From Arthrobacter sp. OV608 (lineage in GTDB: Bacteria > Actinomycetota > Actinomycetes > Actinomycetales > Micrococcaceae), in the NCBI GenBank assembly GCA_900110595.1, contig FOEZ01000011.1, positions 92,519 to 156,518 of the forward strand: DNA of 64,000 nt, in the 5' to 3' direction. Both the position numbers and the translations under genes were made by a program. Position 1 is the first letter of the stretch; each line of letters opens with the position of its first letter. The notes below the pieces were generated by a model, which was not told the DNA's origin, did no database searches, and saw only the letters and a list, made by a program, of their open reading frames with translations. Shown in pieces: positions 1-64,000 of the stretch.

Positions 1-420
1 CCGTCTCCAACAGCGCGGTGACCAGAAAGCGGTCGCGCGCATTCGCGGCCGCGCAGACCACCACTGCTGTCTCTTCGTCCATGAGCAATGCCGGCTCTGT
101 CGTCTCGGCACGAAACTTGAGCGTCCGTTCCTGCGTTGTGCGGAACTGGTCCCGCTCCCCGGCATCAAATTCGGGAGGGACATAGCGGAGGTATTTGGGC
201 TGTGACAGGAGTGCTGGAACCCGGGGCGCGACCCACCCGAGCCTCGCACCGAACTTGAGAAACTCGCTGGTCGTGGTCACGATCGCGTTAGCCGTGCCCT
301 TTGACCTCAAGCGCGCGGTGCTTTTCCCGCCGGAATGCCGAACGGGCTCTGTGATCAACCAGCGGAGAAAAGCGTGCAGCTCTGTGAACTCTGGATCGTG
401 CCAGTCCACTCCGGACTGCT
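1..420 (-). pseudogene. Tyrosine recombinase (phage-type integrase), fragment
   Basis: The reverse strand is open without a stop from about 420 to the left edge. It reads as a core-binding region followed by the start of a tyrosine-recombinase catalytic domain. Words such as FLKFGARLGW, PPEFDAGERDQF and ARDRFLVTALLETG (just before the first catalytic Arg, which lies off the window) fit site-specific integrases. The 5' end is missing: the frame meets the dehydrogenase fragment at about 420 with no start codon or ribosome site. The other end continues outside the window, so catalytic residues cannot be checked. The abrupt junction suggests a recombination breakpoint. The family call rests on motif recognition only. 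Confidence 0.65.
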
Positions 421-1351
421 GAACGGCAACACCATCCTGCTCAAGCACGCACCACAGTGCCCCGAGTCCGCACTGGCGATGGAACAGATCTTCCGGGACG
501 CCGGCGCGCCTGAAGGCGCCTACGTCAACATCTTCGCCACAACCGAGCAGGTCGCAGGAATCATCGCCGACCCCCGCGTGCAGGGCGTGTCCCTCACCGG
601 TTCCGAGCGTGCAGGCTCCGCGGTTGCCGAAATTGCCGGCCGCAACCTCAAGAAGGTTGTCCTGGAGCTGGGGGGCTCGGACCCGTTCCTGGTCCTGGAC
701 TCCGCAGACGTTGACCAGGCCGCCACGCACGCGCTGTTCGGCCGCTTCGGCAACACCGGCCAGGCCTGCAATGCCGCCAAGCGCATAATCGTCGCCGACG
801 CTGTCTACGACGAATTCATCGAGAAGTTCGTTAGTGCCGTCACGTCGGTGAAGGTGGGCGACCCCACGGAGCCGGATACTTTCATGGGTCCGTTGTCCTC
901 GTCCGCTGCGCGCGACGGCCTCGCCGCGCAGGTGGATGACGCCGTTGCCAAGGGCGCCAACGTGCTCACCGGCGGGGCCCCGCTGGAGCAGCCCGGCGCC
1001 TGGTACCAGCCCACAGTTCTCGCTGGCGTCACTGAGGACATGCGGGCCTTTTCCGAGGAACTATTTGGCCCGGTTGCTGTTGTGTACCGCGCCTCGTCCG
1101 AGGATGACGCGGTGGAACTGGCCAGCAACTCCGTGTACGGTCTCGGCGCCGTCATCCAGTCCACAGATGCAGCTAAAGCCCAGGCGATCGCAGCGCGGCT
1201 GGATACAGGCATGGTGTACATCAACGAAGCCCCCGGCACCGCGCCCGAGCTGCCCTTCGGCGGCATCAAACGCTCCGGCGTCGGCCGCGAACTCGGCAAG
1301 TACGGCATGGACGAATTTGTCAACAGGAAGCTCATTCGTACAGGGAAATAA
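419..1351 (+). pseudogene. Succinate-semialdehyde dehydrogenase-type ALDH, 5'-truncated
   Basis: About 310 residues of an NAD(P)-dependent aldehyde dehydrogenase of the succinate-semialdehyde dehydrogenase type, oxidising an aldehyde to an acid. Recognisable homology begins at GNTILLKHAP, which in full-length enzymes (about 450-480 aa) lies roughly 110-150 residues from the start, so the first part of the Rossmann domain is lost. The catalytic Glu segment (LELGGSDPF), the active-site Cys segment (NTGQACNA) and the C-terminal PFGGIKRSG are present. Upstream sequence in this frame belongs to the integrase fragment on the other strand. There is no ribosome site near 419, so this is most likely a dead remnant. 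Confidence 0.8.
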
Positions 1352-1375
1352 CGGCTCATCTGTCACACATAAAGC

Positions 1376-1406
1376 CCAGTGGGCCACGGGACCCATGGCC
1401 CACTGG
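1376..1406 (+). terminator. Stem-loop terminator after the dehydrogenase fragment
   Basis: An 11-bp perfect inverted repeat (CCAGTGGGCCA at 1376-1386 and TGGCCCACTGG at 1396-1406) with a 9-nt loop, 25 nt after the stop codon and followed by CGTCTTTCCC. It fits a factor-independent terminator with a weak T-tract. Confidence 0.7.
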
Positions 1407-1592
1407 CGTCTTTCCCTCCGCCGACCAACTACTTCGAATAAGAGCACGAAAAATCGACTCGATCGCTAGCCGGTCCCCAACGCCCGGGCCACGGCAAACA
1501 TGCATCATACGCTCGGATCTGACCAAGACAGCAGACACGACCGCCGCCCCCCCCCCGACTTCATTCTGCCGACTAAGCATAAGGAGAAAATT

Positions 1593-1808
1593 GTGACTTC
1601 AAAGACGAAACGCGCCGGTGCCTCCGGCTGGGACGACATCCAGGTAGGAGACAGTGTTCAGCTGGGCAGCAGCGGGCGCACGGAATATGCCGGCGAAGTG
1701 GACGCGCGGACAGCGGATGGTGACATCATTTGGGTCCACAACCCTATTGGTGGCCGCCGCCTGTTCCATATCCATAACGGCTACAACCTGCAACCGACTG
1801 CGTCTTGA
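1593..1808 (+). CDS. Small hypothetical protein (71 aa)
   Basis: The start is placed at GTG 1593 because AAGGAG at 1581-1586 sits 6 nt upstream; the longer ORF from 1500 has no ribosome site. The product is a small soluble protein (SGWDDIQVGDSVQLG, then a basic aromatic tail RRLFHIHNGYNL). The pattern of short beta-prone stretches, 'G-D-x-V' followed by 'Y-A-G-E-V', resembles small SH3-like or KOW-like barrels, but no family is recognised and no function is assigned. It stands alone between the dehydrogenase remnant and the repeat region. Confidence 0.6.
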   Translation: MTSKTKRAGASGWDDIQVGDSVQLGSSGRTEYAGEVDARTADGDIIWVHNPIGGRRLFHIHNGYNLQPTAS

Positions 1809-2288
1809 CCGACCCCTGTTCGGAGGATTGCCACTACTGCTCAGGACCGGAAACCGACTAGCGGCCAACTAGCGGAACACGTCAGGTACTCAAGCCTGTG
1901 CACTGCGTCGCGGCAAGAAAGACTCGCTGGGGAAAAGCGACTTGGCAAAGCGCTGGCTCCAGCCTGCGGAGCTGGCGGCCTTGTCGAGAGCCCTGCTGGA
2001 GTACACCCCAACCTGACGTCAGGAAGACGCCGGTTGTCAGACTAACGTTTGCTTCACCTTTGCTGACGACTGTTCGGGACAACACTCAGACTGAAACCTG
2101 ACGCTACTTACTCGGCTCAAGTGGCAGCCCACTTATGCTTCGTCAGCCCGGGAACCCGCCGATGAAAGAACCCAGCGCATGTCAGAGCTCGGGTCCGCTG
2201 TCCACGCGTTTGAGCTAACGGAGCCAGCTTCATGTTTGGCTTACGCCGGAATCTGCCCGACGCTCCTCCCCTGCCCGGGCACTCCCTA
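1809..2288. other. Intergenic stretch, nothing recognised
   Basis: About 480 bp holding only short overlapping ORFs on both strands with no ribosome site and no recognisable protein. It lies between the small gene at 1593-1808 and the first long direct repeat. No RNA gene or clear hairpin was seen. Confidence 0.4.
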
Positions 2289-2813
2289 CAAAGCAGATAT
2301 AAGTGTGGACATTGTCCACACCCCCTTTGGCAGTACAAACCGAGCTCAGACGACTCACGAGACGTCGAAGACGAGCCTCCGCAAGAAAATTTTCGGCCCA
2401 AAGTCGGAGACGTCATGTCGTGCCCGCCACTCCCGACCATGAACAGGTGTTGGCCACTCCCGACCAACCCGACAGAACCGGAACGAGGAAGCATCTAATC
2501 CCACCACAGCAGGCGGAAGGCCCACCAGCCAGGGACTTGAACCGCCACCCCACATAACTGAAGAGGCTCCGCGGCAGCCAGGCCACAGCCCGCGCACCTA
2601 GCGTCAGAGGGACGCCACCACAAGCCATGTCAACAAGTTAAAGCAAAATCCCCTCTGACGAGGGGATATGCTGTGCCCGAGGTGGGACTCGAACTACATT
2701 CCGGCCCCTGCAAACACAAGGAACCCGCGAAAACATGCGGAATCCAAGCCAGTCCGAAGGCTGTTCGGCCCAATACGAGACGAAAAGTGCGGACAATGTC
2801 CACACCTCCTTTC
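2289..2813. repeat. Long direct repeat, copy 1 (about 525 bp)
   Basis: Imperfect direct repeat of 40192-40716. Shared landmarks occur in the same order and spacing: a palindrome at the left end (2303-2321), a conserved block around 2466-2535 containing GGGACTTGAAC (a reversed tRNA T-arm-like word), a hairpin around CCCCTCTGACGAGGGG near 2651-2667, a block with GTGCCCGAGGTGGGACTCGAA near 2672-2692 (reverse complement of a tRNA 3' end), GAAAACATGCGGAATCC, and a second palindrome at 2787-2805. Palindrome spacing is about 485 bp in both copies. Only tRNA 3'-terminal words are present, not whole tRNAs, which is typical of attachment-site remnants. Whether this is an att duplication or a dispersed repeat is not settled. 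Confidence 0.75.
2303..2321. repeat. Palindrome GTGTGGACATTGTCCACAC
   Basis: A 19-bp palindrome (9-bp arms around a central T) at the left end of repeat copy 1. Related sites lie at 2787-2805 (one change), 40206-40224 (degraded) and 40692-40708 (17-bp core exact). It could be a recombinase or regulator site or the foot of an RNA hairpin; the sequence alone does not decide. Confidence 0.75.
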
Positions 2814-3106
2814 GGGGCGCTGGAGGACTACCGGGGCATTAGATGCCTGGAAATCTCGGCGGCTGGGTCCAGCAAGTCGATAGTGCCCGCGGCGACCCCG
2901 ACAACGAGGGTGGAGCCTTTATCCGTGGTGAAGCCGTGCCCGCCGGCGCCATGGTCGAAGCGCAACAGTGCCCACAGGAACCCATTCCCCGATGCACAGC
3001 AATACACGGGGAGTTCGCAATCGGGCCGCCACCACGCCTACTACAATTCCAAAGAACCACTTGGCTAATGCACCAGACTCGATGCAACTCGTTGCATGAT
3101 GGTCTA

Positions 3107-5353
3107 ATGCGAGATTTTTCCGTCCTGTCCGACGTTGAGTTCGAAGAGCTATGTGCCGACCTACTCCAGACCACTTCAGGAGTAGCTGTTCGGCGGTACG
3201 CGAAAGGAAAAGACAAGGGCAAGGATCTGATTTGGGAGGAACTACCCGGGCAAGGAATTGCGCAATTTAAGCACTACGTTAAGTCAAATTTTTCCCAACT
3301 GCTTGCCGCTGCCAAGGCTGAAGTGCCCAAGGTCAAAAAGAGCAATCCAGCGCGTTACCTGTTCATGACTTCACAATCAACGGTCGAGACACAGAACAAG
3401 CAGGTCTATGACCTGTTCAGTGAATGGATGGTGTCTATTGATGACGTTTGGAATCTTGAAAAGATTGATGACCTTCTCAACGCAAATCAAGACGTCGAAA
3501 CACGCCATCTCAAGTTGTGGCTTCACAGCGGGCTTCAACTATTTTGGGCCACCAACAGTGCGCTGCACAACCGATCGCGTGCCCTTGCTAATCGCGTTAG
3601 TGAAGATCTCCCGCGCTTTGTCAAAACACGCGCTTTTGATACCGCAAACAAGACTTTAGATAAAGAAAACGTCTGTCTGATAGCAGGTGCACCTGGTGTA
3701 GGAAAGACGATGCTTTCTCACGCCTTGATCGCCCGTTTGATGGCGGAAGGATTCCTGCCAATCGAGATTTCTGGTGATGTAGAGGAGGGCTGGGCGGCTC
3801 TCGATTTATCAACTAAGCAGGTGTTCTTTTATGACGACTTTCTTGGCGAGTTGGCGCTGAGCGAGCGCCTGTCAAAGAAGGAGGATAGGCGTCTTGTTAA
3901 CTTTATTCAAGAGATCTCAAAGAGCGCGCGTCATAAGCTTATTTTAACTACCCGCGAGTATATACTTAAGGATGCGGAGCATACTTATCCGCTACTTCAG
4001 AAGATAGAGAAATCCCGCCGTCACGTCTTGGATATGCCTAATTACGATCGAATTGATCGGGGCCGAATCCTCTACAACCACCTCTACCACTCCTCCCTAC
4101 CGCAGGAATATAGGGAACAGTTTTCCCTAGGCGCATGGCAGCGGGTCGTCGATCATGATGGATACAGTCCACGTCTCATTGAGTATGCGACTAGTCAGTT
4201 GGCTCTCGGGTTCGACGGACGATACCTAGAAGCTTTCGTCAGCACACTGGATAGTCCTGAGTTGCTATGGAGCAATGCCTTCGAAAACCATTTGGAGGAG
4301 TTCGACCGTGTCGTTCTACAGGTCATGTGCACTCACGGGCGCATTACATATTCTGAATTGGAGGAATCGCTTCGGCCATATGATTCCTCTGTCGGCCCGA
4401 TCACCGAGCGACGCATCAATCGATCTCTGAAGACCTTGGACGGGACTTTTCTCCGAACTTCGAAAATCCTCGATCAGATCTACGTTTCATTCCATAGCCC
4501 GGCCGTTCGCGAGTTCCTACTAGAAGTCCTGCGAACTGATCGCCTGGCCCTAAGAACCGTCATCGACCGAGCTGTTTCAACAAGCCAGGTTATTCGTTTG
4601 GCCCAGGCCGGTTCTGGGCACTTGTCCTACAATAGACTAAACCGCAAGCTTGAACCTTCGAAACCTCAGCCGATTCCTCTTCATCTCGTGCGAGACAACG
4701 TTTCAAAAGCGATCCAACGACTCCTACCCTTGGATGACTTGATTAGTTCTACCGAAAAAGAGAAGGTCGATCGGGAACGTGACCTTTCCGAACTCGCCAC
4801 CCTGCATGCTGAATTGTCGCTCGCCGAATCCTGGTGGGCTTCACAACTAACCGCGGTGGCGGGAATCTGGAACGAAAGTATCGGAACACCAACCGCCATC
4901 AAGAACATTCTTGAGTTTGCAACCGGTCGCCCTGGCTTCGAGGAACTTAGGCCCAAACTTGAGGAGGCCGCACGTGAAGCTCTCATGGCCGCACAGATCA
5001 ATGATGACGAGGAGTGGGACATCGCCTTTGCTGTCTTTACGGATTTACTAGGCAGCGAGATTCCTGGCTCGCTTATAGATGAATTCGAGGTATACCTCTA
5101 CGATGCAATCGCGACTCAGGGCATGAATCTAACCAACATCGATGAATTAATGTCAATGGCATCAAATCTTGGTTTGTCGGCGGCCGTGGAGGATCTGGAG
5201 GAGCACGCGAGGACTATCTATGAGTATGAACAGATCATGGAAGAGGACCGCGAAGGATGGTCGAGCAAGACTATCCAAAACGACGGAACTGACGCCGCGT
5301 TGCGGTCTTTGTTCGATCGGTTCCGACCTGCGCCTTCAGAATTCGACGCATGA
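3107..5353 (+). CDS. Mrr-like restriction endonuclease fused to nSTAND3-type NTPase
   Basis: Probable antiphage effector-sensor protein of 748 aa. The N-terminal ~110 residues look like an Mrr/restriction-endonuclease fold: FSVLSDVEFEELCADLL, then the D...QxK core (KGKDLIW about residue 38 and AQFKHY about residue 52). A P-loop NTPase follows, with Walker A GAPGVGKT near residue 191, Walker B-like VFFYDDF and LILTTREYIL, typical of STAND NTPases of the nSTAND3 class. The C-terminal half is helical and probably senses the trigger. ATG 3107 is chosen because the nuclease domain begins there; an upstream ORF reaches 2843 but its extra residues look non-coding, and no good ribosome site is visible. 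The gene is visibly less GC-rich than its neighbours, suggesting transfer. It is convergent with the next operon. Confidence 0.8.
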   Translation: MRDFSVLSDVEFEELCADLLQTTSGVAVRRYAKGKDKGKDLIWEELPGQGIAQFKHYVKSNFSQLLAAAKAEVPKVKKSNPARYLFMTSQSTVETQNKQVYDLFSEWMVSIDDVWNLEKIDDLLNANQDVETRHLKLWLHSGLQLFWATNSALHNRSRALANRVSEDLPRFVKTRAFDTANKTLDKENVCLIAGAPGVGKTMLSHALIARLMAEGFLPIEISGDVEEGWAALDLSTKQVFFYDDFLGELALSERLSKKEDRRLVNFIQEISKSARHKLILTTREYILKDAEHTYPLLQKIEKSRRHVLDMPNYDRIDRGRILYNHLYHSSLPQEYREQFSLGAWQRVVDHDGYSPRLIEYATSQLALGFDGRYLEAFVSTLDSPELLWSNAFENHLEEFDRVVLQVMCTHGRITYSELEESLRPYDSSVGPITERRINRSLKTLDGTFLRTSKILDQIYVSFHSPAVREFLLEVLRTDRLALRTVIDRAVSTSQVIRLAQAGSGHLSYNRLNRKLEPSKPQPIPLHLVRDNVSKAIQRLLPLDDLISSTEKEKVDRERDLSELATLHAELSLAESWWASQLTAVAGIWNESIGTPTAIKNILEFATGRPGFEELRPKLEEAAREALMAAQINDDEEWDIAFAVFTDLLGSEIPGSLIDEFEVYLYDAIATQGMNLTNIDELMSMASNLGLSAAVEDLEEHARTIYEYEQIMEEDREGWSSKTIQNDGTDAALRSLFDRFRPAPSEFDA

Positions 5354-5636
5354 TGTCGTCTACCTTGATTGCCCTAGGGCGGTCCCCGCTGGTACTGCCA
5401 CCAATACACAGCTGGAGCCGCTTAGCCTGACGGAATCGCCATCACCGGCCTCTAGGACACTGGGCAGAGAAGATGCTACGAGAACTACCCTCCACGACTT
5501 GGGTTTTTCCGGAAGTCAGAGTCGGGTTCCAGGAGCTACGCTGTGCTGAATCTTTGCTACTCACCAGTGATCCGTCGGCTCCTATCCAATGCGTGCAACA
5601 AATGTCCCCTCCGGGACTAAGGAGTCGCTGTTTGTA

Positions 5637-7418
5637 TTACGACGATTCCGTGGATGGTTGTTCTTGCTGCCCACCGAACAACCACTTATGCACGTCAAAA
5701 TTGGGGTCGTGATCCCCGGCCAGAAGTCGCTGCTCCCAAAGTAGTACCGCTTCATCACCCGGGCATTCCTCCACGGCGTACGCAGCCAACCTGGTTGCCG
5801 CGTGGTGGTCCCCGGCCGCTTCCATCTGATCGGCCGCTTCAATTTGAATCAAGGTGTCAATGGCTGCAGGCAACGGAGCCTCCTTTCCCTGGACGCGAGC
5901 AGCGCGGCGCGAATCCGCCAACGCTAACCACTGCTCTACTGTCCATTCAGGTGGCCGGTAATCCGAAAGAAATGCAACGGTTTGGGCGATAGCTGAGGGT
6001 CTCTCCAGTACTGATTCGTACCTCTTTAGAAACTCCCCCACCTCTGACCCATGATCCGCAGGATTCGTGACCTGGTGCCAGAGTACGTAGATGGCGATGA
6101 GGGCTGTCCTTTCCTCTCCGTCTGGAAGACCGGGAACCAGCTCCTCGATTTTGGTCACCACCTTGGTGAGATTGAATCCTTCACTCCTGCCAGCCCGCCA
6201 GTCGATGATGGCTTCCGCCACGGCAGAAAATCTCTTGAGGGCTGACTTGGCGTCGAGCTGCTCGTGCTGCCAGATCCAATATTGAGGGGCAAGTTCCATC
6301 TGGATGACTCCTGGCAGGGAATCCGTATAGTCCCAAGGTGCAGATTCTTCCGCTGGCGTCGCTTGGACAAACTGCCTGACCACGTGACGCAGCAGACGCC
6401 AGAGACCAGACAAAGTAAGGACCTGCCGAAGCCTTGGTTCGAAAGCCGTTTCTGCTCCATCGGTGTGTACCCAAGCTTCCTGACTAAGATTCTCCAGAAC
6501 GTGGCTTCTCCTAGAACGGATGTCGTAGGCGATGCTCAGCATCCGCTCGATATCAGCCGAACGCGGAGGCCTCACTGCCCCAGTCGCGTCCCCGCGGTAG
6601 AAGTCAGGCGAGATCCTAGCGAGCGTTGAGGAGATGAAACGGCGCTTTAGACCTGCACGGTCAGCCATCAGCACCGCTTCGCGGATGTTTGCCTTCTCCT
6701 CCTCGGCCAAGTCCATTAGTGCTGCGTCCATGATCTTGCGTTTGGAAGGGTCGTACCGGTCCCAAGTAGTAGGCGCCGCCAGAGAGTCCACCGAAAGAGA
6801 TTCGAGGGCTGCAACGAGGTCCGTATATGCCCCTGTTGGATCATCTAAGGCCCTCCGAGTTGCATCCACTGAGTTGCGGATAGCCCTCATGACGCGAGCA
6901 AAATCAGCGCGTGGGAGCTGCAACAGGGCCTGCATGAAGCTTTTGAGCTCATCCCAGCTCTCCGGGCCGATAACTTGTCCGGAAGTAAAGAGCTGTGGAA
7001 ATAAGCTGGAAGCTCCGCTACTGTGACCGCGAGGACCAGCAATCAGAATTAGCCGGCGTGCCTGATCGTAGTCCCGTTCAAACGTCCGGTTGAGGGAAAA
7101 AGTCATCACGTAGGCAACGTCGTCAAGGAGCTCGTCACCTCCCGTGGCGACCAAGATCGAGTCTCTCCCGTGCCAATCTTGGGCCTCAAGCCTGTCCACT
7201 GCTTCCATGGTGACAGTCGCCATGTCCGTGATTCCTGTGGAAAAGTGGACCGTCCCCACCGGCAAGTGAATTGCGGGAGCAAACGGGAACGACACGTTGG
7301 TGTAGAAAGTCCTTCTATGAGTATTCTCTTTCAGCGCAACTTCTGAGCGAAAGTAGCGTCCAGAGGCGATCTGCAGCATCAGCTGCCCTCGAAACGTCTC
7401 CGATTTTTTCTTAGCCAT
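5637..7418 (-). CDS. Unrecognised 593-aa protein, partner of the nuclease gene
   Basis: Second gene of a two-gene operon. It begins MAKKKSETFRGQ at 7418, and its ATG overlaps the stop of the upstream nuclease gene by 8 nt (ATGGCTAA), so the two are translationally coupled. No domain is recognised. The N-terminal ~120 residues are beta-rich with many aromatic residues, followed by long helical segments (for example DLAEEEKANIREAVLMADRAG). The last ~100 residues are Ala/Glu-rich, resembling a helical repeat or TPR-like tail (AADQMEAAGDHHAATRLAAYAVEECP). No signal peptide or membrane segment is seen. Tight coupling to a PD-(D/E)XK protein next to another defence-type gene suggests a defence role, but that is inference. 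Confidence 0.7.
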   Translation of the reverse strand: MAKKKSETFRGQLMLQIASGRYFRSEVALKENTHRRTFYTNVSFPFAPAIHLPVGTVHFSTGITDMATVTMEAVDRLEAQDWHGRDSILVATGGDELLDDVAYVMTFSLNRTFERDYDQARRLILIAGPRGHSSGASSLFPQLFTSGQVIGPESWDELKSFMQALLQLPRADFARVMRAIRNSVDATRRALDDPTGAYTDLVAALESLSVDSLAAPTTWDRYDPSKRKIMDAALMDLAEEEKANIREAVLMADRAGLKRRFISSTLARISPDFYRGDATGAVRPPRSADIERMLSIAYDIRSRRSHVLENLSQEAWVHTDGAETAFEPRLRQVLTLSGLWRLLRHVVRQFVQATPAEESAPWDYTDSLPGVIQMELAPQYWIWQHEQLDAKSALKRFSAVAEAIIDWRAGRSEGFNLTKVVTKIEELVPGLPDGEERTALIAIYVLWHQVTNPADHGSEVGEFLKRYESVLERPSAIAQTVAFLSDYRPPEWTVEQWLALADSRRAARVQGKEAPLPAAIDTLIQIEAADQMEAAGDHHAATRLAAYAVEECPGDEAVLLWEQRLLAGDHDPNFDVHKWLFGGQQEQPSTESS

Positions 7419-10400
7419 GGGCGCCACTCGACAACCAGGGACGTAAATATTCCTCAAGGGTCAGCACCGGAAATTTCTCGTTCACGAAGCCAGCCGGAGC
7501 CACTTTACGGGTCACGAAAACGGTGGAGAGGCAATAAGCAGATCCGTCCATCGACGGCTCCAAGCCAAGTTTGACAGCGATTTGGTCTATGAACGGCTTC
7601 AGTTCGGCTTCCTTCCGGGCCAGTTGAGTCGAGTAAGAGGGCTTGGTTTTGCCTCTTGAGTTTGTGGAATCCCTGAAGAAGGTTCGCAGCTGCCGTGCGG
7701 TTTCGGCCACGGCGTGTACGGAGGCAGGGTCCTTTGCTTCGATGAGCCAGATGGTATTTTCGCCGGGCTTCGCGGCGACGAGGTCGATCTCAGTCGTGAG
7801 CGTTGGGACTCCGAGCCGTCTGTGGTCTCCGGCCTTCACACGCGCAATGGTTCTGAAGCCCAGATTCTTCAATTCATTCTCAAGCGTCTTTTCGAAGTGT
7901 TTGTTACGTAGGTCCCGGATACGTTCGAGGGCTTTTCCTACCTCCGGCGGGATTCCGTCTGTCCATGGCAGTACGCCTTGGGACAGGTGGTTGTTGTAGA
8001 CGCTGAGGCTTGTCATCAAATATTGCGGGGCTATTAGGAGGCTGCCAGCGTCGGATCGGACGATGGGCTGAACCAAGAGTCGGTGGCGCCTGGTTCTGGT
8101 CTGCCAAGGTTCCCAGTCAGATTTTTGGAACTCTCCCGTGGTGCTGACTAAGAGCTTTAGCGCTCGGCTGTACCGATCCTGTCGGGCCCCGGTGGTGTCG
8201 TTGGCCTCTGCGCAGATCCAGTCGATTACCTCAGTCTCGTAACCCGTTCCGACACTGCTGCCTTGTGCAAAAGAATCCCATCGGACAAGGGCGGTTAGAA
8301 CGTGGAAGATGTCCTCTACGCTTGCGCCTTCTGTTTCGAGCATGGCCTGATTGAGTTCGACCATGGAGACCGGCGATTCTGTTACCGATGATTTCCCTGG
8401 ATTGAGACTGACGCCGGCTGAAGCTTTGTCCATGGCCTGGACGTTAAGCACCCAGGAGCCCGGTGCTGGCTGTTCGTCCTGTTCGAATTTGATCTCGTAC
8501 GCGTGGGTGATTTCGATGGTGAAAGGGGCGACCTTATGATGTAGGCGCTCACTGATGGTCGTCATGGTCCGGTATGCATTGGCTGCTGCAAGAAGTCCGC
8601 TCCATCTCCGGCTCGTTATCGGAAGGGGCGGGCCGTCAGCGCCGGTGCTGCGCAGCGATGCCTCGACGATGATTTCGTTGCACTGTCGGAGCATTAGCGT
8701 GTCGCCCATGGCTTCTGCCATTCGTTCTTGAGGATCCCATGTGACGGGTAGGTGGGCGGCTACCCTGCTGAGGTCCTCTCGCTGGCGGGTGCCGTCGTAC
8801 ATGACTCGGTTGAGCTGCTCTAGACCGGTCTCAAGTATCTCTTGTTTATCGTGGGCGCGAATGCGTTCATTGAGCGCGGCCAGGGCAAGAGGTGCGAGGT
8901 GTTGCTGCACGAGCCTGTTGGCGTCATGGCCCCGGTATGTCCCAGGTTCGACGTCACTGGCAGCTAATTTTCGAGCTGATGCTGCGATCGTAGCTGATTC
9001 GTCTGCGGGGTCTAGGCTCCATGCCGAAGCTAGATGGTGGAGAGTGGTCCTCGATCGAGCAGTTTCCAGGATCAAGAACGGCTTGTTCGAAAGCCAGTCC
9101 TCCCTGAGGTCTGTAATTACGTCACTTTGAAGGTTAAGTGACCCAAGCAAACCTACAAAGGCATCTGCTGTTACTCGGTTCGCGGCCCGCGGATCACCGT
9201 CAGCCAATTCGACAAATCTTTCAACATCTATTGCCCATTGGAAATTCCGTTCACCCGTTGTGCTTTCTTCATCAAGGGGGCTGAACTCTATGATTGATTG
9301 ATCAGGTTCAACACGCGAGTCAGATTTGATTGCTTGAAGTACCAGTCGATAGCCAGTCGCTTCGGAGTGAGAATGCGCTTGTTCCCATCTCTCTCGGATA
9401 GCGTCAAAAGCAAATACTAGGCCCCCGCAGAAGCCGAAAAGGAATTCATAGTGCTCCGGTGGGCTCCAGGACGGAATTGACCTAATGATTGCTACTGGTG
9501 GATTCGTTAGCGCTAGCGACCAGCCCACCACGGGAGGTGCCTGATGGAGGCCGGTCAGGGGATCGTAGCGTCCATACTGCTGCTGGATTGCTATCGTTGC
9601 CACACCGCGGGCAGTTAATTCGGCGACCTGTGTATCCCTTAAAGGTGGAAGGCCGGTAGCATGCAGCGCTTCCTCAAGTGACGAGAGCTCATATGCGCGC
9701 TCCCATTCCGCGTCCCCGGCATGGGCTTCGAAGTAAAAGAAGGAGGGGGCAATGCCCCCGGCGAAGAAAGACTTACCGTTAGCCCTCCATGGCTCCCAGT
9801 AGTTAATGGCTTCCCACCCGAAATTCTCTGGAAAGCTTGGATCGCTCAGGTCGCGTGCAAAGAGATACAGGTCATCTTCGTCTTTTGCAGTTTCAGCGAT
9901 CCACGTCAGGTCTTCTAACGCCAGTGTCGCCGAGCCTTTTTTCTGGGGTACGGCGAGATGGCCGGCGGCAGCAAAGATAACAAGCGGAACTATTTCAGTG
10001 TCTGCCGTGAGCGTGAGCTCTCCCCCACCGGCGAGGGCGACGACAACGGGCTCGTCACTGCCTGAAACTTTCTTCGCAAGCCTGTCGCTCGCAAATGATC
10101 GGCTCTGTGGCAAGAAATCTTCTACTTGCACCATGGAAACAGCAATTGCCGTATTCGTATTCACTGGCAGGATCCATTGGATCTCCTGTCCAGTCAACGC
10201 AAAGTTACCTGCCCGTTTCGGCGCACCTTCGTACAATGACTTGGAGAACCTCCAGAGCGCCTTCCGCACTGCATTTAGACTTGAGATGCGCAAAGCACGG
10301 CGAGCTTCCGGGTTCTGCTTGACAGTACCAACTAATTCGGACACTGCAGCCCCCACAATCTCCGGAACGTAAGCGGGAGGCAGCCACCGGTCAGGTAGTC

Positions 10401-11160
10401 CCGGCGTTCTGTACCTCAAGTACCAACCAAACGGGCTGTTCGGACTTGAAGGATCAAAGTTCGCGTTATCCGATGATCTGGTCATCCACTCGAGAGCAGC
10501 AGCATCTCCTTCCTTGAGCTCAAACGTCGTCAAGGGGTCTCGAGAAATTAGGGCTTTAGCTGCTTCCACCTCCTCCACAGGAAGAACAATCTCGTCCCGC
10601 AACTCTAGGTTCGGAGCAGGTTTGAATGAAGACGAGAGTCCGTTGGTCGCAGTGTGCGCCCAGTTGTAGGCCACTCGGATGACATTCTCGAGACCAAACC
10701 CATGCTTCCTCATGAGAAATGGGTCAAGGGCCTCTGCTAAACGCAGCGCACGAGACAGATCAGCTAAAGGGCGCTCCGTGGCCCCAGGTACAACATGCCG
10801 CAGATCATCGCCGACCCGAACGAATAGTGATTCAGACGGGTCCTTAGGAATGAAATCCTCCTGAACACCATCAATTCCTGAAGCCTCTGCTGCCTGATCG
10901 ACGACTTCTTGAACTGATGTAAGCGGAGTAGACAGAGTGGTATGCGCGATAGAGCGGGCACGGAGGGCGGCCGCGAGGGCGCTACCAACGGAAACAGAGC
11001 GGTGGCGCGCCGACGGCGACGACGCTGCTGCGAATAAAAGACACCACAATTCGTCTGCGTTGAAACTACTCATTGAGCGGGCCAGAGGATCTAGCCGATC
11101 CAAGCCGCTCCGTCGCTGTTTTCTTGGCTTTCCAGCTTTATTTCGCCCCATAGAGAACAT
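7411..11160 (-). CDS. Large protein with C-terminal PD-(D/E)XK nuclease domain
   Basis: A 1249-aa protein (1246 aa if translation starts at the fourth residue, Met at 11151). The C-terminal ~170 residues look like a restriction-endonuclease fold: FEKTLENELKNLGF, then EIDLVAAKPGENTIWLIEAK with Asp1126, Glu1141 and Lys1143 as a D...ExK active site. The preceding ~1070 residues are not recognised; they contain no Walker motif or helicase motif that I can see and have mixed alpha/beta character. It is the first gene of an operon, and its stop lies inside the start of the 593-aa gene. It may be a nuclease effector with a large sensing or DNA-binding part. Length and arrangement do not match a defence system I can name. 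Confidence 0.7.
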   Translation of the reverse strand: MFSMGRNKAGKPRKQRRSGLDRLDPLARSMSSFNADELWCLLFAAASSPSARHRSVSVGSALAAALRARSIAHTTLSTPLTSVQEVVDQAAEASGIDGVQEDFIPKDPSESLFVRVGDDLRHVVPGATERPLADLSRALRLAEALDPFLMRKHGFGLENVIRVAYNWAHTATNGLSSSFKPAPNLELRDEIVLPVEEVEAAKALISRDPLTTFELKEGDAAALEWMTRSSDNANFDPSSPNSPFGWYLRYRTPGLPDRWLPPAYVPEIVGAAVSELVGTVKQNPEARRALRISSLNAVRKALWRFSKSLYEGAPKRAGNFALTGQEIQWILPVNTNTAIAVSMVQVEDFLPQSRSFASDRLAKKVSGSDEPVVVALAGGGELTLTADTEIVPLVIFAAAGHLAVPQKKGSATLALEDLTWIAETAKDEDDLYLFARDLSDPSFPENFGWEAINYWEPWRANGKSFFAGGIAPSFFYFEAHAGDAEWERAYELSSLEEALHATGLPPLRDTQVAELTARGVATIAIQQQYGRYDPLTGLHQAPPVVGWSLALTNPPVAIIRSIPSWSPPEHYEFLFGFCGGLVFAFDAIRERWEQAHSHSEATGYRLVLQAIKSDSRVEPDQSIIEFSPLDEESTTGERNFQWAIDVERFVELADGDPRAANRVTADAFVGLLGSLNLQSDVITDLREDWLSNKPFLILETARSRTTLHHLASAWSLDPADESATIAASARKLAASDVEPGTYRGHDANRLVQQHLAPLALAALNERIRAHDKQEILETGLEQLNRVMYDGTRQREDLSRVAAHLPVTWDPQERMAEAMGDTLMLRQCNEIIVEASLRSTGADGPPLPITSRRWSGLLAAANAYRTMTTISERLHHKVAPFTIEITHAYEIKFEQDEQPAPGSWVLNVQAMDKASAGVSLNPGKSSVTESPVSMVELNQAMLETEGASVEDIFHVLTALVRWDSFAQGSSVGTGYETEVIDWICAEANDTTGARQDRYSRALKLLVSTTGEFQKSDWEPWQTRTRRHRLLVQPIVRSDAGSLLIAPQYLMTSLSVYNNHLSQGVLPWTDGIPPEVGKALERIRDLRNKHFEKTLENELKNLGFRTIARVKAGDHRRLGVPTLTTEIDLVAAKPGENTIWLIEAKDPASVHAVAETARQLRTFFRDSTNSRGKTKPSYSTQLARKEAELKPFIDQIAVKLGLEPSMDGSAYCLSTVFVTRKVAPAGFVNEKFPVLTLEEYLRPWLSSGAHG

Positions 11161-11260
11161 TCAAGCCGATGGAGGCCTCGATGCTTGTCAACGTGTCGGG
11201 TGTCCGTGTGTTGCGGTACCCCCAAGCGCAGACCGTGGGGCCGGAAGGCAACGCATCTGA

Positions 11261-11685
11261 CTACAGTTCTCTACTTCGCTCGGGAATCTCCACGTCCTCA
11301 TCCTTGAACACATCCCGGCCCGACACATGCCGCCAGACAACGTGGTCCAGCCTTCTGGCTTCGATCGGGTACAGCTCTGCGACCTGCCTAATCAGGTCTG
11401 CAGCCTCAGAAGTGCTCAGTTCCCGCTCCCCCAGCTCCGCATGCTCCTTGATAAACCTAATCACCATGCGATCAGGCTTTACCGACTGGAAGCCGGCCAG
11501 GATGAGCAGGTAGTTGTAGTCACCCCAGACCGCTGACTGGGCAGGTGCAGCCAGGCGTCCTTCAGCGCCTTCAGTTCCTTGTCTTCTGCGTACGCCCGGT
11601 GCAGGTGGTCCCGCGTCGTGTAGCCCAGCTCGTGGAGCTTCTCTGCGGCCTGGCGGATGACCTCGGCCTTCAGAGGGGCGTTCAT
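11261..11685 (-). pseudogene. Small protein gene broken by a frameshift
   Basis: Two adjacent reverse ORFs form one gene. The first (from ATG 11685, MNAPLKAEVIRQAAEKLHEL) loses sense after KDAWLHLP near 11543. The reading continues in another frame as GDYNYLLILAGFQSVKPDRM and runs to the stop at 11261. A single-base change around 11535-11545 would restore about 140 residues. 'VKPDRM' after a short hydrophobic stretch recalls the HhH-GPD type fold of base-excision glycosylases, but this is only a faint resemblance. Either a decaying gene or a sequencing error. Confidence 0.6.
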
Positions 11686-11749
11686 TCTTGTGTGTGCCGC
11701 GGGCCTGTAAAGTAGTGAGACACCGCGAACAGGCTGGTGAGTCGCCTTA

Positions 11750-12004
11750 GCGGAAGGTTCCCCTGCTATTTATCGGCCGCGTCCAGCCCCGCTGATTTCG
11801 TTGGATCACCACCAAGTGTGACGTTTGGACTTGCCATTTGCCTAGTAGCCTTCGGAGTCTGCAACAGCATTGCTCTATCCAAGCGGAATGTTTAGAACCT
11901 TCGCGGTCTTTCTTTATTGGTGCTGCTATAGCCGCAGTGGCCGCTGTGATTTTGGGCATTCTGGTAGTCAATCAGTTCATCACCGACTTCAACATGGGCG
12001 CGTA
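11750..12004 (+). pseudogene. Possible two-helix membrane protein, frameshifted
   Basis: Two hydrophobic segments occur in adjacent forward frames. GLAICLVAFGVCNSIALSKR ends at a TAG near 11892; the neighbouring frame then gives SFFIGAAIAAVAAVILGIL and ends at TAG 12003 after FITDFNMGA. Joined by a one-base shift near 11885-11890 they would make a small two-helix membrane protein. No convincing start or ribosome site was found, so this is a weak call; it may be chance hydrophobic reading. Confidence 0.3.
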
Positions 12005-12021
12005 GGCAGTAGGCTTATTTC

Positions 12022-12360
12022 ATGGCGAGCAAAACAGTAGTGATTCTTTCCGACGACCTGGACGGCTCGGAAGCCAGCGAAACTATTCGATTCGCACTCG
12101 ATAACAGCGAGTACGAGATCGATCTGAATGAAGGCCACGCCAATGAACTGCGGCAGGCTCTCGAGCGTTTTACCAATGCCGGACGCAGGCTATCCGGCGG
12201 ACGCGGCGGTCGCGCTTCAGCTTCCAGCCGTAAAACGTCCTCACAAGGCGGGCCGGACGCTAAGGCCATTCGCCAGTGGGCTGCTCAGAATGGCATCTCG
12301 GTGAATACTCGCGGTCGAATCCAGGCCGAAGTCGTGGAGAAGTACGAAGCAGCTCACTAA
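12022..12360 (+). CDS. lsr2: Lsr2 family nucleoid-associated protein
   Basis: A 112-aa H-NS-like DNA-bridging silencer of actinobacteria that binds AT-rich, often foreign, DNA. The N-terminal half (MASKTVVILSDDLDGSEA, then SEYEIDLNEGHANELRQAL) is the Lsr2 dimerisation domain. A Gly/Ser/Arg linker leads to the C-terminal DNA-binding domain (AIRQWAAQNGISVNTRGRI) with the RGR AT-hook-like motif. Length and order match the family. The zinc-ribbon gene starts 16 nt downstream, so the two are probably one transcript. Inside the repeat-bracketed segment it could be an island-borne xenogeneic silencer rather than the chromosomal housekeeping copy. Confidence 0.93.
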   Translation: MASKTVVILSDDLDGSEASETIRFALDNSEYEIDLNEGHANELRQALERFTNAGRRLSGGRGGRASASSRKTSSQGGPDAKAIRQWAAQNGISVNTRGRIQAEVVEKYEAAH

Positions 12361-12376
12361 CGAAAAAGGAGCGAGT

Positions 12377-12883
12377 GTGGCCGCCTGTCCGCAATGTCAA
12401 GGCGAACTGCCAGAGAAATCCGAGTCTGGGCAGTGCCCGCATTGTGGGCATGCCTGGGGCACCCTGCGTTTAGGCGGACTGGGCACACTCACGTCCGTTG
12501 TCACTGAGATCGGCTATGGCGTTGATAAGTCCTGGCTTGAGCAGTGGGGACAGATGGAGCGTTCATACAAAAAGCTCCAGGAACTCTACGCTGCTACCGG
12601 CGCCGGCAATCAAGAAGCACAAACGATTGTGAAAGACTTCTTCATCCATTGCTGGCATCTTGGGGACTGGCTCTCAAAGGACAAAGGAACTAGCGTCACT
12701 TGGCCTGAAATCAAGACGTTGCTGCAGTCCGAAATTGATATCAACATCTGCAACGCCATGGCCAACACCTCGAAGCACCACACGCGGTTCCCAAATGAAA
12801 CTAGCGCTAGAGTCAGTTCGCTAAAGCTGCATCCCAAGTTCGAAGCGACTATCGAGGTCTCTCCTCCCAGTGGCCCTACATAG
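12377..12883 (+). CDS. Zinc-ribbon protein, probably truncated by an in-frame TAG
   Basis: Starts at GTG 12377 with AAAAAGGAG just upstream. The N-terminus is a zinc ribbon (CPQC ... CPHC, residues 4-23), followed by ~145 residues of mostly helical sequence (WLEQWGQMERSYKKLQELY) with no known family. Translation stops at TAG 12881, but the same frame continues sensibly for 28 more codons (DALDVATSCMDIWGKFMAAH) to TAG 12968, immediately before a terminator. The natural protein was therefore probably about 197 aa, and the stop looks like a nonsense change such as CAG to TAG. It follows lsr2 as second gene of a short operon. Confidence 0.7.
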   Translation: MAACPQCQGELPEKSESGQCPHCGHAWGTLRLGGLGTLTSVVTEIGYGVDKSWLEQWGQMERSYKKLQELYAATGAGNQEAQTIVKDFFIHCWHLGDWLSKDKGTSVTWPEIKTLLQSEIDINICNAMANTSKHHTRFPNETSARVSSLKLHPKFEATIEVSPPSGPT

Positions 12884-12970
12884 ACCCGGGACGCGTTAGA
12901 TGTGGCGACCAGCTGCATGGACATCTGGGGCAAGTTCATGGCGGCCCACAAGCTCATTCTCAAAAAATAG

Positions 12971-13009
12971 ACAGGATCGAAACTTATTTTAGTTTCGACC
13001 CTGTTTTTT
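12971..13009 (+). terminator. Rho-independent terminator of the lsr2 operon
   Basis: Stem CAGGATCGAAACT / AGTTTCGACCCTG (one mismatch) with a short TATTTT loop, followed by a run of six T at 13004-13009. It starts one base after the second in-frame stop (12970) of the zinc-ribbon gene, which supports 12970 as the original gene end. Confidence 0.88.
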
Positions 13010-13047
13010 AATTGCCCTCATATCGCACCCGGTGCGACTGTCGGAAT

Positions 13048-13356
13048 ATGCGAAAAATGCTCGTGTCCCTAGCCGTGGCACTTTCTCTTGTATTTGCGAC
13101 GGCACCAGCGCTAATGCTGCGACTGTCGGTATGACTTTTCGGACCTGCGCTGGGTTATTACATCGGCCTCGACCGCGCAGACCAGGGCGCAGTGACCCCT
13201 AGGGCGGCCGGTGTAGCAGCGGGGGAGTGCATCCAGACGAACGGCGTTCTCTGCCCGGCAAACTGCGCCGCTCTTGAGCGCGGTGTCGTTCTGCATCGCC
13301 TGCAGTGCAGACTACTCGAATGTCCTGCGGATTTATCTCGTCCTCGCGGAAGCTGA
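13048..13356 (+). pseudogene. Possible small secreted protein, frameshifted
   Basis: ATG 13048 opens a typical signal peptide (MRKMLVSLAVALSLVFATAP), but the frame stops at a TGA near 13132. A neighbouring frame continues plausibly with a Cys-bearing stretch (GYYIGLDRADQGAV, GECIQTNGVLCPANC) to TGA 13354. This would need at least one frameshift. No strong ribosome site is seen. A decayed small exported protein is the best reading, with low confidence. Confidence 0.35.
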
Positions 13357-13676
13357 CTTAGTTGTGGGCTCAGTGCACACCACATGTCGGCAGTTCCTTA
13401 AGCAAGAGCGGGATGAAGGCATCGGCCGTCGCTGTTGAGCCCGGGGTCAACAGTCCATCAAGGATGGCTCCTACGACTTTAGCCGACGGTTACACTCCTA
13501 GAGCCAACACAAAGGAACTCCCTGCCAGCGTGCTCGCGGCAGGGACTTGCCTGTTACCGGTCAGATCGTTAGCCGCAGAGAACCTAGGTAGTGCAGACGA
13601 ATTGGGTGTAGATGGCTCCGGCGCCCAAGCCAACTGGGTCGTCAGGCCGCGTCATACCCTGCGGTGAATAATTAGA
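13357..13676. other. Intergenic stretch, nothing recognised
   Basis: About 320 bp between the putative decayed secreted protein and the convergent secreted-protein gene. A 101-codon forward ORF (13362-13667) is open here but has no ribosome site and an unconvincing composition. No hairpin or RNA gene was recognised. Confidence 0.35.
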
Positions 13677-14111
13677 TTATCTAAACAAGCGGATCTCCTT
13701 GTTGATCGGTTCGTTCACGTTGTAGAAGCAGCAAATGAACCCCTGCGCATTGCCCGTGACGGTTGCGCCCCCTTGCACAAAAATAGTGGAACGGCCAGTG
13801 AATGCCTCGAACCTATAAGTTCGGGTGTAAACACGGCCTACGTAACCTTCACACAGGAAGGAGTCACTGAAACTTGACGTATTGACCGTCTTGCCGGTGA
13901 CCTGCCTCAACTCCATGTTAATATTGATGTTTTCGTCGAAGAACGTACATGTGACCGTGTAGGTTCCGGTGACAGCCGTTCCCTTAGCTGAAATCTGGCC
14001 ATCGCTCACAGATATAACCGAAGCGGCGGCTCGCGCCGGGGTAGCGGTCACGAGTCCACCGACCCCTAACAACACGATGAACAAAAATGCGGAAAAAGAC
14101 CTAGTTTTCAT
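13677..14111 (-). CDS. Secreted hypothetical protein (144 aa)
   Basis: The start is placed at ATG 14111, where a classical Sec signal peptide begins: MKTRSFSAFLFIVLLGVGGL with likely cleavage after ATPARA. Upstream in-frame residues look non-coding. The mature part (about 115 aa) is beta-rich with four Cys and Thr/Val/Phe alternation (GTYTVTCTFFDENININMEL), suggesting a small exported beta-sandwich. No family recognised. It is a lone reverse gene; the DUF4236-HIRAN region upstream is also on this strand but 600 bp away. Confidence 0.65.
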   Translation of the reverse strand: MKTRSFSAFLFIVLLGVGGLVTATPARAAASVISVSDGQISAKGTAVTGTYTVTCTFFDENININMELRQVTGKTVNTSSFSDSFLCEGYVGRVYTRTYRFEAFTGRSTIFVQGGATVTGNAQGFICCFYNVNEPINKEIRLFR

Positions 14112-14707
14112 CTGTCGAAACCCTGACTCGGAGGCCGCGCCTTTTGCTGGCCGGCCCCGTGAAGTGTGAAATTTATAGCGGTTCACCGTAGGACAAGGCG
14201 CCGTTCTCGCTATGGCCAAAACGAACCGGTGCGCTAACCCAGGACAAACCGTCAGGTCCCCGTTTGAGGGAATTACGTCAGACTGTCTCAGTGGCATCCC
14301 ATCACGTCCTCCCGCGATGGACACCTAGCCTGAGAATAGACCTTTGACTAACGAGTGACCAGATCAAAATGCCCCCCACATTATGTTCTGAAGGAATAGG
14401 GGGCGATCACCTAAAAGCCCGACCTTCCCAGGGCTGCGTTGCCAGTTAGGAGCGGAGTTTCGCGGCAACCGACGCCCCGGGGGTTCTTGATCGCCTGCCA
14501 GCACGTGCGGCCGGTGCAGGGGTTCGTCCAGGCGCTTATCCGCGAGACTGCCCCCAGGGGCCGGTGCCCGAACTCAAAGCCGCCAGCCCAAAGGCTGTGG
14601 ACCTCGCTGCGCACGTCAAGGTGCGTCGGTCGCCAATCCGCTGGCAGTCACCCACCATGCGCTGCCCCAACGCCATTCTCCTATTTTGAGTAGGCAGGCG
14701 GAACGTC
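14112..14707. other. Long gap, nothing recognised
   Basis: About 600 bp without a supportable gene. Short ORFs occur on both strands (for example reverse 14411-14614), but none has a ribosome site or recognisable sequence. No repeat or RNA signal was identified. Confidence 0.35.
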
Positions 14708-15931
14708 TTACCTTGGTTCCCTAAGAAGGAGTATTGATGCCGGATGCGGCCCGTTTGCAAGCCAATCGTCGCTGATCTCGGTGGCTTTGGCTGCATGAAG
14801 AACGAGCTGTGCGGCCAGGGTTGAGCCAGTGATTTTTGAGTAGGCCAGCGCAATTTCCCCAACAGCCTCGGTGTGCTCGAGAACCGGGAGCAGATGCGCG
14901 GAGGTGACATTGCTGAGCTCCCCAACACGTTGGCCGTCGAGACGGATTTCGACAAAGGGACGCTGGGTCCCATTCTTCAACGTGTAGGTTTCTTTGTGCA
15001 GGCTGACCAGCAGTATTCCCATACCATCGGCAGGCACATACTTGCCGAGTACGTCGAAGTGGTTTTCTTCCTTCAGGACCTGAATTGCTGATCCCCAAGT
15101 TATAAGGGTAGTCACGCCTGCAGGCGCAGCATTGAGGGGTGCGATTAACGCTGGTTCAGGCAATGCAACGGTTACGCGCGCCCGAAGGCGGTCCCCTTCG
15201 TCGTAAGCCCAAACCCGGGCAGTGGCAGCAGCGACGTTTCCGCTGGCGATGATTCTCGTCAGCGGTCGTGTGTAGCGTTTTGCGTCCTCTCGGCTGAGGT
15301 AGCCGAGAACTCGGCCTTTCCATCGGACGCTGATGGCGTTGGGGTCAAGCGGGTTGTCCGGTTCAGCCACCAGTTCCACCAGTAGACCTTCAGTTTCACC
15401 TTCGTTCCGACCAGCTGCCAGCGCACCATTTGCACGCAGGGCCGCCCTGATCGCCTTGCCGTACGCGTGTTCGCCTACAACTTCGACATTCGGCCATTCC
15501 GACCGGCCAAGCGAAACATGGTAAAGATTCTTGGTGGCCGGAACTGCTTGATCTACCCGCGGGGTCGGGTCCGCAGCGACTGGCACATCAGTAACCGGAG
15601 CCCCGCTAACCAAGACTTCCATTTGCTCGCCGTCGGCAGGCGTATTGGGGTTCTCAAGAAAACCTGCCGACCAGTTGATGTCCTCCCACGCCTGCCGACG
15701 GCTACGCCGCTTCCGCATCAGGAATGCCAGCCCGACAATTCCTGCGGCCAACAGAGTTCCTGCCGGGGATGAGAAGGTCACAACCAGCAGCAGCAATCCG
15801 AACAAAGTCCGCTGGGCAATTCCCCCAGCCTTTTCGATTTCAGGGACGCCGCGGCCACCAGTAGTCAACTTGGCCGGGTCAGCACCAACGTGCGCCAGGA
15901 CGTTGGCCGCCTGTCCCACTGTAAGGTGCAT
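14708..15931 (-). CDS. HIRAN-domain membrane protein (C-terminal part of a split gene)
   Basis: 407 aa from the first in-frame ATG. A hydrophobic segment near residues 44-72 (FGLLLLVVTF, LLAAGIVGLAFLM) precedes a basic stretch. A HIRAN-like domain follows around residues 145-235 (VVGEHAYGKAIRAAL, EPDNPLDPNAISVRW, GRVLGYLSREDAKRY); HIRAN domains bind DNA ends or occur as stand-alone DNA-interaction modules. The C-terminal ~150 residues are unassigned. The frame is open upstream of this ATG to a TAG at 15986, which is the stop of the DUF4236 gene in the same frame. This was therefore probably one protein, and the start given here may not be used. Confidence 0.65.
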   Translation of the reverse strand: MHLTVGQAANVLAHVGADPAKLTTGGRGVPEIEKAGGIAQRTLFGLLLLVVTFSSPAGTLLAAGIVGLAFLMRKRRSRRQAWEDINWSAGFLENPNTPADGEQMEVLVSGAPVTDVPVAADPTPRVDQAVPATKNLYHVSLGRSEWPNVEVVGEHAYGKAIRAALRANGALAAGRNEGETEGLLVELVAEPDNPLDPNAISVRWKGRVLGYLSREDAKRYTRPLTRIIASGNVAAATARVWAYDEGDRLRARVTVALPEPALIAPLNAAPAGVTTLITWGSAIQVLKEENHFDVLGKYVPADGMGILLVSLHKETYTLKNGTQRPFVEIRLDGQRVGELSNVTSAHLLPVLEHTEAVGEIALAYSKITGSTLAAQLVLHAAKATEISDDWLANGPHPASILLLREPR

Positions 15932-15985
15932 CAGGCTGGGGCGGGCCCCGGTAGCGCGCGCGACTGCAGCACGAACATGGTTACG

Positions 15986-16303
15986 CTAAAACTTCGACAC
16001 AACCACCGTATTGTCGGGTGTCAGAAGCTCCCGCCATGTCTCGTTTGTAATGACCTGACGGGCAACGGGACCGGCAGTGGGAGCGGAAATCAGGGCAGCT
16101 GACCTACGGCTCGGCCGACCGCTCGAACCGCTGGAGACATACGAGACACCGGTTCCGGGGACCCTCACCGTACTCGTCGTTCGGCCTGTGGCAGTTCTGG
16201 TAACCCTAAACGGACCTGCGCCGACACTGGCGCTCAACCCGCGCTTCGATGCTGTGATCCGAACAGGCCCAAAACTCTTCGACTTACGGTAACGAAACCC
16301 CAA
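15986..16303 (-). CDS. DUF4236 domain protein (N-terminal part of a split gene)
   Basis: The start is placed at TTG 16303 because GGAGG lies about 6 nt upstream and the DUF4236 pattern begins there (GFRYRKSKSFGPVRITASKR, then GLSASVGAGPFRVT, TVRVPGTGVSYV). The family is of unknown function and is usually found at the N-terminus of larger proteins. It ends with TAG at 15986-15988. The same frame continues (HVRAAVARATGARPSLM) into the membrane/HIRAN ORF with no gap, so the TAG probably splits one polypeptide of about 530 aa. Confidence 0.7.
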   Translation of the reverse strand: MGFRYRKSKSFGPVRITASKRGLSASVGAGPFRVTRTATGRTTSTVRVPGTGVSYVSSGSSGRPSRRSAALISAPTAGPVARQVITNETWRELLTPDNTVVVSKF

Positions 16304-16795
16304 CCCGCACCTCCAAAACATTCACGCGGGAAGCCAGTATTCCTCGTTTGAACCCGATTCTATGTCCTCGTCACGACGTTCTGAATGAGATAACGAGTGT
16401 CAGTTGGAGCCGATAGTGTTCGGCTTCAGATAGCCCTCAAGAAATCCGCGGGATTACCACAGGATTAGCTCAAGAATGCATCAAGAAAAGAGCAGCATCT
16501 CTCGATGTTGCTCTTCAGTCGCAGTCACGAGTAGGTCCATCGGCCCTTCGATCGGCCGATAGAAGCAATTGCCCCGTAAGTGACAAATCCTTTCCGAAAG
16601 GCGCTGCTAAAACGTCTTGAAGTGACATCAGCAAGGTGGGTTCTACTTTTATTACGACCACTAATACTTTTACGAAGTTCCGCGTCATGGGGATTTTGTC
16701 CCATTGCCAAGGCACCTGCTACACATTGTCTACTTGACTTGACGGAGCCGTAGGGACGGTTTTCGCGGTCAGGACGATTTCGGGGGCAATCACGT
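16304..16795. other. Intergenic region upstream of the secretion locus
   Basis: About 490 bp between divergent genes. It should contain promoters for the DUF4236 gene (reverse) and the long forward locus, but no clear consensus promoter could be fixed. It contains the hairpin at 16488-16515. Short ORFs here look non-coding. Confidence 0.35.
16488..16515. terminator. Hairpin upstream of the secretion locus
   Basis: Inverted repeat AAGAGCAGCATC / GATGTTGCTCTT (one wobble) with a 4-nt loop. It has terminator-like form, but which transcript it ends is unclear because no gene lies immediately before it on either strand. Confidence 0.5.
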
Positions 16796-19700
16796 ATGGG
16801 GATCTCTTCGCTGCTGCACGGAAAACGCCGTAGGACGGCATCCGTTTCGGCACTGGCCAGCATCTCATTGGCGGCAGCCGCTCTGGCTTTCCAGTACGAC
16901 GGACTTCCTGCCGCAGACCTGGATCTCAATGATGGCGGCGTCTGGGTCACCAAACAGTCCGATCTGCTGGTGGGTCACCTGAATTTCCCCTCACGGGTAC
17001 TGGATGCCGGGCTTCGTACCAAGGCTCCTCAGTACGATGTCCTCCAGCAAGGCGACACCGTACTCGTTCACGACAGCGCCAATGCCACGCTGACCCAAAT
17101 TGACCCCGCGCGCGTGACGCTCCTAGGCAGTGGCTCCCTGCCCGCGGGCGCAGCCGTCTCCACGGGATCTGATACGGCGGCTATCCTGGCCGACGGTGAC
17201 CTATACGCAGTTCCCGTTGGAAGTATCGATGGTCTTCGCTTAGACGGCGCGGAACCACTGGCCAAACTCGGTGCCGGCGCGGTGGCGACTATTGGCCTCG
17301 ACGGCGTCATCCACGCCTTCTCGCCTACCCTCGGCGAAGTGCGCGACTATGCTCCGAAGGACAAAGACTACGCCCAAAAATCGGCTCGCAAGCTAGCTGA
17401 ACTTCCCAAGGACGCGAAGCTGAGCATCGCTGCCGTCGGTGCCGACGCGGTGATGTTCGATTCCAACGCTGGAGACCTCTACTTGCCCGGTGGACAGAAA
17501 ATAGCCATAGCCGATGGAAAAGGTGGGTCACTTCAAGAAAACGGGCAGGCAAACGACCGCGTACTGGTGAGCACTCTGAGTGCCTTGGTGGCACAGCCTC
17601 TGGCTGGAGGTTCCGCTACGGTTACCCGCGCTCCTAAGACGAGCACGAACTCCGCGCCAGCGGCCCCCGTCTGGCTGAACGGCTGCGCATACGCTGCCTG
17701 GTCCGGCACCTCAACCTATCTGCGGGACTGTGGGGCCGGGAAGGTCGAATCCGGTGCCGTGCCAAACATGCCGGCGAATGCCCAGCTGGTCTTCCGCGTG
17801 AACCGCGATGTAGTCGTTCTCAATGACATCCAAGGCGGCGGCGTCTGGCTGGTCACGCAGAAAATGCTCTTGGTGCAGAACTGGAACGACGTAGTTCCCC
17901 CGCCGGACGTCCAGGATGACCAGGAGGAGAAAAGCCCGGACCAGCAGGTAACCCTGCCGAAACGCACCGAACAGAACCACCCACCAGTCGCCGTCGATCA
18001 GCAATTCGGCGTCCGGGCAGGGCGCACGTCCCTCCTGCGGGTTACGGAGGAGTGCTCGGACCCGGACGGAGACGTACTTGCAGCGGCGCTGGCAGGATCG
18101 GCCCCGCCGGGTGTCGAGGTCCAGCCGGCTCTGGGCGGTGCGGCCCTCCAGGTCTCCGTGCCCGCGAGTGCGTCCGGTTCCCTGACCTTCAGGTATCGGG
18201 TGGACGACGGGCGAGGTGGAACAGCCGAGGCCAATCTCACCTTGGCGGTCCGTCCGGCGGGGCAGAACTCTCCGCCGGAGCTGAAGCGGCCACAATCCAT
18301 GAAAGTGGAGTCCGGCGCTACCCTCCAGCAGGACGCCCTGCAAGGATGGCGTGATCCCGACGGCGACGAGATGTACCTCAAATCTGCCACCACCGACTCG
18401 GGCGACCGCGTCACCTTCCGAAACAACGGCATTATCGACTTCGCCGCGGTCTCCGGCCAAACGGGAGTCAAAGAGGTCAAACTCATCGTCTCGGATGGCA
18501 CTGCTGACGCCGAGGGCCTGCTCCGCGTCGAGGTGCTGCCCAAGGGGTCTCTGCGACCGATCGCCAACGCCGACCGGATGACCGCCGTCGCGTCTACGCC
18601 TCTGACGATGTCTCCCCTGCTCAATGACATCAGCACTTCGGGCGCCGCTCTGCGGCTCGCAAAGTATGACCAGGTCCCCGGGGCAAGCATCACCGCCGAC
18701 TTCACCGCCGGCACGATCACCTTCCAGATGGCCACTCCGGGTACTTACTACATGCAGTACCTGGTGACTGACGGACCCAACTCCGCCGTCGGGCTGATCA
18801 GGATAGACGTACTGCCAGGAAGCGGCACAAGCCGTCCGGTCGCAGTACGCGACGTCGCCCTGGTCCCCGTCGGCAGATCAGCCCTGGTGGACGTCCTGGC
18901 CAACGACAGCGATGCCGCAGGCGGAATCCTCATCGTCCAATCCGTCGAGGTACCCGCCGGAACCGGGGTCACGGCTGAAGTACTGGAAAACCGCGTGATT
19001 CGGGTGACCGATATGGTGGGTCTTAGCCATCCGGTCACCTTCCGCTACACCGTTTCCAACGGTGCCGAAGCCGCGACAGGTGAGGTCCTTGTCCTTCCCG
19101 TCCCGCTCCCGGCCACGCTCCGCCCCCCGGTCACCGTCGATGACACGGCGACGGTAAGAACCGGCGACGTGGTGACAGTCGACGTCCTGCACAACGACTA
19201 CCACCCCGACGGCGACACCCTCACCCTCCGTCCGGACCTCGTGGCCCCGGAACCCACGCCAGCTGAGGGAACAGCTTTCATCAGCGGCGACAAGTTGCGT
19301 TTCCGGGCCGGCCAGAATGCAGGAACGGTGCACGCAACCTACGAGGTAGCGGACTCGCAGGGCAACCGCACCGCAGGCTACGTGACCATCCAGGTGGTCG
19401 CGGAAGATGACACTCATAACTCGGCTCCCCGTCCCCAGCCCATCACCGCGCGCGTCATCGCCGGCAACACCGTCCGCATCCCGGTTCCGCTGGACGGCAT
19501 CGATCCCGACGGCGACTCCGTGGATCTGCTGGGCCAGCGGGATGCCCCGAAGATGGGTCGCGTAACTGTTGGCGACACCTGGCTCAACTACGAGGCGTAT
19601 CCCGACTCGGCTGGTCGCGACTCCTTCACTTACGTCGTGCGTGACCGCCGGGGAGCCGAAGCCGTCGGCACCGTCGTCGTCGGCATTGCCCCGCCCAGCT

Positions 19701-22700
19701 TCCAAAACCAGGCGCCCTACGCAGCAACAGACACGGTCACGGCGAAGCCGGGCCGCACCCTGTCCGTCCCTGTCCTCGCCAACGACAGCGACCCTGACGG
19801 CGACCCGATCCTGCTGGTGACGGAAGGGCTGACCGTGCCCGACGGCCTATCCGCCAAGGTCACCGATGGCCGCGTCCTAGTCACCGGGCCCGGACGCTCC
19901 GGTCAATACACCCTCCGGTACACGGTCGCCGATATTTATGGCTCGAGCTCGGTCGGCTCCCTCGTGCTCGACATCAAAGAGGACGCCCCGGCCCAGCGAC
20001 CCCTCGCGCGGGACGACTATGTGACGAAGATCGAGATGTACGGCAAAACATCGGTTGATGTACCCGTTCTGGCCAACGACGAAGATCCCGACGGCGTCGC
20101 CTCCGACCTGCGGGTCTCCACGGATGACCCCAATACCTCCGTCGGACCCGGCGGAACCGTCAACGTCAGATTCACCGAGGCCTCCCAGGTCATTCTGTAC
20201 ACGGTGGCGAACGCGGACGGACTCACCGCATCCGCGTTCGTCCATGTGCCGGGACTGAAGGACCTGCGGCCTGAACTGTCCGTGACCAAGCCCCTCGAGG
20301 TGAAGAGCGGAGAAACCCTCACCATCAGTCTTGCCGACGTGGTGAAGGTACGTGACGGACGGATTGCCCGCATTGCGACCGCTGACAGCGTCTCGACGTC
20401 CCATTCCAATGGCGCTCCCTTGCTGAAGGACGAACACACGTTCAGCTACACCTCGGCCGCGGACTACTACGGCCCGGATACCCTCACGGTCCAGGTGACC
20501 GACGGCACCGGCCCCGATGACGCGAGCGGGCTCTCCTCGACCATCTCCATACCGATCCAGGTCATTCCTGCACAGAATGTTTCGCCGACCCTGTTGGGCA
20601 CCACCATCGAGGTGGCTCCCGGTGAAGCAGAAATTCCGGTCAACTTGGCACGGCTTTCCCGGGATCCGAACCCCGGCGATCTTGACCGACTGGCATACAG
20701 CCTGCAAGGCAGCCCCTCGGGCGGATTCGCCGCACGGGTCGAGGGACAAAAGCTGTTGGTAAAAGCTGACGCTTCCGCCGCTCGGGGTGCGAGCGAAAAA
20801 GTGGTCGTGCAGGTCAGCGACAGCACTTCAGCTCCCACTACCGCGACGTTCACGCTGACCACTGTTGTTTCCTCCCGGCCTTCCGCGGCGGCGAACGACG
20901 ACGTCGTGGCCGACGCCAAGGCAGGCCAAAAATCCGTTGTGGACGTGCTGGCCAACGACGTGAACCCTTTCCCTGAGACACCGCTGAAGGTCCTCGGCGC
21001 CCACGTAGATTCCGGCTCCGGTGTTGCCGAGCTGGAAGGCGACAAGGTTGCCATCACTCCAAGCGCGGACTTCGTTGGGGTCATGATTGTCAGCTACCAG
21101 GTGCAGGACGCCACCAACGCCCCCGAACGTCAGGTGGAAGGTCACGTGACGCTGACAGTGCGAGGAAAACCCGGCGTCCCCGGAGTGCCCTCGGTGAGCT
21201 CCATCCAGGACAGCACCGTCGTGCTCTCGTGGACTCCCCCGTCGAACAACGGGTCGTCGATCACCGGCTACGCGGTCTCGTCAGCGAAGGGCTATTCCAA
21301 GGCGTGCCCGTCCACCACCTGCACACTGGACGGACTCACCAACGACGTCGAGTACACCTTCACCGTCACCGCAACCAACGACGTCGGAACCTCCGACCCG
21401 TCGCCGGCGTCGGCACCGGCACGTCCCGACGCCCGGCCCGAGGCGCCCCTAGCACCCTCTCTGGTCTTCGGCGACAAGAAGGTCTCCGTCGCGTGGACCA
21501 CACCGACGAGCCACGGTTCGCCAGTGACAAGCTACACGCTCGAAATCTCGCCCGCGCCGGCCTATGGTTCGGTCCAGAAAACCGGTGTCGCCGGCAACTC
21601 AATGGAGTGGGAAGGCCTGGAGAACGGCGTCGCCTACCAGGTGAGGGTCCAGGCCAATAACCGCGCCCCGGAACCGTCTGCGTGGAGCCCCTACTCGGCC
21701 TCGGTGATTCCCGCCGGCGTCCCGGACGCGCCGGCGCCGCCGACCACGTCGCCCTCGACGGCGGTCGGCAGCCAGGCACAGATCCTCGTAACGTGGGCGC
21801 CGCCGAACGCGAACGGTGACCCGGTTGCCGACTACACGCTCAGTGTTAGGCGTGGCGGCGCCGTCGTGAACAGCCTGACCCTCGCTGGAACCAGCCAGAA
21901 CGTCACCGTGGATACCAGCGAATCCGACTACTCGTTCTCTGTGACGGCGCGAAACAAGGCCGGAGCGTCAGCGCCAAGCGCGGACTCGGCACCACGCCGG
22001 GCCGCGAACGCACCGTCGGCGCCTGTGAGTGTCACGGCCACCGAAGGCGACCGCAACTCGCAAGTTAGCTTCACGCCGGGTCCGTTGAACGGCAACCGGC
22101 CGAATGAGATCAGCTGGCGGTGGAAGGCGACGCCGGGCGGGTTGAGCGGTTCCTTTGGCAGCGCGACGACCGGGACGATCACGGGACTGGCCAACGGTAC
22201 GTCCTACACCATCCAGGTCTGGGGCGAATCGACGGTCCAGGGCGTCGCTCCCGGGCCTGCAACGTCGTCGAACCCAGTGAACCCGTATGGTTCGCCGCTC
22301 GTCCGCAACCTCGTGGGCGTAGGCGGGGACGGCACAGTGTCCTTCAATTGGTCAGTGGACGGAAATGGCAGGAACGTGACCGGCGTGCAGGTTAACACCT
22401 CGGCCGGCAGCACGTCGGGAGGAGCGGGACTGACAAGCTACACAGCATCAGGACTTGGCCCGAGCCAGACAGTGAACGCCTCCGTCACCGTGACCACCGA
22501 CGCCGCCGATGCTGCACGCAAGACCGCATCGGGCTCGGCCTCGGCGACGAGCAACCCGGTCCGCCTGAGCATTTCACGAGGCAATCCCGACTCCCGAAAG
22601 GCCGGGACTTATTTCCTGCAGTTGAATTACGCCAACTTGCCGGCAGGGAACTACACGCTTCAGTGCTACGCCAACGAAACACTGGGGGGCACGACCCCCT

Positions 22701-22831
22701 ACGATTCGTGGAGCGGCTTCCTCAACGGAACAGGAAACCAGCAAGTATGCGGCAAGGCCGACTGGCAATCAGGTTGGTACGAGATTCGGCTGAGCGGACC
22801 GTATTCCGCGACAGTTCACCAGAATGTATAA
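16796..22831 (+). CDS. Giant Ig-like/fibronectin type III surface protein
   Basis: 2011 aa, first gene of the PFNA/type VII-like locus. A basic N-terminus and one hydrophobic helix (about residues 17-33) anchor it in the membrane. Residues ~40-370 form a repeat-rich region suggestive of a beta-propeller. Residues ~390-1450 hold many tandem Ig/cadherin-like modules with the pattern DD...V..G..V.VDVL.ND.DPDGD.L, whose acidic loops suggest calcium-dependent folding. From ~1457 come four fibronectin type III-like modules (VVLSWTPPSNNGSSITGYAV and relatives) and a Cys-containing C-terminal domain. It probably extends into the cell wall or outside as adhesin or scaffold. FN3 proteins are the 'F' of bifidobacterial PFNA clusters. 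GTATAAGGAG at its stop provides the ribosome site of the next gene. Confidence 0.85.
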   Translation: MGISSLLHGKRRRTASVSALASISLAAAALAFQYDGLPAADLDLNDGGVWVTKQSDLLVGHLNFPSRVLDAGLRTKAPQYDVLQQGDTVLVHDSANATLTQIDPARVTLLGSGSLPAGAAVSTGSDTAAILADGDLYAVPVGSIDGLRLDGAEPLAKLGAGAVATIGLDGVIHAFSPTLGEVRDYAPKDKDYAQKSARKLAELPKDAKLSIAAVGADAVMFDSNAGDLYLPGGQKIAIADGKGGSLQENGQANDRVLVSTLSALVAQPLAGGSATVTRAPKTSTNSAPAAPVWLNGCAYAAWSGTSTYLRDCGAGKVESGAVPNMPANAQLVFRVNRDVVVLNDIQGGGVWLVTQKMLLVQNWNDVVPPPDVQDDQEEKSPDQQVTLPKRTEQNHPPVAVDQQFGVRAGRTSLLRVTEECSDPDGDVLAAALAGSAPPGVEVQPALGGAALQVSVPASASGSLTFRYRVDDGRGGTAEANLTLAVRPAGQNSPPELKRPQSMKVESGATLQQDALQGWRDPDGDEMYLKSATTDSGDRVTFRNNGIIDFAAVSGQTGVKEVKLIVSDGTADAEGLLRVEVLPKGSLRPIANADRMTAVASTPLTMSPLLNDISTSGAALRLAKYDQVPGASITADFTAGTITFQMATPGTYYMQYLVTDGPNSAVGLIRIDVLPGSGTSRPVAVRDVALVPVGRSALVDVLANDSDAAGGILIVQSVEVPAGTGVTAEVLENRVIRVTDMVGLSHPVTFRYTVSNGAEAATGEVLVLPVPLPATLRPPVTVDDTATVRTGDVVTVDVLHNDYHPDGDTLTLRPDLVAPEPTPAEGTAFISGDKLRFRAGQNAGTVHATYEVADSQGNRTAGYVTIQVVAEDDTHNSAPRPQPITARVIAGNTVRIPVPLDGIDPDGDSVDLLGQRDAPKMGRVTVGDTWLNYEAYPDSAGRDSFTYVVRDRRGAEAVGTVVVGIAPPSFQNQAPYAATDTVTAKPGRTLSVPVLANDSDPDGDPILLVTEGLTVPDGLSAKVTDGRVLVTGPGRSGQYTLRYTVADIYGSSSVGSLVLDIKEDAPAQRPLARDDYVTKIEMYGKTSVDVPVLANDEDPDGVASDLRVSTDDPNTSVGPGGTVNVRFTEASQVILYTVANADGLTASAFVHVPGLKDLRPELSVTKPLEVKSGETLTISLADVVKVRDGRIARIATADSVSTSHSNGAPLLKDEHTFSYTSAADYYGPDTLTVQVTDGTGPDDASGLSSTISIPIQVIPAQNVSPTLLGTTIEVAPGEAEIPVNLARLSRDPNPGDLDRLAYSLQGSPSGGFAARVEGQKLLVKADASAARGASEKVVVQVSDSTSAPTTATFTLTTVVSSRPSAAANDDVVADAKAGQKSVVDVLANDVNPFPETPLKVLGAHVDSGSGVAELEGDKVAITPSADFVGVMIVSYQVQDATNAPERQVEGHVTLTVRGKPGVPGVPSVSSIQDSTVVLSWTPPSNNGSSITGYAVSSAKGYSKACPSTTCTLDGLTNDVEYTFTVTATNDVGTSDPSPASAPARPDARPEAPLAPSLVFGDKKVSVAWTTPTSHGSPVTSYTLEISPAPAYGSVQKTGVAGNSMEWEGLENGVAYQVRVQANNRAPEPSAWSPYSASVIPAGVPDAPAPPTTSPSTAVGSQAQILVTWAPPNANGDPVADYTLSVRRGGAVVNSLTLAGTSQNVTVDTSESDYSFSVTARNKAGASAPSADSAPRRAANAPSAPVSVTATEGDRNSQVSFTPGPLNGNRPNEISWRWKATPGGLSGSFGSATTGTITGLANGTSYTIQVWGESTVQGVAPGPATSSNPVNPYGSPLVRNLVGVGGDGTVSFNWSVDGNGRNVTGVQVNTSAGSTSGGAGLTSYTASGLGPSQTVNASVTVTTDAADAARKTASGSASATSNPVRLSISRGNPDSRKAGTYFLQLNYANLPAGNYTLQCYANETLGGTTPYDSWSGFLNGTGNQQVCGKADWQSGWYEIRLSGPYSATVHQNV

Positions 22832-22841
22832 GGAGCTACCC

Positions 22842-23816
22842 ATGACAATCACTCAGGAACAGGCCACATGGTTCGCCGGAACCTTCCAGCAGCTCACTGA
22901 CAACATCGGGCAAGCTGTGCTCGGCAAGCCGGAGGTCATCCGGCTCGTCCTCACCGCGCTGCTGGCCGAGGGGCACGTGCTGCTCGAGGACGCGCCCGGT
23001 ACGGGCAAGACCCAGCTGGCTAAATCGCTGGCGGCCACGGTGCACGGAACGCACCACCGGATCCAGTTCACTCCGGACCTTCTGCCCTCCGACGTCACCG
23101 GCATCACCGTCTACGACCAGCAGACCCACCGGTTTGAGTTCCACCGAGGCCCGGTCTTCGCGTCCATCGTCCTGGCCGACGAGATCAACCGTGCATCGCC
23201 GAAAACCCAGTCCGCGCTCCTTGAAGTGATGGAAGAGGGCAGGGTCACCGTCGACGGTGTGGGACACGACGTGGGCCGGCCTTTTATGGTCATCGCCACC
23301 CAGAATCCCATCGAGCAGGCCGGCACCTACCGCCTTCCCGAGGCCCAGCTCGACCGCTTCCTGATCAAGACAAGCATCGGCTACCCGGACCTCCAGGCGG
23401 CCGAGGCGATCCTGGGCGCAGCCTCCACGCGCGACCGCTCATCAACGGTCAATGCCGTCATCACCACCAGCGCCGTGTCCGACATGGCAGGCCTTGTGGA
23501 CGGGGTCCACGTGGATTCGGCCGTGCTACGTTTCACGGCGCAACTGGCCGAAGCAACCCGGCATGACCCCAACGTCCGGGTCGGCGTCTCCGTCCGCGGG
23601 TCGCTGGCGATCATCCGCGCTGCCAAGGTGTGGGCAGCCACGGAGGGCCGCTACTTCGTGCTCCCGGACGACATTAAGGCCCTCGCCCTGCCTGTGTGGG
23701 AGCACCGGCTCGTTCTGGACCCAGACGCGGAATTCGCCGGGGTCACCGCCGAATCCGTTCTGGCCCGTGTCCTGGCCGACGTCGCCGCGCCACAGACACG
23801 AGGCGCGGCAGCATGA
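22842..23816 (+). CDS. MoxR-type AAA+ ATPase
   Basis: 324 aa. The start at ATG 22842 has AAGGAG 6 nt upstream; the longer ORF begins inside the previous gene's stop. Walker A is DAPGTGKTQLAKS, Walker B is VLADEINRA, with the sensor-1 region IATQNPIEQAGTY and arginine finger PEAQLDRF typical of the MoxR subfamily. These ATPases act as chaperones assembling extracytoplasmic or metal-dependent complexes and almost always accompany DUF58 and transglutaminase-like genes, as here. Overlaps the DUF58 gene by ATGA. Confidence 0.93.
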   Translation: MTITQEQATWFAGTFQQLTDNIGQAVLGKPEVIRLVLTALLAEGHVLLEDAPGTGKTQLAKSLAATVHGTHHRIQFTPDLLPSDVTGITVYDQQTHRFEFHRGPVFASIVLADEINRASPKTQSALLEVMEEGRVTVDGVGHDVGRPFMVIATQNPIEQAGTYRLPEAQLDRFLIKTSIGYPDLQAAEAILGAASTRDRSSTVNAVITTSAVSDMAGLVDGVHVDSAVLRFTAQLAEATRHDPNVRVGVSVRGSLAIIRAAKVWAATEGRYFVLPDDIKALALPVWEHRLVLDPDAEFAGVTAESVLARVLADVAAPQTRGAAA

Positions 23817-25114
23817 GCCAGGCAGCGGCGAGGCGGCCGCTTAGACGGCTGCTGCCGCCTGCTCTGCATCCCGTGAACCTGAAGTTACGGCAAGCGGCAG
23901 ATCCGGTCGTCGAATCCCTCTTCACGACCACGGCGCGGCTCCGTCCTGCATGGACCGTCTTGCGCGCAAAACTCGGCCTGGTGAGCCAGCGCGGATGGAT
24001 CTGCCTTGCGGTCCTGGCCATTTCCCTCACGCTCGCGCTTGCCCTGGGCTGGCGGGAACTCTGGGCATCAGCATGTGTTCTTGCCGTCCTGTTCATGACG
24101 GCGGTCGGCTTCGTCCTGGGCAAGGCCAGGTATGACGTTACCGTCGATCTCGCGCGCCGTCGGGTCGTCGTCGGCGAACAGGCCGTGGGGCGCCTCCTTG
24201 TTCGCAACCCGGGCAGCAGCACCATCGCTCCCGCGCAGGTCGAACTCCCCGTAGGCCGCGGCCTGGCAACATTCCAGGTGCCCCGCCTGGGCCCCGGCGA
24301 GGAGCTCGAGGAGCTGTTCACCGTCCCCACCCAGCGCCGCGCCGTCCTGCAACTGGGTCCGGTCCGGTCGGTAAAGTCAGATCCCTTGCACCTGCTGCGC
24401 CGCACCGCAGGACTCAACGACCCTGCTGAGCTTTACGTGCATCCGCGCATCGTGCAGCTCGCCAACTCCTCAACTGGGCTCCTGCGGGACCTCGAAGGCC
24501 TGGCAAGGCAGACCATCTCCAACGACGACATCTCCTTCCATGCCCTGCGCCAGTACGCGCCCGGGGATGACCGCCGACACATCCATTGGAAGTCCAGCGC
24601 CCGCACCCAGAACCTGATGGTGCGCCAGTTCGAGGAAACCCGCCGCTCACAACTGGCCATTTTGCTGGCAGCCCGGCCCGGCGAGTACGCCGACCCGGAC
24701 GAATTCGAGCTCGCCGTCAGCACCGCCGGCTCCCTTGGCGTGCACGCATTGGCCGACGGGAAAGCGATCACGCTCCTCGGACCCCACCGCGCAACGGCGC
24801 GTCATACCAAGGGACAACTGCTCGATGGCCTCTCAGCCGTGGAACTCAACGACCGGGCCCGGCCACTCCAGGACCAGGCCGGGACAATCGCCGCCCACGC
24901 CCCCGGCGCGTCAATCGTCGTCCTCGTCACCGGATCACCGGTCAGCCCAGAACAGCTCAGCCGTGCCTCGTCCCGCCTGCCAGTGGCAGCGCACCGCCTT
25001 GCCATCACCGTGGACCCGAACTCCACACTCCGCCGCCGGACTTCAGGCGACCTGACGCTCCTGACAGTCCCGACCTTGGAAGATCTCGCCACCGCTCTTC
25101 GGAAGGGGATCTGA
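23813..25114 (+). CDS. DUF58 domain protein
   Basis: 433 aa. ATG 23813 overlaps the MoxR stop (ATGA). Two hydrophobic segments near residues 60-105 (GWICLAVLAISLTLALALGW, ACVLAVLFMTAVGFV) form a membrane anchor. The DUF58 core follows, with the hallmark ALRQYAPGDDRRHIHWKSSA and QNLMVRQFEETR. DUF58 proteins have a von Willebrand A-like tail and partner MoxR ATPases. It is the third gene of the locus and ends overlapping the next start by one base (TGATG). Confidence 0.92.
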   Translation: MSQAAARRPLRRLLPPALHPVNLKLRQAADPVVESLFTTTARLRPAWTVLRAKLGLVSQRGWICLAVLAISLTLALALGWRELWASACVLAVLFMTAVGFVLGKARYDVTVDLARRRVVVGEQAVGRLLVRNPGSSTIAPAQVELPVGRGLATFQVPRLGPGEELEELFTVPTQRRAVLQLGPVRSVKSDPLHLLRRTAGLNDPAELYVHPRIVQLANSSTGLLRDLEGLARQTISNDDISFHALRQYAPGDDRRHIHWKSSARTQNLMVRQFEETRRSQLAILLAARPGEYADPDEFELAVSTAGSLGVHALADGKAITLLGPHRATARHTKGQLLDGLSAVELNDRARPLQDQAGTIAAHAPGASIVVLVTGSPVSPEQLSRASSRLPVAAHRLAITVDPNSTLRRRTSGDLTLLTVPTLEDLATALRKGI

Positions 25115-27411
25115 TGGCTTCGGCACCATCCCGGAGCAGGGCGACAGGTGCGGCGATTGCAGCCGTCGGATTAATCCTCGCCCTTCTTCCTCTCTATCCC
25201 GTCTACGGGACCTATGACTTCTGGCTGGCCCTTGGTGGTGGAGTGCTCCTCGGCAGTCTCGTCGCCGTTGCCGGAGCATGCTGGCGTCTCGGGCCGCTCC
25301 GCACCACTGCGGCCGCCGCAGCGGTGTACTTCGCCGCAGGCGGTTTCCTCGTGATGCGTTCGGAGAGCCTCTTCGGAACGGTACCAACGCTGGACGTCCT
25401 CAGAGCGCTCGCGTTGGGCCCGATCCAGGTCTGGAAGAGCATGCTCACGGCGGCGACCCCGGTGTCGGGCATGGATTCTCTGCTGCTCGCCCCCTACCTC
25501 CTCGCGATCCTCGGCAGCGTCATCACGGGAAGCATCACACTGCGCGGGGCCCGGCCCCAGTGGGCCACCCTCCCCGTGGGCGCCCTCATGCTCGCTGCCA
25601 TCACGCTCAGCACCTATACGCCCTTCGCTCCCGCCGTGGTTGGTGCCGTGCTGACAGTCGGCCTGGCAGCCTGGGCCCTCCGAAGCGGACACACCGGCGG
25701 GGCAGGCAACCTGGCCCTCGGAAACGCGCCCGGCGGCAGCCGCGCCGCGATGGCAGCGGCGACCCTCGTTGTCGCGCTCGGTGTCGGGCTCGGCGCCGGG
25801 GCGATCGCCCCGCTCCCCAACGACCGCGCAGTCCTGCGGGACGCCGTCGTCCCTCCCCTGGACGTCCACGACCTCGCGAGTCCGCTGACCTCCTTCCGGC
25901 AGTTCACCACCGGCGGAGAATCACTGAAACTCTTCACTGTTGACGGGCTCCCGCAAGGCACAGCCATCCGCCTGGCAACGTTGGACCAGTACGACGGCAT
26001 CGTCTACCGGGTCGCCACCAACGGCTCAGCCGGTGCCGGCCAGTTCACCCGCATTGGACGCACCATTACCAACACCACGAAAGGCAACCCGGTTGCCTAT
26101 TCGGTGACCCTCGACCAACTAACCGGCGTCTGGATGCCCGGTGCGGGCTACTTGAACTCCCTGACGCTGAACGACAGCATCCCCAGGGACCGCAGGAACG
26201 GACTCAACTACAACCCGGCCACCGGAACCGCTGTGACGGTCGGCGGCGTCGCTCAGGGAGACCAGTACACGGCCGAAGCCGTGATCCCGCAAACCCCGGA
26301 CGACACTGTCCTCGCGGCCGCCCGCGTTTCTCCGGTCACACTTCCTGCACCGCAGAATGTTCCCGAAATTGTCGACACACTTGCCACGCAATTCACCGCC
26401 GGCGCCTCCACCCCCTGGGACCAGCTGAAAGCCATCGAAGCCAAACTCCATACAGCCGGGTTCTTCAGCCACGGGCTCGAAGGCGAGGCCCGGTCACGGG
26501 CCGGACACACTGCTGAGCGCATTTCCACACTGCTCGAGGGAACCCAGATGGTGGGCGATGACGAGCAGTACGCGGTAGCAATGGCGCTGATGGCTCGGCA
26601 ACTTGGTATCCCGGCGCGCGTCGTGATGGGCTTCCGCCAGGACCACCCCACCTCCGCGGCCGGCACCATCACCGGAGCCGACGTGCACGCATGGGTGGAA
26701 GTGCCGTTCGAGCAGATTGGCTGGGTGAGCTTCAACCCAACACCCCCCACTGACCAGGTGCCCAAGCAGGAAGTGCCGCAGCGTCAGCAGAAGCCACAGC
26801 CGCAGGTACAGCAGCCGCCGCCCCCGGTGGTGCCGCCAGTTGAACTCCCACCGGCCCCGCCCGTCAAGGAGGCCTCCGACGGTTCCACCCCCAACGACCT
26901 TGCCGCCCTCTTGGCCGCACTGCGCTGGGCGGGGACCGGCGTCGGGATCCTTGCACTCCTGGCGGCCCCCGCGGCTCTGGCTGCCTGGGTGCGCTGGCGG
27001 CGGCGCCGTCAACGCCGGACCGCGGCGCGCGCACCGGACAGGATCAGCGGAGGCTGGTCAGAGTTGGTTGACCTGGTCGTCGACCACGGCGCCGATGTTC
27101 CTGCCGGGGCAACGCGCCGTGAGGAAGCGGCCTTGCTCGGCGAACGCTTCCCGTCAGAAGCAATCGCTCCCCTGGCCGTCCGCGCTGATCACGCCGCCTT
27201 CGGGACCGGTCAGCCCAGCGACGCTGAAATCGCCGCGTACTGGGCGGATGTTGAAACCGCAGCACGGAGGATCCGGCGCTCAGTGGGTTGGCGTCGGCGC
27301 CTGGCGGCGAGATATTTCGCTCGCTCCGCCATGCGCGACTTCGGGCCGCTGCGGGCAAAGTTCCCTATTCCCCGCATCAACAATTCGTTGAAGAAAGCAA
27401 AAAACCAATGA
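25114..27411 (+). CDS. Transglutaminase-fold membrane protein lacking the catalytic Cys
   Basis: 765 aa. The N-terminal ~200 residues carry about six membrane helices (TgpA/DUF3488-like), followed by a large extracytoplasmic part with a transglutaminase-like core. That core reads VGDDEQYAVAMALMARQLGI, PARVVMGFRQDH, GADVHAWVEVP, GWVSFNPTP. In active family members the first motif is GDCEQ; here the nucleophile Cys is Asp, and the usual DPT Asp is Asn (FNPT), while the His is kept. It is therefore probably catalytically dead and structural. A Pro/Gln-rich linker, another helix and a basic cytoplasmic tail follow. ATG 25114 overlaps the DUF58 stop by one base. Confidence 0.88.
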   Translation: MASAPSRSRATGAAIAAVGLILALLPLYPVYGTYDFWLALGGGVLLGSLVAVAGACWRLGPLRTTAAAAAVYFAAGGFLVMRSESLFGTVPTLDVLRALALGPIQVWKSMLTAATPVSGMDSLLLAPYLLAILGSVITGSITLRGARPQWATLPVGALMLAAITLSTYTPFAPAVVGAVLTVGLAAWALRSGHTGGAGNLALGNAPGGSRAAMAAATLVVALGVGLGAGAIAPLPNDRAVLRDAVVPPLDVHDLASPLTSFRQFTTGGESLKLFTVDGLPQGTAIRLATLDQYDGIVYRVATNGSAGAGQFTRIGRTITNTTKGNPVAYSVTLDQLTGVWMPGAGYLNSLTLNDSIPRDRRNGLNYNPATGTAVTVGGVAQGDQYTAEAVIPQTPDDTVLAAARVSPVTLPAPQNVPEIVDTLATQFTAGASTPWDQLKAIEAKLHTAGFFSHGLEGEARSRAGHTAERISTLLEGTQMVGDDEQYAVAMALMARQLGIPARVVMGFRQDHPTSAAGTITGADVHAWVEVPFEQIGWVSFNPTPPTDQVPKQEVPQRQQKPQPQVQQPPPPVVPPVELPPAPPVKEASDGSTPNDLAALLAALRWAGTGVGILALLAAPAALAAWVRWRRRRQRRTAARAPDRISGGWSELVDLVVDHGADVPAGATRREEAALLGERFPSEAIAPLAVRADHAAFGTGQPSDAEIAAYWADVETAARRIRRSVGWRRRLAARYFARSAMRDFGPLRAKFPIPRINNSLKKAKNQ

Positions 27412-28232
27412 TCGAACTGTCCTGGGGAGCACACTCGGACCGCGGTCGACGACGGCCCCTCAACGAGGATTCCTTCCTCGCCGAGCCGCCGCTGTTCTTC
27501 GTCGCCGACGGCATGGGCGGGCATGCGGCGGGCGACCGCGCCAGTGCCGCCGCTATTGAAGCCTTCGCGCAGCTTCGCACGCTTCCACTGATAGCGCTCG
27601 ACGACGTCGAACGCGCCTACGCCAGTGCGGTGCGGGAAGTCGCGGGCCTGGCCACCGGTGCCGACGCTGCCGGCACGACCATCTCGGGAGTGGCGGTCAC
27701 TGAGCAGGGCGGCGAGCCCTACTGGCTGGTCGTTAACATCGGAGATTCACGCACGTACCGTCTCGCCGCGGGTGTGCTCCAACAGATCAGCGTGGACCAT
27801 TCCGAGGTTCAGGAACTGGTGGATCGGGGCGAAATCTCCTCCGCGGAAGCCGAGCGCCATCCACAACGAAACGTCATCACGAAGGCCGTTGGTGCCGGCT
27901 CGTATGACGAGCCCGACTACTGGTTCATTCCGGTGGCCCAAGGAGACCGCATCATGGTCTGCTCGGACGGTCTTAGCAAGGAACTGGACGCAGCCCGGTT
28001 GGCCCAGGTGCTTGGCGAAGAACAGTCTGCGCAGGCTGCCGCTACGCGGCTCGTTCACGAAGCACTGCTTCATGGCGGCCGCGACAACGTCACGGTCGTG
28101 GTCGTGGATGCGGTTCAAGCCCCCGGAGGTGACCTCGACGACACCAACCTGGATGTGCCGGACGAGGACACCATGCCACGGGTAATCAGTGTGAAGGAAA
28201 GGACCGGAGATGCGCCGATACAGTTCGGGTGA
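27408..28232 (+). CDS. PP2C-type Ser/Thr protein phosphatase
   Basis: 274 aa, starting at ATG 27408 (ATGA overlap with the previous stop). PPM/PP2C motifs are all present: SDRGRRRPLNEDSF, ADGMGGHAAGDRAS, NIGDSRTYRL, CSDGLSKEL and GGRDNVTVVVVD, whose Asp residues bind the two metal ions. No membrane segment, so cytoplasmic. It presumably reverses phosphorylation by the kinase two genes downstream and acts on FHA-binding phosphoproteins of the locus. The C-terminal acidic tail (DEDTMPRVISVKER) overlaps the next gene by 23 nt. Confidence 0.94.
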   Translation: MIELSWGAHSDRGRRRPLNEDSFLAEPPLFFVADGMGGHAAGDRASAAAIEAFAQLRTLPLIALDDVERAYASAVREVAGLATGADAAGTTISGVAVTEQGGEPYWLVVNIGDSRTYRLAAGVLQQISVDHSEVQELVDRGEISSAEAERHPQRNVITKAVGAGSYDEPDYWFIPVAQGDRIMVCSDGLSKELDAARLAQVLGEEQSAQAAATRLVHEALLHGGRDNVTVVVVDAVQAPGGDLDDTNLDVPDEDTMPRVISVKERTGDAPIQFG

Positions 28233-29664
28233 TTGGTATGCACTCGTGACGAACGACGGTGTTGCGATGCTGCCCGCCAGCGTTTCACCGGAACTCGCGG
28301 AGAGTGTCTGGATCGCGCTGGGCGCCGGCGGCGGGCTTGCAGCCGTCCTCGATGGCATCGTCAGCGGTTCAGGCACGAGCCTTTCAGCTCTGCCGTCGTT
28401 CGCCGTCGTCTCCCGCACCGCGCACGGGGACGAAGTACAGGTCGCCGTTCGGGGACCCCTTGAGGTCCAGGCCGTGTCGGCGGCGGGAGACATTGTGGTC
28501 GGCGGTATGGGGGTTGCCACCTGGACCGAACGCGGCATCGAGGGAGCAGAGTCCATCACAGTCGGAATCCCGGGCGCCGACGCACCGCGCTTGCCTATGA
28601 AAGACGGCGTCGTACTCGCCAGCCAGATCGCGTTCACCTTCGGTAATCGCCTGACAACTCCCCCGCCTCCTGCAGCCCCTTCAGTGTTTGAAGTGCCGGA
28701 GACTCCCAAAAACCAGCCCGCCGACGTCGGGCAAGCGGCTGAGCCGGAATTTGAAGCCCCCGCCCCGGAGGAACCAAGTATCGAAGCACCGGCCCCGGAG
28801 GAACCAAGTATCGAAGCACCAGCCCCGCAGGCTCCGGAACCGGCGGATGAGCAGTCCGAGACACTTCAGCCGGTGCCGGAACTTCAGGACCTCAGCCCGA
28901 ACGATCCCAACGCGGAAACAGAGCCGCAAGCACTCGGGGAACCCTCCGGAACCGGCGAAACGACCATCGCGCCGCCGCTCACCGTCGATCCTTCCCGGGA
29001 GGCCGCAACCTCTGAGGAGTTGCCCGCCACCGAGGACTATGACAACTTGCTCTACGGCGAGACGACGAAGAAATCGGTGGAAGGCGCCGCCATCCGTGCC
29101 GTGACCGAATCGCCAGCTGAAGCCCGTCCCATTCCGACCGCAATGATTTCGGGGCTGCCGCAGTTCGCAGCCGCCGCCCCGCCCGGACCTGCCCACCAGG
29201 ACAGGCTGGGCGATCACGACGACGAGACAATCTCGACAGCCAAGCTCCAGGCTCTGTTGGGAAATTCGTCGGGACAACCAGGGACAGCCGCATCGCCCGG
29301 CCCCGTGGCTCCTGCCCTTGGCGCCCCGGCCACACTCGTGGTGTCTACGGGCGAGCGGGTCACGCTCGACCGCGGAGCCGTCGTCGGCCGGCGCCCCCAG
29401 CTCGTGCGGGTCCAGGGCGGCAATGTTCCGCGCCTTGTCACGGTTCCCAGCCCGAACCAGGACATCTCCCGCAGTCATCTCGAGCTGCGCGTCGTCGGCC
29501 AGGACGTGCTGGCCGTTGACCTGAACACCATGAACGGAACCCGGCTGCTTCGCCCCGGGACCGACCCTGTCCGTCTGCAGCCGGGGGACGCCACAATCCT
29601 GGTCGCCGGTGACACGCTGGACCTTGGTGACGGGATAGAACTTGGATTCGAGGGGCTGCGGTGA
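28210..29664 (+). CDS. FHA-domain protein with acidic Pro-rich linker
   Basis: 484 aa. Starts at ATG 28210 preceded by AAGGAAAGGACCGGAG. The N-terminal ~150 residues form an unassigned folded domain (WYALVTNDGVAMLPASV). A long acidic Pro/Ala/Glu linker includes three near-identical EAPAPEEPSI repeats, two of them exact at DNA level around 28757-28815. A C-terminal FHA domain (VGRRPQLVRVQ, DISRSHLELRV, DLNTMNGTRL) binds phosphothreonine. It lies between phosphatase and kinase genes and is a likely kinase substrate/adaptor. Confidence 0.85.
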   Translation: MRRYSSGDWYALVTNDGVAMLPASVSPELAESVWIALGAGGGLAAVLDGIVSGSGTSLSALPSFAVVSRTAHGDEVQVAVRGPLEVQAVSAAGDIVVGGMGVATWTERGIEGAESITVGIPGADAPRLPMKDGVVLASQIAFTFGNRLTTPPPPAAPSVFEVPETPKNQPADVGQAAEPEFEAPAPEEPSIEAPAPEEPSIEAPAPQAPEPADEQSETLQPVPELQDLSPNDPNAETEPQALGEPSGTGETTIAPPLTVDPSREAATSEELPATEDYDNLLYGETTKKSVEGAAIRAVTESPAEARPIPTAMISGLPQFAAAAPPGPAHQDRLGDHDDETISTAKLQALLGNSSGQPGTAASPGPVAPALGAPATLVVSTGERVTLDRGAVVGRRPQLVRVQGGNVPRLVTVPSPNQDISRSHLELRVVGQDVLAVDLNTMNGTRLLRPGTDPVRLQPGDATILVAGDTLDLGDGIELGFEGLR

Positions 29665-31208
29665 GCGCCCGCCGGCCGCCGTCCACCGCACCGGCGCTGC
29701 CGGGATTCGAGTATCTCGAGCTGCTCGGCTCGGGAGGTTTCGCGGATGTGTTCCTCTACCAGCAACAACTTCCGCGCCGCCAGGTGGCTGTCAAGGTGAT
29801 GCTTTTCGACAAACTCGGGACCGACACGATCGCCGAATTCACCGACGAGGCGAACCTCATGGCCCAACTGGCCACGCACCCCTCGATTGTTTCCATTCAT
29901 CAGGCCGGAATTTCCGAGGACAGCAGGCCGTACCTGGTGATGGAGTACTGCTCCAAACCAAACCTGCAGGCGCGGTACCGCCGTGAACGGCTCTCCGAAG
30001 CCGAGACACTGCGCATCGGAGTGCAGATCGCGGCGGCAGTGGAGACGGCTCACCGGGCCGGCATCCTTCACCGCGACATTAAGCCTGCGAACATCCTGGT
30101 CACCGACTACGGCAGGCCTGCGCTGACGGACTTCGGTATCGCGGCCACCACCGGATCGGGTGACGAGGCCAGCGGCATGTCGGTCCCCTGGTCTCCACCG
30201 GAATCGTTCGCCGCGCCTGCGCGGAGTGACGCGACCTCGGACGTGTACGCCCTAGCGGCCACGCTATACACCCTGCTGGCCGGGCGGTCACCGTTCGAGG
30301 TCCCGGGGGCGTCGAATACGCATGTGGACTTGATCAGCCGCATCACCACGGCCTCCGTTCCACCGATCGGCCGGCCCGACGTCTCCAGCGTTTTGGAGCA
30401 GGTCCTGCGAAAGGCGATGTCCAAGTCGCCCAGCGACCGGTACCCGTCCGCCATGGCGTTCGCGCTCGAGTTGCAAAGGACCCAGATCGGCCTGGGTATG
30501 CAAGCCACAGGGATCGACGTCGTGGAGGAAGAGCTCATCCTTGAGCAGTCCTCTGATGACGACGACGGAACCCGGATCCGCAACATTGTCTCGATCCCGG
30601 CACAGCCGTCTGTGGCGGCGAATCCTGCGAATCACGATACGGACTTGCTCGACGGAGTCACGCTGAGGCGGCCTCCGGCCGTTGCACGCCCCGCGGCCGT
30701 CGTCGCGCCGGCGGCACCGCCAGTCCCGGATACCATGCTTCGCCCCGTGTCTGTCGAACCACAGGCCGATGCCACGGCAGAACCCAGTCGGCGGCGCAAG
30801 TGGGCTGCGATAGGAATCGGTGCCGGCAGCCTGCTGGCGGGCGGGGCACTGGCCGCTGTAGTCGCCGCGTCCGGCGTGCTGAACAGCCCTAAAGCCGAGA
30901 ACCGGCCCACTACGGCGGCGCCGGTCGAGATCGCCCCGGTCGGCGGCGCGGTGCCCGCCATAGCAGCGGTCACAGGCAAGGCCGAAGGGCAAAGCGTCAT
31001 CTTCTCGTGGAAGAACCCGGACCCCAAGGACGGCGACAGCTATTTATGGCGCACCGTGGAACAGGGGTCATCTAGCCCGCTGGCCGGCACGAACGACCCC
31101 ACCGTCACTGTTCCGGTTGCTGCCAACGGACGCACCTGTGTTGAGGTGCTCCTGCGCCGTTCATCCGGACGGACGTCCGATGAGGCCTCACTGGGGTGCG
31201 TCCCGTGA
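29661..31208 (+). CDS. PknB-type transmembrane Ser/Thr protein kinase
   Basis: 515 aa, GTG start at 29661 overlapping the FHA gene (GTGA). Kinase domain at residues ~15-275: Gly loop LLGSGGFADVFLY, Lys in VAVKVM, catalytic loop HRDIKPANI, DFG in LTDFGIA, and SPPESF in place of APE. A Thr/Ala/Pro-rich juxtamembrane stretch precedes one helix (IGIGAGSLLAGGALAAVV, about residues 378-398). A short extracytoplasmic domain like an FN3 module (VIFSWKNPDPKDGDSYLW) follows instead of PASTA repeats. It probably senses outside signals and phosphorylates FHA partners; it corresponds to the Pkb2-type kinase of PFNA clusters. Confidence 0.92.
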   Translation: MSARRPPSTAPALPGFEYLELLGSGGFADVFLYQQQLPRRQVAVKVMLFDKLGTDTIAEFTDEANLMAQLATHPSIVSIHQAGISEDSRPYLVMEYCSKPNLQARYRRERLSEAETLRIGVQIAAAVETAHRAGILHRDIKPANILVTDYGRPALTDFGIAATTGSGDEASGMSVPWSPPESFAAPARSDATSDVYALAATLYTLLAGRSPFEVPGASNTHVDLISRITTASVPPIGRPDVSSVLEQVLRKAMSKSPSDRYPSAMAFALELQRTQIGLGMQATGIDVVEEELILEQSSDDDDGTRIRNIVSIPAQPSVAANPANHDTDLLDGVTLRRPPAVARPAAVVAPAAPPVPDTMLRPVSVEPQADATAEPSRRRKWAAIGIGAGSLLAGGALAAVVAASGVLNSPKAENRPTTAAPVEIAPVGGAVPAIAAVTGKAEGQSVIFSWKNPDPKDGDSYLWRTVEQGSSSPLAGTNDPTVTVPVAANGRTCVEVLLRRSSGRTSDEASLGCVP

Positions 31209-31900
31209 GCAGCGCCGACATGCAGATCGAGTTCTGCGGCGAATGGTATCCGGTGACACGGGAAGCGACCTACACCATCGGGCGGGACGCTGACCTGGTG
31301 GTGGATGAGAATCCCTTCCTCCACCGTCGGCTGCTCCAGGTTTCCTGGTTCGAGGGCTTTTGGGTGCTTGCAAACATCGGGTCGCGCATGGCCGTGACGG
31401 TGACTGACGGTGCGGGCCGCCTGCAGTCCTGGCTCGCCCCCGGCGGCCGTCTGCCACTCGTTTTTGCACGCACCACCGTCGTCTTCACGGCCGGTCCAAC
31501 AACCTACGAATTGTCGCTGCATGCGGCGGAGCCCCCGTTTTCGTACACCGACGTCTCGTTCCATGAAGGCGCAACAACGGTTGGGTCGGTGACCCTCACC
31601 GAATCGCAGCGGGTCCTGATCGTGGCGCTGGCGGAGCAGATGCTCCGCTTTGACGGCAGCGGCCGGGGCGAGATTCCGACGAACGCGAAGGCTTCCGAGC
31701 GGCTGGGCTGGGCCCTGACCCGCTTCAACCGCAAGCTCGACAACGTGTGCGACAAGTTAGACCGCATCGGCGTTCAGGGCATGCGCGGTGACGTCAGTTC
31801 CTACGCGACAAACCGGCGCATCCGGCTCGTCGAATACGCCATCACCTCCCGGCTCGTGACCCGGGCTGATCTCGCACTTTTGGAAAAAGGGGTTCAATGA
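31205..31900 (+). CDS. FHA-like protein with C-terminal helical (winged-helix-like) domain
   Basis: 231 aa, GTG 31205, overlapping the kinase gene by GTGA. The N-terminal ~105 residues have the FHA outline (EATYTIGRDADLVVDENPF, LHRRLLQVSW, NIGSRMAVTV) but the usual S-x-x-H and N-G-T residues are altered. The C-terminal ~110 residues (TLTESQRVLIVALAEQML, ASERLGWALTRFNRKLDNV) resemble a winged-helix DNA-binding or protein-interaction domain. Its role could be a phospho-dependent regulator of the locus; this is inference. Confidence 0.7.
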   Translation: MSSADMQIEFCGEWYPVTREATYTIGRDADLVVDENPFLHRRLLQVSWFEGFWVLANIGSRMAVTVTDGAGRLQSWLAPGGRLPLVFARTTVVFTAGPTTYELSLHAAEPPFSYTDVSFHEGATTVGSVTLTESQRVLIVALAEQMLRFDGSGRGEIPTNAKASERLGWALTRFNRKLDNVCDKLDRIGVQGMRGDVSSYATNRRIRLVEYAITSRLVTRADLALLEKGVQ

Positions 31901-34900
31901 GGCTCAAAATCTCGCTGCGGCGCAGCAACGGCGTATCCGATGTCGTCGTCACCGCAGACGCAACAGCGACAGTGGGCGACGTCGCGGCCCGGCTGGCCGC
32001 CGATCCTTCCACTGCGGGTAGCCTCTCAGGGGCAGCCGATGCAGGATACTCGCTCCGGATCACCGAGCCCGGAAGTACCAACCGGATGACCGACCTCGAG
32101 CCTGGTGCGCTCATTGGAGAGTCCGGCCTGCGCTCAGGAGCCCTTGTCGAGCTTTTCCCCCTGACCAGCCAGTTCCAACCAGCGGGTTCTGACCGGGGAC
32201 CGGCAGCAGCTGTCCTGCGGATTCTTTCCGGGCCAGATGCCGGGCGTGAGCAGGCGCTTCCGTTTGGCGCCAGCGTCGTGGGCCGTGACCGTGATGTCGA
32301 TGTCCGGTTGGCGGATGGTCTCGTGTCCAAGCGCCACGCACGAATCAATGTCGGTGAAGCCATTGAGATCATCGACCTGAACTCCTCCAACGGCGTGGTC
32401 ATTGGCGGGGCGCCGGTAGCCCGGGCCGTGGTGACATCTGCTGACGTCGTCGTGCTGGGCGACACTTCAATGTGCGTCGTTCCCCTTCAAAGCACGGCCA
32501 GCGCCCCGGGAGGAAGCGCGGTCGTCGATTTCATCCGTTCCCCGCGTATTGTTTCCCGGCACCGCGGCGAGGAATTCCCTGCCCCGGCGCCGCCTCGCAC
32601 GCCGCAGCGGCAGCGATTCCCGTACCTGGCGATGATCGCCCCACTCATAGCCGGCGCCGTACTGTTTCTCTTTACCCAGCAGCTGCTGGGAGTCGTCATG
32701 ATGGCCATGAGTCCACTGCTGCTGGTCGGAACCTATGTCGATAACGCACTGTCCGCCCGCCACACCTCCAAGACGGAACGAGTCCGCTTCGAAGGGGCGA
32801 TGCTGCAGCTGCAGGAGCGGATGGAGCAGTCCCGGGACGCCGAGCGGCGTACCCGTACGGCCGAGCTTCCGGGGACCGGCGAGCTGCTGGACGCGGCCAG
32901 GCACCTCGGACCGCTTTTGTGGAGCGAACGCGCTGAGCACCCGACCTTCCTCGCGGTGAACCTCGGTCTGGGACGGGCAGAGTCCCGCAATACGCTCGCC
33001 TTGCCCCAGAGCAACGACACCAGACCCGAATATTGGGAACAGCTGCTGCAGCTCAAGGCCGAGTTTTCCACCGTCGACCGCGTGCCGATCGTCGCCCAGC
33101 TCCGGAGCTCTGGGGCCCTGGGCTTCGCCGGCCGCGCCAACGAACGCCAAGCGGTGGCCAGCGGGGCAGTCTTCCAAATCCTGGCCCGCCACTCCCCCGC
33201 GGAAGTTGTCGTCGCCGGCATGCTGGCCCCGGCCTCGCGCCAGGCGTGGGAATGGCTTAAGTGGATGCCACACTCTACCTCACCGCACAGCCCAATCGAC
33301 GGGCCCCTGCTGGCCGACGGTCCCGCAGCCGCCTCCGCCCTGCTCTCCCAGCTCGAAGGGCTCGTCGAGGCCCGACGCGACGCGCTCTCAAGCACCGGTC
33401 TACCCGTCCGCGGACCGCTGGATCCAGACCGTGCCGAGGAACTTGGCCCGCCGACGCTCCCTGCGGTGGTGGTTGTGGTCGAACATGACGCCCCTGTCGA
33501 CCGAGGACGCCTGACGCGTTTGGCCGAACGCGGCGCCGACGCGAGCGTCCACGTCATCTGGTGCGCCCCGACCGTCGACCGCCTGCCCGCCGTGTGCCGG
33601 ATGTACGTGGCCCTTGACGGGACCGATTCCGGCGCCGTCGTCGGCCAGGTCCGCCTGGGTGCACGGACGATGCCGGTAGCGGCCGACCACGTCGACCCGG
33701 TCCAGTTGGAACAGGTGGCCCGGGGGCTCGCCCCGGTGGTCGACATCGGTTCGCCGGAGGACGACGATTCCGACCTTCCCAGGCAAGTCTCGTATCCCGT
33801 GCTCGCCGGCCTGGAACTGCTGGAGAGTCCCGGCCGTTTCGTGGAGCGCTGGCAGGAAAACGCCTCACTCACCGTCCGTGACGGCTCCCCCGTCCGCCGC
33901 CGGAAGGATGGCAACCTGCGCGCCCTGGTCGGTCACGCAGGCTCGGAACCCTTCTACCTTGACCTTCGGCGCGACGGTCCGCACGCCCTGGTGGGCGGCA
34001 CAACCGGTTCCGGAAAATCAGAATTCCTTCAGTCATGGGTGCTCGGAATGGCCGCAGCGAACAGCCCCGACCGGCTCACCTTCCTGTTCGTGGACTACAA
34101 GGGCGGCGCTGCCTTCGCCGACTGCGTGAAGCTGCCCCACGTCGTCGGCCTGGTCACGGACCTCTCACCACACCTGGTCCGCCGTGCACTGACGTCCCTG
34201 CGGGCCGAACTTCGCTACCGGGAGCGGCTGCTCGAACGAAAGAAAAAGAAGGACCTCATCTCCCTGGAACGGACCGGGGATCCGGAATGCCCACCCAGCC
34301 TGGTCATCGTCGTTGACGAATTCGCGGCCCTCGTCCAGGAAGTGCCCGAATTCGTCGACGGGGTGGTCGATGTCGCACAACGCGGACGTTCGCTCGGGCT
34401 TCATCTGATCCTTGCAACGCAACGGCCCGCCGGCGTGATCAAGGACAACCTGAGGGCCAACACCAACCTGCGCATTGCACTGAGAATGGCGGACGCAGCA
34501 GACTCCACGGACATCCTCGACAGCACCCTGGCCGCACATTTCGACCCCGGAATCCCTGGACGCGGCGCCGCCAAAACCGGCCCCGGTCGCCTCCGTACCT
34601 TCCAAACAGGCTATCTGGGCGGCCATACAACCTCAGTAGCGCCCCCACCCCAGATCGACGTCGAGGACCTCACCTTCGGCGTTCCCACCGTGTGGGAGTC
34701 CCCGGAAGCGGCGAACTCAACGGAGGAAGCCGAACAGGGGCCCAACGACATCGCACGCCTCGTCGACACCATCACAACGGCCGCCGAGTCCGCCGGCGTG
34801 CCCCAACCCCGGCGCCCCTGGCTCGACACGCTGGCCTCCATCTACAGCCTCGGCAAGTTACCGAACCCCCGCACCGACGAACGCGTTCCCATCGGCGTGC

Positions 34901-36369
34901 TGGACGAGCCCGATATCCAGTCCCAACGGCCTGTTTTCTATGAACCCGACCGGGACGGCAACATGGCCATCTTCGGAACGGGAGGCTCCGGGAAGAGCAC
35001 AGCACTGCGCACCATCGCGGCAGCCGCGGCCATCACCACGCGCGGCGGCACGGCGCACGTCTACTGCCTCGACTTCGGGGCCGGCGGATTGAGAATGCTC
35101 GAGGCCCTCCCCCATGTTGCCGCCGTAGTTTCCGGCGACGACGAGGAACGCGTCATTCGGGTTCTGCGGCGGCTGCGGGAAATCGTGGATGACCGCGCCG
35201 TCCGATACGCAGCAGCAGGTGCCGGCACAATCGGCGAATACCGCCAACTGGCCAACGCACCCGAAGAGCCCAGAATCTATCTACTCATCGACGGCGTCGG
35301 CGTTTTCCGTGAACAGTACGAGTTCGGCAGCGCACAGAATGCGGCATGGTTCGCCGCGTTCAACCAGATCGCCGCGGACGGACGCCAACTCGGCGTCCAC
35401 ATCGTGATGACGGCCGACCGCCCCAACGCTGTGCCCACCTCCATCGCGGCGACGGTCCAGCGCCGCATCGTCCTGCGGCTCGCGGCAGAGGACGAATACG
35501 CACTCCTGGGCGTCGCCAAGGACGTACTCTCCCCGGCATCGCCCCCAGGACGCGGAATCCTTGACGGTAACGAGCTGCAGTTCGCGGTTATCGGCGGACA
35601 CGCCAACCTCGCCCTGCAGACACGGGAAGTGCAGCACCTGGCCGCGAGCATCGGCAGGGGCGGCAGCAAGCGCCCGGAGCCCATCGGCAAGCTCCCGGAC
35701 CAGGTCGAGCTCTCAGCCCTGCCCGAACTCTACGAGCGCCGGGCAGTCATCGGCGTGGACGATATCGCACTCGGGCCGGCGGCCATCGAGCTCAGCGGCC
35801 CCTTCATGGTTTCGGGCCCGGCCGGAAGCGGCCGGTCCACCGCGCTTGCCACACTGGCCGCCGCGGTCCGCCGCAGCGGGTCGGGGATGGACACGGTGCT
35901 GCTCAGTCCCCGCCCATCGCCGCTGTCCCGACGTCGTGGGTGGACCGCCTCAGCGGACCGGCCCAGCGACGTCGCAGCGCTCTGTGCCCGGCTCATCAGC
36001 CGCCTGGAAGATACGGCCGACGGTGGACCCAGGTTGGCCCTCCTGATAGAAAGCGCCACCGAGTTCCAAGGAACCGAGGCAGAGGCCGACCTCAGCCGGC
36101 TAATCAAGCTGGCGGTCAGCACCGACCAGTTTGTGGTGGGTGAAGCCGAAGTGTCCACGTGGTCCCAGGCCTGGTCAATAACCCCGCATTTCAAGTCCGG
36201 ACGCCGGGGCCTGTTGCTGATGCCCGGGGATCTGGACGGCGACCTGCTCGGCGCCCCGCTGGGACGGATCCGGCGCAGCGATTTCCCGCCCGGCCGTGGA
36301 TTCCTCATCGCCAAGGGCCGTGCCTCGCGGCTTCAGGTGGCCGAGGCAGGAGCCGCGGCGGAATGGTGA
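31897..36369 (+). CDS. EccC-like FtsK/SpoIIIE ATPase of a type VII-like secretion system, with FHA domain
   Basis: 1490 aa motor of the presumed secretion system. ATG 31897 overlaps the previous stop. Order: ubiquitin-like N-terminal ~85 residues (YukD-like; inference), FHA domain at ~105-190 (VVGRDRDVDVRLADGLVSKR, DLNSSNGVVI), two membrane helices at ~250-290 (LAMIAPLIAGAVLFLF, LLGVVMMAMSPLLLVG), then three P-loop ATPase domains. Domain 1 is intact (GGTTGSGKSEF about residue 700; LVIVVDEFAALV). Domain 2 has FGTGGSGKST near 1025 with a Walker B-like IYLLIDGVGV lacking the Glu. Domain 3 is degenerate (SGPAGSGRST near 1304, Lys to Arg). This layout matches EssC/EccC, where domain 1 is the active motor and the later domains bind substrates. 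No EccB, EccD, EccE or mycosin homologue is nearby. Confidence 0.92.
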   Translation: MRLKISLRRSNGVSDVVVTADATATVGDVAARLAADPSTAGSLSGAADAGYSLRITEPGSTNRMTDLEPGALIGESGLRSGALVELFPLTSQFQPAGSDRGPAAAVLRILSGPDAGREQALPFGASVVGRDRDVDVRLADGLVSKRHARINVGEAIEIIDLNSSNGVVIGGAPVARAVVTSADVVVLGDTSMCVVPLQSTASAPGGSAVVDFIRSPRIVSRHRGEEFPAPAPPRTPQRQRFPYLAMIAPLIAGAVLFLFTQQLLGVVMMAMSPLLLVGTYVDNALSARHTSKTERVRFEGAMLQLQERMEQSRDAERRTRTAELPGTGELLDAARHLGPLLWSERAEHPTFLAVNLGLGRAESRNTLALPQSNDTRPEYWEQLLQLKAEFSTVDRVPIVAQLRSSGALGFAGRANERQAVASGAVFQILARHSPAEVVVAGMLAPASRQAWEWLKWMPHSTSPHSPIDGPLLADGPAAASALLSQLEGLVEARRDALSSTGLPVRGPLDPDRAEELGPPTLPAVVVVVEHDAPVDRGRLTRLAERGADASVHVIWCAPTVDRLPAVCRMYVALDGTDSGAVVGQVRLGARTMPVAADHVDPVQLEQVARGLAPVVDIGSPEDDDSDLPRQVSYPVLAGLELLESPGRFVERWQENASLTVRDGSPVRRRKDGNLRALVGHAGSEPFYLDLRRDGPHALVGGTTGSGKSEFLQSWVLGMAAANSPDRLTFLFVDYKGGAAFADCVKLPHVVGLVTDLSPHLVRRALTSLRAELRYRERLLERKKKKDLISLERTGDPECPPSLVIVVDEFAALVQEVPEFVDGVVDVAQRGRSLGLHLILATQRPAGVIKDNLRANTNLRIALRMADAADSTDILDSTLAAHFDPGIPGRGAAKTGPGRLRTFQTGYLGGHTTSVAPPPQIDVEDLTFGVPTVWESPEAANSTEEAEQGPNDIARLVDTITTAAESAGVPQPRRPWLDTLASIYSLGKLPNPRTDERVPIGVLDEPDIQSQRPVFYEPDRDGNMAIFGTGGSGKSTALRTIAAAAAITTRGGTAHVYCLDFGAGGLRMLEALPHVAAVVSGDDEERVIRVLRRLREIVDDRAVRYAAAGAGTIGEYRQLANAPEEPRIYLLIDGVGVFREQYEFGSAQNAAWFAAFNQIAADGRQLGVHIVMTADRPNAVPTSIAATVQRRIVLRLAAEDEYALLGVAKDVLSPASPPGRGILDGNELQFAVIGGHANLALQTREVQHLAASIGRGGSKRPEPIGKLPDQVELSALPELYERRAVIGVDDIALGPAAIELSGPFMVSGPAGSGRSTALATLAAAVRRSGSGMDTVLLSPRPSPLSRRRGWTASADRPSDVAALCARLISRLEDTADGGPRLALLIESATEFQGTEAEADLSRLIKLAVSTDQFVVGEAEVSTWSQAWSITPHFKSGRRGLLLMPGDLDGDLLGAPLGRIRRSDFPPGRGFLIAKGRASRLQVAEAGAAAEW

Positions 36370-36483
36370 TTGATCCCCATCGACCCCCAGCCGGGACGCA
36401 GATAGTTTTGCTGCATCGCACGCGCAGCAAACGAATCGGAACCGATAACCGGTCCCGACCACTAAATAGAATGGAGAACGCAT

Positions 36484-36750
36484 ATGGCCATGTGGGGACT
36501 TGATGTCCAGCAGGTACGTCAGCTGAGCTCGCAGCTCAACCAGAAGGCCGAAGAGATCCAATCGATCCTCAGCACCCTGACGACTTCCCTCGACGGTACG
36601 CAGTGGCAGGGACCGGATGCTACGGCATTCCGCAACGAATGGGCCGGTGCACATTCCAGCTCCCTCCGTCAGGTGGTCCAGGCCCTGCAGGACGCCTCGC
36701 ACAAAGCGGCAACCAACGCGACGCAGCAGGAGAACGCTGCACAGTCGTGA
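36484..36750 (+). CDS. WXG100 family protein
   Basis: 88 aa, start ATG 36484 with GGAGAACG upstream. A helical hairpin of ~90 residues with the central W-x-G as TQWQGPDATAFRNEW (W at about residue 62 region), the mark of ESAT-6/WXG100 type VII substrates. It directly follows the EccC-like ATPase after a 114-bp gap, and another WXG-type protein follows. Likely exported as a dimer. Confidence 0.92.
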   Translation: MAMWGLDVQQVRQLSSQLNQKAEEIQSILSTLTTSLDGTQWQGPDATAFRNEWAGAHSSSLRQVVQALQDASHKAATNATQQENAAQS

Positions 36751-36804
36751 CCCTCGTGAGGGGCGGTGCCATAACCGCCCCTCACCTGATATTCGGAGGT
36801 AGGA

Positions 36805-37779
36805 ATGACCATGTACGGGGCAGACGTCGCCGAACTGCGCTCGCTCGCCGCGCAGTTCGACCGCGCGGCCGACCAGCTCGATGAGCACCGGACTTTCCTG
36901 GGAAACGCGGTCCAACACAGCCCATGGCTTGGTCCCGACGCGGAAAGGTTCCGGGGCCAATGGGACAGCGAACACAATGCCCGCGTGGCAACCGCGGCCC
37001 GTCTCCTTCGCGACACGGCCGCGACGGTGCGCCGGAACGCCGACGAACAAGAACGCGTTAGTGCGGTCGACGGCGGCGGTGCCTTGCAGGCGTCCAGGAG
37101 CGCAGGCAACATTTCCGGGCCGGCATGGAACGCCGGCGGGGTCTTTGACAGCATTCAGGAGGCTATCGACGAAGTCCGTCGAGGAGCTCTTCCGGGTGGC
37201 GTTAAACCTTGGGACCTTCTCAAGACCGCGGCGGATGGAGCGGAGTTTCTCGGACACGGCCTGCCCGTTGTTGGGCACATCGACGAAGCGATGGACATCT
37301 ACTCGTTGGCCGATAAGGTCCGGAATGGCACCTTCAGCGTCTTTGACGGCGCCGATGCTGTCTCCATGGGCCTCAGGCATTTCAAGGGCGTGGGCGAACT
37401 TGGAGCGGTGGCGGTTGATGCCGCCTCCTATGCCGGCCAGCAGGCGCTGCAGGCCGATTTCTCCGACGCCGGCAGAGCAACGGTAGGCAACTACATCATG
37501 GACCATCCCCTCGATGCCCTGGGCGCCGCGGGTCAGGCCGTCCTCACGGTCGGCCAGGACTTCGTCCTGCCCGAGCTGCAGAAATCGGACTTCAAGCTCC
37601 TTGCTTTCGGAGCAAACGCAGTCTCGTTCGATATTCAGGAGGCCATGAAGGCGGACTTCTCCGAAGAGGGCCGCACGATGGTGAGCGATTACGTCGTTCA
37701 GCATCCCGTCGAGACGCTGCAGACAGTCGGCGAGTCCGTTCTGACCGTCGGCAAGAACGCCCTGACGTGGTGGAACTAG
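36805..37779 (+). CDS. WXG-domain protein with duplicated C-terminal module (putative type VII substrate)
   Basis: 324 aa, ATG 36805 with GGAGGTAGG upstream. Residues 1-85 form a WXG100-like hairpin (W41-L-G43 in SPWLGPDAERFR). The rest is not recognised but contains an internal tandem duplication: residues 214-251 (ALQADFSDAGRATVGNYI...) and 280-317 (AMKADFSEEGRTMVSDYV...) align without gaps over 38 residues, each ending VLTVG. Middle residues 130-200 are amphipathic and Gly-rich (EFLGHGLPVVGHIDEAMD), as in some pore-forming or polymorphic-toxin linkers. The N-terminal WXG domain and gene position argue for export by the neighbouring ATPase. Confidence 0.8.
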   Translation: MTMYGADVAELRSLAAQFDRAADQLDEHRTFLGNAVQHSPWLGPDAERFRGQWDSEHNARVATAARLLRDTAATVRRNADEQERVSAVDGGGALQASRSAGNISGPAWNAGGVFDSIQEAIDEVRRGALPGGVKPWDLLKTAADGAEFLGHGLPVVGHIDEAMDIYSLADKVRNGTFSVFDGADAVSMGLRHFKGVGELGAVAVDAASYAGQQALQADFSDAGRATVGNYIMDHPLDALGAAGQAVLTVGQDFVLPELQKSDFKLLAFGANAVSFDIQEAMKADFSEEGRTMVSDYVVQHPVETLQTVGESVLTVGKNALTWWN

Positions 37780-37813
37780 AGGGAGCGAACAGACCCATGC
37801 AAAAGGAGATGAA

Positions 37814-38419
37814 GTGAGCAAACAAGTCCTGCTTAGCGATGACGAAGTTGTGGCTGCCGCAGTGCAATTGGGGAAGGAGTGGAAGGCGTCCCTACCCACT
37901 GTTCGTGTTGAGGACCCGGCCGATCTTCTGGGGGCAGCTGCCAGGGGAAACCGCAGCCTGTACCTCCGCGGGCTGCTGACCGGGGCTGGAAACGCCGAGC
38001 TGGCGCCGGAAGTCGCCGCCCTGGTCTCCAGAGCCGCGGGAACGCCACCAGAGCATCTTGGCTACGCCGCACGGGCTGCGGAGCCTGGGGTGGTCGCCGG
38101 TCTGCGGTTCTGCATCTTTGGGTCCCCCCAAGGCAATAAAGTGCTGGTCGTCACCCTGCCGAACGGCATCAACGAAATCAGCGAAGTCGAACCCGCCCAG
38201 GCGAGCGAATTCGTGACCGCGTTTGCCTCCGCCCCGCTAAGCGCGGGCGATGAGGATAAAGCCACAGTACTCCTGGCACCCGGTTACGCGGACTCAGCCA
38301 CTTTCGCAATCGTCACCGCCCAGGGAACTAAGACCGGCACAGTTAGCCTCTCAACTCCTGATTTCGCCTCCGGTCGACACACCGACGGTCTCCCACCGGC
38401 GCTCGTACCCCAAGCCTGA
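37814..38419 (+). CDS. Hypothetical protein of the type VII-like locus (201 aa)
   Basis: GTG 37814 with AAAAGGAGATGAA just upstream. Soluble alpha/beta protein (VLLSDDEVVAAAVQLGKEW; GLRFCIFGSPQGNKVLVVTL; VTLPNGINEISEV) without signal peptide or membrane helix. No family recognised. Position directly after the WXG-domain gene suggests a chaperone or immunity-like partner, comparable in position to EspG in ESX loci, but no sequence support for that was found. Confidence 0.7.
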   Translation: MSKQVLLSDDEVVAAAVQLGKEWKASLPTVRVEDPADLLGAAARGNRSLYLRGLLTGAGNAELAPEVAALVSRAAGTPPEHLGYAARAAEPGVVAGLRFCIFGSPQGNKVLVVTLPNGINEISEVEPAQASEFVTAFASAPLSAGDEDKATVLLAPGYADSATFAIVTAQGTKTGTVSLSTPDFASGRHTDGLPPALVPQA

Positions 38420-38439
38420 AGAAGGAAGCAAAACCGCCC

Positions 38440-39579
38440 ATGGGCAAGCCACACAAATACGCCTGGAACGGCGTCGACATTGAAACTTCCTTGTCGATCG
38501 AACAGGTAGCCAATATGGCCCAGCGCGCCGCTCAGGAAAGCACAGGCGATCTGCTCAAAGGCAAACAGCGGGTCGTCTCCACACGATCCAGCGACCGTCA
38601 GATCGAATTCAGAATCAACGACTACCTGATCTCCTTCAACAAACTCATGGTGTTCTTCCTGGACTTCGAGGAACGAGCCGGAGTCACCTTCGCCACCACC
38701 CGCATCGAGTGGTACATGACCAACCAGCAGACAGTTGGGGGCTTCATCCCCGTATCAACCAAGCGGATGGTCGCGCACCACACCTACCTGCAGTTCGCCC
38801 GCAACCTCGGCGACCAGGTCCGTGCCGCGGATCCGTCCGCCCGCGTCTGCATCAGAGAGGGAGTCGAAGTCGCAGGTGCTGAAACTTCCGGGACCGGAGC
38901 GGAAGCGCCGCCGGCACCGGCCGCCCCCATGCAGACTTTTGTACCGCCGCCCCCACCGCCACCGGCCCCCGAAAACCTCCGCCCGGCAGAGCCGCCCCGC
39001 GCTCCGTCATATTCCCCCTCAATCCAGACAGCAGCGGCATCGTCGTCCCTGCACCCGGCAACCGTGCATGCGGCGCCCGCGACGTCGCTTGGGATGGTCA
39101 CCGCAGTCCCCGGCTACAGCCGTCCGGCGGACTCCATGGCTGCCACCCCCGCTGTCGTGGCGACGTCAGAACCGCAGCCCATGGACTTCCAGGACCTTCA
39201 CGAAGACGAAGACCTCGACGCAACAAGGCGGGCCGGGACCGGCACGACCTTGCGCTGGACCATGGAACTACCGGACGGACGGAAAGTCGACATTAGTGAA
39301 GTTGTCGTCGTGGGGCGCAACCCATTGCCCCCCGCAGACGCGCCGGGAGCCACAGCAATCAGCCTGACGGACACCACAAAGTCCGTATCCAAAACACATG
39401 CGATGCTTCAAGTCCGTGACGGACTGGTCTGGATCACCGACCTGCACTCCACAAACGGCACAACATTGACAAATCCCGCCGGCGAAACGATTACCGGCAC
39501 GGCAGGGAACCGAATACCGGCTGGCGACGGCTGGCGCGTAGCCTTCGGCGAATTTGCCGTAAAGCTGAGGGGGAAGTAG
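38440..39579 (+). CDS. FHA-domain protein with Pro-rich linker
   Basis: 379 aa, ATG 38440 preceded by GAAGAAGG. The N-terminal ~145 residues form an unassigned domain (ETSLSIEQVANMAQRAAQES, FRINDYLISFNKLMVFFLDF). A Pro/Ala-rich linker (~150-260) follows, then a C-terminal FHA domain (VVVGRNPLPPADAP, SVSKTHAMLQVRDG, DLHSTNGTTL), which binds phosphothreonine. With the kinase, phosphatase and other FHA proteins it completes a phospho-signalling set around the secretion ATPase. Confidence 0.82.
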   Translation: MGKPHKYAWNGVDIETSLSIEQVANMAQRAAQESTGDLLKGKQRVVSTRSSDRQIEFRINDYLISFNKLMVFFLDFEERAGVTFATTRIEWYMTNQQTVGGFIPVSTKRMVAHHTYLQFARNLGDQVRAADPSARVCIREGVEVAGAETSGTGAEAPPAPAAPMQTFVPPPPPPPAPENLRPAEPPRAPSYSPSIQTAAASSSLHPATVHAAPATSLGMVTAVPGYSRPADSMAATPAVVATSEPQPMDFQDLHEDEDLDATRRAGTGTTLRWTMELPDGRKVDISEVVVVGRNPLPPADAPGATAISLTDTTKSVSKTHAMLQVRDGLVWITDLHSTNGTTLTNPAGETITGTAGNRIPAGDGWRVAFGEFAVKLRGK

Positions 39580-39581
39580 GC

Positions 39582-40127
39582 GTGTACTGGAGCATCTACG
39601 ACGTCCTGATGCTGGTGTCAGGACTCATCACCCTCGTCATCGTCATCGCACCGGTCGAGGGGATCGCTCCCCGTACTCGCTTTACTGCCGGCGCCATTGG
39701 CGGTGGACTCGTGTTCCTGTCGCTGCTCCTGGCAAGCATCCCCGCCTTCCGCTATCCGGGCGTCGTCATGGTCGCACCTGTCATCGCCCTCCTGAGCGTC
39801 GTCGCCGTGATGGGCAAAGCGGTGCGCGGACAAACTTCCCTTCAAGTGGGCCAACAGGGCCACAGCATGAGCCAGTCGGAGCCAGAGGCACATACCGACC
39901 TGTCCGTCAATGGGATGCCCACTGAGTCGACCCAGAGCATCCCTACGAACCTGTCCTCGACCGAACTTATGCAACTCGCACAACGGGATCACGGCCGCTG
40001 GGCCGAGATTGCGCAGCACCCCTCGGCCTACCCCGCCCTGCTGGAATGGTTGAACCAGTATGGTAGCACCGAGGTTAAGGCAGCCGTCGCCGCGCGGCGT
40101 CTGCTCGAATCACGGGATCCCACCTAG
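39582..40127 (+). CDS. Small membrane protein with variant leucine-rich-repeat tail
   Basis: 181 aa, GTG 39582 preceded by GAGGGGG, two bases after the previous stop. Three hydrophobic segments in the first ~90 residues (DVLMLVSGLITLVIVIAPV, AIGGGLVFLSLLLASI, VVMVAPVIALLSVVAVM). A polar linker leads to a C-terminal repeat of the actinobacterial type W-x-x-I-A-x-H-P-x-A-Y-P-x-L-L-x-W-L (RWAEIAQHPSAYPALLEWL). This is the last gene of the locus; the second long direct repeat starts 65 bp downstream. Confidence 0.75.
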   Translation: MYWSIYDVLMLVSGLITLVIVIAPVEGIAPRTRFTAGAIGGGLVFLSLLLASIPAFRYPGVVMVAPVIALLSVVAVMGKAVRGQTSLQVGQQGHSMSQSEPEAHTDLSVNGMPTESTQSIPTNLSSTELMQLAQRDHGRWAEIAQHPSAYPALLEWLNQYGSTEVKAAVAARRLLESRDPT

Positions 40128-40191
40128 GAGTGGGCAAAGCCGGGTTCGGCGAAGTGCAGTATTTCCGCCACGCCCTGAATCCTTGACGCGT

Positions 40192-40716
40192 AAAAGCAGA
40201 CATAAGTGTGGACACTGTACACGCGCCATTTGAGAGGACAAAAGTACACAGGCCGCCCTCTCGGGTGGTTCTTTAGGCCGCGCCCGCCGCCGTGCGTAGA
40301 GCAGGTGCGGAACAGTCATGTCGTTCCCAATCCACCGCGACATGAATAGGTGTAGGCCAACCCGGGCTTACCTGACAGAACCGGAACGAGGAAGCGCTAG
40401 AAGCCAGTCGCAGCAGGCGGAAGGCCCACCAGCCAGGGACTTGAACCCGCCACCCACACATCTGACCAGGCCACGCGGCGGCCCGGCCACAGCCTGCACA
40501 CCAACCCGTCAGAGCGACGCGAATCAAGCTTTGTACACACGTTAAAGCAAATTCACCTCTGACGAGGCAAAACGTCGTGCCCGAGGTGGGACTCGAACTG
40601 CATTCGGCGCCTTGCTAACGCTGGGAACTCCCGAAAACATGCGGAATCCGAAGCAGTGCGAGGGCTATACGACCCGATTTGATGCCCTATATGTGGACAT
40701 TGTCCACACACCATTT
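40192..40716. repeat. Long direct repeat, copy 2 (about 525 bp)
   Basis: Imperfect direct copy of 2289-2813 in the same orientation. It shares AAAGCAGACATAAGTGTGG at the left end, the block with CAGAACCGGAACGAGGAAGC and GGGACTTGAAC, CCTCTGACGAGG, GTGCCCGAGGTGGGACTCGAA, GAAAACATGCGGAATCC, and palindromes at both ends (40206-40224, 40692-40708). The following 170 bp up to the toxin gene contain nothing recognised. Confidence 0.75.
40692..40708. repeat. Palindrome TGTGGACATTGTCCACA
   Basis: 17-bp palindrome at the right end of repeat copy 2, identical to the core of the site at 2304-2320. The left-end site of this copy (40206-40224) has lost two symmetrical positions. Confidence 0.75.
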
Positions 40717-40882
40717 CCCAACCACGAGACGCCATAAAGAGCCTGATCTACCTTCGCGTCCTGGTCAGCTTCCGGGACCTTATGGTCCCTGCCGCCTCCA
40801 TTCAGGCGTCCCTTGAACGGGCCGGCCCCGCCTCACAGGATGACGCGTCCGGAAATGGCCCAACCGCAACCCGAACCGTTAG

Positions 40883-41251
40883 CTAGCGCCTGATGAGATG
40901 TTTGCCAATCAACCCGCCGCTGACTTCAAGTGAGACATCACCGGCGGTGACCCCGACGATGAGATCAAATGCCGCATCGGTGCTGAAGTCATGCCGGTGA
41001 CCGTTGATCCAGAGCATCAAAACCATCAGTGTCCACGCTGTGCGTTTGTTGCCGTCGATCAGCGGCTGGAAGCGCGCCACTGACTCCATCAAGGCCGCCG
41101 CCTTCATCGCCAACTGCGGATAGGCTTCCACACCCATGACTATCGTTGCCGGACGGGCCAGAGCCGCGGCCAGCAGACCGATATCCCGGATATGGAACCC
41201 GTACCGGTCAACGACCTGCAACGCGTCTTCAATCTCGAGGTACTCGGTCAC
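40883..41251 (-). CDS. Fic/Doc family toxin-like protein
   Basis: 122 aa, GTG start at 41251 overlapping the antitoxin stop by GTGA. The fold signature of death-on-curing toxins is present: an N-terminal helix (EIEDALQVVDRYGF), GLLAAALARP and the Fic loop FQPLIDGNKRTAW at residues 61-73. Doc/Fic enzymes transfer phosphate or AMP with the loop H-x-F-x-D-G-N-x-R; here the His position is Gln62, so catalysis may be altered or lost. Second gene of a toxin-antitoxin operon. Confidence 0.85.
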   Translation of the reverse strand: MTEYLEIEDALQVVDRYGFHIRDIGLLAAALARPATIVMGVEAYPQLAMKAAALMESVARFQPLIDGNKRTAWTLMVLMLWINGHRHDFSTDAAFDLIVGVTAGDVSLEVSGGLIGKHLIRR

Positions 41252-41454
41252 GCATCCTCAAGGCGCGTCAAAAGCTCGGCGTCATGGCTCATCACGAACT
41301 CCAGACCCTCACCGATCTCGCGAGTGCGCCGGTGACGCTGGAGCACCAACTCCGCACCCTGCAGCAGCAAAGCCGACTTCGAGGTATGTTCCTCGGCGGC
41401 AAGTTGGTCCAGACGACGATCGAGATCTTCCGGGACACGCAGATTCATAGCCAT
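41248..41454 (-). CDS. Ribbon-helix-helix antitoxin
   Basis: 68 aa. Start at ATG 41454 (MAMNLRVPEDLDRRLDQLA); ATG 41448 is also possible. A typical ribbon-helix-helix pattern (MNLRVPEDLDRRLDQLA ... SKSALLLQGAELVL) gives DNA binding, and the acidic C-terminal tail probably binds the toxin. The palindrome at 41462-41480, just upstream, is the likely autoregulatory operator. Residues before Met in the longer open frame overlap that palindrome and are not coding. Confidence 0.85.
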   Translation of the reverse strand: MAMNLRVPEDLDRRLDQLAAEEHTSKSALLLQGAELVLQRHRRTREIGEGLEFVMSHDAELLTRLEDA

Positions 41455-41461
41455 GCACCAA

Positions 41462-41480
41462 TGGTACCGAACCAGTACCA
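41462..41480 (-). promoter_or_regulatory. Putative operator of the toxin-antitoxin operon
   Basis: Inverted repeat TGGTAC-n7-GTACCA, 7 bp upstream of the antitoxin start. Ribbon-helix-helix antitoxins bind such short inverted repeats to repress their own operon. Placement supports this; binding is inferred. Confidence 0.6.
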
Positions 41481-41545
41481 TCCGGCGTTTAGGGTAACTC
41501 GTTGCATCTCTTCGCGGCGTGGCCGCCCCGGTTTGCCTGGGCGGG

Positions 41546-41749
41546 CTAACTGGCTGGTGCCACAACGTCCTCCAGCACTGACCTGTCGAAAAAACGGATC
41601 TCCCCCGTTGCCTCGAAGAACACAGGAACTACTGATGTGCTCAGGTCTTTGGACGTTTCGTAGATTTCAGCCGCACTCCCGTGCTTCCTCGCGATTGTTC
41701 CAACCAGCTCGGTACCGCGAACCCGGACAGTTCGAAATTTGTAGCTCAT
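41546..41749 (-). CDS. Small hypothetical protein (67 aa)
   Basis: Starts at ATG 41749 (MSYKFRTVRVRGTELVGTIA), with AGAGGT 5-10 nt upstream; the longer frame to 41899 looks non-coding. A short beta-rich protein ending FFDRSVLEDVVAPAS. No family is recognised. It lies upstream of and in the same direction as the toxin-antitoxin pair but is separated by ~90 bp containing the operator. Confidence 0.55.
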   Translation of the reverse strand: MSYKFRTVRVRGTELVGTIARKHGSAAEIYETSKDLSTSVVPVFFEATGEIRFFDRSVLEDVVAPAS

Positions 41750-42326
41750 GGTGACCTCTTCGTCGGCTAGGGCAAACCCTACCCCTGGAAGTACCGAAGA
41801 TGTCCACACCCCGATTTTCGCCCCCGCAGCGTTCAATCGAAGACCGAAGCCCGCAACGACGGGATGCGGTTCTTCTTTGCCTTGACAGATTCGGCTCACA
41901 CCTCCATAGACATTTGGGTACTAAAATCCGCTGACGACCCACCTTTGTGGAACGACGCTCACGCCGATCCACTTATCGCGCCGAGTGTTCCGAACCGAGC
42001 CGGCCTTATCGTGCTAAATCATGCCGTCCGACAACTTGATGTCGATGGACAAGCAGAAGTACGAACTGCTTGTCATTCTGATACGTCCCATGATCGCTGG
42101 GCGGGTCCTCCGCGCAACCAGGGCGCTACCGCGCCGACCCCGAACCGAAAACTTCATCATCAGAACGGTGAAGCATCGGCTCGAGCTGAAGTTTTCGCCC
42201 CGGCGCCGGTTCCCCAAGTTGCACTCCGGCCCCTCAACCCAGCGGATGGTCCCCTACCAGAACGACGCCCGCAACCAACAACCGCAGACGCCACAACAAC
42301 ACGAGGGTGAAGGGAAACACGGGAAC
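41750..42326. other. Gap upstream of the DUF4192 gene
   Basis: About 575 bp without a convincing gene. A forward ORF (41864-42310) and the upstream extension of the DUF4192 frame are open but have unnatural composition and no ribosome site. It should contain the promoter of the DUF4192 gene; none could be fixed. Confidence 0.35.
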
Positions 42327-43361
42327 ATGGAAAAGCTCACGATCACCACACCATCAGATGTCCTCAGCTTCATCGGACACACCCTGGGCTTCTGGCCACA
42401 GGAAAGCCTGGTCTGCATCACCCTGAACGAGAACAGCATCGGCGCCACCCTCCGCATCGACCTCCCCCGCCAACCCGGGCAGGAACTCCCCTACGCACGC
42501 ACCGTCGCCCACTACCTCACCAGCGACACCACCGCCACATCAATAATCTTTGCCATCTACACCAGCGAAATCCCTCAGCCCGGACAGGCCAGACCGCATG
42601 CCGGCACCATCGCGGCGCTCACCGGGGTCCTCGCCGCACAAGGCATCACCATCCGGGACGGACTCTTCGTCGGAGACGAAACCTTCTCCCCCTATGACGG
42701 CGAACCAGGCACCAGCCTCGCCCTGCCCGTCAACTCCACCCAAACCAGCGCAATCAACGCCGAATTCATCTACCGCGGCAGCTACATCGAACCCACCGAC
42801 CGGATCACCCTCCCCAGCACCAACCAGGAAGCAGCCAAAGCGGCCGCCGTCGAACACCACATGAACACAATCGCCTCCCAACCAGCCAACGATGCGCTGC
42901 AGCAAGGCCGGAAACTCTGGGCAGACATGCTCGACTCCAACACTTTCCCCAGCGACGCTGACTGCCACGTCCTGATCGCGAACCTGCAGTTCCCTGCGAT
43001 CCGGGACCGGCTCATCGCAGACATCCCAGGTGTCGACGAACCCATGCAGCAGATCCTGTTCGCTCAAACCGAAGCCGCCCCGAAGTGGTCCCGCATCGAA
43101 TGGGCACAACAACTGCTTCTGCACGCCTACCCCCGCACCAGCGCAGAACACGCAGCACCCGTCCTGACAGCCATCGGCTACATCAACTGGTGGGAAGGCA
43201 GAGGAAGCCAAGCACACCAATTCCTCCAACTCGCCCTCGACACCGACCCCGCCTACCGACTCGCCCGCCTCAGCGACCAAATGATCGGCTCCGGCCTCGT
43301 CGCAGGCTGGAACATGAACAAAGACACCGCCTACAAATCACTCCCCTTCGACCTCCCGTGA
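42327..43361 (+). CDS. DUF4192 family protein
   Basis: 344 aa from ATG 42327 (MEKLTITTPSDVLSFIGHTL), with GAAGGGAAA about 10 nt upstream. The family's opening pattern is clear (LGFWPQESLVCITLNENSI, TLRIDLP, TATSIIFAIYT), as is the C-terminal helical repeat segment (INWWEGRGSQAHQFLQLALD, DPAYRLARLSDQM). DUF4192 proteins are common in actinobacteria, often near mobile or plasmid-like functions; their role is unknown. The stop codon TGA lies within the 8-bp target duplication of the IS256-family element, so the insertion left the coding sequence whole. Confidence 0.85.
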   Translation: MEKLTITTPSDVLSFIGHTLGFWPQESLVCITLNENSIGATLRIDLPRQPGQELPYARTVAHYLTSDTTATSIIFAIYTSEIPQPGQARPHAGTIAALTGVLAAQGITIRDGLFVGDETFSPYDGEPGTSLALPVNSTQTSAINAEFIYRGSYIEPTDRITLPSTNQEAAKAAAVEHHMNTIASQPANDALQQGRKLWADMLDSNTFPSDADCHVLIANLQFPAIRDRLIADIPGVDEPMQQILFAQTEAAPKWSRIEWAQQLLLHAYPRTSAEHAAPVLTAIGYINWWEGRGSQAHQFLQLALDTDPAYRLARLSDQMIGSGLVAGWNMNKDTAYKSLPFDLP

Positions 43362-43367
43362 GTCACT
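43360..43367. repeat. Target site duplication of IS256-family element (left)
   Basis: GAGTCACT immediately before the left inverted repeat; the identical octamer follows the right inverted repeat at 44736-44743. Length 8 bp is normal for this family. Confidence 0.9.
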
Positions 43368-44735
43368 GGGACTGTCCGATTTTCGGTGGATCTAGGGTTG
43401 GCATTTAGTTGATTCTTCCCTCGAAGCTGATGGCGAAGGCGTTCAGGGCCGGCTTCCATCGTGTGGCCCATCGTGCCCTGCCTTTGCCTGTGGGGTCTAG
43501 TGCCCGGCTGGCGGGTTAGAGGCAATTCAGGGCGGCTTGCTCTGTTGGGAAATGGCCTCTGGCCCTGACAGCTCGCCGGTAGCGGGCGTTGACGGATTCG
43601 ATGGCGTTGGTGCTACAGATGACCCGCCGGATTTCGACGTCGTAGTCCAGGAACGGCACGAACTCGCTCCAGGCGTTCTCCCACAGCCGGGTGAGCGCCG
43701 GGTACTGCTTGCCCCATTTGCCGGAGAACTCGACGAAGCGCTCCTTCGCCGCGGCCTCTAAGGGTGCCGTGTAGACCGGTCGCAGGTCCCGGGACATTTC
43801 GTCCCAGTATTGGCGGGGTGCATAGCGGAAGGTGTTGCGGATCAGGTGCACGATGCAGGTCTGGACGACAGCGAGCTGCCAGACCGTGGTGATGACCTCG
43901 GGCAGGCCCTTGAGCCCGTCGCAGACCGTGATGCAGACGTCCTCCACGCCCCGGTTCTTGATGTCGGTCAGCACCGAGAGCCAGAACTTAGCCCCTTCGC
44001 CGCCGTCCCCGGCCCACAGCCCGAGGATGTCCCGTTCACCGTTGACGCTGAGGCCGATCGCGACGTAGACCGGCCGGTTGGTGACCTGCCCGTCGCGGAC
44101 CTTAACGTGGATCGCGTCGATGAACATCACCGGGTCGACCCGGTCCAGGGGCCGGTTCTGCCATTCGGTCATCTCCCCGATGACCTTCTCGGTGATCCGA
44201 GAGATGGTGTCCTTGGAGACCCTGGCGCCAAACACTTCGGTGAAGTGCGCGGCGATCTCTCCGGTCGTGAGCCCTTTCGCGCTCAGCGACAACACGATCT
44301 CGTCAACACCGGTCAGCCGGCGCTGCCGCTTTTTCATGATCTGCGGATCGAATGTCGAGCCGGTGTCCCGCGGCACGTCGATCTCCACGGGCCCGATCTC
44401 GGTCGGCACGGTTTTCGTGCGGGTGCCGTTGCGGGAGTTCCCGCTCCCGCGCCCGGACACGTCGTGCTTTTCGTAGCCGAGATGTTCGTCCATTTCCGCT
44501 TTTCCGCTTCCAAAGCGGTCTCCAGGACATTCTTCGTAAGCCGGTTCAACAACCCGTCAGGCCCGACGAGGTCGATGCCCTGCGCCCTGACCTGGGCCAG
44601 GAGCTGCTCCGCTAACTCTTGCTGATCCACATCAGTCGCCATGGGATCCATGGTTCCGCTCATGATCAGTCCTCCCCGCCAGGCAACGCCGGCGTGTCAG
44701 GCCAACCCTGAATCCACCGTTATTCAGACACTCCC
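43368..44735. mobile_element. IS256-family insertion sequence (1368 bp)
   Basis: Bounded by ~30-bp imperfect inverted repeats: 43368-43397 (GGGACTGTCCG...GGTGGATCTAGGG) and the complement of 44706-44735 (GGGAGTGTCTG...GGTGGATTCAGGG). An 8-bp target duplication (GAGTCACT) flanks it exactly. It carries one transposase reading frame on the reverse strand, broken twice. Ends and duplication are intact, so the element arrived by transposition and decayed afterwards or could still be moved by a related transposase in trans. Confidence 0.93.
43405..44663 (-). pseudogene. IS256 (Mutator-type) transposase, inactivated
   Basis: Start at ATG 44663 with GGAGGACTGATC upstream. The DDE transposase is recognisable (LLNRLTKNVLETALEAE, GRGSGNSRNGTRTKTV, MFIDAIHVKVRDG, ICSTNAIESVNARYRRAV, ARGHFPTEQAALNCL, WKPALNAFAISFEGR). 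Two lesions are seen. A perfect 8-bp tandem duplication (TTTCCGCT at 44493-44500 and 44501-44508) shifts the frame after LEAE. An in-frame TAA at 43516-43518 replaces the residue after LNCL, cutting the last ~36 residues. Confidence 0.92.
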
Positions 44736-45083
44736 GAGTCACTTCCACGCTGGCTGAGTTGGCACAGGTTAACAAAAGGTTTGCTATCGGCTCTCGAAAC
44801 AGGGGGAGTGTCCTCAAAAGGGGGCTATTGGTGGTGTTTTTCCCGCCGGACTCCGGCGGGTCAGAACTGTTGAGTCAGCGCGCGGTTGACGGCGGGAACA
44901 CCGACAAAGGCCCGGGTAAATGATTCGGCAGAATCCGCCGAGGAGCTCTGCTGGTGGGCAACTTTGGTCTTCTTCGCGGGGGCATTCGGCCGTTCTGCAC
45001 GCTGGATCTGCGAACGTGACCGGGCCGCAATTCGTGCCAACCTCTTGCCGTGCAAGCACGCAGCATTCACTGTTCATTAATCC
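44736..45083. other. Gap with a doubtful reverse ORF
   Basis: About 350 bp between the insertion sequence and the first sugar-regulon promoter. A reverse frame (45070-44861) reads naturally near its end (SADSAESFTRAFVGVPAVNR ...) and could be the tail of a lost gene. A perfect CCCGCCGG-n3-CCGGCGGG hairpin lies just after it (44841-44859). No family recognised and no start supported. Confidence 0.35.
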
Positions 45084-45167
45084 TTGACAGAGCCTGCCGG
45101 TGGCCCTATGTTTATTGCAACCGATCTCAGCAACCGATCTCAGTGAGAATAAATGCAACCGATCTCA
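45084..45167 (+). promoter_or_regulatory. Promoter P1 with three 13-bp operator repeats (ABC transporter operon)
   Basis: TTGACA at 45084-45089, 17-bp spacer, TATGTT at 45107-45112. Four bases later come two abutting copies of GCAACCGATCTCA (45117-45129, 45130-45142) and a third at 45155-45167. The repeats lie at and after the expected transcription start, a position suited to repression. Identical tandem repeats occur at three other promoters in the window. Each 13-mer has a central CG, as LacI-family sites do; the LacI gene at 56683-57678 is the likely binder (inference). Confidence 0.85.
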
Positions 45168-45180
45168 AAGGAGAGACTCG

Positions 45181-45291
45181 ATGATCGAATGGCTCATCCC
45201 AGAGCATTCGGTGGCCGACATTCTGCAGGGCGTCGTTTTGAGTACGGCATGCTCCCGCACCAGCAACCCAGCAAACAGGAGAGATTCATGA
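45181..45291 (+). CDS. Leader peptide ORF (36 aa) coupled to the binding-protein gene
   Basis: ATG 45181 is preceded by AAAGGAGAG right after the last operator repeat, a better ribosome site than many full genes have. It encodes MIEWLIPEHSVADILQGVVL followed by a Ser/Arg-rich tail, and its stop overlaps the next ATG (ATGA at 45288-45291). Its first residues match those of the leader ORF after promoter P2 (M-x-x-W-L-I). It may serve translational coupling or be a small functional peptide. Confidence 0.6.
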   Translation: MIEWLIPEHSVADILQGVVLSTACSRTSNPANRRDS

Positions 45292-46544
45292 TCAAGAAGC
45301 GATGGGGCTTGGCAGTCGCCACAGCAGTCGTAGCCAGCCTTGCCCTCAGCGGCTGCTCCCCCTCAACTCCGGAATCTGAGGGGCCGGTGACGCTCAATTA
45401 CTGGGACTTCCTCGATCCCAGCCAAGCTAATCCGCGCTCTAAAGCCCTGAAGGAAAACGTCGCCAACTTCGAGGCGGCGAACCCGGACATCAAGATCAAC
45501 CTCTCCGTCGTTTCACTGGGCGATATGTTGAACAGGCTGCCGCAAGCTGCGGCAGCTGGCCAGGCTCCCGACGTCTTCAAGATGTACACTCCCGTCGTTC
45601 CTCAGATGGCATCCGCCGGCGTTTACTCTCCGCTGCCTGATGCGGCCTCCAAGGTGACTGACTGGCTGCGCCCAACCGACACTCTTGCCGGTCCTGACGG
45701 CAAGCAGGTCGCCGTGCCCTATGAGTATCGGACCTGTGCCCTCTACTACAACCAGAAGCTCCTTTCTCAAATCGGCGCGGCAGTTCCGACCACCTACGAT
45801 GAGGTCGTCGACGTTGCACGAAAGGCTGCCGCCGCTGGGTTCACCGGCTTCGGAACCGGCTTTTCGGACACCGACAACTCAGCCATCATCAGCACCTTCT
45901 TTAACTGCTTCATGACCCAGGTCGATCAAGAAATCTGGAACAAAGACGGGCAAGCAGATTTTGCGACGGCCAAGGGTGAAGAGTTCGGTAACTTCCTTGC
46001 CAAGCTCCGGGACGCAAAGGCTCTGGGCAGCAACGTCGTTTCGGATACTTACGGCACCGTAGCTGACGGCATGGCAAGCGGTACTGTCGCGATGGCAATC
46101 ATGGGCACGGAACGAGCAGTTTCGTATGCCTCCCAGAATCCGGATCTAAAGTGGACCGCCTTGCCGAAAGCAAGCACCGGAGATACCACGGGCACCACCA
46201 TTGGGTGGACCCTGGGGATAGGCAATGGCAGCAAACACACTGAGGCGGCCTGGAAGTTTATCGAGTACATGACCGGCCCAGAAGCCGGGGCGCTCATGGC
46301 AACCGGTGGCGAGGTACCCACGCGCGCCGGCACCTATGAGCAACCTTTCTTCTCCTCGCCCGAGGCAAAGACCGTCAATGACATTGCCGCCTACGTCAAG
46401 AGCAACAGTGAACCACGCACGTATTCCAACACATGGACCGCGCTTGCCACTGGTCTCTCCCAGGCCGGGCAAAAACTGACCCTTAACGGTTCATCGGGCA
46501 GCGACTTTATCCGTTCCGCCCAGGATGCGGCCAACAAGAAGTAG
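45288..46544 (+). CDS. ABC sugar transporter, substrate-binding lipoprotein
   Basis: 418 aa; ATG 45288 has CAGGAGAG upstream. The signal peptide has lipobox LALSGC (Cys23), so the mature protein is a membrane-anchored lipoprotein outside the cell. It is a family 1 solute-binding protein (VTLNYWDFLDPSQ; AGQAPDVFKMY; GKQVAVPYEYRTCALYYNQK; AAWKFIEYMTGPEAGALM), binding carbohydrates in the CUT1 class. First structural gene of an operon with two permeases; repression through P1 is inferred. Confidence 0.92.
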   Translation: MIKKRWGLAVATAVVASLALSGCSPSTPESEGPVTLNYWDFLDPSQANPRSKALKENVANFEAANPDIKINLSVVSLGDMLNRLPQAAAAGQAPDVFKMYTPVVPQMASAGVYSPLPDAASKVTDWLRPTDTLAGPDGKQVAVPYEYRTCALYYNQKLLSQIGAAVPTTYDEVVDVARKAAAAGFTGFGTGFSDTDNSAIISTFFNCFMTQVDQEIWNKDGQADFATAKGEEFGNFLAKLRDAKALGSNVVSDTYGTVADGMASGTVAMAIMGTERAVSYASQNPDLKWTALPKASTGDTTGTTIGWTLGIGNGSKHTEAAWKFIEYMTGPEAGALMATGGEVPTRAGTYEQPFFSSPEAKTVNDIAAYVKSNSEPRTYSNTWTALATGLSQAGQKLTLNGSSGSDFIRSAQDAANKK

Positions 46545-46592
46545 CCGTCGGGGAGCCTGAGAAATCAGGCTCCCCTTCGGAAGGGAGAGATA

Positions 46593-47525
46593 ATGTCAAC
46601 AAACAGCACGACCCGAACTTCATCTCCGGGGGCCACTCCAACTGCAGGCGTCCAAGCTTTCCGCCGGACCCGCAGGGACCGCATGGTCTGGTTATACGTC
46701 GTCCCCGTCAGCGCCGTCTTCCTGTTTGTTTTTGTGGGACCGCTCATCTACACGGCGTGGACGGCGCTTCACGAGACTACGTATTACCAGATCGGCAAAT
46801 TCTCTGGTCTCAATTCCTTTGTCCGGCTGTTCACCGACTCCGACCTGCCCAGTCGCATCTGGACAACCTTGGTGTTCTCGCTCGGTGCATTGATTATTGC
46901 CTTGCCGGCCGGACTTTTGTCTGCGATTGTGTTGAATAACCTGCATCGCTTCAAGCGCTCTGTCCGCAGCCTCTTCCTATTGCCGTGGCTGATGTCCCAA
47001 GCCACAGCGGGAACAATCTGGCTTTGGTTTCTCAACCCCAATTACGGGCCGGCCTCGGCTATCACCAAATCCCTTGGGTTCGGTCCTACTGATGTCTTCT
47101 CGTCCCCGAATAGTGCGCTCGTTGCCGTCACTCTGATGACGGCGTGGTGGTCCTACCCGCAAGCCATGCTTCTCTTTCTCGGAGCCCTTCAAACTGTCCC
47201 AGGGGAATTGTACGAAAGCCTCAAGGTGGACGGCGGAGGCATCCGGCATGCATTCTTGAACATCACGTTGCCTCACCTACGCAACACCATCGTCTCCGTG
47301 GTGATCGTTCTACTCATGCTCTATGTACAGATGGTCACCATCATCCTGGTGACCACACGAGGTGGTCCCATCGGATCGACCGAGACCCTGTCAATGCGGG
47401 TCTACAACCAGATGTTCGACAAGTTCGATCTCTCCGGGGCATCAGCAACGGCCATCCTCCTTTTCGCCGTCAACATTGTCCTCACTCTTGTCGCGATTCG
47501 TTTCCGGCGGAAGGAAAGCCTGTGA
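46593..47525 (+). CDS. ABC sugar transporter permease (MalF-type)
   Basis: 310 aa, ATG 46593 with AAGGGAGAG upstream, 48 bp after the binding-protein gene. Six membrane helices (first LYVVPVSAVFLFVFVGPLIY) and the EAA loop that contacts the ATPase (ESLKVDGGGIRHAFLNITLP). Overlaps the next permease start by GTGA. It pairs with the second permease to form the CUT1 channel. Confidence 0.92.
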   Translation: MSTNSTTRTSSPGATPTAGVQAFRRTRRDRMVWLYVVPVSAVFLFVFVGPLIYTAWTALHETTYYQIGKFSGLNSFVRLFTDSDLPSRIWTTLVFSLGALIIALPAGLLSAIVLNNLHRFKRSVRSLFLLPWLMSQATAGTIWLWFLNPNYGPASAITKSLGFGPTDVFSSPNSALVAVTLMTAWWSYPQAMLLFLGALQTVPGELYESLKVDGGGIRHAFLNITLPHLRNTIVSVVIVLLMLYVQMVTIILVTTRGGPIGSTETLSMRVYNQMFDKFDLSGASATAILLFAVNIVLTLVAIRFRRKESL

Positions 47526-48382
47526 GCACCACAACCCCGCGTCGTAGAGGCGGCGTCGGCGCGGCCCTTCGGGCGGTTCCGGCCTGGGCCTACGTCATCC
47601 TCTCAGCCGCGGTCGTTTTACCGCCTGTCGCATGGATCGTGTCCACCTCGCTGAAAACCGCCTCGGATACCATCGAGTTCCCGCCACGATGGATTCCGGA
47701 CCCAATCTCATTCGAGGGCTATACGGGCCTCCTGACGTCAACGAACATTCGATTCTTTGTTAACTCCCTCATTTACGCTGGCGGTTCGATCGCCCTCGCG
47801 TTGGCAATTTCGATTCCTGCAGCCTATGTCGCCACCAGGTACCGCAGCCGCCGCATGGAAACTCTGATGACCGGGATCCTGGTGCTGTCGATGGTTCCCG
47901 CGATCGTCGTCTTCATCGCCCTGTACTCCATGTTCGTCAAAACCGCGCTCATCAATACCTACCCGATGCTGATCGTCGTCTATACGGCGATCATTTGTGG
48001 ACAAACCATCCTGTTTCTTCGCAACTTCATCGAGAACATCCCGGTGGAGATTGAGGAAGCGGCCGCAATCGATGGCTGCTCCCGGATACAGATCTTGTGG
48101 CGAATCATCCTCCCGCTCATCCGTCCCGGCATCGCTGCTGTGGCAATCTTCATCTTCGTGTTTGTTTGGAACGACTTCCTTGTAGGTACCGTCCTCGCCA
48201 CCACAGAAGACATGAAGACCGTCCAAAATGGCATCGTGCGCTATATAACCACTGGCTTCGGTAGCTTCTGGGGACTCTTCGCCGCATTCATCGTCGTCGC
48301 TTTCATCCCAGTCCTCTCAATCTTCCTGGCGTTCCAGCGCTGGTTTGTTGCCGGGATGACGTCCGGTGGTGTCAAGGGATAA
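47522..48382 (+). CDS. ABC sugar transporter permease (MalG-type)
   Basis: 286 aa, GTG 47522 overlapping the first permease stop. Six helices (AYVILSAAVVLPPVAWIVST first), EAA loop EIEEAAAIDGCSRIQILWRI and the C-terminal FLAFQRWFVAGMTSGGVKG that is characteristic of MalG-type subunits. No ATPase gene follows; a shared MsiK-like ATPase elsewhere is presumably used, as is common for actinobacterial CUT1 systems. Confidence 0.93.
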   Translation: MSTTTPRRRGGVGAALRAVPAWAYVILSAAVVLPPVAWIVSTSLKTASDTIEFPPRWIPDPISFEGYTGLLTSTNIRFFVNSLIYAGGSIALALAISIPAAYVATRYRSRRMETLMTGILVLSMVPAIVVFIALYSMFVKTALINTYPMLIVVYTAIICGQTILFLRNFIENIPVEIEEAAAIDGCSRIQILWRIILPLIRPGIAAVAIFIFVFVWNDFLVGTVLATTEDMKTVQNGIVRYITTGFGSFWGLFAAFIVVAFIPVLSIFLAFQRWFVAGMTSGGVKG

Positions 48383-48417
48383 CTGAAACAAGAGTTCTGG
48401 GGCCAACCTAGAAAGCA

Positions 48418-48451
48418 CGCCACATGACCGCTTCCAGGCGGTCATGTGGCG
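48418..48451 (+). terminator. Strong stem-loop at the end of the ABC operon
   Basis: A 14-bp perfect stem (CGCCACATGACCGC / GCGGTCATGTGGCG) with a 6-nt loop, 36 nt after the permease stop. No T-tract follows, so it may act as an RNA 3' stabiliser or a bidirectional terminator. Confidence 0.65.
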
Positions 48452-48479
48452 GGCCCATTCAAACCAGCTAGCGATCCCG

Positions 48480-48756
48480 CGTCGCTGTCGCTCCGTGATG
48501 GGAGAAAGTAGGCCCTCGCCTCGCCCGGGCTCTGGCCAGGGCTATGGGTTTGGGATGATCATGGTGGTGTCTGCCACGGTGGACGCCGGTTTGTCTATGG
48601 TGCTGTAGTTGAGCCTGCCAGCTAGCGTGGCGCGGAGGACTTCCACGGGAACCGTGGATTGTTGCGTTTGAAGCACGAGTGTTAGATTCCTGAATTTCCC
48701 TGTCCTCCCCCGTGGCAGAAGTCACCAAGGCCGAGTAGGTGTCAGGAGGAGCAGCA
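48480..48756 (+). ncRNA. Putative IS110 left-end non-coding (bridge RNA) region
   Basis: IS110-group elements transcribe a structured bridge RNA from the non-coding left end, upstream of the transposase. This 280-bp stretch has no gene, shows short hairpins (for example CCACGG-GAA-CCGTGG at 48647-48661) and lies in the expected place. The exact element end and the RNA ends could not be fixed by eye. Confidence 0.4.
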
Positions 48757-49994
48757 ATGGATATCGTGCATGAGCGGGCTGCCGGTTTGGACATTTCCAA
48801 ACGAGACGCGAAGGTCTGTCTCCGGTTGCCAGGCCAACGGGCCGGGACCTTTACTTCCACGGTCACCACCTGCGGTGCGACTACCGGGCAGATCCTTGCG
48901 CTGCGGGACGTTCTGGAACGCGAGCACGTGACTACGGTGGTGATGGAAGCAACGAGCGATTACTGGAAGCCCTTCTTCTACCTGATGGAGGACGCTTTGC
49001 CGGTGATCCTGGTCAACGCCAAGGCCGCACGGAACATCCCGGGCCGTAAAACCGACGTTTCCGACGCCGCCTGGCTTGCCCAACTCGGAGCGCACGGGCT
49101 GCTCCGGCCCTCGTTCGTCCCGCCCGAACCCATCCGTGAACTGCGGGACCTGACCAGGGCACGGTCCATCGCCACCCGGGACCGGACCCGGGAGATCCAG
49201 CGGCTGGAGAAGTTCCTCGAAGGCTCGGGCATCAAGCTCTCCTCGGTGGTCTCGGACCTGACCGGGGTCTCCTCCCGGCGATGCTCGAAGCCCTCATCAA
49301 CGGGGAACGGGACCCGGAGGTCCTCGCAGGCCTCGCCAAGGGAACCCTGCGCTCCAAAATTCCCGAGCTCGTGAACGCGCTGACCGGCCGGTTCAAGGCC
49401 CACCATGCCTTTATGGCCCGGCTTCACCTGGACCAGATCGATGCCCAGTCCCGCATCATCGACGCGCTCACCGGGCGGATAGAGGAAGCGATGGAACCCT
49501 TTCGTGCCGCCAGGGAATTCCTGGCCACCATCCCCGGAGTCTCGATCAAAGTCGCCGACGTGATCATCGCCGAAACCGGGGCGGACATGTCACGCTTCGA
49601 AACCCCGGGCCGGCTCGCATCCTGGACCGGGGTCTGTCCCGGCTCCAACGAATCCGCCGGCCGGATTAAATCCGCGCACATCCTGCCCGGCAACAAATAT
49701 CTCAAAGCAGCCCTGGGCACCGCAGCGTTGTCTGCTTCCCGGAGCAAGGACACCTATCTGGCCGCTAAATTCCGACGCATCTCAGCACGGCGAGGACCCA
49801 TGAAGGCCGTCGTCGCGATCGAACACTCCATCCTGACGGCAGCCTGGCACCTGCTCGCCGACGGCGAATGCTACAGCGACCCCGGCGCGGACCACTTCAC
49901 CCGGCTGGACCCAATCAAAACCAAAAACAACGCCATCAAAAAACTCAACAGCCTCGGCTTCGACGTCACCATCACCCCAGCCACCGCAGCCTGA
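48757..49994 (+). pseudogene. IS110-family transposase, frameshifted
   Basis: Start ATG 48757 with GGAGGAGCAGC upstream. The N-terminal RuvC-like DEDD domain (AAGLDISKRDAKVCLRL, VVMEATSDYWKPFFYLM, GRKTDVSDAAWLAQL) and the C-terminal Tnp2 domain (LATIPGVSIKVADVIIAETG, ASWTGVCPGSNESAGR) are both clear. Near 49278 one G is missing (CCCGGCGATG where an extra G would restore S-S-R-A-M-L-E), so the first half runs into a wrong frame and the second half is read only from 49281. About 410 aa if repaired. It lies between the ABC operon and the VOC/SDR genes of the same regulon. Confidence 0.9.
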
Positions 49995-50042
49995 CAAACC
50001 TTACTTTCGTATTAGCCTGACAAACCTTACTTTCGTATTAGC
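49990..50042 (+). repeat. 26-bp tandem duplication at the IS110 right end
   Basis: A 26-bp unit beginning AGCCTGACAAACCTTACTTT and ending CGTATT occurs twice in exact tandem, starting within the transposase stop codon region (first copy about 49989-50014, second about 50015-50040). It may mark a duplicated element end, or the element end next to a target carrying the same sequence. Confidence 0.75.
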
Positions 50043-50114
50043 CGGATCTGCAATCTCTAAACTCTGACAAGCCCCCGGCCCGCGTCGTGGTCATCTTTCC
50101 CGGATGCGGATAGC

Positions 50115-50579
50115 TCAAGAATTGTCGCTTGGCTGCCAGTCGGGCGTCTGAATCAGCTCCACACGATTTCCGTCTGGATCGAGCATGTAGATCAGGAGGC
50201 CTCCTGCAACTGGGCCTGAGGCGGGTGCGACCGGCTCGGACAGGGCCTTATACCCGAGCGCGGTCATTTTGGCATAAACCTCGCGTACGTCAATGTCGGT
50301 GAAGGCAAGATGTGCGGTCCCCGGCTGCGCCTCTGATGGGTTAACGGCGGGTGGCGGATCCTCAACCTGGACCAACTCCAGGTTGAAGGTCCCATCATCG
50401 GTTGTGAGCATGAGTGCGTGGACCTTGACGTTAGGACGGCCGTAAAGTTCGCCGACGTATGGGCCTGATGTCCAGGCTTTCACGCGGGTCAGGCCGAGTC
50501 CTTCCACGTAGAACCGTGCGCTGCGCTCGATGTCCGTTACGTGCAGGGCAGTGTGATGATGCCGGATTGCAGTTTTCAT
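50115..50579 (-). CDS. VOC family protein (glyoxalase/dioxygenase fold)
   Basis: 154 aa, ATG 50579 with AAAAGGAGATAACG upstream. A vicinal-oxygen-chelate protein with two beta-alpha-beta-beta-beta units: HHHTALHVTDIERSARFYVE at the start and LLIYMLDPDGNRVELIQTP near the end, giving metal-binding His, Glu and Glu residues. Such proteins isomerise, epimerise or cleave small oxygenated substrates; the substrate is not predictable. Last gene of the P2 unit, 182 bp after the SDR. Confidence 0.88.
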   Translation of the reverse strand: MKTAIRHHHTALHVTDIERSARFYVEGLGLTRVKAWTSGPYVGELYGRPNVKVHALMLTTDDGTFNLELVQVEDPPPAVNPSEAQPGTAHLAFTDIDVREVYAKMTALGYKALSEPVAPASGPVAGGLLIYMLDPDGNRVELIQTPDWQPSDNS

Positions 50580-50761
50580 CGTTATCTCCTTTTATCGGTT
50601 AAGAACTTCAACTTCGCTTGCTCCGTCCCAATGAGGGCGTCAGAGCAGCAGTGAGGGGTCCGTGGTGGACTTTCCCGGCGTCTGGGTACGCGCGCGCGTG
50701 TTGCCACTTTCCAAAGCATTGTGACGGGACCTCTGTGATTGCGAGGCATTGTGCAGGGGGT

Positions 50762-51511
50762 TCAGGTACCTATTCCCAGGTGTGCTCCGCCGGCCACATC
50801 GAGAGAAACTCCGGTGATGTAGCGGTTGTCGGGATCGGTCAGGAAAAGGATGGCGCGGGCGACTTCGTCGGGTTCGGCAAACCGGCGCATCGGCAGCTGG
50901 GCTGCCCGCTTCGCCCGGTTGGCGACCGCATCCGGGCCTGAATCTTTTGCGAACTGTGCCCACATGGGTGTGTTCACCGGGCCCGGCGCGATGGCGTTGA
51001 CGGAGATGCCTTGAGGCCCAAGCAATTCTGCAAATGACCACATGATGTGCAGGACTGCGAGTTTGCTCGCGTTGTAAGGCAGGTAATTGAGGCGTGCTTC
51101 TTTGGCCGCGACGGAGGATAAGACCACGATTGCGCCGGCCGTGCCAGACTCAAGCATCGTCTTTGCTGTCTCTCGTACCATCGAGAACGTTGCAGAGGCA
51201 TTGATCCTCAGGATGGAGTCGAATTCCTCAGTGGTTGTATCCATGATGTCGGGGGTGGTGCCGAGCACTCCTGCTGCTTGGACGAGGACATCGATGCGGC
51301 CGAATCTGGTTTTGATGTCCTGGACAACCGTTGCGCATTGTTGCTCGGAGGTGATGTCGAGCGGATAGAAGGCCTCCACGGCCTGGTCCTCTTTGGGGGA
51401 ACGATCAGCGCCAATGACGACGGCGCCGGCAGCTTTGAATGCGCTGACAGCAGCATCGCCGATTCCCCCGCTCGATCCGGTCACCAGAACTACCTGGTCT
51501 TTGAGGCTCAT
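50762..51511 (-). CDS. SDR family oxidoreductase
   Basis: 249 aa. Start ATG 51511 (MSLKDQVVLVTGSSGGIGDA) is preceded by GAGGGGAGAG, preferred over the upstream ATG 51541. Classical short-chain dehydrogenase: TGSSGGIG cofactor motif, Asp-rich ADRSPKED, Ser and YNASK catalytic residues (LNYLPYNASKLAVLH), PGPVNTPM and the C-terminal ITGVSLDVAGG. It oxidises or reduces a sugar-type alcohol. Second structural gene of the P2 unit. Confidence 0.92.
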   Translation of the reverse strand: MSLKDQVVLVTGSSGGIGDAAVSAFKAAGAVVIGADRSPKEDQAVEAFYPLDITSEQQCATVVQDIKTRFGRIDVLVQAAGVLGTTPDIMDTTTEEFDSILRINASATFSMVRETAKTMLESGTAGAIVVLSSVAAKEARLNYLPYNASKLAVLHIMWSFAELLGPQGISVNAIAPGPVNTPMWAQFAKDSGPDAVANRAKRAAQLPMRRFAEPDEVARAILFLTDPDNRYITGVSLDVAGGAHLGIGT

Positions 51512-51645
51512 CGGTTCTCTCCCCTCTGGAGGCGGCTGCACCGCGGTTCTCCTGCGGTCGGAGCGTAAGTTGCTGGCATCATGTCTAGTTCCTTCGTTGT
51601 GTCGTTCAGTCGACGGTTCGCGTGGTGTTCAAAGTTTTGGAGATG

Positions 51646-52617
51646 CTACGGGGAGACGATATCCCCAGCGCGGGACGTCGCCGCTGCCAGGACTGCATCG
51701 GCAATTTCTGTAGCTCGGAGTGCTTGGGCGAAGGTGACTGCCGGGATTCCACCCGTGCAGAACTTCAGCGCCGCCTCTGCTTGGCGAAGGAAGAGGTCCG
51801 AGGGGTCAAAGGCTTTTTCGTACTGGCCACCGTCACGCTCCCACACGTGCAGGGAATCGTTGGACCACAACATCCGGCCGTCACTTGCCAGGACATCGAC
51901 GGTGAGACTCCAGTCGCCCTGGTTGAGACCTTGAGGCTCCTGCCAGGGAGACCAGTAGCTCTGCATGCTGAAGACGACGCCCTCAGGAAATTCGAGGGTG
52001 GAAACGACGTGCTCCGGCACCAGCGACCCATAGAGGCTGCTGCTGGCGCTGCTGGCCAGCACTTTCGGGTTGCCGTCAAACCATGATGAGACTAATTCGA
52101 TGGCGTGAATGCCGTTCACTACAGCGACGCCGCCCTCCTTCGGGTCAGCGCGCCACGAGTCAACCTTTTGTTTATGCGCGACGGAACGAACAGACACGGC
52201 GATGACGTTCTTGTTCCTGATCCATTGAGAGACAAGTTCTGCGGCGGGATGTTGGTGGAGCTTGTACCCGACCATGAGTCTGTCGTTCACCCCGGAAGCG
52301 GCGGCCAGAACGGCAGCACCGTCGGCATCTGCGGCCACCGGCTTTTCAGTCAGCACACGGCATCCCCTGTTCAGCAGGTCGGCGCAAATGACCGGTTGCA
52401 GGGTGGTGGGCAATGCAACGACGACCAGGTCCACGTCCTCGGGGCGGAGTTCGGCAGTAGTGGGCACCAATTGTGCGCCCAGCTCCTGAGCCGGCGCCGA
52501 GCCGCGCTCGTCCCTCTCGACGAGGATGGCAACCTTCGCACCTGTCGCGGCAAACGCCCGCGCGTGCCGTGACCCGGCCCAGCCGGCCGCTCCTACGACA
52601 GCCACGCGCGGGGTCAT
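51646..52617 (-). CDS. Gfo/Idh/MocA family oxidoreductase (P2 unit)
   Basis: 323 aa. The N-terminal Rossmann fold has VAVVGAAGWAGSRHARAF and the family hallmark Lys in LTEKPVAAD. The C-terminal beta-sheet domain follows (GYKLHQHPAAELV; VVNGIHAIELVSSWF, whose His is the usual catalytic position). Enzymes of this family oxidise sugars or inositols, commonly at C1 or C3, with NAD(P). ATG 52617 overlaps the leader ORF stop (ATGA) and has no ribosome site of its own, so translation probably depends on the leader. Confidence 0.9.
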   Translation of the reverse strand: MTPRVAVVGAAGWAGSRHARAFAATGAKVAILVERDERGSAPAQELGAQLVPTTAELRPEDVDLVVVALPTTLQPVICADLLNRGCRVLTEKPVAADADGAAVLAAASGVNDRLMVGYKLHQHPAAELVSQWIRNKNVIAVSVRSVAHKQKVDSWRADPKEGGVAVVNGIHAIELVSSWFDGNPKVLASSASSSLYGSLVPEHVVSTLEFPEGVVFSMQSYWSPWQEPQGLNQGDWSLTVDVLASDGRMLWSNDSLHVWERDGGQYEKAFDPSDLFLRQAEAALKFCTGGIPAVTFAQALRATEIADAVLAAATSRAGDIVSP

Positions 52618-52664
52618 GATGTGCCGCCACAGGAGGTCAGGCCGGAGATAAGCCAGTTGGTCAT
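52614..52664 (-). CDS. Leader peptide ORF (16 aa) coupled to the oxidoreductase gene
   Basis: ATG 52664 has AAGGAGCGACGTG upstream and encodes MTNWLISGLTSCGGTS; the TGA overlaps the oxidoreductase ATG. The downstream gene itself lacks a ribosome site. The first codons closely match those of the leader after P1 (M-x-x-W-L-I, with most bases identical), so the pair looks like a shared design rather than chance. Confidence 0.6.
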   Translation of the reverse strand: MTNWLISGLTSCGGTS

Positions 52665-52704
52665 CACGTCGCTCCTTCGTGATCGGGTACAGGTCAGAAT
52701 TTTA

Positions 52705-52763
52705 TGAGATCGGTTGCTGAGATCGGTTGCAACCAACGTAGGGTTTGCAAAAGGCTCTGTCAA
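52705..52763 (-). promoter_or_regulatory. Promoter P2 with tandem operator repeats
   Basis: On the reverse strand: TTGACA (52763-52758), 17-bp spacer, TACGTT (52740-52735), 4 bp, then two abutting GCAACCGATCTCA copies (52730-52705). It drives the leader ORF, Gfo/Idh, SDR and VOC genes. Same geometry as P1. Confidence 0.85.
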
Positions 52764-52852
52764 GGATCTAAGTGGGTTCGGTCCGACGTTCTCGGTTGGC
52801 CGCGCGGGGTTCTTGCGGGTTTGTGGTTTGGTGCGGAGAACTTCTTGCTTCG

Positions 52853-54160
52853 TTAGTGCGTGACTGTTTCCCGCGAGGCATCCTCGAGCACGCGTGGCTT
52901 GTTGAGCATCAGGGCTCCGACCGAAAGCACCAGGAGCCAGGCTCCGAGCATGCCGAACGATGGCAGCCAGCCGTCCCCCGGATGATGCAGGAGACCAAAA
53001 ACGAGGGGGCCCATGCTTGCGAGGGCGTAGCCGACTCCCTGGGAGAACCCGGATAGGGCCCCTGATCCGGTCTGCGTTCGTGTTCGCTTATTGATCATCG
53101 TGAACGCGAAGGAGTACGCGCCTTGGCCAAGTCCGGCGATGGCGACCCAAACCGCGGCAGAGGCTGGCGGAGCAAAGATAATGCCTCCGTAGCCGATGGC
53201 GAACGCGACAACAAACAGGATTGCGACGGGCAGCGGGCGAGGCATTCGCGTCACTACCAGAGGCACAATCAGGCCGACGGGAAGTGCGAGGATTGAATAG
53301 AGCGCCAGCATGGATCCAGCGGTTTCCTGACTCATTCCACTGTCGAGAAGAACAACCGGAAGCCAAGTGAGCGCTGCAAAGGTATTGCTTGAGCAACCGG
53401 CGAAGATCAGTGCAGCACCCCAGCCAATTGATGATCTCCAGGGCTTGATCGCGCTCATGGGGGGAGACAGCCGATCGTTGGAGGCTGATGTCTTGGAGTG
53501 GTCAACAGTCCGCTTGGCTATAAGAAGGATCAGCCAAGGTACCGCAGCGACCGCGCTGAAGGCCGCCCAAATGCCGATGGAGAACCGCCAGCCATAGAGG
53601 TTGCCCAAGGGTATGGCAGATTGGGCGGCCACGGCCGTGCTGAGGCCCAGCAGAGTTATGTGGAGCGCTGCGAGGATCCCGGTCTTGTCGGGAAAGTACT
53701 TCATCAGCAGCGGCGGTATCACAACATTGACCAGCCCGATCCCGAGCATGGCGATCATGGTGAACACCAGGAATGCGGGGATGTTCCATCCCAGCGCACG
53801 GCCGACCTGACCACATGTTGTCAGCAGGATCGAAACCAGCAGCAGGTGGTCGAGCTGGATACGCCGGAGGAGCGGCAGAGTCAGGAAGCCCATCAGTGCG
53901 AAACCGGCGGTCGGCAGCATCCCCAGGATCCCTGTCGCTGCGGCATCGAGGTGAAGGTCCCGGCTTATTGGACCAAGGAGTGGAGAGACAGCCGAAACGG
54001 CTTCTCTGGCGCTGAACGCGACCAGCAAGATGCCAACAAGCGCGCTGAGCCGGCCGCGTAGAGGCTGTCTTCTCGCTCCCCCGGTGTGTGGTCTGCCCTG
54101 ACGGAGGCGAAGTGGAGCGATGTCTGCACCTCCGTATGTCATCAGGTTTGTTCGAGCCAC
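52853..54160 (-). CDS. MFS transporter (CynX/NimT-like)
   Basis: 435 aa with about twelve membrane helices (LVGILLVAFSAREAVSAVSP first; AAVWVAIAGLGQGAYSFAF late). The N-terminal LRGRLSALVGILLVAFSARE and PLLGPISRDLHLDAAATGIL fit the cyanate/nitroimidazole-type MFS branch, which moves small anions and sugar acids. Start taken at 54160; Met at residue 7 is an alternative. Last gene of the P3 unit, 64 bp after the Gfo/Idh gene; it may import or export a pathway intermediate. Confidence 0.88.
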   Translation of the reverse strand: MARTNLMTYGGADIAPLRLRQGRPHTGGARRQPLRGRLSALVGILLVAFSAREAVSAVSPLLGPISRDLHLDAAATGILGMLPTAGFALMGFLTLPLLRRIQLDHLLLVSILLTTCGQVGRALGWNIPAFLVFTMIAMLGIGLVNVVIPPLLMKYFPDKTGILAALHITLLGLSTAVAAQSAIPLGNLYGWRFSIGIWAAFSAVAAVPWLILLIAKRTVDHSKTSASNDRLSPPMSAIKPWRSSIGWGAALIFAGCSSNTFAALTWLPVVLLDSGMSQETAGSMLALYSILALPVGLIVPLVVTRMPRPLPVAILFVVAFAIGYGGIIFAPPASAAVWVAIAGLGQGAYSFAFTMINKRTRTQTGSGALSGFSQGVGYALASMGPLVFGLLHHPGDGWLPSFGMLGAWLLVLSVGALMLNKPRVLEDASRETVTH

Positions 54161-54224
54161 GGTTCCACGATGCTCACATCAAGGACTGCAGGTGCAGTGA
54201 AGAATGGGCGAGCTCGGTTGGTTG

Positions 54225-55217
54225 TCAGCTTCCGTTTACTGCGTGACTGGCCCATTCACGGCCGGCCTGCTCTTCAGTCGGCAAACCGGCGGCAGCGAGA
54301 ATCCGGTCGAGCAAGCGTTGGGTGTGGACGGCTTCCCGGCCGGAGGTAAGTGGCTGCGCCCGGTCAGCCACCCGGTCCAGGAAGTGGTGAACGGCGGCCG
54401 AAAATCCCAGGGTGTCTGTCGCGGTGGCCCAGCCATAGGCCTCGGCGCTGAGTTCCCGCGCTGTGGTGACGCCCTTGACAGTGGTCGAAACCGTCTCGGG
54501 TGCCCTGACTTCGACGGTCTTTCCATCGCCGTAGGCGTCCAGTTTTTCGTTCCAGGCTCCGGCTGTCCGGGCTGCCATCAGGAGGCCGGTGTTTCCGGTG
54601 CTGAAGCGGATGGTTGCTGCGAGGCCGTCTTCTTCCCAGGGGTCGTCACCGGCGGCGTGGGCGGCGACGTGTTCGGGTTCGCCGCCGCAGTACCAGCGGA
54701 GGAGATCGACCATGTGGATGGCGTTCTCGAAGGTTGCACGGTATTCGGATCCGGGGCGGTTTTTCTGGGCGACGCAGAAGGTGGCGCCTTTGGCGCCAAA
54801 GACTTCCCGCCCGGCGGTATAGACGGGGGCGTAGCGGCGGTTGAAGTCCACCATCAGGATTCGTCCCCGCTCGTCGGCGAGATTTGCCAGGCGTTCTGCT
54901 TCATCGGTTGCTGGTGCCAGAGGCTTTTCGCAGAACACGTCGATGTCACGGCTGAGGCATAGCTGGACGGCATGGGCGTGCTCGGAGCGTGGCGTCAGCA
55001 CGAATACGGCATCCAGCTCCTGCGAATCCAGCATGTCCTCCATCGTTTTGTAGGCGGCGTTGAAGCCCCAGCGTCGGACCAGGTTGCCTGGATCCTCACG
55101 CCGGGACACCAGGGCCGCCAATTCAACGTCGTCGCGTTGTACGAGGGTGGGCAATTGGGCGATGGTGGCGATGTTGCCGGCGCCGACAACTCCGACGCGG
55201 AGACGGGTGGTGTTCAT
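54225..55217 (-). CDS. Gfo/Idh/MocA family oxidoreductase (P3 unit, distal)
   Basis: 330 aa. Rossmann motif VGVVGAGNIATIAQLP, hallmark CEKPLAPATDEA, then VDFNRRYAPVYTAGREVF and ENAIHMVDLLRWY with the catalytic-position His. ATG 55217 overlaps the stop of the isomerase gene (TGATG), so the two are translated together; pairing of this family with TIM-barrel isomerase/epimerase-like proteins is typical of 3-keto-sugar pathways. Confidence 0.92.
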   Translation of the reverse strand: MNTTRLRVGVVGAGNIATIAQLPTLVQRDDVELAALVSRREDPGNLVRRWGFNAAYKTMEDMLDSQELDAVFVLTPRSEHAHAVQLCLSRDIDVFCEKPLAPATDEAERLANLADERGRILMVDFNRRYAPVYTAGREVFGAKGATFCVAQKNRPGSEYRATFENAIHMVDLLRWYCGGEPEHVAAHAAGDDPWEEDGLAATIRFSTGNTGLLMAARTAGAWNEKLDAYGDGKTVEVRAPETVSTTVKGVTTARELSAEAYGWATATDTLGFSAAVHHFLDRVADRAQPLTSGREAVHTQRLLDRILAAAGLPTEEQAGREWASHAVNGS

Positions 55218-56116
55218 CAGGCGTTCCTTACTTTAGCCAGATCAGCGAGCATTGAGCGCAGGACATTAGCTGATTCCCTGAATCCGTCCTCGGGCGCAGG
55301 GAGGTCTTGCGGGTGCCAGCGGTACTCGAGCTCGATGCTCAGCACGTCGTCGTAGCCATGCTGCAGCAACGCAGCGAGAATCTGAGACCACGGAACGACG
55401 CCGCTTCCGACGACGCGGGAGCGGACGGCCCGCTCGGATGCGTCGACTCGGGCGGTTTCGGTGGCGCGGAAGGCAGCATTGGGATCGGTGAAGACGAGGT
55501 CCTTCACGTGAACGTGACCGATCAGGTCACCTTGAGCAGCGAAGGCCTGGTCGTACTTTTCGTCGTGGGTGAATGTGAGGTTCGCCTGGTCGTAGAGAAC
55601 GCGGACGGCCGGGTGGGCTATTTCGCGGACCAGGGCAGCGGTGTCCGCCGCGGTCTGGGTCATGGTGCCAAAATGGTTCTCCACGCAGAGTCGAACCCCG
55701 GCCTGGTCAGCAACAGGTGCCAGGGTCTCCAATGCCTGACGCAATTTTGCCCATCGCGCGGCGTGGTCGTTATCGCCGGGGTGCCAAGATCCGGCGTAGA
55801 CTCGGACCCTGTCAGCGCCGAGCAGGTGCGCGGTCTCTATGGCGCCTCGGAATTCATTGACTGCGTTGCCCCATTCCACGTGGTCCAGGGAGTTGATGGC
55901 AGTAGTGTAGGGTGTCAGACCCACGATGGGAACGCCTGCGCCGTCGGCCGCTTTTAGAGCCTCCATCGCGGCGCGACGATCACCTAACGGCAAGCCAGAC
56001 TTGTAGTCATTCTGGTAGATGACTTCCGCGGCATCGAGCCCAGCGGCTCGGAATAGATCAAGTGCTTGGGGAACCGTGTGGTCCGGGGTGCCTAGTGTGT
56101 GACCGGCTAGCCGCAT
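55217..56116 (-). CDS. Sugar phosphate isomerase/epimerase-like TIM-barrel protein
   Basis: 299 aa of the xylose-isomerase-like (AP endonuclease 2) fold. Metal-binding signatures occur in order: RLCVENHFG (Glu), VRVLYDQANLTF (Asp), IGHVHVKDL (His) and VLSIELEYRW (Glu). Members isomerise, epimerise or beta-eliminate keto-sugars. Starts 3 bp after the VOC stop and overlaps the following Gfo/Idh gene. Confidence 0.92.
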   Translation of the reverse strand: MRLAGHTLGTPDHTVPQALDLFRAAGLDAAEVIYQNDYKSGLPLGDRRAAMEALKAADGAGVPIVGLTPYTTAINSLDHVEWGNAVNEFRGAIETAHLLGADRVRVYAGSWHPGDNDHAARWAKLRQALETLAPVADQAGVRLCVENHFGTMTQTAADTAALVREIAHPAVRVLYDQANLTFTHDEKYDQAFAAQGDLIGHVHVKDLVFTDPNAAFRATETARVDASERAVRSRVVGSGVVPWSQILAALLQHGYDDVLSIELEYRWHPQDLPAPEDGFRESANVLRSMLADLAKVRNA

Positions 56117-56119
56117 TGT

Positions 56120-56686
56120 TCATGTCCTTTCTGGAGTGTTTGGAGCTGCTGTCCAGTCCGCGGGACCGACCAGCCGGGGCGGGGATGCGACGCGGCTTCG
56201 ATCCACGATTTCCATCAGCAATCCCCAAGGGGTGACGAAGTAGGTCCAGCGGTTGCCGGCTACCCGGGGGCTGTCGCCGGCGACTTCTTTGCGCTCTCCG
56301 AGCACGCGTACCCCGGGTGTGTTCTGCAGCACTGCGACCGCTGCATCGACGTCGTCGACGACGAAGCACAGGTGGTGCCCGCCGGCGTCGCAATGCCGCG
56401 GTGGGGTATCGCGCCTATCAGCGCTGCTCCACTCGAAAAGCTCGATGTTGAGGTTCGGTGGCAGGCGCAGCATGGCGAGCGTGAGCTTGGCATCTGCAGG
56501 GACCTCGAAGTTTGTGGGCATGAATTCTTCGTCGGGCCCGCGTTCGGAGCGGTACAGCTCTTCAGCTCCGAGGACTTCGACGAAGAACCGGATGCCGTCT
56601 TCAAGATTGGGCACCGTCAGGCCGACGTGGTCTGTGTGCTGAAGCCCTGGCAGACGCCGGAGCGTGGACTCCTGTCCCCCGCTCAT
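56120..56686 (-). CDS. VOC family protein
   Basis: 188 aa, ATG 56686 overlapping the lacI stop (ATGA). Vicinal-oxygen-chelate fold: HTDHVGLTVPNLEDGIRFFV, EELYRSERGPDEE, GGHHLCFVVDDVDAAVAVL, YFVTPWGLLMEIVD. The metal-binding His and Glu residues are present. Substrate unknown; probably an epimerase or isomerase step of the sugar pathway. Confidence 0.88.
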   Translation of the reverse strand: MSGGQESTLRRLPGLQHTDHVGLTVPNLEDGIRFFVEVLGAEELYRSERGPDEEFMPTNFEVPADAKLTLAMLRLPPNLNIELFEWSSADRRDTPPRHCDAGGHHLCFVVDDVDAAVAVLQNTPGVRVLGERKEVAGDSPRVAGNRWTYFVTPWGLLMEIVDRSRVASPPRLVGPADWTAAPNTPERT

Positions 56687-57678
56687 TTGCGTGGTCCGGA
56701 GGTGGACCCGCGGACCAGAAGCTGAGGTTCGAGGACGATATGGTCCACGGAGCCATCTGCGTTCTGCTTCTCGGCAAGTTCGATGGCGATGTGTCCCATG
56801 TCGGCAATCGGCTGCTGGATGGTTGTCAGGGCGGGGTTGAACCGGGCACCGAGAGCGAGACCATCGAAGCCGATAACCGAAACGTCTTCCGGTACCCGTA
56901 CGCCGCCTCGGCCGAGTGCCGAAATAACGGCGAAGGCCACCATGTCATTGGCTGCAATGATGGCCGTTGGCGGATTGTCCATCTGCAGGAAATGCTCTGC
57001 TCCGCGCGTCCCCGCATCCAGGTCTGATCCGCTGTCCAGCACCAGGGGTGTGCTGCCGCTCTGTGCCGTGAGCTCCAGATAGGCGTCCATCCGGTCCTGG
57101 GCGGTGTGCGTCCCGGCGATGCCGGATACGTAGCCGATCGAGGTGTGCCCCAGAGCGTGCAGGTGGTCCAGTGCGAGCATGATTCCGCGGCGGCTGTCGA
57201 CGGTGACGGTCGGAACCGAATCATCCCCTTCCACTCTGTCGATCACCACAACCTTGTGGCCGAAGTCGAAGCGTTTCAGGGCCTCGCTATCGACCTTTGT
57301 GGAAGGCGCGACGATCCCGAAGGGGGCATACATGGCCTGCATGGCGGTGAAGTATCCGTCGGTTTTGGCCGGGTCCCCGTTGGTGACGCAGAGCAGCAGC
57401 TGGTAGCCGCGCTCGTCGGCTGCCTGCGTCATCGTCTTGGCAAGTTCGGCGAAGAACGGGTTCGTGATGTCCGGGACGATCAGCGGGATGAAGGTGCTGG
57501 TTTTTCGGCGGAGCGCCTGGGCGAGTGGACTCATCGTGTAGCCGAGTCCCTCGGCGACCCGAAGGATGTGCTCGCGTGTTTCACTCTTCACCGCCTCGGG
57601 GCGTGAAAACGCCCGGGAGACCGTGGAACGGTGGACACCGGCAGCTTTTGCAACGACGTCGATACTCAAGTCAGGCAT
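56683..57678 (-). CDS. LacI family transcriptional regulator
   Basis: 331 aa from ATG 57678 (MPDLSIDVVAKAAGVHRSTV), chosen because AAGGAGGAAGAC lies just upstream; upstream Mets at residues 1 and 10 of the longer frame are poorer. The N-terminal LacI helix-turn-helix and hinge (VSRAFSRPEAVKSETREHIL, LAQALRRKTS) precede the periplasmic-binding-protein-like sensor domain (PLIVPDITNPFFAELAK; AIIAANDMVAFAVISALG; DVSVIGFDGLALG). It overlaps the Gfo/Idh stop by 8 nt, is second gene of the P3 unit and is the only regulator seen in the regulon, so it is the best candidate to bind the 13-bp repeats and control itself. Confidence 0.93.
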   Translation of the reverse strand: MPDLSIDVVAKAAGVHRSTVSRAFSRPEAVKSETREHILRVAEGLGYTMSPLAQALRRKTSTFIPLIVPDITNPFFAELAKTMTQAADERGYQLLLCVTNGDPAKTDGYFTAMQAMYAPFGIVAPSTKVDSEALKRFDFGHKVVVIDRVEGDDSVPTVTVDSRRGIMLALDHLHALGHTSIGYVSGIAGTHTAQDRMDAYLELTAQSGSTPLVLDSGSDLDAGTRGAEHFLQMDNPPTAIIAANDMVAFAVISALGRGGVRVPEDVSVIGFDGLALGARFNPALTTIQQPIADMGHIAIELAEKQNADGSVDHIVLEPQLLVRGSTSGPRK

Positions 57679-58657
57679 GTTGTCTTCCTCCTTGCTGGTC
57701 GTCATAGGCCTGCCAAATGGGGCGCATGACATTTTCGAGCTGGGCCAGCGTGGTCAGGCCCCGGAATCCATCTTCCAGCGTCCGGGCGACGCTCCGCACG
57801 AACGGAGCGTAAAGAGGGTCGCTATCCACATTGATCTTGTCGACCTCCGTGGTGCCGTCCAGTGCAGTGAACGCAGCTGTGCCGTCCGAATCAACGGAAG
57901 CGAATCCTGCCTCACCGACCGAGGTAAAGCTGCAGTAGCGCTTAAGCGGCGAACCAGGGAATGCGTAGCCAACCTCCACAATGGCTTCGCGTCCTTCCGG
58001 TGTCGTGATGATGAGACTGGCATGATCCTCAACAGCCTGGTGGTGAAGAACCGATGAGAGCCGGGAGTCCACATGTGTTGCTGTCTCACCACTGCCCCTG
58101 AGGAACAGATCGACAAAGTGTGGACCCAAATTCGCCAGGCAGCCCCCACCAGCCTTGACCGGATCGAGCATCCAGGGATTGGCATTGGCGAGATACCGGG
58201 ATGGTGGACCAGCAATGAATGAGGTTCGCTGGTAAGTGGGCCGGCCCGCCTTGGCAAGCCATTGCTCTGTTGGTCCGCCGCGCTGAACCAGGGGGACAGT
58301 GGCAGGCACGCCAGCTGCCTCGGCGGCTTGACGCACGGCGGAAAGCTCGTCAAGGGAAGTGCCCAACGGCTTTTCCACCACGAACGGAATACCGCGCTCG
58401 ATCAGGGCAAAACACTTTTCGGCCATACCCTCATGGGGACCGAAGACATAGGCGAGTCCGACGTCGGGAAGATCCACCAGCTTCTGCCAATCCGCTTCAA
58501 CCGGTGCCCCCCAGCCTTCGGCCAGGTCCTGCACCTGCACGCGGGATACGTCGTCATCACCGACTCCGATTACCTCGTGCTCTTGGGCAATAGCCTGCGC
58601 ACAAAGCGGAACATGCCAATGGGAAGCACCCAGAATGATTGTGCGTACGTGAGTCAA
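57671..58657 (-). CDS. Gfo/Idh/MocA family oxidoreductase (P3 unit, first gene)
   Basis: About 328 aa. The start is TTG at 58657 (8 nt after AAGGGGG) or TTG 58663; the long open frame to 58822 runs through the operator and promoter and cannot be coding. Rossmann motif IILGASHWHVPLCAQAI, hallmark FVVEKPLGTSLDEL, and GGCLANLGPHFVDLFLRG with the catalytic-position His. First gene of a six-gene operon (Gfo/Idh, LacI, VOC, TIM barrel, Gfo/Idh, MFS). Confidence 0.88.
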   Translation of the reverse strand: MTHVRTIILGASHWHVPLCAQAIAQEHEVIGVGDDDVSRVQVQDLAEGWGAPVEADWQKLVDLPDVGLAYVFGPHEGMAEKCFALIERGIPFVVEKPLGTSLDELSAVRQAAEAAGVPATVPLVQRGGPTEQWLAKAGRPTYQRTSFIAGPPSRYLANANPWMLDPVKAGGGCLANLGPHFVDLFLRGSGETATHVDSRLSSVLHHQAVEDHASLIITTPEGREAIVEVGYAFPGSPLKRYCSFTSVGEAGFASVDSDGTAAFTALDGTTEVDKINVDSDPLYAPFVRSVARTLEDGFRGLTTLAQLENVMRPIWQAYDDQQGGRQHA

Positions 58658-58675
58658 CCGCAATACCCCCTTGCA

Positions 58676-58734
58676 TGAGATCGATTGCTGAGATCGGTTG
58701 CAATAACAGTATGGATGGTGGGAGAGTTTGTCAA
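58676..58734 (-). promoter_or_regulatory. Promoter P3 with tandem operator repeats
   Basis: Reverse strand: TTGACA (58734-58729), 17-bp spacer, TACTGT (58711-58706), 4 bp, then two abutting 13-mers (58701-58689 exact; 58688-58676 with one change, GCAATCGATCTCA). It also lies upstream of the divergent aldolase gene and may control it. Confidence 0.83.
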
Positions 58735-58804
58735 CGACAACCAAACACCAGCAAGGGCCGGGCCGCTCAAGAAGGCAGAGATACCCGGCCAGAGAGAGGC
58801 CAGT

Positions 58805-59452
58805 ATGTATAAGAAACTTCACACCCTGCAGACCATCGGCGAGTCAGGGGCCGTCCTTATCGTGCGGCTGGAGAACGCGGAGCTTGCCGAACGCGTTGCA
58901 GAAGCTGCCATTGAAGGGGGTTTTCGTGCACTCGAGATCACGCTTTCCATTCCAGGGGCTGTAGATGTGATCCGTCGGCTCGCCGCCAAACACGGCTCCG
59001 CCGGCGTGGCAATCGGCGCCGGAACAGTGCTGGACGAGCACTCAGCGTACGAATGCATCCGGGCCGGCGCTCAGTTCCTGGTCAGCCCTCAACTGAACCC
59101 CGCGATGATCCGCACCGCGAACCGGTATCAGATACCAACCATCAGCGGAGCCTACACACCGACCGAGCTCGTCAACTCCGCTGAGGCAGGCGCTGACATC
59201 CTCAAGCTCTTCCCGACCGAGGCCGGCGGAGTCGCCTACGCGAAGTCCGTCTTGGCTCCGCTGGCACATCTGCCGATCATGCCCGCAGGTGGCGTAACAC
59301 TGGAAAACGTGGGCGAATGGTTCGCAGCGGGCGTGGCAGGCGTCGGCGTGGGCAGCTACGTGACAAAAGCATGGCAACCCGATGGCGACTTCTCCCGCGT
59401 CACGGAGGCCGCCAAGGAGTTCCTGTCAGCAGTAGCAGAGGCCCGGAAATAA
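58805..59452 (+). CDS. KDPG/4-hydroxy-2-oxoglutarate aldolase family protein
   Basis: 215 aa from ATG 58805 (MYKKLHTLQTIGESGAVLIV) with AGAGAGG upstream. Class I aldolase barrel: catalytic Glu in ALEITLSIPG, phosphate/carboxylate site AIGAGTVLDE, Schiff-base Lys in ADILKLFPTE and PAGGVTLENV. It cleaves 2-keto-3-deoxy-sugar acids (phosphorylated or not) to pyruvate plus an aldehyde, the usual last step of such pathways. Divergent from the P3 operon and followed by a kinase with TAATG overlap. Confidence 0.93.
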   Translation: MYKKLHTLQTIGESGAVLIVRLENAELAERVAEAAIEGGFRALEITLSIPGAVDVIRRLAAKHGSAGVAIGAGTVLDEHSAYECIRAGAQFLVSPQLNPAMIRTANRYQIPTISGAYTPTELVNSAEAGADILKLFPTEAGGVAYAKSVLAPLAHLPIMPAGGVTLENVGEWFAAGVAGVGVGSYVTKAWQPDGDFSRVTEAAKEFLSAVAEARK

Positions 59453-59994
59453 TGTCCCCCCGCGTCTTCATTGTCATCGGTCCGGCAGGCTCAGGGAAAA
59501 CAACGATTGCCCAGCAAACAGCACAACGGCATGAAGCTGCGTACCTGGACAAGGACCGGGTCAGTGGCCGCTTCGTTGAATTCACACTGACCGCCACCGG
59601 GCAGGATCCCACCGACCGCGAGTCCAACGACTACTACCGCGCCAATTTGCTGCCCCTCGAGTACGAGACTCTCATGGACGTGGCAGGGATAAACTTGCGT
59701 CTCGGCCGGTCAGTGGTCCTTGATGCTCCCTTTGGAGCCTATTTCGGAGACCCAGACTATTTGACTCGTGCAGCAGAAGACTTCCAGTGGCCGTCGTCCG
59801 CGATAACCGTGATACGAGTCCGGGTGCCTCAAGACGTTCTACGTACGCGTCTCACCCGCCGCGGACTGGAGCGAGACCAGTGGAAACTTGCCCACTGGGA
59901 TGACTACTGGTCGGTATACGGCAGCCTGGAGTGCGCTTGGTCCGGAGTGGATTTCCAGGACCTGAACAATGAGGCGCCCCTTCAGGTCGATTGA
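59452..59994 (+). CDS. Small P-loop kinase (gluconokinase/AAA_33-like)
   Basis: 180 aa, ATG 59452 overlapping the aldolase stop by one base. Walker A GPAGSGKTTIAQQ at residues 10-22, AYLDKDRVSGRF, VVLDAPFGAYF and a C-terminal RTRLTRRGLERDQWKL lid region. Such kinases phosphorylate sugar acids or similar small substrates. Coupling to the aldolase suggests it supplies or salvages a phosphorylated intermediate; the substrate is unknown. Confidence 0.85.
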   Translation: MSPRVFIVIGPAGSGKTTIAQQTAQRHEAAYLDKDRVSGRFVEFTLTATGQDPTDRESNDYYRANLLPLEYETLMDVAGINLRLGRSVVLDAPFGAYFGDPDYLTRAAEDFQWPSSAITVIRVRVPQDVLRTRLTRRGLERDQWKLAHWDDYWSVYGSLECAWSGVDFQDLNNEAPLQVD

Positions 59995-60130
59995 CGTGAA
60001 CTGGCCTGGGAGATTAGCGGCGCGGACTTGCGCACGATCAACGAGGCGGACAGAGGCTCGCCCCTTGGCCTGCATGTCTGTCCCGAAGCCGAGGCCTATG
60101 TTCGAAATCAGGCCGCGAGCACACGCAACG

Positions 60131-60191
60131 TTGACAAGGATCACAATTCCTCCGTATCGTTGCTTGCAACCGATCTCAGCAACCGATCTCA
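60131..60191 (+). promoter_or_regulatory. Promoter P4 with tandem operator repeats
   Basis: TTGACA at 60131-60136, 18-bp spacer, TATCGT at 60155-60160, 5 bp, then two abutting GCAACCGATCTCA copies (60166-60178, 60179-60191). It drives the MHS transporter after a ~190-nt untranslated region that contains a spare Shine-Dalgarno-like TTAGGAGAT at 60194-60202 without a start codon at normal distance. Confidence 0.85.
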
Positions 60192-60384
60192 TTTAGGAGA
60201 TAAAGGCGGCTGGACCAGCTATTTGCACTGCAAGTCAGGCAGCGCCGAGGCGTTGCTCCAGTTGTTGGTCATGGCCGTCCGTCGTCCGTCGAGCCGAGTT
60301 ACAGCCGGGCGAGACCCGTACACCCCTTCAGGTGTTCGGAATTCAATACCCCCTCGCAGCAAACGTGAAAATATGGAGAGTTCA

Positions 60385-61779
60385 ATGAAGACCTCAAGTG
60401 AAGTCCTCGGCAGCCCGAAGGCGCCCGATCGCAGCTTCCGCAACGTAGTGGCAGGCACGATTGGCCACTTCGTGGAGTGGTACGACTGGTACATTTACGG
60501 GCTGCTGGCAGCGGTGTTCTCATCGCAGATATTTCCAAGCGATTCCCCGTTCGCTTCCCTTGTCGCAGCACTGCTCACCTATGCGGTTGGGTTTTTTGTA
60601 CGCCCGCTCAGCGGAATCATCATCTCTCCACTGGCCGACCGTTTCGGCCGAAAGCTCATCCTGACGCTGTCCGTCTCCGGGATGGCGCTCGGCTCGCTCA
60701 TCATCGGCCTCACACCTTCATTTGCGACCATCGGCTATGCGGCGCCTGCGCTCTTTCTGGTTGCACGCATTATCCAGGGCATCTCGGCCGGTAGTGAGGG
60801 GCAGAGCGCCATCGCATTCATGGTGGAACACGCTCCCGCGAACAGGAGGGGCCTGTTCGGTTCGTTCACCAACATGGCGAGCGGCCTCGCCACCCTCGTA
60901 GCGACCGGCGCCGCGGCAATGGTGACATCAGCATTTACTCCAGCGGACCTCGCCGCCTTTGGGTGGCGAATCCCGTTCGTCGTGGGCGGCATCCTCGGCG
61001 TCGTCGGCCTGATCTTGAGGGCCCGCGCAGAAGAGACCCCTGAGTTTGAGGCAACTGCCCTCGTCGATCAAAAGTCCGCACCGGCCCGCCTGATGGACCT
61101 GCTCCGCGAACACCCGAAGGCGCTGCTGCAGGCAGCAGCACTGTCCGCCCCTGCTGTGGCCTACTACACCTGGGCTACCTTCCTTCCCACCTATGCCAAG
61201 CTGACGACCGGCCGGGACCTGGCATCCACTCTGGCCGGGAGCGTCATCGGGCTGGCCTTGCTCGTTATCATCGTGCCGACCTGCGGCGCGCTCTCGGACC
61301 GACTCGGCCGACGTAAAATCTTCCCCATCATCGGTGCCATCGGCATGATCGTTCTCTTCTACCCCATGCTCCTGCTGCTGAACCAGCCGGGCTTTGGCGT
61401 GTACGTTCTGGTATCGGCGTCGGGGTGGGTGGTTCTGGGTATCTGGCAGTCCGTCTACCCGACCATCCAGGCCGAACTGTTCCCAGCTGCGGTACGGGTA
61501 TCGGGCATCGGCTTCGCCCACCAAATCGTGATTGCCGTCTTCGGCGGCACTGCACCACTGATCGCCGCCGCCTTCGTTGGCGCCGGACAGCCAATGCTCG
61601 TCGCGGTCTACATGACAGTCATCGTCACCCTCTGCCTCATCGTGTACACCACGCTCCCGGAGACCGGCAACCGCGGTGACCGTGCCACCGTGGCGCTTGC
61701 TGACCCCGAGGTCCTCGAAGGCGAGCACCTGCTCGTGAGCACTCCGTCGGGCACCGAAGAGACGAAGCGTTCCCAGTAG
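60385..61779 (+). CDS. MFS transporter, metabolite:H+ symporter (MHS) type
   Basis: 464 aa. ATG 60385 is preferred because GGAGAG lies 6 nt upstream; ATG 60373 is an alternative. MHS-family hallmarks: VAGTIGHFVEWYDWYIYGLL in helix 1, PLADRFGRKLILTLSV, RIIQGISAGSEGQSA, ALSDRLGRRKIFPI. About twelve helices. The family imports organic acids and sugar acids (ketoglutarate, shikimate types). It heads the P4 unit. Confidence 0.93.
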   Translation: MKTSSEVLGSPKAPDRSFRNVVAGTIGHFVEWYDWYIYGLLAAVFSSQIFPSDSPFASLVAALLTYAVGFFVRPLSGIIISPLADRFGRKLILTLSVSGMALGSLIIGLTPSFATIGYAAPALFLVARIIQGISAGSEGQSAIAFMVEHAPANRRGLFGSFTNMASGLATLVATGAAAMVTSAFTPADLAAFGWRIPFVVGGILGVVGLILRARAEETPEFEATALVDQKSAPARLMDLLREHPKALLQAAALSAPAVAYYTWATFLPTYAKLTTGRDLASTLAGSVIGLALLVIIVPTCGALSDRLGRRKIFPIIGAIGMIVLFYPMLLLLNQPGFGVYVLVSASGWVVLGIWQSVYPTIQAELFPAAVRVSGIGFAHQIVIAVFGGTAPLIAAAFVGAGQPMLVAVYMTVIVTLCLIVYTTLPETGNRGDRATVALADPEVLEGEHLLVSTPSGTEETKRSQ

Positions 61780-61803
61780 GCCCGCGTATCCCTGGGAACC
61801 CAT

Positions 61804-61855
61804 GGCGGCTCGACCGGGCACGAAGGGGCGCGCCCCCGGGCCTCGTCGAGCCGCC
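61804..61855 (+). terminator. Long stem-loop after the MHS transporter
   Basis: An 11-bp perfect outer stem (GGCGGCTCGAC 61804-61814 / GTCGAGCCGCC 61845-61855) enclosing a second GC-rich stem (CGGGC...GCCCGGG region). It lies 25 nt after the stop codon. Likely a terminator or attenuator between the transporter and the isomerase gene; there is no T-tract. Confidence 0.7.
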
Positions 61856-61956
61856 TGGCTAGCCAAGGCCAGGATCCCTGCGCAGGAAGCAACGCACATT
61901 GCGTTATGAATGAAACACTTTTCCCCATAGGCGAAGAACAGAGAGGATGCCTTCAA

Positions 61957-62778
61957 GTGAACCAAATGATTATTAATACATTTTCCTACCTATGGTCATC
62001 TACGGCAATTGATGCGATAGCCGAATTGGTCGACAACGGGTATGAAACCTTTGAAGTTCCAATCAGCTCACCACATTGCTGGCCGGATGAAATATCCAGT
62101 CAGGAGCGCGCGGCAACTTATGCGAGACTCGACGGATACGGTGCGAAAATCAGGTCACTGAACGCCGGAGGATATGACATTAACCTGGCCAGCCCCGGCG
62201 CCAACATGCGCCGCAAAAGTGTTGACCACATCAAGTCGGTGATCGAGTTGGCCGCTGCTTGGGATGTCCCCGAGGTCGTCATCTCCCCCGGCACGCGACG
62301 CCCAATGATTTCACCTTCGCTCGATCGGGTTTACGGGTGGATGTACGAGAGCCTGGAGAATCTCATCCCCCTGGCTAAGCAGGCCGGCACGCGACTGCTC
62401 TTCGAAAACACTCCCTACTGCTTCACGCCTACCATCCAGGACCTCGCGGGCGTCGTAAGCATCATCAACGACGACGCAGTCAAGATCGTGTACGACGTCG
62501 CCAACGCTGCCTACATCCTAGAGGATCCCGTGGATAGCCTGCTCTCCAACCACGAAGCGATTGGACTTGTCCATATTTCCGATACGGGCACCGAAACCTG
62601 GGGCCACGATCCAATCGGTACCGGAGTAATCGACTGGAATGGACTAGGCAAGGCCGTAAAAGAAACCTGCGGCGTCGAAAACGTAGTTCTGGAGATCATT
62701 CGTGAAGAGAACCCGGTGCAGGAATTCAAGACGGCTATGCAGGACCTCAAGAATCAAGGCTGGGATCTGGGAGATTAG
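61957..62778 (+). CDS. Sugar phosphate isomerase/epimerase-like TIM-barrel protein
   Basis: 273 aa from GTG 61957 with GAGAGGA 9 nt upstream; ATG 61966 is a second choice and the 61906 start has no ribosome site. Xylose-isomerase-like fold with metal ligands in LLFENTPYCF (Glu), KIVYDVANAAYI (Asp), IGLVHISDTG (His) and NVVLEIIRE (Glu). It is distinct in sequence from the copy at 55217-56116, so two different steps are likely. Confidence 0.9.
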   Translation: MNQMIINTFSYLWSSTAIDAIAELVDNGYETFEVPISSPHCWPDEISSQERAATYARLDGYGAKIRSLNAGGYDINLASPGANMRRKSVDHIKSVIELAAAWDVPEVVISPGTRRPMISPSLDRVYGWMYESLENLIPLAKQAGTRLLFENTPYCFTPTIQDLAGVVSIINDDAVKIVYDVANAAYILEDPVDSLLSNHEAIGLVHISDTGTETWGHDPIGTGVIDWNGLGKAVKETCGVENVVLEIIREENPVQEFKTAMQDLKNQGWDLGD

Positions 62779-62951
62779 CCGCGCGTAAAAGGTGCGGCCG
62801 ACTTGCAGATGCTTGTTGCCAATATAATATTACCGACACGCGTCGTAGGTGAATCTGAAAAGCTCATCAGTCTTACAGAATTTGATTGATCGTCACCCTT
62901 TGCGGTCCAAAAAGATTTCATGTGAAACCCCTAGTAAAAGGAATGAGTGCA

Positions 62952-63743
62952 ATGAGAGCACTGGTCAGTGGCGGAAGCAGCGGCATAGGCGCGTCTACCT
63001 GCTTGAGAATCGCAGAGGCGGCTCTGGCTCGGGGTGTGCACCCGATGATTGCCGTGGCTGGGCACGAAGCAAACAGCAGCCAAAAAGAAGTCGTTCGTTC
63101 AATCGAGCAGATGGGCGGTACCGCCATCGCCTTGGCCGGCGACCTCGGTGACCATGAAGTACCAGGTCGACTGGTAGAGGCCGCGGTAACTGAATTCGGT
63201 GGCCTGGACGCACTGGTTGCAAACGCCGGAATCGCAATCCCCGGAGCCATCTGCGACGTATCCCTTGAGGACTGGGACAACATGTTCTCCGTTAACCTCC
63301 GCGGAGCTTGGCTTCTAGCCAAAGCAAGCTACCCGCACTTGAAGCAAACCCACGGTGCCGCCTGTTTTACCTCTTCAATGTCCGGCCAACAGCCACACGC
63401 CGGATCCGGAGCCTACAGCCCGACCAAGGCCGCACTGACCATGCTCGCCCAAACACTCGCGCTGGAATGGGCACCAGACGGAATCCGTGTAAACGTGGTA
63501 TCCCCCGGCATGACCCACACACGAATGACCGAAAAAATGTACGCCGATCCCCAAATCAAAAAAGCAAGAGAAGACATCATCCCGCTCGCAAGAATTGGCG
63601 ATCCCATGGACATTGCGAACGTGATCGAATTCCTTCTAAGTCCGCTCTCGGGTTATGTCACCGGTCAAGATATCTGTGTTGATGGTGGCTTCTCTAAGTC
63701 TATTCTCAGCCATATTCCTGGCCGGCCCAGCTCCAAATCCTGA
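62952..63743 (+). CDS. SDR family oxidoreductase
   Basis: 263 aa. ATG 62952 is chosen (AAAAGGA lies ~9 nt upstream); ATG 62943 would sit too close to it. Short-chain dehydrogenase with SGGSSGIGAS, DALVANAGIAIPG, Ser/Tyr/Lys catalytic residues (SSMSGQQPH, GAYSPTKAALTM), SPGMTHTRM and the C-terminal VTGQDICVDGG. Likely oxidises or reduces a sugar intermediate. Last gene of the P4 unit. Confidence 0.92.
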   Translation: MRALVSGGSSGIGASTCLRIAEAALARGVHPMIAVAGHEANSSQKEVVRSIEQMGGTAIALAGDLGDHEVPGRLVEAAVTEFGGLDALVANAGIAIPGAICDVSLEDWDNMFSVNLRGAWLLAKASYPHLKQTHGAACFTSSMSGQQPHAGSGAYSPTKAALTMLAQTLALEWAPDGIRVNVVSPGMTHTRMTEKMYADPQIKKAREDIIPLARIGDPMDIANVIEFLLSPLSGYVTGQDICVDGGFSKSILSHIPGRPSSKS

Positions 63744-63888
63744 AGCCCGATCTGTATCGCACGAAGACAAACGGCGAGTTTGGAGAACCCCTACTGATCA
63801 AAAACCTAACTATCTACGCGGTGAGTGAGCGGCGAATCTTGACGTTTTGCTTTCATCGTGGAGGTCCAGTCCCTTTAGGCGCTTTGAG

Positions 63889-64000
63889 GGCTCTTCGCGG
63901 TTCGTGGGGGAACGGGTCCCTGAGATAAGTGTCATGCCGCCGTCAGGACGGCACTTCTCAAGAGAATAACCGCTTTGTAATTGGCAGGGTTGCGGTAGCC
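63889..64000. mobile_element. ISL3-like insertion sequence, one end
   Basis: GGCTCTTCGCGGTTCGTGGG at 63889 onward has the GG-C-TCTTCGC start typical of ISL3-family terminal repeats. Just inside it on the reverse strand lies the C-terminus of a protein ending at TGA 63932 (GYRNPANYKAVILLRSA), which resembles the end of ISL3-type transposases. The rest is outside the window. Confidence 0.55.
63932..64000 (-). CDS. Transposase C-terminus (ISL3-type), partial
   Basis: The last 22 residues of a reverse-strand protein, GYRNPANYKAVILLRSAVLT..., ending at the TGA complement of 63932-63934. The 'G-[FY]-x-N-x-x-x-[FY]' pattern is common at the end of ISL3 transposases. Only the tail is in view, so the family call is tentative. 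Confidence 0.5.
   Translation of the reverse strand, partial: GYRNPANYKAVILLRSAVLTAA

What the first reader, a model, noticed from the sequence alone, without database searches (positions are those of the whole stretch)
5637..11160. Unrecognised two-gene nuclease operon, candidate new defence system
A 1249-aa protein with a C-terminal D1126...E1141-x-K1143 nuclease site is translationally coupled (8-nt overlap) to a 593-aa protein with no recognised domain. The pair is convergent with an Mrr-nSTAND3 gene and sits in a repeat-bracketed accessory segment. I cannot match size, order or motifs to a named system.
Basis: partly seen in the sequence, partly recalled or inferred. Interest (0 to 1): 0.8.

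Follow-up and report, generated by a model that had tools for sequence, protein, structure and literature searches.

The report
Upx-like nuclease joined to HEPN-like protein
Two neighbouring bacterial genes that look like one new anti-virus system are more likely two separate defence genes, a distant relative of the known nuclease Upx and an unnamed, widespread probable RNA-cutting protein, that were joined end to end inside a mobile gene island.

Summary
The two ORFs, the 8-nt overlap and the D1126/E1141/K1143 nuclease site are real. The "two-gene system" reading is not supported. Protein A (7411-11160) is a remote relative of the anti-phage protein Upx over its C-terminal ~580 residues (hhalign 99.7%, E 3e-25; PDB 9wuf), but far below the Upx equivalog cut-off. 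Protein B (5637-7418) belongs to an unnamed family in bacteria and archaea: N-terminal beta strands, a helical core with an invariant R-S-x3-H (HEPN-like ribonuclease motif; profile support weak) and C-terminal TPR-like repeats. In 206 genomes of the genus, A occurs in 4, B in 4, both only in the window's genome. Two A-only relatives (88% identical) lose DNA similarity to the window at A's last codons; a B-only relative (72%) starts at B's ATG. A's own stop codon is missing, and A now ends inside B's start. B's relatives lie beside or near unrelated defence genes (type I R-M, CBASS, Rmr, Pgl, Gabija). Two A-only and two B-only relatives lie near the same tRNA-Leu(CAA) 3'-end repeats. Best reading: two independent defence modules fused into one probable transcription unit. 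Anti-phage and RNase activity are untested.

The parts
7411..11160 (-). Protein A, 1249 aa, Upx-related large nuclease
   Evidence: Upx hit of the C-terminal region in PADLOC 5.8e-7 and NCBIfam 7.8e-6; profile hit to 9wuf 1.6e-15
7432..9171 (-). C-terminal region of A (residues ~664-1243) homologous to Upx
   Evidence: hhalign A2 vs A6, prob 99.7, E 3.2e-25, 549 columns
7732..7785 (-). PD-(D/E)XK motif D1126...E1141-A-K1143
   Evidence: alignment
5637..7418 (-). Protein B, 593 aa (alternative start 7379, 580 aa); unnamed family
6360..6965 (-). Helical core of B (residues 139-340 in MLQ numbering), proposed HEPN-like domain
   Evidence: AlphaFold2 model pLDDT 84.9; hhalign against ApeA HEPN weak
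6501..6518 (-). Invariant R288-S289-x3-H293 of B (R301/H306 in 593-aa numbering)
   Evidence: invariant in 9 of 9 rows of A1 and 28 of 28 of A5
5706..6173 (-). C-terminal TPR-like helical repeats of B (residues ~403-558)
7419..7428 (-). Ten nucleotides between the A-side and B-side homology: the inferred joining point, where A's own stop codon stands in A-only relatives
   Evidence: A-only relatives match to 7429 and 7431, B-only relative matches from 7418
2412..2813 (+). Left direct repeat with tRNA-Leu(CAA) 3' end (2673-2694)
40315..40717 (+). Right direct repeat with tRNA-Leu(CAA) 3' end (40577-40598)
2843..5353 (+). Convergent neighbour, Mrr-like/nSTAND3 protein, PADLOC PDC-S73

Best explanation
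Two independent anti-phage modules sit end to end in a segment bracketed by tRNA-Leu(CAA) repeats. A is a stand-alone Upx-related protein whose C-terminal PD-(D/E)XK domain probably cuts phage or cellular DNA when its large N-terminal part senses infection (nuclease site shown, target and trigger inferred). B is probably a stand-alone abortive-infection effector: a HEPN-like domain cuts RNA when the TPR-like repeats or the N-terminal domain bind a phage or host cue (motif shown, RNase activity and trigger inferred). In this genome a recombination event (inferred from the ends of homology) left A without its own stop codon and placed B's start there, so the two are probably co-transcribed and translationally coupled (overlap shown, coupling inferred). 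B relatives lie beside several unrelated defence genes, so B looks like a plug-in effector rather than a subunit of A.
For: A is Upx-related: profile A2 hits 9wuf at 1.6e-15 over 709-1171; the 9wuf segment scores 951 bits to PADLOC Upx; hhalign A2 vs Upx relatives 99.7%, E 3.2e-25. Separate occurrence: 4 of 206 genus genomes have A, 4 of 206 have B, only the window's genome has both. No A relative lies in any other B locus held (profile search, E<=1e-3). Junction: DNA match to A-only L018 (88.7%) and L096 (89.5%) stops at 7429 and 7431; to B-only L097 (73%) at 7418; both A-only genes have a TAG at that point. B motif R-S-x3-H invariant in 9 of 9 and 28 of 28 rows; hhalign score to ApeA HEPN 27.2, 0 of 200 column shuffles reach it. 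B neighbours: 17 of 27 loci scanned had a PADLOC hit at E<=1e-5 among the 1-2 genes I chose; in L097 B lies upstream of type I R-M genes. Shared repeats: tRNA-Leu(CAA) 3'-end copies flank A in L018 and L096 and lie near B in L028 and L029.
Against: A scores 23.3 bits against a Upx equivalog cut-off of 1900; A relatives L016, L018 and L021 have no Upx hit in NCBIfam and L016, L021 none in PADLOC (L019 1.2e-4); A's first ~650 residues did not align to Upx. HEPN assignment of B is weak: no HEPN model among the Pfam hits of 28 members, hhalign probability 19% with 13 ApeA sequences and 14-35% with four, default alignments stop before the motif or pair it three residues out of register, the usual Ex3[KR] is not kept, and the fold searches listed no HEPN structure. 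L097 and most other B loci lack the tRNA repeat (one search lists L030-L034 and L036 without it, L097). No random-locus control was run for the neighbourhoods, and neighbours were hand-picked. Joining by recombination does not exclude that the two now cooperate.
Confidence: 0.6

Rival explanations
1. A and B are a true two-component system: A cuts DNA and B senses or restrains it; the pair is just rare.
For: Same strand, 8-nt overlap; both families are found near defence genes.
Against: Both together in 1 of 206 genus genomes only, the window's own; closest relatives of each lack the other; the junction coincides with the ends of homology; NCBIfam names Upx as a single anti-phage protein.
Confidence: 0.12
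2. B is not a nuclease but a TPR adaptor or regulator that controls whichever defence operon it sits in.
For: TPR-like C-terminus; adjacency to several unrelated defence genes, upstream as well as downstream; no HEPN model among its Pfam hits.
Against: Invariant R-S-x3-H and an invariant upstream glutamate across bacteria and archaea look catalytic; the only DNA-binding-type Pfam hits are marginal (WH2_Lhr 0.28, HTH_31 0.23, one member each); in some loci B has no close co-directional neighbour.
Confidence: 0.22
3. A and/or B are housekeeping genes (repair, RNA processing) that only happen to lie in an island.
For: No activity data.
Against: Sparse presence: 4 of 206 genus genomes each; tRNA-repeat setting; defence neighbours; Upx relationship.
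Confidence: 0.05

Closest known systems
Upx (PADLOC PDLC02221, NCBIfam NF042954, PDB 9wuf 'Restriction endonuclease')
   Same: Length (1249 vs 1240-1272), C-terminal PD-(D/E)XK in the same place, collinear homology over ~580 residues; A relatives L018, L096 and L016 lack B
   Different: 15% identity in the aligned part, N-terminal half not aligned, far below the equivalog cut-off
ApeA-type HEPN proteins (PF18739) and Tha
   Same: Single protein with a helical domain holding R-[N/S]-x3-H; ApeA and other HEPN families are reported in R-M operons (PMC3710099, passages read); Tha is a HEPN abortive RNase (PMC11087260, passages read)
   Different: No Pfam HEPN hit for B; B has TPR-like repeats after the HEPN-like core, ApeA ends with HEPN; S instead of N after R
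HEPN families fused to TPR (LA2681, C6orf70 in PMC3710099 Table 1)
   Same: HEPN plus TPR, in operons with TPR or R-M genes (passage)
   Different: Seen only in the table passage; no such model appeared among the Pfam hits of B
PD-(D/E)XK phage-defence nucleases in general
   Same: D...E-x-K catalytic motif
   Different: Embedded in a 1249-aa protein with an unassigned N-terminal half

Membership tests
Upx | NCBIfam equivalog cut-off 1900 bits | tested here: not met
   23.3 bits; A-family relatives L016, L018, L021 no hit at E 1e-3
Upx | Homology of the C-terminal half to Upx | tested here: met
   hhalign 99.7%, E 3.2e-25, 549 columns; hmmsearch to 9wuf 1.6e-15
Upx | PD-(D/E)XK site near the C-terminus | tested here: met
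   D1126/E1141/K1143; Upx D...E-C-K at the same alignment place
Upx | N-terminal ~650 residues homologous | tested here: inconclusive
   only the C-terminal alignment was reported
Upx | Anti-phage activity of the single protein | not testable with these tools
   none
HEPN superfamily | Rx4-6H motif (definition from PMC3710099) | tested here: met
   R288-x4-H293 in 28 of 28 A5 rows and 9 of 9 A1 rows; rows were not selected on this motif; some A5 rows are near-duplicates (L054/L055, L045/L047)
HEPN superfamily | Polar residue right after R (mostly N, D or H) | tested here: met
   S in all rows; polar but not one of the commonest choices
HEPN superfamily | Upstream conserved acidic residue, typically Ex3[KR] | tested here: inconclusive
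   E193 invariant, K/R at +4 not kept; not a universal feature in the paper
HEPN superfamily | Profile match to a known HEPN family | tested here: inconclusive
   Pfam lists none in 28 members; hhalign to 13 ApeA sequences prob 19%, P 0.0012 against 0.14-0.25 for two unrelated alignments; 0 of 200 column shuffles as high
HEPN superfamily | HEPN four-helix fold | tested here: inconclusive
   good model but the fold search rows covered mostly the C-terminal repeats; domain not folded alone
HEPN superfamily | RNase activity | not testable with these tools
   none
ApeA (PF18739) | HEPN_Apea model hit | tested here: not met
   not among the Pfam families listed for 28 B members (E<=10, filters on); the window's genome has no PF18739 hit
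Conserved two-gene A-B system | A and B co-occur and are adjacent in relatives | tested here: not met
   both in 1 of 206 genus genomes; no A relative in any other B locus held

The most novel reading that the evidence does not exclude
B is a new HEPN-TPR family that acts as a portable guard: it inserts, sometimes with overlapping or near-touching genes, into operons of many unrelated defence systems (R-M, CBASS, Rmr, Upx-like and others) and kills or stalls the cell by RNA cleavage when the partner system is disabled or engaged.
Probability: 0.2. Interest if true: 0.8.

Novelty: new variant of a known kind. Interest (0 to 1): 0.5.

Why it matters
It extends Upx-related proteins to a diverged actinobacterial branch, brings up a defence-linked protein family without a usable model in Pfam, PADLOC 2023, NCBIfam or PHROGs (as far as scanned), and shows at base level how an apparent two-gene operon can arise when two cassettes meet at a stop/start boundary. 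That is a warning for discovery work that reads overlap as functional pairing. If B is a portable guard, the question of why HEPN RNases are embedded in unrelated defence operons becomes testable with one protein and several partners.

Tried and rejected
Searches for A in phages and viral contigs found nothing; B in viral contigs gave one relative, L059 (none). AlphaFold2 of A's C-terminal 260 residues without an alignment was useless (pLDDT 36) and not used. Fold search of the B model: no PDB or viral match at E<=0.001; the second look listed helical-repeat matches to the C-terminus; no HEPN structure was listed. Sequence profile of B against the PDB: best hits designed TPR (0.1) and nuclear factor 1 (0.05 and up, residues ~190-258), judged chance. 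PHROGs: no hit for A, B, L059 or L018. One of 28 B members hit PADLOC OloB at 8e-4, judged chance. Neighbours of B within 8 kb were clustered: a recombinase/integrase group recurs in 9 loci's flanks; no defence gene recurs as a constant neighbour. I first thought B began at MLQ (7379); close relatives support the upstream start 7418. MLQ invariance in A5 is partly by selection, because the scan pattern contained MLQ. A first hhalign with only four ApeA sequences gave 14-35% and a motif three residues out of register. Papers: no paper on the 9wuf structure found; Upx searches; HEPN-TPR defence search; all in the held open-access library only. Of PMC12629846 I saw two passages on Upx hotspots, of PMC13092281 passages.

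Full report
Observation. The two ORFs are present as described: A 7411-11160 (-), 1249 aa, and B 5637-7418 (-), 593 aa, or 606 aa from a TTG at 7457. They overlap by 8 nt. D1126, E1141 and K1143 are correct. The neighbour at 2843-5353 (+) is convergent and is an nSTAND3 protein with a sub-threshold Mrr_cat match, PADLOC PDC-S73. The segment is bracketed by direct repeats 2412-2813 and 40315-40717 (77% over 407 nt).

Protein A. Pfam gives nothing. PADLOC and NCBIfam give a weak hit of residues ~1007-1167 to Upx (5.8e-7 and 7.8e-6). A profile of six A-family sequences, the window's included, hits PDB 9wuf (1272 aa, 'Restriction endonuclease') at 1.6e-15 over 709-1171. The matched 477-residue part of 9wuf scores 951 bits to the PADLOC Upx model, so 9wuf is Upx. 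Against an alignment of five Upx relatives from plasmid records, which score 110 to 1483 bits to the NCBIfam Upx model, the A profile aligns with probability 99.7% and E 3.2e-25 over 549 columns, collinear to the C-terminus and with the nuclease motif in register. The N-terminal ~650 residues did not align. A misses the equivalog cut-off by far (23.3 against 1900 bits), and three A relatives have no NCBIfam Upx hit at all, so I call it Upx-related, not Upx.

Are A and B a pair? In 206 genomes of the window's genus, A is found in 4 (own, G541, G050, G014) and B in 4 (own, G503, G032, G028); only the window's genome has both. In the earlier draw of 99 relatives: A 3, B 4, both 1, again the own genome. 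In a draw of 396 genomes of the phylum: A 5, including the own genome and one marginal at 7e-4, B 1, the own genome. These draws overlap, and in the phylum draws only 2-3 candidates per genome were scored. A profile search of the loci held found no A relative in any B locus other than the window's, and L097 has none either; several loci are short contigs.

The junction. Two A-only relatives, both 88% identical in protein, match the window's DNA from 11223 (L018) or 11697 (L096) down to 7429 and 7431 and stop there. In both, A ends with its own TAG at that place (L018 ends ...RPWLS, L096 ...RLWLL). The nearest B relative found (L097, G503, 72% identical) matches from 7418, the first base of B's ATG, down to 5673. 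So the window carries A without its stop codon, ten nucleotides of unassigned DNA (7419-7428) and then B; A runs on for SGAHG and stops inside ATG-GCT-AAG of B. The overlap is therefore best read as a by-product of joining. In L097, B again overlaps an upstream ORF, but another one (200 aa, 11 nt by mechanical ORF ends), and is followed by a type I methyltransferase and further on by a type I R subunit.

B's neighbours. I scanned 1-2 chosen neighbours in 27 B loci (the window not counted) against PADLOC; 17 of 27 had a hit at E<=1e-5: type I R-M (L057), a CBASS SAVED effector 9 nt upstream of B (L042), a CBASS-effector-like protein (L040), RmrT/RmrA (L036), a PD-T4-6/Mads6-like kinase (L054), a type II REase (L051), methyltransferase/PglX-like proteins (L044, L048), GajA two genes away on the other strand (L013), PD-Lambda-4 (L015), Dsr1-like (L031), PDC families (L028, L033, L043, L047, L050) and a CARF hit about 3.5 kb away (L010); 10 of 27 had none (L029, L030, L032, L039, L041, L046, L049, L052, L053, L059). 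In 9 of the 27 the hit gene is co-directional and within 150 nt (with the same calls). The choice of neighbours was mine and no random-locus control was run, so this shows variety of neighbours, not measured enrichment. L012 lies between TrlF and CBASS genes by its record annotation. In some loci B has no close co-directional neighbour. Clustering of neighbours found no constant partner.

The island. The repeats carry a 22-nt stretch that is part of the 3' end of tRNA-Leu(CAA): an intact tRNA-Leu(caa) is called in L018 just upstream of A (8235-8317, A starts at 8621), in L028 about 8 kb from B, and on contig C42 of the window's genome. L018 has a second copy at 19587 and L096 has copies at 90 and 12646 around A (3 and 1 mismatches); L028 has copies at 4423 (1 mismatch) and 7378 before B, and L029 one at 14673 (1 mismatch) after B. 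The window's contig has five direct copies (568, 8260, 39079, 95191, 133095), which looks like a row of islands. So some A-only and B-only relatives use the same setting, which gives a simple route to the joined pair. Ten other loci checked have no copy: L019, L020, L021, L030, L031, L032, L033, L034, L036 and L097.

Mechanism and status. Shown: homology of A's C-terminal half to Upx, the nuclease motif, B's invariant motif, the ends of homology at the junction and the separate occurrence. Inferred: that A and B protect against phage, that A cuts DNA, that B cuts RNA, and that they are co-expressed here. Most likely they act as two layers, a DNA-directed nuclease and an abortive RNase. The boldest reading left open is that B is a portable guard for many systems; [quoted passage not shown] Tha, a 301-aa HEPN RNase with an abortive mode, is a functional precedent (PMC11087260, passages). 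That Upx protects against phage in Gao et al. 2020 is recalled, not read; the NCBIfam model name calls it an anti-phage protein.

Noticed in passing
window 2673-2694 and 40577-40598; G000 contig C38 568, 8260, 39079, 95191, 133095: Five direct copies of the tRNA-Leu(CAA) 3' end on one contig, spaced about 8 to 56 kb: looks like a tandem row of tRNA-anchored islands.
   Followed up: partly
window 335-1351: Aldehyde dehydrogenase ORF that matches only profile positions 149-460 of 461, so it lacks the N-terminal third, left of the island repeat.
   Followed up: no
window 16796-22831: A 2011-aa protein with Big_9, cadherin-like and fn3 repeats inside the same repeat-bracketed segment, followed by a run of large + strand ORFs.
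   Followed up: no
window 14708-15931: A 407-aa protein with a HIRAN domain (Pfam 1.6e-8) beside a DUF4236 gene.
   Followed up: no
L096 2199-7451 and L028 11293-16542: Related ~1750-aa proteins (27-29% identity), one convergent with A, the other downstream of B; the L028 copy hits PDC-M54A weakly.
   Followed up: partly
L097 8372-14221 and 14655-18080: B lies between an overlapping 200-aa ORF and type I R-M genes on a ~280-kb contig.
   Followed up: partly
L020 8196-12004; L017; L011 8022-9803; L056 8766-9475: Relatives of A (L020, L017) and B (L011, L056) that are split over two or more reading frames, perhaps decayed or sequencing errors; left as they are.
   Followed up: no
window 2843-5353: PDC-S73-type Mrr-nSTAND3 gene; its residues ~90-300 also match two PADLOC Argonaute-associated (Aga) models.
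   Followed up: no
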